Source of the DNA: Chloroflexota bacterium
Lineage (GTDB): Bacteria; Chloroflexota; Dormibacteria; Dormibacterales; Dormibacteraceae
Direction: 5' to 3'
DNA: 24,741 bases
Assembly: GCA_005880175.1 (NCBI GenBank)
Contig: VBJR01000238.1
Coordinates: 1 to 24,741, forward strand
The stretch's first letter is position 1. Every line of letters starts with the position of its first letter. The position numbers and the translations under genes are program-made. Shown piece after piece: positions 1 through 24,741 of this stretch. The notes below the pieces were generated by a model. It was given only the letters and a program-made list of their open reading frames with translations, was not told where the DNA came from and did not search any database.

Positions 1-110
1 CCCCAGAGCCGAAGCTCGTCGCCACCCCCCGGACCAGCCGGGGCCGAGGCCATCGCAGCACACCGCCCCGGCTGGTGTCCAGCGGCACGTCAAGTCCGAC
101 GGTCGTGGCC
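1..110 (-). CDS. Possible N-terminal fragment of an unidentified protein, cut by the window edge
   Basis: An open frame runs from an ATG at 110 leftwards off the window. It begins MATTVGLDVPLDT. A GAGGA sequence lies four bases before the ATG, a good ribosome-binding distance, and most codons end in G or C like the real genes nearby. Only about 36 residues are visible and I recognise no family, so no function is given. The stretch between this start and the next gene's stop (111-181) shows nothing clear beyond the AT-richer TAGGGACAAT on the minus strand at about 151-160, which could be part of a promoter for it. The frame could also be chance. Confidence 0.3.
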
Positions 111-181
111 ATGCCGTCCTCGACCACGACGAGGAAAGGAAACCGCCCGCATTGTCCCTACATGAGCCGGGAGGCGCCCGC

Positions 182-1432
182 CTACTCCACGTGCAGAGCG
201 CTCTTGAACGCCGCGGCCACGGCCGGCGCGGCCAGCTCCGCCACCCTGCCGACCGCGTCGTGCTCCTCCGGCGGCGGCTTGCCCTCCGCCCCCGCCTTCT
301 TCAGCTCCTCGGTCACCAGCTCGATCGGCTTGCCCGCCAGCCACTCGCCGGCCTTCTCCGCGACCTTGTCGATGATGAACGTCCTCAGCTCCGACTGGAG
401 GAAGGTGCGCTCCAGCGTCTCTTTGCCCAGCGCCTTCGCCAGGTCGGCGATCTCGGCGTCGGACATCAGCTCCTCGGTCACGTAGCCCGAGCAGCTCTCC
501 GCCAGCATCTCCTTCAACGGGCCGCTCACCAGGGCGCCCAGGAACCCGGCCGCGAACCCGCCCGCCGACTGCCCGACCAGCTCGGTCCAGTTGAACGGCT
601 TCCCGGTCGCCGCCTGCTCGCCCGTGTCCTTCAGCGCGGCGCCCTCCATGCCCAGGAGGCCTGCCGCGCCCGCCTGCGTCAGCAGCCCCGAGGCGCCGAC
701 CGTCGCGGTGGCCTCGCCGCCCAGGATGGCGCTGGAAGCCCCCAGTGTGGCGCCGCCCGACAGCGCGGCCCCGACGGCGGCGTCCACCACGATCACGCCC
801 TCCAGGACCGTGATCGTGGTGTCCGCGCCCTCGAAGTGCGACTCCTTGTACGTCAGGTACGTCTCCCGCGCCTCCTGGTAGGCCCGGTCGGCCTCCTGGA
901 GAGCGCCACCCGCGGCCACGGGGTCGGCGGCGGCCAGCGCGCTCCGCACGTTCGCCATCGCCGTGCGGGGCCGCTCCCAGATGCCCAGCTCCGGCATCGT
1001 CACGAACCCGCCGAACGCGTCCGCGAACCAGGCCACCGTCCGGTTGTCGTCGTGGACCTGCTTCAGCGCCGCGTGGTCGCCGGCCATCAGCTCGATCCGG
1101 TTGCCCGTCCAGTCCGCCTTGTCGGAGAGGAACGCGACAGCCCGCGGGATCGTCAGGTTCTCATGGGTACCCCGGTCCGTCTCGATCCGCACCGTCTTCA
1201 CGGTCTGCTGCTGGTCCGGCGGCGCCGCCGGCGGCGGATCGCCCTCCTCTCGCTGGACCGCCGGCCCGCCGGCGATCAGGGCGCTGACGGCCTGGTTGCC
1301 GGCCGTCCGCTGCAGGTCGAGCAGCGCGTGGCCGGAGGGGTGCCGGTCGGGCACCGGGACGCCGCCCGGCTCGGCGCGCTTCGGCCGGGCCGGGCCGGAT
1401 CTGATCGCCCGCTCGGATCTGGACTGACGCAC
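182..1432 (-). CDS. eCIS-associated-type protein with LQRTAGN leader; candidate cargo or toxin
   Basis: The protein is 416 residues from a GTG at 1432. This start was chosen because it gives a short basic leader (RQSRSERAIRSG) and lies just past the upstream gene's stop; no clear ribosome-binding site is visible. Residues 37-52 read LLDLQRTAGNQAVSAL, a motif I know from the N-termini of proteins linked to extracellular contractile injection systems, often beside DUF4157. A Pro/Gln-rich linker follows (about 66-76), then a mixed soluble region (about 78-200). Next is a long Gly/Ala-rich hydrophobic stretch (about 208-310) that could insert in membranes, and a charged helical C-terminus. I see no HExxH protease motif and recognise no toxin domain. 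No contractile sheath, tube or baseplate genes are in the window. The effector role is inference from the leader motif. Confidence 0.75.
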   Translation of the reverse strand: MRQSRSERAIRSGPARPKRAEPGGVPVPDRHPSGHALLDLQRTAGNQAVSALIAGGPAVQREEGDPPPAAPPDQQQTVKTVRIETDRGTHENLTIPRAVAFLSDKADWTGNRIELMAGDHAALKQVHDDNRTVAWFADAFGGFVTMPELGIWERPRTAMANVRSALAAADPVAAGGALQEADRAYQEARETYLTYKESHFEGADTTITVLEGVIVVDAAVGAALSGGATLGASSAILGGEATATVGASGLLTQAGAAGLLGMEGAALKDTGEQAATGKPFNWTELVGQSAGGFAAGFLGALVSGPLKEMLAESCSGYVTEELMSDAEIADLAKALGKETLERTFLQSELRTFIIDKVAEKAGEWLAGKPIELVTEELKKAGAEGKPPPEEHDAVGRVAELAAPAVAAAFKSALHVE

Positions 1433-1467
1433 GGTCGGCAGCGTCGGCGCCGCCGCTGAAGAGCCGC

Positions 1468-2679
1468 TTAAGCGTCGCCCGGCGGGTCGATCTCCGTGAC
1501 CAGGCGGTACCCGCGCCCGCGCAGCGTGACGATCGACGCCGGCACCCGCAGCGTCTCCAGCTTGATGCGCAGCCGGGCGATGTAGTTGCGGAGCTGCGCC
1601 TCGGTGCTGACCTCGCGGTCCCAGGCCACCCGGATGAGCTCGGCCGCGTGGATGGGCCGGCCCGCCTGCTCCAGGAGCACGCGCAGCAGCGCCGCCTCCA
1701 GTCGGCTCAGGCCGACCGCCCGGCCGCGGTACGCCATCGTGCCGCTGACAGGGTCGAAGAAGAGGCCCGACGACTGCAGCTCGCGGCGCCGCCACAGCGA
1801 GGCCCGCTGCTGGAGCCATTCGACCTCGCCGTCCAGCGCGGCCAGCTCGCGGCGCAGGGCCGACGACCGCTGCTGGCGGTCCATCCGCCACCGGGTCCGC
1901 TCGCGCAGCGCCATCTTGTAGTCGCGCATGTGCTCGTAGATCGCGGCCAGCCGGCTGACGTCCACCGACTGGGGGTCGTCGCCGTGCACCTCCAGGCCAC
2001 CCTCGGCAACCGCCAGCCAGCGCTCCTGGCGCTCCCGCGCCAGGACGTTGCCGAGCGCCTGGTCCAGGTCGAGCCCCGCCCGCTCCCGCTCCGGGAACGA
2101 GTGCTCGGGCACGCAGTACGGGTTCTGGCAGAGCGTGCCCTCGATGACCAGCCACGGGTGAGTGGACACCACCTCGAGCAGCGCGGCGTCGTCGAACCGG
2201 CTGCGGTCGTACTGGCAGATGACCGCGGCGGGCACCTCGTTGAGCGCGCCCGTGACCAGCGACTCGTACTGGACCAGGCGCTCGTGCGTGGGATCCGACG
2301 GGATCGTCCAGCCCATGTCGCCGACGCCCCGGACGCCGACGTAGCCGGCGGCCTCCGCCTCGGTGGCCCGGTCGTGCAGGAAGGTCAGCAGGCCCTCGAT
2401 CTCGAACTCGTCCGGCTTGGTCGGCAGCAGCCGGCGGTCGGCCACCTGCAGGGCGGACGACTGCATCGCGCCGGAGACATCCAGCCCGGCCCTGGCCAGG
2501 GCCTGGACCGCGGCCGTGTCGTCCGACTGGTCGTGGACATAGACGCATCGCAGACGCTGCCCGAGGCTGGCCCGGAAGAAGGCCGCCGTCACGTCGATCT
2601 GCTCGTCGCGGCTCTCGTAGATGTGGCCGGCGTGCGTATGCTCCGAGAGCCGCAGGCCCCGGCTCCCCACGTGCGACAT
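1468..2679 (-). CDS. MEDS sensory domain protein with C-terminal OmpR-type winged-helix DNA-binding domain
   Basis: This is a likely one-component transcription regulator of 403 residues. The N-terminal half has the features of the MEDS (DcmR sensory) domain: HIYESRDEQ, then F-x-A-S-L-G-Q-R-L-R-C-V-Y-V, EIEGLLTFLHD, ALICQYD-like AVICQYDRSRF and a closing HPWLVIEGTL. A helical, Arg-rich linker follows. The last ~100 residues form a PhoB/OmpR-type winged helix (SRLEAALLRVLLEQAGRPI, then LRNYIARLRIKLE and a closing LRGRGYRLV wing). No receiver aspartate pocket is present, so it is not a classic two-component response regulator. I chose the ATG at 2679 because GGTGAGG precedes it. A GTG at 2733 would add 18 residues but has no ribosome-binding site. 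It lies 35 bp upstream of the eCIS-type gene, so the two may be co-transcribed. The inverted repeat at 2769-2787 is a candidate autoregulatory site. Confidence 0.85.
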   Translation of the reverse strand: MSHVGSRGLRLSEHTHAGHIYESRDEQIDVTAAFFRASLGQRLRCVYVHDQSDDTAAVQALARAGLDVSGAMQSSALQVADRRLLPTKPDEFEIEGLLTFLHDRATEAEAAGYVGVRGVGDMGWTIPSDPTHERLVQYESLVTGALNEVPAAVICQYDRSRFDDAALLEVVSTHPWLVIEGTLCQNPYCVPEHSFPERERAGLDLDQALGNVLARERQERWLAVAEGGLEVHGDDPQSVDVSRLAAIYEHMRDYKMALRERTRWRMDRQQRSSALRRELAALDGEVEWLQQRASLWRRRELQSSGLFFDPVSGTMAYRGRAVGLSRLEAALLRVLLEQAGRPIHAAELIRVAWDREVSTEAQLRNYIARLRIKLETLRVPASIVTLRGRGYRLVTEIDPPGDA

Positions 2680-2768
2680 GCCCTCACCCAGGTCCCCGTT
2701 CGCGCCGTGCGCGCCAGGGTCCTGATCGTTCACCTAGCGGAGGATAGGCGGGCGGCCCGGCGGTTGGT

Positions 2769-2787
2769 ATTGCACAAATGTTGCAAT
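2769..2787. promoter_or_regulatory. AT-rich inverted repeat upstream of the MEDS regulator
   Basis: ATTGCA (2769-2774) and TGCAAT (2782-2787) are perfect inverted arms around a 7-base spacer. This is an AT-rich island in very GC-rich DNA, placed between the end of the DivIVA-like gene and the start of the MEDS regulator. The size and position suit a dimer operator. Binding by the MEDS regulator itself is inference. I could not fit a convincing -35/-10 pair to it. Confidence 0.5.
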
Positions 2788-2804
2788 GCGACACGGCGCG
2801 GCGG

Positions 2805-3614
2805 TCAGTCGCCGCGCCGGGCCGGGCCGGCCTCCTCGGCGTCCTCGTCGCCGTCCTCCTCGTCCTCCCCGGTGTCCTGCGCGTTGACCAGGGCGAGGTG
2901 CCCGTTCGCCGGGGCCGCGAGCTCGGCCTCCGCCTGCACGGCCTCGGCCAGCAGCTCGCCGAGGTCGGAGTGGATCCGGCCCAGGTAGTCGAGCATGCGG
3001 TCGCGAGACTCGCGCAGCCGCTCGGTGTCGGTGCGCATCGCCGTCTGCTCGGCGCCCGCGCGCTGGAGCGTGCGATCGGCGGCGTCCTGGGCGTGCTGCA
3101 GCGCCGTCCGGGCCTGCTCCTCGGCCTGGCCCCGGATCGCGGCCACGGCCTGAGCGGCCTCCGCGAGGATCCGCTCCCGCTCCGCCTCGGCGTGCGCCAC
3201 GATCTCGGCCGCCTCCGCCTCCAGCTCGGCGGCCCGCCGCTCGGTCCGCTCCATGTGGGCGGTGGCGCGGCTCTCGGCCGCGTCCACGACCTCGCGGCCG
3301 CGGGTCTGGGCCTCCTCGATCAGGAGCTTGGCGGAGGCGCCCGCCTGGGCCAGCACGCGCCCGGCCTCGGCGCCCAGCTGCTCGAACGAGGGCGGCTCCT
3401 GGGCCTCGCGCAGGGTCGCCACCTCGGTCCGCAGCTGGGCGGCGGAGCGCTCGGACAGCTCGGCCCGGCGGCGCTCGGCGGTCAGCCGGACGGTGAGGTC
3501 CTGGACGAACGCGTCCACCTGCTGTCGGTCGTAGCCGCGGAGGGCGACGGGGAATTCCGGGATGCCGATCTCGAGATCGGTCGGTGGTGTACTGCCCTGC
3601 TCGACTACGCTCAT
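2805..3614 (-). CDS. DivIVA-domain coiled-coil protein
   Basis: The protein is 269 residues from the ATG at 3614, which has AAGGAGA seven bases upstream. The N-terminus matches a DivIVA/GpsB-type membrane-curvature domain: after a Pro/Thr tail comes I-P-E-F-P-V-A-L-R-G-Y-D-R-Q-Q-V-D-A-F (about 18-36), the usual signature where the Arg-Gly-Tyr-Asp segment leads into the first helix. From about 40 to 225 it is an almost unbroken Ala/Glu/Arg-rich heptad coiled coil. The last ~25 residues are very acidic (GEDEEDGDEDAEEA) and probably disordered. Members of this family mark poles or septa and help organise growth and division. Whether this is the main DivIVA/Wag31 or a paralogue cannot be told, since no division genes are adjacent. 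It is divergent from the methyltransferase gene. Confidence 0.85.
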   Translation of the reverse strand: MSVVEQGSTPPTDLEIGIPEFPVALRGYDRQQVDAFVQDLTVRLTAERRRAELSERSAAQLRTEVATLREAQEPPSFEQLGAEAGRVLAQAGASAKLLIEEAQTRGREVVDAAESRATAHMERTERRAAELEAEAAEIVAHAEAERERILAEAAQAVAAIRGQAEEQARTALQHAQDAADRTLQRAGAEQTAMRTDTERLRESRDRMLDYLGRIHSDLGELLAEAVQAEAELAAPANGHLALVNAQDTGEDEEDGDEDAEEAGPARRGD

Positions 3615-3690
3615 GGAGACTCTCCTTGCGAACGAACGACGACCTGGGCACTCACCGCCTGGCACGCCCTTCCCAGTAATAGGCAGCCAA
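3615..3690. other. Divergent intergenic region between the DivIVA-like and TRM11-like genes
   Basis: About 76 bp separate the two divergent starts and must carry or overlap both promoters. It holds the ribosome-binding site of the DivIVA-like gene (AAGGAGA on the minus strand) and an AT-richer patch, TAATAG at 3677-3682, about eight bases before the TTG at 3691. That spacing would suit a -10 box of a leaderless transcript, but no -35 is recognisable. Promoter assignment is weak. Confidence 0.25.
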
Positions 3691-4731
3691 TTGTCCTCGC
3701 TTGGAACCGGGCATGGCAACGGCCACAATCGATACGCGCTGCTCGTGCTCCCCGCCGCGAACCGCGTGTACACCCGGGCGTCGTGGGAGCTGGCGCGAAG
3801 CGAGCTGGCCGTGTTCAATCGCACGGTCCTCGGAGGCCGCCTCGGCGACATCGAGCGCTGCGAGATCGGCGGGGTGCCGTACGTCGGGTTCTCCGCGTCC
3901 ACGCTGCAGCCCCGCGACGCGGCGTTCCTGGCCAATCTGTCCTCCGCGCACGCACTGTTCCAGGTCCACGGGCGCCTGCTGGAACCGGTCGAGCTGCGGC
4001 CCCTGGATCGCTTCGACGACGACGTGGTCTCGATCCAGCGCTACGCCGGGAAGACGAACGAGCGGTTCACCCGGCTCCTGCTGAACGTCACGATCCTCGC
4101 GTCGGCTTTCGGCGGAGAGCTGCTGGACCGCCGCTTCCGGGTGCTCGATCCGCTCTGCGGCCGGGGCACCACGCTGAACCAGGCGCTGATGTACGGGTTC
4201 GACGCGGCGGGCATGGATCTCGATGGGCGCGACTTCGACGCGTATGCGCAGTTCATCCGAACCTGGCTCCAGCACAAGCGCATCAAGCACCGGGCCGACG
4301 TGACCACGGTGCGGCGGGACCGGCGGGCGGTGGGCCGGCGGCTGGACGTCACGCTGACGGCCGACGGCATCGAGATCACGGTCGTCAACGCGGACACGTG
4401 CCGGGCGCTGGAGTTCTTCCGCAAGCGCTGGTTCGACGTGCTGGTGGCGGACCTGCCCTACGGCGTGCAGCACGGCAGCCGCGCCGGCGCCGACCTGGCA
4501 CGCGGCCCGCTGGAGCTGCTGGCGCGGGCGCTGCCGGTCTGGGCCGAGCTGCTGCGGCCGGGCGGCGCGCTGGGCCTGGCCTGGAACGCGCACATGGCGT
4601 CCCGGGCTGCGCTGTGCGAGGCGCTGGCCGGGGCCGGGCTGGAGGTCGAGGACGCGGAGCCGTACCTGGGCTTCCGGCACCGCGTGGACCAGGCCATCGA
4701 GCGCGACGTGGTGGTTGCCCGCCGGCCATAA
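3691..4731 (+). CDS. TRM11/UPF0020-type SAM-dependent methyltransferase
   Basis: This is a Rossmann-type N-methyltransferase resembling the TRM11 family, which methylates guanosine N2 in tRNA in archaea and eukaryotes; the bacterial substrate is unknown. The visible SAM-binding motif I is LDPLCGRGTTLNQALM (about residues 152-167 from the TTG start), followed by GMDLD. The catalytic motif IV is ADLPYGVQHG (about 253-262), in place of the usual N/D-P-P-Y. The conserved N-terminus of this family starts around RYALLVLPAANRVY, so the start must lie just before it. The only nearby in-frame options are TTG 3691 (346 aa) and ATG 3613 (372 aa, which would overlap the divergent gene's start). I prefer the TTG, with low certainty. 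The HAD gene starts 10 bp downstream and is probably co-transcribed. Confidence 0.8.
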   Translation: MSSLGTGHGNGHNRYALLVLPAANRVYTRASWELARSELAVFNRTVLGGRLGDIERCEIGGVPYVGFSASTLQPRDAAFLANLSSAHALFQVHGRLLEPVELRPLDRFDDDVVSIQRYAGKTNERFTRLLLNVTILASAFGGELLDRRFRVLDPLCGRGTTLNQALMYGFDAAGMDLDGRDFDAYAQFIRTWLQHKRIKHRADVTTVRRDRRAVGRRLDVTLTADGIEITVVNADTCRALEFFRKRWFDVLVADLPYGVQHGSRAGADLARGPLELLARALPVWAELLRPGGALGLAWNAHMASRAALCEALAGAGLEVEDAEPYLGFRHRVDQAIERDVVVARRP

Positions 4732-4741
4732 TGCTGGCGCC

Positions 4742-5470
4742 GTGACCGGGGCGGTCCTGCTCGACCTCTATGACACGCTGGCCTGCATCGGATCGGACGC
4801 GATCGCCGCCGCCCGGCGGCGCGGCGCCGAGCTGGCCGGCGTGGACCCGGACTGCCTGCTCGACCGCTGGCGCGACACGGTGGATGCGCGCAGCGCCGGC
4901 AGGATGGGCACGCCGGCCGAGGAGATCCGGCGCCTCCTGGAGGGCTGCGGCGGCGCGGCTGACGAGGACCTGGTCCGCGAGCTGACGGCGCTGGAGGGCG
5001 CCACCTGGTGGTCGGGCGTGCGGCTGTACGAGGACGTGCCGGCCGCGCTGAGCGCGCTGCGCCGCCAGGGGATCCGCCTCGCGATCGTCAGCAACTGCTC
5101 GTGGCAGACCGCGGGGGTGCTGGAGGCGACGGGCCTGGCCGGCGCGGTGGACGCGGTGGTCCTGTCGTTCGAGGTCGGCCTGCTGAAGCCGGACCCGGCG
5201 ATCCTGCGCGTGGCGCTGGAGCGGCTGGACGCCGACCCCGCCAGCTCCGTGCTGGTGGACGACCTGGCCGCCAACCTGGACGCGGCCCGCGCCCTGGGCA
5301 TGGCGACGGTGCTGATGGACCGGGCCGGCCGCGGCACGCCGGGCCACCCGGCGGCGCGGGACCTGACGGCGGCCGCGGCGGCGCTCGGGCTCAGCCCGCC
5401 CGGATCGACCGCGAGGCGTGCCGGGCCGCCGACAGCCCCGCCCGGCGGCCCAGCACTGCCCCCGCGCTGA
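4742..5470 (+). CDS. HAD-superfamily hydrolase (subfamily IA-like)
   Basis: This is a likely phosphatase or haloacid-dehalogenase-type hydrolase of 242 residues. Motif I is LLDLYDTL with nucleophile Asp8. The +2 position is Tyr, not the Asp seen in most HAD phosphatases, a pattern also found in haloacid dehalogenases and some phosphatase-like members. Motif II is IVSNCS (Ser117), motif III is the Lys in LLKPDPAIL (Lys149), and motif IV is LVDDLAANLDAA (Asp173/174). The helical cap lies between about 15 and 90. The GTG at 4742 puts the first strand directly at the N-terminus, as is normal for the family. It follows the methyltransferase stop by 10 bp. Its C-terminal ~27 residues, beyond the motif IV core and Pro-rich, overlap the convergent flavoprotein gene by 80 bp. 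The substrate is unknown. Confidence 0.85.
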   Translation: MTGAVLLDLYDTLACIGSDAIAAARRRGAELAGVDPDCLLDRWRDTVDARSAGRMGTPAEEIRRLLEGCGGAADEDLVRELTALEGATWWSGVRLYEDVPAALSALRRQGIRLAIVSNCSWQTAGVLEATGLAGAVDAVVLSFEVGLLKPDPAILRVALERLDADPASSVLVDDLAANLDAARALGMATVLMDRAGRGTPGHPAARDLTAAAAALGLSPPGSTARRAGPPTAPPGGPALPPR

Positions 5471-6890
5471 GCCCGCTGCCCCCCGGGTAGTTGTGCCAGA
5501 AGAGCCCGCCCACCAGCTCCCCGGCCGCCGTCAGGCCGGGGATCGGCCGGTCCTGCCGGTCCAGCACGCGGGCATCGGCGTCCACCCGCAGGCCGCCGAA
5601 CGTGAACGTGATGCCGCACGTCACCGCGAAGCCCAGGAACGGCGGCCGCTCCAGGGGCAGCGCCCAATTCGATTTGGGCGGCACCAGGCCCCGCGTCCGC
5701 TTGCCGTCCTTCACCGACGGGTCGAACGGCCCCGGCTCGATCGCCGCGTTGTAGGCGGCAACGGTCCGCTCCAGCCCGTCCGGGTCGATCCCCAGCCGCC
5801 CGGCCAGCTCGCGGACGCTGCCCGCCTCGGCGCGCGAGACCCCCGGCGCCGTGTACTCGTCCTGGCGGAGCAGCGGCTCGGTCTGGGCGTCGAACAGCTG
5901 GAACGCGAGCGCCCCCGGCTGGCGCAGGATCGCCGCGCCGTACTTCGCGTACGTGTAGTTCCGGTAGTCCGCGCCCTCGTCGACGAACCGCTCGCCGCCG
6001 CTGTTGACGATCAGGCCGAGCGGGTAGGACTGCCTGGTCAGCAGGTTGGTCAGCTCCCGGTCGCCCGTCGGCGGCGCGGCAGCGTCCCACGCGGTCGAGT
6101 GGCAGCCGCTCCAGTTGCCGGCCGGCGCCGCGCCCGCGCCGATCGCGGCCATCAGCGCCTCGCCGGTGTTGTACGGCGTGCCCCGGACGCGGGCCAGGTC
6201 CCAGCCCGGGCCCAGGTAGCCGGCCCGCAGCATCGGGTTCGCCTCGAAGCCGCCGGCCGCCAGCACCACCGCGCCCGCCTCGACCTGGACCCGGCCGCCC
6301 GGCGTGTCGCAGCCGACGCCGGCGATGGCTCCATCCGGGCGCGTGAGCAGGCCGACCACCGCGTGCTCGTAGCGGACCCGGAGGCCGGCGGCCGACGCCG
6401 CGCTCTGGTGCTGCGCCACCAGTCCCTTGCCGCCGCCCACCGTGCCCACGTACAGGCCGCCCCAGAACCGGTGCCGGCCGTCCACCAGGAACGACTGCCG
6501 GTCCCACGCGAGCCGGAAGCGCAGCCCCTTCGTGCGCAGCCAGCGCACCGTGTCGGTGGCCTCGTCCACGAGCACGCCCGCGAGCTCGGGGTCGCAGCGG
6601 CCCTCGGTGACCCGCCGCAGGTCGGCCAGGAAGTCGGAGCGGGTGTACCGGGGCAGGTCGGTGGCGGCCAGCCGGGCGTCGTCCCGGTCCTCGATCAGGT
6701 CCACCGCCTCGTCCAGGCTCTCCACCGCGCAGCGGAAGACGCCCGCCGTGAAGTAGCTGTTGCCCCCGGCCCACGCCTCCGGCGCCTTCTCCAGGAGCAG
6801 GACCCGGTCCGTCACCTCCAGGGCGGCGTGCGCGGCGCAGTAGCCCGCGTTGCCGCCCCCGACCACGACGACGTCGTAGCGCTCGCTCAT
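5391..6890 (-). CDS. FAD-dependent dehydrogenase of the tricarballylate dehydrogenase (TcuA)/fumarate reductase type
   Basis: The flavoprotein is 499 residues from the ATG at 6890, with GGAGG seven bases upstream. The N-terminus is the dinucleotide-binding fold YDVVVVGGGNAGYCAAHAAL, followed by EKAPEAWAGGNSYFTAG, the pattern of TcuA-like and FAD_binding_2 enzymes. Residues around VVLAAGGFEANP, a late FTFGGLRVDADARVLD, and TAAGELVGGLFWHNYPGGSGLSAG are the other conserved FAD_binding_2 blocks. TcuA oxidises tricarballylate to cis-aconitate with TcuB as electron partner. No tcuB or tcuC is nearby, so the substrate here is open and a ketosteroid- or fumarate-type role is also possible. It starts 17 bp after the membrane glycosyltransferase and is likely its operon partner. 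Its 3' end overlaps the convergent HAD gene by 80 bp. Confidence 0.85.
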   Translation of the reverse strand: MSERYDVVVVGGGNAGYCAAHAALEVTDRVLLLEKAPEAWAGGNSYFTAGVFRCAVESLDEAVDLIEDRDDARLAATDLPRYTRSDFLADLRRVTEGRCDPELAGVLVDEATDTVRWLRTKGLRFRLAWDRQSFLVDGRHRFWGGLYVGTVGGGKGLVAQHQSAASAAGLRVRYEHAVVGLLTRPDGAIAGVGCDTPGGRVQVEAGAVVLAAGGFEANPMLRAGYLGPGWDLARVRGTPYNTGEALMAAIGAGAAPAGNWSGCHSTAWDAAAPPTGDRELTNLLTRQSYPLGLIVNSGGERFVDEGADYRNYTYAKYGAAILRQPGALAFQLFDAQTEPLLRQDEYTAPGVSRAEAGSVRELAGRLGIDPDGLERTVAAYNAAIEPGPFDPSVKDGKRTRGLVPPKSNWALPLERPPFLGFAVTCGITFTFGGLRVDADARVLDRQDRPIPGLTAAGELVGGLFWHNYPGGSGLSAGAVLGRRAGLSAARHASRSIRAG

Positions 6891-6907
6891 CAGGTGGCCT
6901 CCAATGG

Positions 6908-8257
6908 TCAGTCGTTGGCCGGGCGCAGGTACAGCGTCCGCCCGCCGCCCAGGTCGATCACCTCGGGGAAGCGCTCGCCGGCCCACGCCCGGAAGCCGGG
7001 CAGCAGGGCGAGCCGGCCGCTGGCCAGCAGCACCGCCGTGACGTCCGGCCGGTCCGCGGCCGCCTCGACCGCGTCCACGCCGAGGTCGCCCGACTGGACG
7101 CGGACGAACGAGGTGTCCACCAGCTCCGGCGGCACGTCGCGGCCGGCCAGCGCGACCGCGAACTGGTCGTCCGTGATCACCAGGTCGCCGGGCGCCGTTC
7201 GGGCCCGCAGCGCCGCCACGACCGGCGCGTCCACCGCCGGCGCCTGCTGCCGCGCGCGCACCAGCGCCGCCGGCACCAGCGAGGCGACGACCGCCACCAG
7301 GCACGCCGCGGCGGTGACCCGGTCGGGCAGGGCGCGCGCCAGGCCGCCGGCCAGCAGCGCCAGGGGGACGGTGACGGCCACGGCGTGGTGCGGCCACAGC
7401 GGGTGCTGGACGGCCAGCAGCAGCGCCGCGGCGGCGGTCCAGACCCCGCCGACGGCCGCCAGCAGCGGAGCCCGCCGCGCCGCGACCAGGCCACCGGCGA
7501 CGCCGAGCACCGCGATGGGCACCTCGCGCGTCACCGTCTGGGCGTCGAGGCCGCCCGCCGCCAGCGAGCGGGCCCCGAGGTGCAGGGTCACGACCTGCCG
7601 CCACAGCTCGGGCCAGGCCGGCGCGAACGGCAGCAGCAGGGCGGCGGCGACCACGACGCCGCCGGCCGCGGCGCTCGCCACGCGGAGCGGCGCGCGCGTG
7701 CCGGGAGCCGGCGCCAGCAGGAGCACCAGCAGAGCGGGCGCGGCGGCGGCGGCCAGCAGCTTGGTCAGGACGGCGAGGACGAGAACCCCGCCGGCCGCGG
7801 CGTCGAGCGGCGGGGCGGCCCGGTGGCGCCCCTCCGCCGCGGCGGCGAGGGCGACCAGCGCCAGCGCCACCGACGGCCCGTCGGCCTGCAGCGTGACGGA
7901 CTGCCGGAAGAACAGCGGATCGGCGGCCAGGACCGCCGCTGCCAGCAGGCCGGCCCAGCGCCCGGCCAGCAGGCCCGCCGTCCGGCCGGCGGCCGCGATC
8001 CCGGCCAGCGCCAGGACGAGGACGGTCAGGCGGTCCGCCACGATCCCGCCGCCCGACACGAGGTGCCCGGGCAGCAGGAGCACCAGGAACGCGGGCGGCT
8101 GCGAGCTGTAGACCGACGTGAACAGCGCCTTGCCGGCGGCCAGGGCGCGCAGCGACTGCCAGTAGACGCCCTCGTCGTAGTCGATCTGGCCGCCGCCCAG
8201 GAGGGGCGCGCGCAGCGCGAGGGCCGCAGCCAGGACCAGAAGCAGCCCAACTGGCAT
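6908..8257 (-). CDS. GT39/ArnT-like integral membrane glycosyltransferase
   Basis: This polytopic membrane protein has 449 residues and about ten hydrophobic helices over its first ~350 residues. The first helix (about 3-20) is followed by the external loop motif QIDYDEGVYWQ with acidic pair Asp28-Glu29. A second conserved loop reads YSSQPPAF. This layout matches the GT-C fold dolichyl-phosphate-mannose protein mannosyltransferase/ArnT superfamily (PMT_2), which moves a sugar from a polyprenyl-phosphate donor to a lipid or protein on the outer face of the membrane. The C-terminal ~100 residues are soluble (ALRARTAPGDLVITDDQF onward), as is common in the family. The ATG at 8257 was chosen because it directly precedes helix 1. 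No strong ribosome-binding site is visible. The acceptor is unknown, and pairing with a TcuA-like flavoprotein downstream is unusual. Confidence 0.8.
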   Translation of the reverse strand: MPVGLLLVLAAALALRAPLLGGGQIDYDEGVYWQSLRALAAGKALFTSVYSSQPPAFLVLLLPGHLVSGGGIVADRLTVLVLALAGIAAAGRTAGLLAGRWAGLLAAAVLAADPLFFRQSVTLQADGPSVALALVALAAAAEGRHRAAPPLDAAAGGVLVLAVLTKLLAAAAAPALLVLLLAPAPGTRAPLRVASAAAGGVVVAAALLLPFAPAWPELWRQVVTLHLGARSLAAGGLDAQTVTREVPIAVLGVAGGLVAARRAPLLAAVGGVWTAAAALLLAVQHPLWPHHAVAVTVPLALLAGGLARALPDRVTAAACLVAVVASLVPAALVRARQQAPAVDAPVVAALRARTAPGDLVITDDQFAVALAGRDVPPELVDTSFVRVQSGDLGVDAVEAAADRPDVTAVLLASGRLALLPGFRAWAGERFPEVIDLGGGRTLYLRPAND

Positions 8258-8339
8258 GCTAGTGCGGCAGAGGAGCGAGTACGATCGAGCCTGGGACCTC
8301 ACGCGAGCGCCTAACTTTCTCATGTCGAAGGGAGCGACG
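8258..8339. promoter_or_regulatory. Divergent promoter region between the GT39-like gene and pcaH
   Basis: These 82 bp carry the start signals of pcaH and probably its promoter. AAGGGAG at 8328-8334 is the pcaH ribosome-binding site. TAACTT at 8312-8317 is the only -10-like hexamer in a suitable place, but no good -35 is seen 17 bases upstream. I see no clear inverted repeat for a PcaR/PcaQ-type regulator here. Confidence 0.35.
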
Positions 8340-9035
8340 ATGAGCACGAACCCCGAACCGACCGATTTCGACCCGCCGTACCTGCACCCGGACTACCGGT
8401 CGACCGTCCTCCGGGCGCCCGGCCGGGCGCCGGTCCAGCTGCCCGACGAGTGGTTCCACCGCCTGTCGGGGCCGGTCTTCGGCCGGGTGCGGATCGGCCC
8501 GACCGACCACGACCTGACCGTCCAGCACGCGGGCGAGCCGATCGGCGAGCGCATGATCGTGACCGGCCGCGTCCTCGACAGCGACGGCCGGCCGGTGCCG
8601 GACACGCTGGTCGAAGTCTGGCAGGCCAACGCCGCCGGCCGGTACGTGGACCCGGGCGACGACCACCCCGCGCCGCTCGACCCCAACTTCACCGGGGCGG
8701 GCCGCTGCCTGACCGACTCCGAGGGCCGCTACCGGTTCCTGACCGTCAAGCCGGGCGCGTACCCGTGGCGGAACCACCCCAACGCGTGGCGGCCGGCGCA
8801 CATCCACTTCTCGCTGTTCGGTCCCGAGCTGAGCAGCCGCCTGGTCACCCAGATGTACTTCCCGGGCGACCCGCTGATGGCCCACGACCCCATCCTGCGG
8901 TCCATCGCCGACCCGCGCGGCCGGGAGCGGCTGGTCGCCCGCTTCGACCTGGACACCACCGAGCCCGAGTGGGCGCTGGGCTACCAGTGGGACATCGTGC
9001 TGCGGGGCCGCAACGCCACCCCGATGGAGGCGTAG
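8340..9035 (+). CDS. pcaH: Protocatechuate 3,4-dioxygenase beta subunit
   Basis: This is the catalytic iron-bearing subunit of the intradiol ring-cleaving enzyme, which converts protocatechuate and O2 to 3-carboxy-cis,cis-muconate in the beta-ketoadipate pathway. It has 231 residues. The ATG at 8340 has AAGGGAG five bases upstream; an in-frame ATG at 8322 lacks one. The family's Fe(III) ligands can all be placed: Tyr102 in NAAGRY, Tyr141 in GAYPWRNHP, His154 and His156 in RPAHIHFS. Arg151 matches the conserved active-site Arg. Their spacing (Tyr to Arg 10, to first His 13, to second His 15) equals that of the Pseudomonas beta subunit. It is the first gene of a four-gene operon, and pcaG starts four bases after its stop. 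Confidence 0.96.
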   Translation: MSTNPEPTDFDPPYLHPDYRSTVLRAPGRAPVQLPDEWFHRLSGPVFGRVRIGPTDHDLTVQHAGEPIGERMIVTGRVLDSDGRPVPDTLVEVWQANAAGRYVDPGDDHPAPLDPNFTGAGRCLTDSEGRYRFLTVKPGAYPWRNHPNAWRPAHIHFSLFGPELSSRLVTQMYFPGDPLMAHDPILRSIADPRGRERLVARFDLDTTEPEWALGYQWDIVLRGRNATPMEA

Positions 9036-9039
9036 GCGG

Positions 9040-9525
9040 ATGAGCCTGGTCCCGACGCCGTCGCAGACCGTGGGCCCGTTCTTCGGCTTCGCGCTGCCGT
9101 TCGCGGACGACCAGTCCGCGGTGGCCGCCGACAGCCCGGGGGCCGTGCGCATCGAGGGGCAGCTCGTGGACGGGGCCGGCGCGCCGGTGCCCGACGGGCT
9201 CCTGGAGGCGTGGCAGGGGGACCAGTTCGCGCGCTCGGGCACGGACCCGGAGGGCATGTTCCACTTCGTGGTCCGCAAGCCGGCGGCCGGGCCCGACGGT
9301 GAGGCCCCGCACCTGCACGTGACGGTCTTCGCCCGCGGGCTGCTGCGGCACCTGACCACGCGGCTCTACTTCCCGGACGAGGCCGAGGCCAACGCGGCCG
9401 ACCCGGTGCTCCAGCTCGTCGACGCCGACCGGCGGCCCACGCTGGTCGCCCGCGACGACGGCGGCGTGCTGCGCTGGGACGTCCACCTCCAGGGCGACGG
9501 GGAAACGGTCTTCTTTGCCGTCTGA
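9040..9525 (+). CDS. pcaG: Protocatechuate 3,4-dioxygenase alpha subunit, internally shortened
   Basis: This is the partner subunit of PcaH in the alpha/beta dioxygenase. It has 161 residues, against about 185-200 in known alpha subunits. The start MSLVPTPSQTVGPFFGFAL and the end RWDVHLQGDGETVFF are typical. The missing part is internal. In relatives the strand ending EVWQ or ETWQ is followed by a loop of roughly 18-23 residues (ADPDGR-type) before F-x-R-x-x-T-D. Here the sequence goes straight from EAWQ to GDQFARSGTD (residues 59-68), so about 16-20 residues are absent with the frame kept. That loop shapes the alpha/beta active-site cleft, so activity may be affected. Alternatively the block was lost in sequencing. 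Its stop overlaps the pcaB start by 11 bp. Confidence 0.93.
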   Translation: MSLVPTPSQTVGPFFGFALPFADDQSAVAADSPGAVRIEGQLVDGAGAPVPDGLLEAWQGDQFARSGTDPEGMFHFVVRKPAAGPDGEAPHLHVTVFARGLLRHLTTRLYFPDEAEANAADPVLQLVDADRRPTLVARDDGGVLRWDVHLQGDGETVFFAV

Positions 9526-10861
9526 CCGGCTCTTCGGGCCCACCCTCACCATCCCGGCGATGGCGGAGGCGGTGTCCGACGAGTCGTGGCTGCGCGCGAT
9601 GCTGGACGTCGAGGCGGCGCTGGCGGCGGCCGAGGCGGGCGCGGGCGTCATCCCGGCCGACGCGGCGGCGGCGATCGCCGTCGCCTGTGCCGAGGTCCGG
9701 ATCGACCTGGCCCGCCTGGGCGAGGACGCGGCCGCGTCGGCCACCCCGGTCGTGCCGCTGGCCCGGGCCCTGACGGCGGCCGTCCCGGGCGCCGCCGCCA
9801 ACTACGTGCACTGGGGGGCCACGAGCCAGGACGTGATCGACACGGCGATGATGCTGGTGTCGCGCCGGGCGCTCGGCGTGCTGCTGGCCGAGCTGGGCGG
9901 GCTGGCCGCCGCCTGCGCGGGCCTCGCCGACCGCCATCGTGCGACCCTGATGCCGGGCCGCACGCTGATGCAGCAGGCGCTGCCGATCACGTTCGGGCTC
10001 AAGGCGGCGGGCTGGCTGGTGGCGGTGCTCGAGGCGGGCGACCTGGCGCGGGCGGCCCGCGCGCGCCTGGCCGTGCAGCTCGGGGGCGCCAGCGGCACGC
10101 TGGCCTCGCTGGGCGACCGCGGCCTGGACGTGCTGACCGGCCTGGCCGCCGAGCTGGACCTGGCGGAGCCGGTCCTGCCCTGGCACGTGGCCCGGGGCCG
10201 GATCGTCGAGCTGGCGCTGGCCCTGGCGGCGGCGGGCGGCGCCGCCGCGAAGATCGCGCTGGACGTGCTCCTGCTCACGCAGACGGAGGTGGCCGAGGTG
10301 GCGGAGGGCGCGCCGGGCGGCTCGTCCGCGATGCCCCAGAAGCGCAACCCGGTGGGGGCGATCGAGGCCGACGCGTGCTTCCGCGGGCTCCAGGCGCAGG
10401 TGGCCGTGCTCGTCGCCTCGCAGCGCGTCGAGCACGAGCGGGCGGCCGGCGCCTGGCAGGCGGAGTGGCCGGCGCTGACCGAGGCCTTCCGGCTGGCCGG
10501 CGGCGCGTGCGGCAGGGCCCGGGCCGTGGTCGAGGGGCTGCGCGTCGACCCGGACCGGATGCGGGCCAACCTGGACGTGAGCGGCGGGCTGATGCTGGCC
10601 GAGCACGTGTCGATGGTCCTGGCGGCGAAGGTCGGGCGATCGGCCGCGCAGCGGGCGGTGCGGGCGGCGGCGGGCCGGGTGGCGGATGGCGGGCGGCGGT
10701 TCCGCGACGAGCTGCTGGCGGAGCCGGAGGTGGCCGCGCACCTGACGCCGGCCGAGGTGGACGCGGCGCTGGACCCGGCCGGCTACCTGGGATCGGCGCC
10801 GCGGCTGGTCGAGCGGGCGCTGGCGGCGTATCGGGAGCGGACGAGGAGTGCGAGCACATGA
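9515..10861 (+). CDS. pcaB: 3-carboxy-cis,cis-muconate cycloisomerase
   Basis: This is the second enzyme of the protocatechuate branch, which lactonises 3-carboxy-cis,cis-muconate to gamma-carboxymuconolactone. It belongs to the fumarase/aspartase superfamily. At 448 residues it is full length. The TTG at 9515 is chosen because it restores the usual N-terminus (DRLFGPTLTIPAMAEAVSDE), and GGGGAAA lies upstream; an ATG at 9560 would remove conserved residues. Superfamily signatures are WGATSQDVIDTA and the signature loop GGSSAMPQKRNPV. The C-terminal CMLE-type helical domain runs from about 360. It overlaps pcaG by 11 bp and pcaC by 4 bp (ATGA), which indicates translational coupling. Confidence 0.95.
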   Translation: MPSDRLFGPTLTIPAMAEAVSDESWLRAMLDVEAALAAAEAGAGVIPADAAAAIAVACAEVRIDLARLGEDAAASATPVVPLARALTAAVPGAAANYVHWGATSQDVIDTAMMLVSRRALGVLLAELGGLAAACAGLADRHRATLMPGRTLMQQALPITFGLKAAGWLVAVLEAGDLARAARARLAVQLGGASGTLASLGDRGLDVLTGLAAELDLAEPVLPWHVARGRIVELALALAAAGGAAAKIALDVLLLTQTEVAEVAEGAPGGSSAMPQKRNPVGAIEADACFRGLQAQVAVLVASQRVEHERAAGAWQAEWPALTEAFRLAGGACGRARAVVEGLRVDPDRMRANLDVSGGLMLAEHVSMVLAAKVGRSAAQRAVRAAAGRVADGGRRFRDELLAEPEVAAHLTPAEVDAALDPAGYLGSAPRLVERALAAYRERTRSAST

Positions 10862-11226
10862 CCGACGACAGGTACGAGCGGGGGATGGCGGTCCGGCGCG
10901 CGGTCCTCGGCGACGCGCACGTCGACCGGGCGGAGGCCAGGCGCAGCCCGCTGACGTCCGACTTCCAGGACTACATCACGCGCTGCGCGTGGGGCGAGGT
11001 CTGGACCCGGCCCGGCCTGGACCGCCGCACCCGCAGCTGCATCACGGTGGCGATGCTGGTCGCGCTCAACCGCGGCGAGGAGCTGGCCATGCACCTGCGC
11101 GCGGCGCTGACCAACGGCGTCACCGTGGACGAGCTGAAGGAGGTCCTGCTGCAGACGGCCGTGTACGCGGGCGTCCCGGCCGCGAACACGGCGTTCCGGA
11201 TCGCCAGCGAGGTGCTCGAGGGCTGA
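10858..11226 (+). CDS. pcaC: 4-carboxymuconolactone decarboxylase
   Basis: This is the third enzyme of the branch. It decarboxylates gamma-carboxymuconolactone to beta-ketoadipate enol-lactone. At 122 residues it is complete and stand-alone, not fused to PcaD as in some actinomycetes. Typical features are RYERGMAVRRAVLGDAHVDRA at the N-terminus, the block WGEVWTRPGLDRRTRSCITVAML, and the CMD helix pair around EELAMHLRAALTNGVT and LLQTAVYAGVPAANTAF. The ATG overlaps the pcaB stop (ATGA). No pcaD, pcaIJ or pcaF follows, so the enol-lactone must be processed by enzymes encoded elsewhere. Confidence 0.95.
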   Translation: MTDDRYERGMAVRRAVLGDAHVDRAEARRSPLTSDFQDYITRCAWGEVWTRPGLDRRTRSCITVAMLVALNRGEELAMHLRAALTNGVTVDELKEVLLQTAVYAGVPAANTAFRIASEVLEG

Positions 11227-11254
11227 GCCCGGCGACCCGGACCGGGGCCGGCTC
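11225..11254. terminator. Weak hairpin between pcaC and the convergent reductase gene
   Basis: GAGCC-C-GGC (11225-11233) can pair with GCCGGCTC (11247-11254) with one bulge, and CCCGG-A-CCGGG lies inside the loop. There is no T-run. In DNA this GC-rich, such hairpins arise easily, so this is only a candidate for the shared terminator of the two converging genes. Confidence 0.3.
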
Positions 11255-11263
11255 CGCACCGCG

Positions 11264-12594
11264 TCAGAGCGACGCGAACAGGTTGTTCAGCGACTCCGCC
11301 AGCGTCGGGTGGGCGAACACCCCGTCGCGCAGGGCGGTGTACGGCAGGCGGCCCATCATCGCGACCTGGAGCGCCGCCATCAGCTCGCCGCCCTCGATGC
11401 CCAGCACCGCGCAGCCCAGGATCTGCCCGGTTCCGGCGTCCACCACCGCCTTCATGAAGCCCCGCGGCTCGCCCACCTCCAGGGCCCGCGCCACGTGGCT
11501 CATCGGCATCTTCGCGACCCGGACGTCGCGGCCGGCCGCGACGGCCTCGGCCTCGCTCAGGCCCACCCGGCCCAGCTGCGGGTCGATGAACACCGTGTAC
11601 GGCACCAGCCGGCCGGTCGTGGTCGCGCTGCCGCCCTCCAGCAGGTTGGCCCACAGGATGCGGAAGTCGTCGTACGAGATGTGGGTGAACGCCGGGCCGC
11701 CGTTGACGTCCCCGATCGCGTAGATCCCCGGCACGTTCGTCCGCAGCCGCTCGTCCACCCGCACGTAGCCGCGCCGGTCGGTCGCGACGCCGGCCGCCTC
11801 CAGGCCCAGCCCGTCCGTGTTGGGCCGGCGGCCCGCCGCGACCAGCAGGTGGCTCCCCTCCAGCGCGCGCGTCTCGCCGCCCACGCGCACCTCCAGGCGC
11901 ACGCCGCCCGGCGCCGGATGCCGGCCACCGCGTCCGCGACGTCGGCGTCCTCCCTGGCCAGCAGGGCCGGCCCCCGCTGCACGACCGTGACCCGGGCGCC
12001 GAAGCGGCGGAACATCTGCCCGAACTCGAGGCCCACGTTGCCGCCGCCCAGCACCAGCAGGTGCTCCGGCACCACGTCCAGCTCCATGATCGACGTCGAG
12101 TCCAGCGCCGGCACCGCGTCCAGGCCCGGGACCGGCGGGGACGCCGGCCGGCAGCCCGCGTTGATCACGATCGTGCCGGCCTGGAGCACCCGGCGGCCGC
12201 CGTCCCGCAGGTCCACCGCGACCGTGTCCGGGCCCGTCAGCTCGCCCTCGCCCATCAGCAGCTCGACGTGCGCGTTCGCCAGCCGGCGTTCGCCGCCGCC
12301 GCGGAAGCTGTCCACGATGTCCCGCTTGCGCTGCCGGACGCGCGTCATGTCCACCGCGACGTCGCCCGTGCGGACGCCGTAGTCCGCGCCCCGCCGGGCC
12401 AGGTACGCCACCCGGCCGCTCGCCACCATCGTCTTCGTGGGCGTGCACCCCTCGTTGATGCAGGTGCCACCCACGTGCTGGCGCTCGACCATCGCCACGC
12501 GCCGGCCGGCGTTCGCCAGCGCGGTGGCCAGCGGGTTGCCGCCCTGGCCCGAGCCGATCACTACCGCGTCGTAGCGGCTGGTCTCAGTGGTCAT
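11264..12594 (-). pseudogene. Mercuric-reductase/Lpd-like pyridine nucleotide-disulfide oxidoreductase, broken by an internal loss and frameshift
   Basis: Two frames together make one class I flavoprotein disulfide reductase. The N-terminal part (12594 to about 11915) has FAD motif VVIGSGQGG, the redox-active pair in [13 protein letters not shown] (Cys45, Cys50) and the NAD(P) motif [14 protein letters not shown]. The C-terminal part, in another frame (about 11920 to 11264), has [19 protein letters not shown], the FAD motif [16 protein letters not shown] and the dimerisation end [17 protein letters not shown]. Between AVAGI and [10 protein letters not shown] relatives carry about 20-25 residues that are missing here, so this is not a single-base slip. 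AAGGAGA before the ATG at 12594 is a good ribosome-binding site. It starts nine bases after the winged-helix gene. Either a pseudogene or a sequence error; all catalytic motifs survive. Confidence 0.85.
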
Positions 12595-12603
12595 GGTTCT
12601 CCT

Positions 12604-13788
12604 TCAGCCGCTCAGCTCGCGCTCCAGCGGCGACGCCCCCCGCCCGCGCGGAGCCAGCGCGGCGGTGCCGATCCACGCGCTCAGCCGCGCCGCCTCCGCC
12701 TCGACGGCGCGGGTCGCCTCCGCGCCGACGTCCTCCAGCAGCCGGAACGCCACCTCGCCGTCGGGCCGCCGCGCCCAGGCGCCGGCGACGCGACCGTCGC
12801 ACCAGACCGTCGGCCCGGCGTTCCCCGTCCCGTCGAACAGCAGCTTGCCGTGCTCGCCCAGGAACCAGCCCCGCCCGATCCAGCCCATCACGGTCGGGTC
12901 GAGCGCCGGCAGCAGCCGGACCCACGGCGCCGGTGCCGGCACCGGGTCGACGTCGTCGCCCAGCACGAAGCCCGGGCCCTCGTCCAGCTCGACCTCGACC
13001 GCCCCGACGTCGCGGAGCGCCCGCGTCACGTCGCGGGCGGCCCAGCCGGTCCACCAGCGGACGTCCGCCGCCGTGCCGGGGCCGTACGCGCGCAGCCAGC
13101 GGCGCACGAGCTCGGCCCGCGCCGCCTCGGCCGCCACCTCCTCGACGCCGTCCGGCAGCCACGCCTCCATCGGCGACCACTTGAACTGGGTGCTGACCCA
13201 GGAGCCGCGCGGCCGCCCGCGCACGATCCGCTCGTCCGCCGAGAGCAGGAACAGCACGCGGGTGGTGAGGTTGAGCATGCCCTCGTACTTCTTGCCTTCG
13301 TTCATCAGGATCTGCGTGCGCAGCTCGGGCACCTCGGCCGAGACGTCCGCGCCGTAGACCTCGCCGCGCTCCCTGACGACGCGCAGGGTGGCCTCCTCGA
13401 CCCGGCGCAGCCAGGCGTCCGCGTCGGCGATGCCCCCGAAGTCGCGCAGCGTCTTCGCGAGCAGCCGGCGCTGGTCGGCGGCGATGGCACGCGTGCACGC
13501 GGCGTGCACGACCGCGACCAGCTCGCGCCGGACGACGAAGATCGTCCGGCGCATGCCCAGGATCCGCACCAGCGTCCGCTCCTCGTAGAGCGCCCGCTCG
13601 ACCGCCGCCGCGTCCGGCTCGCGCAGGCGGGCGGCGGCGGACAGGTAGACCGTGGCCGGGTCCGTCGAGTGCAGCGCGACGAGGGCGTCCGCGACGTCGA
13701 TCGCGGCGCCGGCGCGGGCCTCGCAGGCGAGCAGGTGGCGGACTCCCAGGCGCGCCCGACGTTCCTCGACCCCGATGCGACGCGACAT
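12604..13788 (-). CDS. AlkZ-like winged-helix DNA-binding protein (HTH_42 family)
   Basis: The protein has 394 residues and belongs to the HTH_42/YcaQ-AlkZ superfamily of winged-helix proteins, some of which are DNA glycosylases that unhook interstrand crosslinks or bulky adducts. Family landmarks are the N-terminal VALHSTDPATVYLSAAARL, LGMRRTIFVV, the central WSPMEAW segment, and the C-terminal LLPALDPTVMGWIGRGWFLG then GNAGPTVWCDGRVAG. In characterised glycosylases the catalytic motif is Q-x-Q or Q-x-D at the place where this protein has His40-Ser41-Thr42, so repair activity cannot be assumed. I recall the HxT form as common in actinobacterial members. The start ATG 13788 is only 26 bp from the divergent hydrolase start. 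TACGTT just upstream suits a -10 box for a leaderless message. Confidence 0.82.
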   Translation of the reverse strand: MSRRIGVEERRARLGVRHLLACEARAGAAIDVADALVALHSTDPATVYLSAAARLREPDAAAVERALYEERTLVRILGMRRTIFVVRRELVAVVHAACTRAIAADQRRLLAKTLRDFGGIADADAWLRRVEEATLRVVRERGEVYGADVSAEVPELRTQILMNEGKKYEGMLNLTTRVLFLLSADERIVRGRPRGSWVSTQFKWSPMEAWLPDGVEEVAAEAARAELVRRWLRAYGPGTAADVRWWTGWAARDVTRALRDVGAVEVELDEGPGFVLGDDVDPVPAPAPWVRLLPALDPTVMGWIGRGWFLGEHGKLLFDGTGNAGPTVWCDGRVAGAWARRPDGEVAFRLLEDVGAEATRAVEAEAARLSAWIGTAALAPRGRGASPLERELSG

Positions 13789-13814
13789 CCGCCAAACGTA
13801 GACAATCGCGATCG
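13789..13814. promoter_or_regulatory. 26-bp divergent start region with two -10-like boxes
   Basis: Only 26 bp separate two divergent starts. On the minus strand TACGTT lies six bases before the ATG at 13788. On the plus strand TAGACAAT (13799-13806) lies eight bases before the ATG at 13815. Neither start has a clear ribosome-binding site, so both messages may be leaderless, with -35 regions reaching into the opposite gene. This is an inference from spacing. Confidence 0.4.
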
Positions 13815-15667
13815 ATGTCCGTCGAGCTGGTGGTCACCCGCCGCCGCCCCTACGAGTCAGGCCGCGCGTTCGGGCCCGCCGGCGCGTACGAGCGGCTGGA
13901 CGGGGTCGCGCGCTTCGCCGTCGATCCCGCCGCGCCCGCCAACGCGGCGATCACGGACCTGCGCCTGGCCCCGGCCGACGCGGCCGGGCGAGTCCGGTTC
14001 GAGGCCGACTTCGTGGTCCTCCGGCCCGCCGACCCGGCGCGCGGCCAGCGCCGCCTGCTGTTCCAGGTGGTCAACCGCGGCCGCCAGGCGGCGCTGCCGT
14101 TCAGCGCGATGAGCGCGCCGCCCGCGCTCGAGATCAGCGAGCGCATCGAGGCGGGCGACGGGTTCCTGCTCGGACGGGGCTGGACGGTCGCGTGGTGCGG
14201 GTGGCAGTGGGACGTGGTCCGGCGGCCGGGGATGCTCGGGCTCGCGGCGCCCGAGGCGGACCTGCCCGAGGGCGACCGCGACGGGCAGGTCCTCGTCTCG
14301 TTCCAGCCCCACCGGCGGGAGACGCACCACGGCCTGTGGCACTGGCCGCTTGACCCGCCCCCAGGCGCGTCCGACGTGGCGCACACGCCGTACCGGCCGG
14401 CCGACCCCGATGACCCCGCCGCCGTCCTGACGGTGCGCGACCGCCCGCTCGGGCCCGCCGCCGAGGTGCCCCGCGCGCAGTGGCGCTTCGCCCGCGACGA
14501 GAGCGGCAGGGTGGTCCGCACGAGTGCCCGGTCGTGGGCGCGGGGCTGCTCGCCGTCCGCGACTTCGTGGCCTGCCTGCGGCACGGGCCGGACGGCCCGG
14601 CCGGGCCGCTGGACCACGCGTTCGCGTTCGGCGTGTCCCAGAGCGGCCGGTTCCTGCGCGAGTTCCTGTACCACGGGCTCAACGTGGACGAGGCCGGCCG
14701 GCCGGTGTTCGACGCCGTCATCCCGCACGTCGCGGGAGCGCGCCGGGGCGAGTTCAACCAGCGCTACGGCCAGCCGTCGGTCCAGCACGCGCCGAGCCTG
14801 GGCCACCTGCCCCCGTTCACGGACGCCGAGCTCCTGCGGCGCCAGCGGGAGCTCGGCGGGGTGCCCCGCGTGTTCACGATCAACACGTCGTCCGAGTACT
14901 GGCGGAGCGAGGCGTCGCTGCTGCACATCGTGGACGGCGCGGACGTGGCGCCGCCGGCCGAGGTCCGCACGTACCTGTTCGCCGGCTGCCAGCACGGGCC
15001 CGGCGTCCTCCCGCCCGCCCGGATCCCGGCGATGTCGCCGTGGGTGCGGCCGGCCAACCGGCTCAACACGGTGGACTACACGCCGCTGCTGCGGGCGGCC
15101 CTGGTCAACCTGGAGCGGTGGGTCGTCGACGGCGTCGAGCCGCCGCCGGACGCGGTGCCGCGGCTGTCGGACGGCACCGCCGCCGACCGCGAGGGGGTGC
15201 TGGGGCTGTTCGCGGCGGCGGACGTGGACGCCGACCTGCCCCGGCCCGAGGGGCTGCCCGCCCTGCGCCACCTCGACCTCGGCGACCGGGTCGGCGAGGG
15301 CGTCGTGCGCCTCCCCGCGGTGGCGGGCGAGCCGTACCCGTGCCTGGTCAGCGCGCTGGACGCCGACCTCAACGAGGCGGCCGGCATCCGGCTGCCCGAC
15401 CTCACCGTGCCCGTGGCGGTGCAGACGGGGTGGAACCCGCGCCGGCCGGAGTCCGGCGGCGCGGGCCAGACGGTGGACATGCTGGGCTCGAGCATCCCGC
15501 TGGCCGGCGCGAGCGTCCCCGAGCGGTACGGCGACCGCGACCGCTACTGCTCGCTCGTGCGGGCGGAGGCGGAGCGGCTGGTCGAGGCGCGGCACCTGCT
15601 GGCGGAGGACGTCGAGCGCGTGGTGGCGCGGGCGGCCGCCGCCTACGACGCGTACGCCGCCGACTGA
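13815..15667 (+). pseudogene. Alpha/beta hydrolase (Abhydrolase_10 type), broken by an internal loss and frameshift
   Basis: Two frames together make one protein of about 616 residues. The first (13815 to about 14519) starts MSVELVVTRRRPYESGR and carries AYERLDGVARFAVDP and GWTVAWCGWQWDV, the N-terminal blocks of a family of large actinobacterial and proteobacterial hydrolases. The second (from about 14522) starts ECPVVGAGLLAVRDFVACL and contains the nucleophile elbow GVSQSGRFLREFLYHG, then FNQRYGQPS and INTSSEYW. In relatives some 30 residues, ending in an E-V/L-V-Y segment, join these two parts; here RVVR runs straight into CPVVG. A pure one- or two-base slip would not explain that gap. The substrate is unknown. 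It could be a pseudogene or a sequencing/assembly loss at about 14517-14524. Confidence 0.85.
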
Positions 15668-15726
15668 CGCATGTCAGGAACGCGGGGTCCCCGTTCGTCA
15701 GAGGAGCAGGAGGTGCGATCGACCTG

Positions 15727-16242
15727 ATGCCGACCGTCGAAGAAGGCCTGCGTGCGCAGATCCGCAACATCGAGGCCACCTATGGCAGGCCCATCGAGAG
15801 CTGGATCGAGCTGATCCGCGCCAGCGGGCTGACGAAGCACAACGAGGTCGTGGCCATGCTCAAGACCGAGCACGGCATGGACGTGCCGCCGGCGACCGGC
15901 CAGGATCCCTTCGCGCGGCTGTACGAGGGCAAGTGGGCGGCGCTGCTGCCGATCCACGAGCGCCTGATGGCGGTCGTGAGCGCGCTGGGGGAGGACGTGG
16001 AGCAGGCGCCGAAGAGCGGCTACGTCAGCCTCCGGCGGCGCAAGCAGTTCGCGATGATCCAGCCGGCCGCGGCGCGCGTGGACGTCGGGCTCATCCTGAA
16101 GGACGTCCCGGCCGGCGGCCGGCTGGAGCGGGCGGGCAGCTTCAACCCGATGTTCACACACCGGGTTCGCGTGGCAGCGCCCGACGAGGTGGACGATGAG
16201 CTCGCCGGCTGGGTCCAGGAGGCGTACGACCGGGCCGGCTGA
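15727..16242 (+). CDS. DUF4287 / DUF5655 domain protein
   Basis: The protein has 171 residues. The N-terminal ~50 residues (TVEEGLRAQIRNIEATYGRPI...HNEVVAMLKTEHGM) match DUF4287. The C-terminal ~110 (FARLYEGKWAALLPIHERL...GYVSLRRRKQFAMIQP...DVGLILKDV...FTHRVRV) match DUF5655, which resembles a protein-transport or DNA-binding-like fold of unproven function. DUF4287 normally closes with a G-x-G-x-A-N helix; here GMDVPPATGQ replaces it, so the domain looks cut short by about a dozen residues. AGGAGGT ends 13 bases before the ATG at 15727, a little far, but no better in-frame start is seen. The 59 bp upstream, after the hydrolase stop, hold nothing else. Function unknown. Confidence 0.8.
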   Translation: MPTVEEGLRAQIRNIEATYGRPIESWIELIRASGLTKHNEVVAMLKTEHGMDVPPATGQDPFARLYEGKWAALLPIHERLMAVVSALGEDVEQAPKSGYVSLRRRKQFAMIQPAAARVDVGLILKDVPAGGRLERAGSFNPMFTHRVRVAAPDEVDDELAGWVQEAYDRAG

Positions 16243-16263
16243 ACCGCGCCCGGCGAACCGCCG

Positions 16264-16398
16264 TCAGAAGTCGGCCGAGGGCATGGCGTAGAAGAACGCC
16301 AGGATCAGCGCCAGGGCCAGCGTCAGTGCCAGGAACAGCACGATGACGACGACACGCCTGCGCTCCGACCGTTCGCCCTGCTCCGGTTCTCGCTCCAT
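16264..16398 (-). CDS. Small single-pass membrane protein
   Basis: A 44-residue frame from the ATG at 16398. A charged N-terminus (MEREPEQGERSERRR) is followed by one strongly hydrophobic helix (VVVIVLFLALTLALALILAF, about 16-35) and a short tail, YAMPSADF. The Arg cluster before the helix predicts the N-terminus inside. The helix is too clean for a chance frame in GC-rich DNA and the codons suit the window, so I think it is real. I recognise no family. An upstream in-frame ATG would run into the divergent promoter, so the shorter start is preferred. Confidence 0.55.
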   Translation of the reverse strand: MEREPEQGERSERRRVVVIVLFLALTLALALILAFFYAMPSADF

Positions 16399-16437
16399 CC
16401 GCCCGCCGATGCTACGCCGCGAGTGCCCCTCCGCGGC

Positions 16438-16473
16438 TTGACATGTGCGTGAGTCACACATATTGTGGCCGTA
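16438..16473 (+). promoter_or_regulatory. Near-consensus promoter of the DUF3224-MarR operon (leaderless)
   Basis: TTGACA (16438-16443) is a perfect -35, followed after exactly 17 bases by TATTGT (16461-16466), a good -10. The expected start site, about seven bases on, is the A of the ATG at 16473, so the message should be leaderless. This agrees with the lack of a ribosome-binding site. Confidence 0.8.
16443..16461. promoter_or_regulatory. Inverted repeat inside the DUF3224-MarR promoter, likely MarR operator
   Basis: ATGTG (16443-16447) and CACAT (16457-16461) are inverted arms with a 9-base spacer. They sit exactly between the -35 and -10 boxes, touching both. A repressor bound here would block polymerase. 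The MarR gene is the second gene of the operon, so autorepression is the simple reading; that step is inference. Confidence 0.6.
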
Positions 16474-16880
16474 TGACGACGCACCTGGAGACCAGGCTCA
16501 AGATCGACTCCTGGGACGAGCAGCCGTACCGGGAGCTGGAGGACGGCCGCAAGTTCACGCGGGCCAACGTCGCGCTGTCGGTCGCCGAGGACGGCATCGA
16601 GGCCCGGGCGACGTGGGACGCGCTGCTGTACTACGCGGCGGACGGCACGAGCTCGTACGTGGGCCTCATGCACGTGGAGGGCCGGCTGGGCGACCGCTCC
16701 GGCAGCTTCGTGATGGAGGGCGCCGGTGCGTACGACGGCACGCGGGCGAGCGGCGAGTCCACGGTGGTGCCGGGCACGGCGACCGGGGAGCTGCAGGGTC
16801 TGCGCGGCACCAGCCGCAGCGTGTCGACGCACGCCGACTACCCGTTCATGCCGCTGACGCTCGACTACGAGGTGGGATGA
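16473..16880 (+). CDS. DUF3224 family protein
   Basis: The protein has 135 residues and its full length matches the DUF3224 family, small beta-barrel proteins with allene-oxide-cyclase-like folds and no proven function. Visible family features are an N-terminal strand (LETRLKIDSWDEQPY), the central YVGLMHVEGRLGDRSGSFVMEGAGAYDG and a closing GTATGELQGLRGTSR. The ATG at 16473 coincides with the predicted transcription start. The stop overlaps the MarR start (ATGA), so the two are coupled. DUF3224 genes often sit with regulators and stress genes; here the partner is a MarR repressor with a cysteine tail, which suggests a response to a small molecule or to oxidation. No signal peptide is seen, so it should be cytoplasmic. 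Confidence 0.88.
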   Translation: MTTHLETRLKIDSWDEQPYRELEDGRKFTRANVALSVAEDGIEARATWDALLYYAADGTSSYVGLMHVEGRLGDRSGSFVMEGAGAYDGTRASGESTVVPGTATGELQGLRGTSRSVSTHADYPFMPLTLDYEVG

Positions 16881-17407
16881 CCGACCTGACGGCCGACGCG
16901 AACGTCCTGGGCGCCCTCGCCCTCGTCGTCTCGGATCGGACGTCGGACGCGATCGCCGGGGCCGCCGGGCTGTCCGAGACGGGCGCGGCCGCGCTCTCGG
17001 CCCTGCACCACTTCCTGGACCGGCCGACGATCGACCTGCTGCGCCAGGTGCTCGGCCTGACGCCGTCGGGCACCGTGCGCCTGGTGGACCGGCTGGTCGC
17101 GGCCGGCTACGTCACGCGCGGCCAGGGGGCGGACGGCCGCTCCCGCACGGTGACGCTGACCGCCGATGGCCGGCGGGCCGCGGAGCGGGTCGCGCGGGCC
17201 CGGACCGACGTGCTGGGCGGCGCGCTGGCCGCGCTATCGCCGGCCGAGCGGGCGACGCTCCACGCGCTGGCCGGCCGCCTGCTGGCCACGCTCGTCCGCG
17301 GCCCGGGCGCGACGCGCTGGGTGTGCCGCCTCTGCGACACCGGCGCGTGCGGCCGGGCGGAGGGACTCTGCCCGGCCGCGAACGCGGCGGCGGCCGCCCG
17401 GCGCTAG
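16877..17407 (+). CDS. MarR-family regulator with four-cysteine C-terminal tail
   Basis: The protein has 176 residues. The winged helix lies in about 50-110: TIDLLRQVLGLTPSGTVRLVDRLVAAGYVTR is the helix-turn-helix, and GADGRSRTVTLTADGRRAAERV is the wing with the conserved D-x-R. The N-terminal ~45 residues and the helices after 105 form the dimer domain. The tail carries Cys150-x2-Cys153-x4-Cys158-x6-Cys165 (WVCRLCDTGACG...LCP). This spacing could bind zinc or an iron-sulfur cluster or act as a thiol switch. The start overlaps the DUF3224 stop by four bases. It most likely represses its own operon through the inverted repeat at 16443-16461. The chitinase gene converges from the other side with a 7-bp gap and no visible terminator. 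Confidence 0.88.
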   Translation: MTDLTADANVLGALALVVSDRTSDAIAGAAGLSETGAAALSALHHFLDRPTIDLLRQVLGLTPSGTVRLVDRLVAAGYVTRGQGADGRSRTVTLTADGRRAAERVARARTDVLGGALAALSPAERATLHALAGRLLATLVRGPGATRWVCRLCDTGACGRAEGLCPAANAAAAARR

Positions 17408-17414
17408 CGCCGCC

Positions 17415-18602
17415 TCAAGGCGTGCACGGACCGTCGTCGGTCCACACGCCGGCCGAGCCGCCGGGTGTGTCGCCCTGCGTCCACCACTTGGCCGTCCAGT
17501 TGTGGCCGCCGAACGAGGCCATGTCGCCGCCCACGAAGATCGCCGTGCTGCTCCAGGGCGCGACGCACTTGCCCGAGTTCAGCGGCGGCGGCGGGGCCGG
17601 CGGCGTGGTCGGCGTCGCCTTCGCGAACTGGACCGTGAACGCGGTGAAGTCCCACGCGTTCTGCGTCACCGTGCTGCACTCGCTGGACGTGGTGCTGATG
17701 GGCGGGTTGCACGGGCGGTCGCGGTTGACCGACCAGAACGTGTAGCGCGACATCCCGTTGGACGTGGCGAAGCTGAGCACCGACTGGAAGTCGCTCTGCG
17801 AGAAGATCTCCGCCGAGTCGGTGCGCCCGTTCATCGACGACACGCCCTCGTGCTGCCAGGCCGCGGCGCCGCTCCAGCCGAACGTTGTCGTCAGCTGCGA
17901 GTGAAGGCCCTGCAGCGCGGAGACCTGGCTGCTGGCGCCGCTGAAGCCGCCGTCGAACGACATGATCGAGTAGTCGGCCGGCACGAAGCCCAGGCTCTTG
18001 GCCTCGTTCAGCAGCTGCTGGCCGAACCAGTTGGCGCCGCTCGTCGTGGCCGGGATCGTGACGGTCACGAGCAGGCCCGGATTGTTCTGCTGCAGGATCT
18101 GCGCGGCCCCCAGCTCGTTGGCGATGGCCGTCGCGTTCTCGATCTCGGGCTCCTCCAGGTCGAAGTCGATCGCGTGGAGGCCGTACGCGCTGATCGCGCC
18201 CTGGTACGCGGTGGCGGTGGCGGCCGCGCCCGAGCAGGTCTGGCCGAGCTTGGTGCCGCCGAACCCGCCGGCCGACACCGACACGTCGCCGCCGGCGGCC
18301 CGCACCGCCGCGATGATGGGCCCGACCTGCGTGTCGGAGGCCACCGGGTCGGTGCCGTCCCACGTTGCGGTGCAGCCGCCGCCGTTGGGCGCCAGGATGA
18401 ACGCCATCTCGAACGCCTTCTGGCCGGTCGCCGCCATCACCTGCGTCAGGTTGGGCGCGCCCGGGTCGAGCGTCAGGTAGTACGGCGCCGACTCGTACCA
18501 GTTGGCGGTGAGCGGTCCGGCGGCGGCCGCCGAGCCGCGGCCGGTGAGGCCGATCAGCGCGCCTGCCGCCAGGCAGGCGAGCACACGGAACAAGCGGTTC
18601 AT
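17415..18602 (-). CDS. Secreted GH18 chitinase with C-terminal chitin-binding domain
   Basis: The protein has 395 residues. A Sec signal peptide covers about 1-28 ([19 protein letters not shown], ending in SAAAA-G), so the enzyme is exported. The catalytic GH18 domain (about 30-325) shows [10 protein letters not shown] for the S-x-G-G strand and IDFDLEEPE with Asp146, Asp148 and catalytic Glu150 (the D-x-D-x-E motif). A Pro/Thr linker ([11 protein letters not shown]) leads to a carbohydrate-binding module of the CBM5/12 type: [19 protein letters not shown] then [13 protein letters not shown]. It should cut chitin from fungi or arthropods outside the cell. The ATG at 18602 has GGGGGAGAG directly upstream. 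The promoter and an operator-like palindrome are listed separately. Confidence 0.92.
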
Positions 18603-18632
18603 CTCTCCCCCTTTGCGACCGCCGATCAAATT

Positions 18633-18650
18633 CCGTATGTCCTTATACGG
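18633..18650. promoter_or_regulatory. 18-bp palindrome over the chitinase -10 and start site, likely operator
   Basis: CCGTAT (18633-18638) and ATACGG (18645-18650) are perfect inverted arms around six bases. The right arm overlaps the chitinase -10 box and the left arm covers the predicted start site, a classic repressor position. It does not look like the DasR site of Streptomyces chitin genes. The repressor is unknown. Confidence 0.6.
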
Positions 18651-18670
18651 TAAGAACGCAGGAATGGCAA
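18635..18670 (-). promoter_or_regulatory. Chitinase promoter
   Basis: On the minus strand TTGCCA (18670-18665) and TATAAG (18647-18642) are separated by exactly 17 bases. Both are close to the housekeeping sigma consensus and lie in an AT-rich island. The start site should be near 18635, about 33 bases before the ATG. A weaker plus-strand pair, TTGCGA (18613-18618) and TATGTC (18636-18641), also 17 apart, could serve the divergent Ohr gene. Confidence 0.65.
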
Positions 18671-18730
18671 CCCGTGATCGGCCGGTTTCACCTCTTCGTC
18701 CCAGACGGACCGCATCGAGGGGGGAGACAC

Positions 18731-19099
18731 ATGACCGAGACTCGCACGCCCGTGAAGGTGCTCTACACGGCCGAGGCGACGGCCACGGGTGGCCGGGCCG
18801 GCCACGCCGAGAGCTCTGACGGAAGGCTGAAGGTGGACCTGTCCATGCCCGCGGAGATGGGCGGCGACGCGGGCGCCGGCACGAACCCCGAGCAGCTCTT
18901 CGCCGCCGGCTATGCCGCCTGCTTCCAGGGCGCGATGGGCGTGGTGGCCCGGCGCGAGAAGCTGTCCATCGAGGGTTCCACGGTCACGGCCCGGGTGGGC
19001 ATCGGCCCGATGGGCCAGGCGTTCGCGAAGGCGCACCAGGTGTGCCCGTACTCGAACGCGACCCGCGACAACGTCGACGTGACGCTGACGGTCGTGTAG
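18731..19099 (+). CDS. Ohr-type organic hydroperoxide resistance protein (OsmC family), internally shortened
   Basis: This is a thiol peroxidase that reduces organic hydroperoxides using dihydrolipoamide. It has 122 residues against about 140 in the family. The start [19 protein letters not shown] and the core [15 protein letters not shown] are typical. Reactive Cys64, resolving Cys105 (VCPYSNATR), Arg22 and Glu54 are all present. The strand-helix segment that normally separates G-x-G-P from [12 protein letters not shown] (about 20-25 residues) is absent: GIGPMGQ passes directly to AFAKAHQV (about 91-104), with the frame kept. Loss of that strand should harm the fold, so either the gene is inactive or the sequence has lost a block. 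The ATG at 18731 has GGGGGGAGA upstream. No OhrR-type repressor is adjacent, although a MarR gene lies 1.3 kb away. Confidence 0.9.
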
Positions 19100-19107
19100 C
19101 ACCGTAC

Positions 19108-19139
19108 CCCCGGCGGTGGGCCGGACCCCACCGCCGGGG
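19108..19139. terminator. Strong bidirectional hairpin between the Ohr and SBP genes
   Basis: CCCCGGCGGTGGG (19108-19120) pairs perfectly with 19127-19139 around a six-base loop, a 13-bp stem of nearly pure G/C. It lies eight bases after the Ohr stop and ten bases beyond the end of the convergent binding-protein gene, so it can serve both. There is no T-run, as is usual for actinobacterial terminators. Confidence 0.85.
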
Positions 19140-19149
19140 ACCTGGCGTG

Positions 19150-20736
19150 TCACGCGGGGCGGGCGTGGACGGTGTCGAAGGACTCCGTGGGGTTGGAGCG
19201 CACGTCGACCACGCGGGACGAGTAGACGATCGGGAACTTCTCGGTCCACAGGAAGATCCACGGCGCGTCGTTCCAGACCTGGCGCTGGGCGTCGCAGTAC
19301 TCCTGCGCGCGCGCCTCGCGATCGGGCTCGACCTGCGCCTTCGCGAGCAGGGCCGTGACGGCCGGGTTGCCGTAGTACGCGGTCTGGACGCCGCGCGGCG
19401 GGATCTGGCCCGGGTCGAACATCTGCATCGCGTTGCTGGCGTCGAGGTACTGCGGCGCCCAGCCGAGCATGTGCATGTCCACGGTGGCGTTCTCGGGCGG
19501 CACGATCGTCGTCCGCACGTACGTCGGCCAGTCCATCGTCGCCGGACCCCTGACGTCAACGCCGATCGCCCGCAGGTCGCCGGCGACGTTCTGGGCCGCC
19601 GGGAAGTCCTGGATGTAGCGGCCGGTCGGCGCGATCAGCGTGACGGTCAGGCCGGCCGCGCCCGCGGTCCGGAGCATCGCCCGGGCCCGATCCGGGTCGT
19701 AGCGGTAGGGGTCGGACTGTGCGCAGTAACCCACGACGCTGGGCGCCATCGCCGACGTGGCCGGCTCCGCGGCGCCGACCAGCGTGCTCTGCACGATCGC
19801 GTCGCGGTTGATCGCGAAGTTCAGCGCCTGCCGGACCTGCACCTTCCGGAGCAGCGGCTGCCGGTCGTCGCGGGTGTCGATCGCGAAGAACACCGAGCGG
19901 TCGCCGGCCGCCATCAGCAGCTTCACGTTGCTGTCGCGGCGCATGGCGGGCAGGTCGCCGACCGGCGGCATCAGGGCGACCTGGTCCTCGCCGGACCGGA
20001 CCAGCGCCTCCCGCGTGGCGGCGTCGGGCACGACGTCCACCACCTGCCGTGCGTAGTACGGCCGCTCGTCCCAGTAGCCGTCGTTGCGCACCAGGGTGAT
20101 GTGGTCGCCGGTCACCCGCTCCTGAAGGACATACGGCCCGGTGCCCACCGGGTGCTCCTGCAGCGAGTATCCCGGCGTGCCCGCCAGGATCGTCCGGGGC
20201 GACAGGATCCCGAAGGCGGTCAGGCTCAGCAGCCCGAGGACCACGTCGGAGGCGAGCGGGATCGCCATCACCAGCCGCACATGGCTCGCGTCCACGGCCT
20301 CGACGCGCTGGACAGCGCCCGGCAGCGCGCCGCACTCCGCGCAGGTCCCTGAGGGATCGAGCGACCGGGTGAGGCTGCCCGCGACGGCCGCCGCGTCCAT
20401 CGGCGTGCCGTCCGAGAACCGCACGCCGCCCCGCAGCGTGAAGGTCCAGCTCAGGCCGCCCGGCGCCTCGTCCCAACCTGTCGCCAGGCTGGGCTGCACG
20501 TGACCGTCCTGATCGACGCGGGCCAACGACTCCACGACCATCTGGACGACGTTCATCACCGTCGTGGTCGTCTGGCGCTTCGGGTCCAGCGTATCCGGGT
20601 CCACGCCGATCGCGATGCGCAGCACCGGGCTGCCTGCCGCCGCGGCCAGCGCCCGGCCCGGCCCCACGCTGCCGCACGCGACGAGCGGGACGCTCGCCGA
20701 TGCCAGCAGGGCCAGCACCCAGCCCGCTCGCCTCAT
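19150..20736 (-). CDS. OppA/DppA-type extracellular solute-binding lipoprotein (SBP family 5)
   Basis: The protein has 528 residues. The N-terminus is a lipoprotein signal: MRRAGWVLALLASASVPLVAC-G, with lipobox L-V-A-C and lipidated Cys at about 21, so it is anchored outside the membrane. The mature part follows family-5 order: LRIAIGVDPDTLDP, VQPSLATGWDEAP, WTFTLRGGVRFSDGTPMDAAAV, HPVGTGPYVL, VRQALNFAINRDAI and a late Trp/Asp-rich region. Such proteins bind oligopeptides, dipeptides, nickel or sugars for ABC uptake. No permease or ATPase gene is next to it. Instead it is the last gene of the sigma/zinc-finger-FHA operon; its ATG overlaps the FHA stop (ATGA). A sensing role for the lipoprotein is therefore possible. 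The hairpin at 19108-19139 ends the operon. Confidence 0.92.
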   Translation of the reverse strand: MRRAGWVLALLASASVPLVACGSVGPGRALAAAAGSPVLRIAIGVDPDTLDPKRQTTTTVMNVVQMVVESLARVDQDGHVQPSLATGWDEAPGGLSWTFTLRGGVRFSDGTPMDAAAVAGSLTRSLDPSGTCAECGALPGAVQRVEAVDASHVRLVMAIPLASDVVLGLLSLTAFGILSPRTILAGTPGYSLQEHPVGTGPYVLQERVTGDHITLVRNDGYWDERPYYARQVVDVVPDAATREALVRSGEDQVALMPPVGDLPAMRRDSNVKLLMAAGDRSVFFAIDTRDDRQPLLRKVQVRQALNFAINRDAIVQSTLVGAAEPATSAMAPSVVGYCAQSDPYRYDPDRARAMLRTAGAAGLTVTLIAPTGRYIQDFPAAQNVAGDLRAIGVDVRGPATMDWPTYVRTTIVPPENATVDMHMLGWAPQYLDASNAMQMFDPGQIPPRGVQTAYYGNPAVTALLAKAQVEPDREARAQEYCDAQRQVWNDAPWIFLWTEKFPIVYSSRVVDVRSNPTESFDTVHARPA

Positions 20737-21611
20737 GCCAGCAGCTCCTGCTCGAGCAGCGCGAGCATGTTGGTCAGCCGCTCGTACACCATCGGCAGCG
20801 CGTCCGGGCCGGCGCCCTGGCTGGCGATGGACGAGAGCTCGTCGCGCAGCTGCACCGTCTCCTCCCGGAGGCCGCCGAGGCGCGCCCGCAGCTCGTCGCT
20901 CTGGCGCTCGCTCCCCGGCGGCGCGGGCTCCTGCCGGGCCGCTCCCGAGAGAAAGCGCCGCACCTCGCGGGCGATGCCGGCGGGGTCCAGCGCCGGGAGC
21001 AGCGTGCGGACCACCAGCCGCGCGTGGTTCCCGATCTCGATCTCGTCCCCCGGCCGCAGGTTCGCCGGCTGCGTGTTGCCCACCCGCGCGCCGTTGACCC
21101 GGGTCCCGTTGGTGGACTCCAGGTCGCGCAGGGTCCACCGCTCGCCGCGCCAGTCGAGCTGGGCGTGCCGGCGCGACGCCGAACGGTCCCAGACCGACAC
21201 GTCCACGTCCGGGGCCCGGCCGACCACGATCGGGTAGCGGGCGACGACGACGAAGCGCTCCACCGGCCGCGAGCGGGGCGTGTACGGGTAGCGGTCGGCC
21301 TCGACCGCCAGCACCAGCGGCGACACCCGGCCGCCCCGGTTCGGCGACCGCGGCTCGGGGACAGTCGGCCACAGCACCTCGATGCGGCCGGTCGCGGCCC
21401 GCGGGTCGTCGGACCAGAGGATGCGCCGCAGCAGCTCCGGCCGCGGCTCCGGCACGTCGGCGATCATGCGGTCGAGCTCGTCCAGCCGCGCCGCCAGCGG
21501 GCCGCAGACGGCGCACGTGGCGACGTGCTGGCCCAGCCACGAGGCGCGCTCGCCCTCGAGCAGCAGCTGCCGGGCGCGGTCGTGCTGTTCCAGGAACTCC
21601 CGCAGGTCCAT
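20733..21611 (-). CDS. Zinc-finger anti-sigma-like protein with FHA domain
   Basis: The protein has 292 residues and no membrane segment. The first ~45 residues look like a zinc-binding anti-sigma (ZAS) domain: a helix with His10, then His29-x3-Cys33-x2-Cys36 (QHVATCAVC). Residues about 118-205 are a forkhead-associated domain: IVVGRAPDVDVSV, the phosphothreonine-binding DRSASRRHAQL, and DLESTNGTRVNG with LRPGDEIEIG. A charged segment predicted to form a coiled coil follows (SDELRARLGGLREETVQLRDEL, shown here only in part of its length, about 240-262). ZAS domains hold ECF sigma factors inactive and FHA domains read Thr-phosphorylated partners, so this may be a kinase-controlled anti-sigma factor; that is inference. 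The ATG at 21611 overlaps the sigma stop (TGATG) and has GGAGG eight bases upstream. Confidence 0.87.
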   Translation of the reverse strand: MDLREFLEQHDRARQLLLEGERASWLGQHVATCAVCGPLAARLDELDRMIADVPEPRPELLRRILWSDDPRAATGRIEVLWPTVPEPRSPNRGGRVSPLVLAVEADRYPYTPRSRPVERFVVVARYPIVVGRAPDVDVSVWDRSASRRHAQLDWRGERWTLRDLESTNGTRVNGARVGNTQPANLRPGDEIEIGNHARLVVRTLLPALDPAGIAREVRRFLSGAARQEPAPPGSERQSDELRARLGGLREETVQLRDELSSIASQGAGPDALPMVYERLTNMLALLEQELLA

Positions 21612-22189
21612 CACCGGCTCCTCCCGCCATAGGCATCCAGTTCGCGAACCATTCGCGCCCGGGCACGCGCCCGCCGCGACCTGACCGTGGTGGCCGCGAC
21701 GCCGAGCATCTGGCCCAGCTCCTCCGACGTGTAGCCGACCGCCGTGCCCAGCACGACCTCGCGCTCCTCGTCGTCCAGCGAGGCCAGGGCCCGCTCCAGG
21801 TCGATGTGCCTGACCCAGCGGTCCTCCGCGGGCGCGGCGGCCCCGGCGCCCGGCTCGTGCCCGTCCTCGATCGGCAGCTCGCGGGCCAGGCGGCCGCGGC
21901 GGCGCAGCTCGTCGAACGCCTGGTGCCGGCAGATCGTGAGGATCCACCCGCACAGCGCCCCCTGCCCCCGGTACTCCGCCAGCCGCTCCTGGATCACCAG
22001 GAACGTCTCCTGCGTGACCTCCTCCGCTCCCTGCTGATCCCGGACGATTCGCCTGCTCAGGCTCCAGACCGACTTCCAGTGCCGGTCGACGATCGCCTCC
22101 CAGGCCGCCGCGTCGCCCGCGAGCGCCCGAGCCGCCAGCGGGCCGTCGCAGTCCTCTCCCGCCCCGGGGTCCAACGCGTGGTTGTCCAT
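21611..22189 (-). CDS. ECF-type RNA polymerase sigma factor
   Basis: This is a sigma-70 family factor of 192 residues. Region 2 covers about 20-95: DRHWKSVWSLSRRIVRD, then QGAEEVTQETFLVIQERLAEYRG and CGWILTICRHQAFDELRRR, the usual 2.1-2.4 pattern. A variable linker rich in Gly/Ala/Pro follows. Region 4 (about 130-185) has LASLDDEEREVVLGTAVGYTSEEL and the helix-turn-helix LGVAATTVRSRRARARARM. There is no extra C-terminal domain. The ATG at 22189 has GGGGGAGG directly upstream. It is the first gene of a coupled three-gene operon with the ZAS-FHA protein, its probable anti-sigma, and a binding lipoprotein. A possible ECF-type promoter upstream has poor spacing. An inverted repeat lies at 22269-22297. 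Confidence 0.93.
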   Translation of the reverse strand: MDNHALDPGAGEDCDGPLAARALAGDAAAWEAIVDRHWKSVWSLSRRIVRDQQGAEEVTQETFLVIQERLAEYRGQGALCGWILTICRHQAFDELRRRGRLARELPIEDGHEPGAGAAAPAEDRWVRHIDLERALASLDDEEREVVLGTAVGYTSEELGQMLGVAATTVRSRRARARARMVRELDAYGGRSR

Positions 22190-22268
22190 GCCTCCCCCTG
22201 TGCTCTGCCAGCATCGCCGGCGGCGCTCCGGCGCGCCGCCTTCTCCTTAAGACTCCGCAGGACGCCAA

Positions 22269-22297
22269 AACGACGAGGTCGCGGCAACTTCGTCGTT
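22269..22297. promoter_or_regulatory. Inverted repeat between the sigma operon and the DUF4062 gene
   Basis: AACGACGA (22269-22276) and TCGTCGTT (22290-22297) are perfect 8-base inverted arms with a 13-base spacer. Their starts are 21 bases apart, two DNA turns, so both would face the same side of the helix. The repeat sits in the 137-bp divergent region between the sigma gene (ATG 22189) and the DUF4062 gene (ATG 22327) and could control either. Confidence 0.5.
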
Positions 22298-22326
22298 CCC
22301 GGCGCCCCGGGCGTCAGGAACCAGCA

Positions 22327-22896
22327 ATGAGCACCGGAAGGCGGCGCCGAACCCCTCCCGCGGACGCACCCTGGCGCGTGTTCCTCAGCCACACGTCGGA
22401 CCTGCGCGAGCACCCCGCCCGCCGCCCGTTCGCGGCGGCGGCCGAGGCGGCCGTGGTCCGCGCCGGGCACGCGGTGAGCGACATGGCCTACTTCGCGGCC
22501 GGCGACGCCGACTGCGCCGACCACTGCGCCCGGATGGTGGCGCGCTCGGACGTGTACGTCGGCCTGGTCGGCGGACGCTACGGCTCGCCCGCGCGGGGCC
22601 GGCCGGACCTGTCCTACACCGAGCTGGAGTTCGAGATCGCCTCCGCGCTGCGGCTGCCGCGGCTGATCTTCCTCATCCGCGAGGACGCGCCCGCCCTGCC
22701 CCCCGCCGTCCAGTCGGCCGAGCGGCGCGCCCGCCAGGCCGCGTTCCGGCGGCGCGTGCAGGCGTCGGGCCTGATGGTCGCCCGCGTCCGCTGGCCGGTC
22801 GAGCTCGAGCTCGGCCTGCTGCACGCCCTGGGCGAGCTGCGCGTCCACGCGTGCATGGGGACGAGACCGAGCTTCCGGCCCCGCGAGATCGCCTGA
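22327..22896 (+). CDS. Stand-alone DUF4062 domain protein
   Basis: The protein has 189 residues, nearly all DUF4062: RVFLSHTSDLREHP at the start, [14 protein letters not shown] helix (FAAAAEAAVVRAGHAVSDM), SDVYVGLVGGRYGSP, then LSYTELEFEIASALRLPRLIFLI, and a closing helical part. This Rossmann-like domain resembles TIR and nucleoside-deoxyribosyltransferase folds. It is usually the N-terminus of large STAND/NB-ARC or TPR proteins tied to defence or signalling. Here it stands alone. The ATG at 22327 has CAGGAA 5-10 bases before it. It is divergent from the sigma operon and 14 bp ahead of a nitroreductase gene, which may be co-transcribed. No effector or NTPase domain is present, so its role is unknown. 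Confidence 0.85.
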   Translation: MSTGRRRRTPPADAPWRVFLSHTSDLREHPARRPFAAAAEAAVVRAGHAVSDMAYFAAGDADCADHCARMVARSDVYVGLVGGRYGSPARGRPDLSYTELEFEIASALRLPRLIFLIREDAPALPPAVQSAERRARQAAFRRRVQASGLMVARVRWPVELELGLLHALGELRVHACMGTRPSFRPREIA

Positions 22897-22910
22897 TTAC
22901 GCTGTGCGGC

Positions 22911-23426
22911 ATGGCCAATCCAGTCTTCGACGCAGTTCGCACCCTCCTGGCGGTGCGGGAGTACCAGTACCGGGAGATCCCCGGCGACGTGCTGGACCGG
23001 ATCGTCGAGGCGGGCCGGCTGACGGCCAGCTCGCGGAACGGGCAGCCATGGCACTTCGTGGTGGTCCGCGAGCGCCAGTCGCTGCGGGAGCTCGGCGGGC
23101 TGCTCAAGAGCGGGCCGTACACCGCGAACGCGGCCGCCGCGATCGTGGTCGCGTACGAGCGCGAGAGCCGGTTCGGGGTGTCGGACGGCAGCCGGGCGAT
23201 CCAGTCGATGCTGCTCGCCGCCTGGGGCGACGGCGTCGGCTCGAACTGGGTCGGCTTCACCGGGCTGGACGCCGTGCGGGAGTACGTCGGCCTCCCCGAC
23301 ACGTTCGACGTCCTCGCCGTTGTGCCGCTCGGCTACCCGACCCGGGCGCTGGGCCGGGGCAGGAAGAATCGGAGGCCGGTCGGCGAGGTCGCGTCCCGGG
23401 AGCGCTACGGCACGCCCTACGCCTGA
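22911..23426 (+). CDS. Nitroreductase-family flavoprotein
   Basis: The protein has 171 residues. It is an FMN-binding nitroreductase-fold oxidoreductase of the short type. N-terminal LLAVREYQYREIPGDVLDRIVEAGRLTAS stands for the usual R-R-S-x-R-x-F helix, followed by SRNGQPWHFVVV (FMN phosphate and base contacts). DGSRAIQSMLLAAWGDGVGSNWVGF is the central helix and strand, and VLAVVPLGYPTR is the conserved G-Y-P near the C-terminus. The ATG at 22911 has no good ribosome-binding site. GATTAC, about 12 bases upstream, might be a -10 box for a leaderless start, or the gene may follow DUF4062 in one transcript. The natural substrate is not predictable from sequence. It converges on the FAD monooxygenase with an 8-bp gap. 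Confidence 0.87.
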   Translation: MANPVFDAVRTLLAVREYQYREIPGDVLDRIVEAGRLTASSRNGQPWHFVVVRERQSLRELGGLLKSGPYTANAAAAIVVAYERESRFGVSDGSRAIQSMLLAAWGDGVGSNWVGFTGLDAVREYVGLPDTFDVLAVVPLGYPTRALGRGRKNRRPVGEVASRERYGTPYA

Positions 23427-23434
23427 CGGCTCGC

Positions 23435-24741
23435 TCAGTCCCCCGGCCCGGAGCGGGCCGCCGCGATCACCGGCTCGGCCGCCGGCTGCCCGCACCAGCG
23501 GTCCAGCGCGGCCGCCAGCGCCGACGGCCGTCGCTCGGCCGCCGCCCGGTCCGCCGCCCACGCCACGTACCCGTCGGGCCGCACGAGCATCAGCGGCCGG
23601 TCCGCCGCGGCGGCGACGACCGTGCCGGCGCGGTCGGACCACGGCCGGGCCACGTCCGCCCAGCCGGCCGCCGGCGCGACCAGCACGAACCGCTGGCTCC
23701 GCAGCGCCTCGTACAGCCGGCCGCCCTCCAGCGCGACGTCGGGCGCGCGACGGCCGGTCAGGGGATGGGCGCCGCGCTCCGCCGGGTACGCGATCCCGAG
23801 TCCCGAGATCGTGTCCGCCGCGCGGGCGGTCACCGGCCCGAGCCGGAACGCCACGGACCCGGCGGCGTTGCGGATCGCCCGGAGCGGCGCCGCGCCGATG
23901 ATGCCGGCGCGGAGCATGCCGCCGCTGGTCCGGAGCACGGCCCGGCCGACCGGGTGGCGCTCGGCCTGGTAGCTGTCGAGCAGGTCCGGCGGCGCCCAGC
24001 CGTGGACTGCCGCGGCCACCTTCCAGCCCAGGTTCGCCGAGTCCTGCAGGCCCGCGTTCATGCCCATGCCGCCGGCCGGCGAGTGCACGTGGGCGGCGTC
24101 GCCGGCCAGGAAGACGCGGCCGGCGCGGTACTGCGCGACCTGGCGCTCGTCGCTGTGGAAGCGGGACATCCAGCGGGCGTCGTGCATCCCGTAGTCGGTG
24201 CCCCGCGTGCGGCGGACGATGTCGCGGACCTCGTCGAGCGTGACGGGCGCGTCGTCGGGGAGCTGGCGGCGCCGGTCCCAGGCGATGATCCGGTACCACC
24301 CGTCCCCGAACGGCGCCACGAACGACAGGCCGGCTCGGGTGCTGCTGACGGTGAGGAGCTCGTCCGGCGGCTCCGCGAACCGGACGTCGGCCAGCATGAC
24401 GGAGCGGAGCACCGAGCGGCCCGGGAACGGCATGCCGAGCGCCGTGCGGATCGCGCTCCGGACCCCGTCCGCGCCGATGACGAAGGCGGCCCGCCGCGTG
24501 TCGGTCGCGCCGTCGCGGGTGCGGACGTCCACGTCCACCCCATCGGCGTCCTGGCGCAGGCCGGTGACCTCCGCCCCGCGCACCACCTCGGCGCCGAGCG
24601 CGGCCGCCCGCTCCTCCAGCACCTGCTCGGTGTGGTACTGCGGGACCACGAGCAGGAACGGGAACCGGGTGGGCAGCCGGGACAGGTCGAGGCGGAGCCG
24701 GCCGAAGATCTGGATCGCGTCCAGCGGCTGGCCGCGGCGCA
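23435..24741 (-). CDS. FAD-dependent aromatic monooxygenase (PheA/TfdB type), 5' end beyond the window
   Basis: The frame is open through the right edge, so the N-terminal FAD motif (G-x-G-x-x-G) lies outside and the true start is not visible. An internal GTG near 24649 should not be taken as the start, because family sequence (RRGQPLDAIQIFGRL, RFPFLLVVPQY) continues upstream. About 435 residues are seen. VIGADGVRSAIRTALGMPFPG is the D-G motif, and GRVFLAGDAAHVHSPAGG (then MNAGLQDSANLGWKVA) is the second FAD motif of the PHBH group. After about 290 a thioredoxin-like C-terminal domain follows (HPLTGRRAPDVAL, RFVLVAPAAGW, LVRPDGYVAWAAD), as in phenol hydroxylase-type and polyketide-tailoring oxygenases. 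The substrate is probably a phenolic or polycyclic aromatic, by family only. Confidence 0.9.
   Translation of the reverse strand, partial: RRGQPLDAIQIFGRLRLDLSRLPTRFPFLLVVPQYHTEQVLEERAAALGAEVVRGAEVTGLRQDADGVDVDVRTRDGATDTRRAAFVIGADGVRSAIRTALGMPFPGRSVLRSVMLADVRFAEPPDELLTVSSTRAGLSFVAPFGDGWYRIIAWDRRRQLPDDAPVTLDEVRDIVRRTRGTDYGMHDARWMSRFHSDERQVAQYRAGRVFLAGDAAHVHSPAGGMGMNAGLQDSANLGWKVAAAVHGWAPPDLLDSYQAERHPVGRAVLRTSGGMLRAGIIGAAPLRAIRNAAGSVAFRLGPVTARAADTISGLGIAYPAERGAHPLTGRRAPDVALEGGRLYEALRSQRFVLVAPAAGWADVARPWSDRAGTVVAAAADRPLMLVRPDGYVAWAADRAAAERRPSALAAALDRWCGQPAAEPVIAAARSGPGD

Follow-up and report, generated by a model that had tools for sequence, protein, structure and literature searches.

GarA switches through binding its own phosphothreonine. 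In PMC7406223, the class I anti-sigma domain is described with the same four-helix layout as the one predicted below, and according to sections of PMC4601284, phosphorylation of RshA, an anti-sigma factor, by the kinase PknB occurs near helix 4 and interferes with SigH binding. Sigma factors that are themselves activated by kinases, of the ECF43/EcfP type, lack the acidic DAED motif, as stated in parts of PMC8103513 and PMC8999054. A term search for FHA gave no hit in two ECF reviews and in the anti-sigma classification paper.

The window analysed here is a stretch of 24,741 nucleotides from a Chloroflexota bacterium that is probably from soil. It contains an operon in which an ECF sigma factor gene is followed by a gene for a soluble protein of 292 amino acids with a zinc anti-sigma-type domain and an FHA domain (ZAS-FHA), and by a gene for an SBP_bac_5 lipoprotein.

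21611..22189, minus strand: ECF sigma factor of 192 amino acids, with sigma2 and sigma4 domains and the acidic core-binding motif AEE at residues 55-57
20733..21611, minus strand: ZAS-FHA protein, with an N-terminal zinc anti-sigma-type domain, an FHA domain and C-terminal helices (FHA by PF00498, AF2 models)
19150..20736, minus strand: SBP_bac_5 lipoprotein of 528 amino acids (Pfam PF00496), with lipobox LVAC and Cys21

The genes are joined by stop/start overlaps of the kind claimed in the first-pass annotation: the sigma stop codon lies in TGATG, of which the same ATG is the start of the ZAS-FHA gene, and an ATGA joins the end of the latter to the lipoprotein start. Each of the three starts is preceded by a ribosome-binding site that is plausible by eye. 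The product of 22189-21611 contains only the sigma2 and sigma4 domains expected of an ECF sigma factor, both above the Pfam cut-off (region 2, PF04542, E 2.3e-11; region 4, PF08281, E 5.6e-9), and TIGR02937 (sigma70-ECF) also matches above its cut-off. Twenty-five of the ORFs in the window were scanned, the three of the operon included, and as claimed earlier, none matched an ABC permease or an ABC ATPase; nor did any match a protein kinase. The ORF at 23435-24649, which was read by eye only, resembles a flavin monooxygenase. The operon is adjoined by a convergent gene for an Ohr-type peroxiredoxin (ohr) and by a divergent DUF4062 gene, with one candidate signal on either side.

19107..19140, no strand assigned: strong hairpin between the convergent ohr gene and the operon, a possible bidirectional terminator without a T-tract
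22269..22297, no strand assigned: imperfect palindrome of 29 bases between the operon and the divergent DUF4062 gene, a possible operator

The hairpin (-39.5 kcal/mol on the minus strand, z -3.5) may serve both directions, as it lies between convergent genes. It had been taken for a strong terminator; the very strong hairpin is there, but it lacks a T-tract and is not listed by the terminator scan, and it is at most a possible terminator. The palindrome has 14-base arms that are 86% complementary. No sigma-70-type promoter was listed by the promoter scan, and no ECF-type promoter with standard spacing was found by eye upstream of the sigma gene.

Together with its relatives, the ZAS-FHA protein makes up a coherent family (45 sequences), and its N-terminal part forms a separate domain.

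21405..21611, minus strand: anti-sigma-type domain, residues 1-69, with helices at 3-19, 26-32, 36-51 and 58-66

The AF2 model of this domain contains four helices in the class I anti-sigma layout (mean pLDDT 86), a three-helix bundle with a linked fourth helix as far as predicted secondary structure tells. The motif His29-x3-Cys33-x2-Cys36, named in the first-pass annotation, is indeed present in the window protein; it spans helices 2 and 3, as in class I anti-sigma factors, and recurs as HxxxCxxC in 43 of the 45 family sequences, while the other two have no homologous N-terminus. His10 is a fourth candidate zinc ligand, not named earlier, next to H29, C33 and C36. H10, C33 and C36 are each conserved in 43/43 rows that have a residue at the position (2/45 rows are gapped). 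An hhalign comparison of the family N-terminus with 11 zf-HC2 domains gave a probability of 94% and a score of 40.0. Column shuffling, repeated 200 times, never scored above 23.6, and reversing the alignment gave 20.7. Of the 11 reference loci, 10 also carry an ECF-sigma-like ORF. With Pfam, zf-HC2 stayed below the cut-off in each of six sequences from the family (E 0.2 for two of them, no match for the piece from the window), a Foldseek search with the isolated domain found no solved relative (six matches, best E 4.8), and VIA-align 2 gave nothing useful for this domain. The gap between H10 and H29 is 18 residues, as compared with 24 or 25 between the first cysteine and the histidine in the 11 reference domains. 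The window protein has no strong hydrophobic segment; with a peak 19-residue hydropathy of 1.58 in the family and 1.02 in the window protein, a membrane-bound anti-sigma factor is unlikely.

The FHA domain follows, and in the longer members of the family also a helical tail.

20994..21329, minus strand: FHA domain, residues 95-206, by Pfam match, with GarA and OdhI as the nearest solved folds
20841..20867, minus strand: invariant tail motif REETVQLRD, residues 249-257, with Thr252 as candidate phosphoacceptor

That the FHA domain is complete, as had been claimed, is confirmed by a Pfam match to residues 128-194 (E 6.5e-21) and by the residues GR, SRRH and TNG, which are found in 45/45 family sequences and make up the core expected of a phosphothreonine-binding FHA domain (GR, SxxH, NG). 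The HxxxCxxC motif occurs in none of the 76 listed FHA matches outside the family, and there is no second family of such architecture among them. In the long forms, the tail has the motif E-T-V-x-L, with E251, T252, V253 and L255 each present in 25/25 rows, and the motif is retained even in two shortened tails; the tail with Thr252 is missing from the other 20 family rows, the short forms. This conservation makes Thr252 a candidate phosphosite of the long forms. It falls within a predicted helix of the AF2 model and may, given that helix, be structural.

A zinc anti-sigma-type domain and an FHA domain are fused in one protein, and its gene is coupled to a sigma gene. The proposal that sigma and anti-sigma factor form a regulatory unit fed by the FHA domain agrees with the zinc motif, the FHA core, the four-helix model and the acidic motif of the sigma factor. 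In our view, a soluble anti-sigma domain of the zinc type (class I) probably keeps the ECF sigma factor inactive, and phosphothreonine binding at the attached FHA domain would gate the release of the sigma factor. We infer sigma binding and phosphorylation of the following kind. Region 4 of the sigma factor would be held by helices 1-3 and region 2 by helix 4, and a Hanks-type kinase encoded elsewhere would create a phosphothreonine; its site would be a partner protein or, where the tail is present, Thr252. Once the FHA domain binds the phosphothreonine, helix 4 next to it would be drawn away from sigma in a GarA-like manner. This would be a new combination of known parts, tying kinase signalling to transcription, and the system, being small and soluble, would lend itself to reconstruction in E. 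coli.

To follow the three genes among relatives, equal contig size was taken as a proxy for linkage, so that linkage in the relatives is indirect. The relatives were the best 120 of 1502 matches for the SBP protein, the best 120 of 1380 for FHA and the best 120 of 174 for sigma, and rows without a size were dropped (1/44 family FHA, 2/76 other FHA and 2/120 SBP). Since similarity to the window genes sets the ranking, these lists are biased toward the linked clade near the window, and absence from them does not equal absence from a genome. Sigma and ZAS-FHA lie on equal-sized contigs in at least 11 of 43 clusters, which suggests that they travel together, and all three genes do so in at least 4/43 clusters, on contigs of 5,657, 14,136, 21,659 and 278,988 bases; for 32/43 FHA clusters, there is no same-sized sigma contig among the matches listed. 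As a control for chance, 74 unrelated FHA matches equalled the contig size of a listed SBP protein in 2/74 cases and of a family sigma in 0/74, and 76 unrelated sigma matches equalled that of an SBP protein in 2/76 and of a family FHA in 1/76. All chance matches were on contigs of at most 5,514 bases, and some of the two-gene matches on short contigs (3,294 to 5,034 bases) could include chance. The ZAS-FHA proteins linked to the lipoprotein, the one in the window included, all carry the tail with Thr252 (7/7). None of the 19 short-form clusters shares a contig size with a lipoprotein among the matches listed; short forms, the largest of their contigs having 197,709 bases, pair in size with a sigma gene and with no listed lipoprotein. 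The earlier claim that the lipoprotein belongs to the regulatory unit is thus partly supported: equal-sized contigs link it in one clade, but the short forms show a sigma gene and no lipoprotein among the matches listed. Nine of ten organism names among the relatives are Dormibacteraeota. A scan of genome contigs yielded only one locus, in a Verrucomicrobiaceae MAG, which matches the FHA region (44% over residues 127-197). No relative turned up in a scan of viral contigs, and a plasmid search gave only partial matches in six records, none covering 80%.

The lipoprotein matches PF00496 over residues 80-441 (E 7e-72), and the linked lipoproteins cluster in one 16-row clade in a tree of 120 rows (the best 120 of 1502 matches). 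The lipobox pattern was found by script in the window protein and in 15 rows of the clade, and the sixteenth row reads SAGC by eye. Residues R292 and R297 are specific to this clade. The aspartate that anchors peptides in OppA and DppA was sought at position 429 of the lipoprotein. Other residues stand there in the clade (glutamine in 6/16), but this lack was rejected as a clade marker: the 104 other rows have no aspartate at the position either (mostly glycine or glutamine). With its family-5 domain and lipobox, the protein has sequence features of an ABC-importer binding protein, and there is nearly an even chance that it is an ordinary one, with permease and ATPase encoded elsewhere and the sigma operon regulating nutrient capture. 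The SBP_bac_5 protein is complete, and among PDB sequences YliB (1uqw) is its best match. In the tree, 104 related proteins fall outside the linked clade, and many of the relatives among the matches listed bear the name peptide/nickel transport system binding protein. The lack of a transporter gene among the 25 ORFs scanned and the separate clade of the linked lipoproteins speak against this, although both are still compatible with a distant transporter.

Alternatively, the lipoprotein could be an extracellular sensor whose ligand-bound form activates a membrane Ser/Thr kinase that feeds the FHA domain. The stop/start coupling to the regulator, the clade-wise linkage and the Thr252 tail in all lipoprotein-linked ZAS-FHA proteins fit such a role, whereas the scanned ORFs contain no kinase and the short-form clusters show no linkage to a listed lipoprotein, and we regard it as unlikely. 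Sensing by the lipoprotein would require a membrane protein, and the operon encodes none. Similarly doubtful is a combined scheme in which a Hanks kinase phosphorylates Thr252 and the FHA domain folds onto it and frees the sigma factor, as a GarA-like switch on a zinc anti-sigma factor, with a dedicated, transporter-free SBP lipoprotein recruited in the long-form clade to sense the ligand; if true, a single pathway would unite ECF sigma signalling with a Ser/Thr kinase and a ligand-binding lipoprotein. We infer that the lipoprotein is most likely a response output or a ligand-capturing accessory.

It is also improbable that the anti-sigma domain works like RsrA and ChrR, sensing redox state or zinc, with the FHA domain only scaffolding or placing the protein and phosphorylation not being the switch. 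Soluble zinc anti-sigma factors are often oxidative sensors, according to parts of PMC7406223 and PMC8999054, and a peroxiredoxin gene adjoins the operon, but no near-invariant column of the family holds a cysteine other than the two of HxxxCxxC, and a mere scaffold would not need an invariant FHA core. Even though the sigma gene has a gene with an FHA domain as its neighbour, direct kinase activation of the sigma factor as in ECF43/EcfP, with ZAS-FHA as kinase adaptor only, is very improbable and was set aside: the loss of DAED that marks kinase-activated sigma factors of the ECF43/59 type in the sections of PMC8103513 and PMC8999054 is not seen here, residues 56 and 57 both being acidic in 41 of 44 family sequences, the one in the window included, and anti-sigma control is likelier because the acidic core-binding motif is retained.

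The locus, with release of the sigma factor by a phosphothreonine-reading anti-sigma factor as the preferred reading, shares parts with several known systems. The lipoprotein has the same domain, lipobox and full length as SBP_bac_5 proteins of the GsiB (YliB) type, but no transporter genes were found beside it and it is coupled to a sigma/anti-sigma pair. A lipoprotein is also part of an ECF sigma system in SigE-CseA of Streptomyces coelicolor (sections of PMC8999054). CseA works with a two-component system, unlike the operon in the window. To our knowledge, CseA is not an SBP_bac_5 protein. RsrA, ChrR and RshA have in common with ZAS-FHA the N-terminal helix bundle with HxxxCxxC, a candidate ligand in helix 1, the fourth helix, the lack of a membrane segment and the coupling to an ECF sigma gene. 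ZAS-FHA differs in its C-terminal FHA domain, in the helical tail of its long forms and in its shorter helix-1 spacing, and it falls below the Pfam zf-HC2 cut-off; the C-terminal domain of ChrR is cupin-like (PMC8999054, in part). EmbR of Mycobacterium tuberculosis resembles ZAS-FHA as a transcription regulator with an FHA domain and kinase input, which is described in parts of PMC4601284 and only predicted here, but it is a DNA-binding activator and not an anti-sigma factor. GarA and OdhI are the closest solved folds to the FHA domain. The candidate threonine site of ZAS-FHA lies in a predicted C-terminal helix, whereas that of GarA is the ETTS motif in an unstructured N-terminal extension. 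The switch acts on metabolic enzymes in GarA and OdhI, whereas its proposed target here is a sigma factor, and if this is true, a phosphothreonine signal reaches an ECF sigma factor via a reader domain that is part of its anti-sigma factor.

The three minus-strand genes, whose products are an ECF sigma factor of 192 aa, the ZAS-FHA protein of 292 aa and a lipoprotein of 528 aa, are joined by stop-to-start overlaps and have Pfam matches to sigma2/sigma4, FHA and SBP_bac_5, one set per gene. The gene coordinates and domain matches thereby bear out the first-pass annotation, which had placed three overlapping genes in one operon. The operon is flanked by the following features:

18734-19099, plus strand, gene for an Ohr-type peroxiredoxin (121 aa predicted; TIGR03561 above cut-off), convergent with the operon
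22269-22297, 29-base palindrome between the operon and the DUF4062 gene
22327-22896, plus strand, gene for a DUF4062 protein, divergent from the operon

Between the operon and the convergent ohr gene there is a very strong hairpin, where the annotation proposed a strong terminator; it has no T-tract and was not among the results of a terminator scan of the window. No match to an ABC permease, an ABC ATPase or a kinase was obtained among the 25 window ORFs scanned (three operon genes included), and the absence of a permease or ATPase stated in the annotation holds for this set.

Elsewhere in the window, a protocatechuate-type pathway cluster on the plus strand (8256-11226) contains genes for two dioxygenase subunits and one gene each of the lyase family (by eye resembling PcaB) and the carboxymuconolactone decarboxylase family. 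The minus strand encodes an AlkZ-like DNA glycosylase family protein (12604-13788) and a protein that looks secreted and carries a CBM_5_12 carbohydrate-binding module (17415-18629). A pyridine nucleotide-disulphide oxidoreductase gene (11264-12594, minus) is split into two frames, with the N-terminal half at 11557-12594 and the C-terminal half at 11264-12448, which may represent a frameshift, a pseudogene or an assembly error. An Abhydrolase_10 gene (13815-15667, plus) also seems to lie in two frames: the match of 14480-15667 begins at profile position 150, and the frame upstream has no Pfam match but looks by eye like the start of the gene. The occurrence of two frame-split genes within the window raises the suspicion of assembly errors.

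The sequence comparisons indicate that the middle protein belongs to a real family. In the search (best 120 of 1380 matches), 44 relatives scored at least 218 bits, and the next match scored 83 bits. In the alignment of these relatives with the window protein (45 sequences), H10, C33 and C36 are kept in 43/43 rows with a residue at the site, and H29 in 44/44 rows, one of which (P0038) has a non-homologous N-terminus. The combination of an HxxxCxxC zinc motif with a complete FHA domain, as first annotated, was recovered across the family: the motif is present in 43/45 sequences, the remaining two lacking a homologous N-terminus, and the FHA residues GR, SRRH and TNG are found in 45/45. No strong hydrophobic segment was seen in any of the 45 rows. 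Ten organism names were given for family members in the FHA, SBP_bac_5 and sigma searches; nine belong to Candidatus Dormibacteraeota or Dormibacteraceae and the tenth to Candidatus Eisenbacteria, so that the window probably comes from the former group.

The N-terminus profile aligned to a set of 11 zf-HC2 domains at a probability of 94% and a score of 40.0, compared with a maximum of 23.6 in 200 column shuffles and 20.7 for the reversed profile; under a different setting, an earlier alignment reached 78.5% and 34.2. An ECF-sigma-like ORF is also present at 10 of the 11 zf-HC2 reference loci, at the same locus and not necessarily adjoining. Pfam zf-HC2 was below cut-off in all six family sequences tried, with E ~0.2 in two and no match in the window piece, and Foldseek with the small helical N-domain found nothing. 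AlphaFold2 placed helices at residues 3-19, 26-32, 36-51 and 58-66 of the isolated piece (mean pLDDT 86), and nearly identical ones in the full-length model. We take the N-terminus as a probable divergent zinc anti-sigma domain.

At the other end of the protein, 25 of the 45 rows (long forms) have at least 30 residues beyond position 234, while the other 20 (short forms) have 0 to 5, although one of these, P0020, may be a fragment. E251, T252, V253 and L255 are invariant in 25/25 tailed rows, and two shortened tails keep this motif and end soon after it. A threonine preceded by acidic residues and followed by a hydrophobic residue at the third position suits Hanks kinases and FHA domains. Since T252 lies in a predicted helix, it may instead have a structural role.

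Linkage was approximated from the longest-contig size per protein cluster, equal sizes probably meaning the same contig. Among the matches listed, 11 of the 43 family FHA clusters with a known contig size match a family sigma factor in that size, six match a solute-binding protein (SBP) and four match both; in the control, unrelated FHA and sigma hits coincided 0 to 2 times per comparison of 74 to 76. The annotation had assigned the lipoprotein to the regulatory unit. A quick LG+G4 tree was built from 120 SBPs, leaving out one of 121 rows that was short. In it, a single 16-row clade (SH-aLRT 99) holds the window SBP, six FHA-linked and one sigma-linked SBP, with 8 of the 16 rows themselves lacking a link. 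None of the other 104 rows showed a contig-size link, although the contigs of some are 135 to 264 kb long. The enrichment (hypergeometric P 1.5e-8; 9e-7 minus the window and a near copy) is descriptive, since the match lists were ordered by similarity to the window. This clade favors the assignment for one branch. On FHA contigs of at least 5 kb, a listed SBP match (counted by hand; best 120 of 1502 SBPs) was found for 5/10 long forms versus 0/7 short forms (Fisher P 0.04, kinship between rows ignored). We read the sigma factor and ZAS-FHA as the core, which an SBP paralogue joined in one branch. The sequence evidence is good for the parts of the operon and moderate for the triad as a unit, while its mechanism is one that we infer.

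The modules are known, and their combination was not found described. Searches of full-text literature, mostly non-subscription, gave no description of an FHA-bearing anti-sigma factor, of which an earlier mention is possible, and no match for an ECF sigma factor with a solute-binding protein and anti-sigma genomic context or for a Dormibacterota sigma factor. Extracytoplasmic function, anti-sigma and FHA domain together retrieved a single paper, on a type VI secretion cluster. In the class I anti-sigma domain, as outlined in passages of PMC7406223, a three-helix bundle sits on sigma4, a linked fourth helix sits on sigma2, and HxxxCxxC spans helices 2 and 3; the ZAS-FHA N-terminus resembles this in its four modelled helices and its HxxxCxxC. 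It differs from the zf-HC2 reference domains in the shorter helix-1 spacing of the candidate ligands (18 versus 24-25 residues). The operon sigma factor keeps the acidic core-binding motif, in which 41/44 family sequences have an acidic residue at each of positions 56 and 57, unlike the kinase-activated ECFs described in parts of PMC8103513 and PMC8999054.
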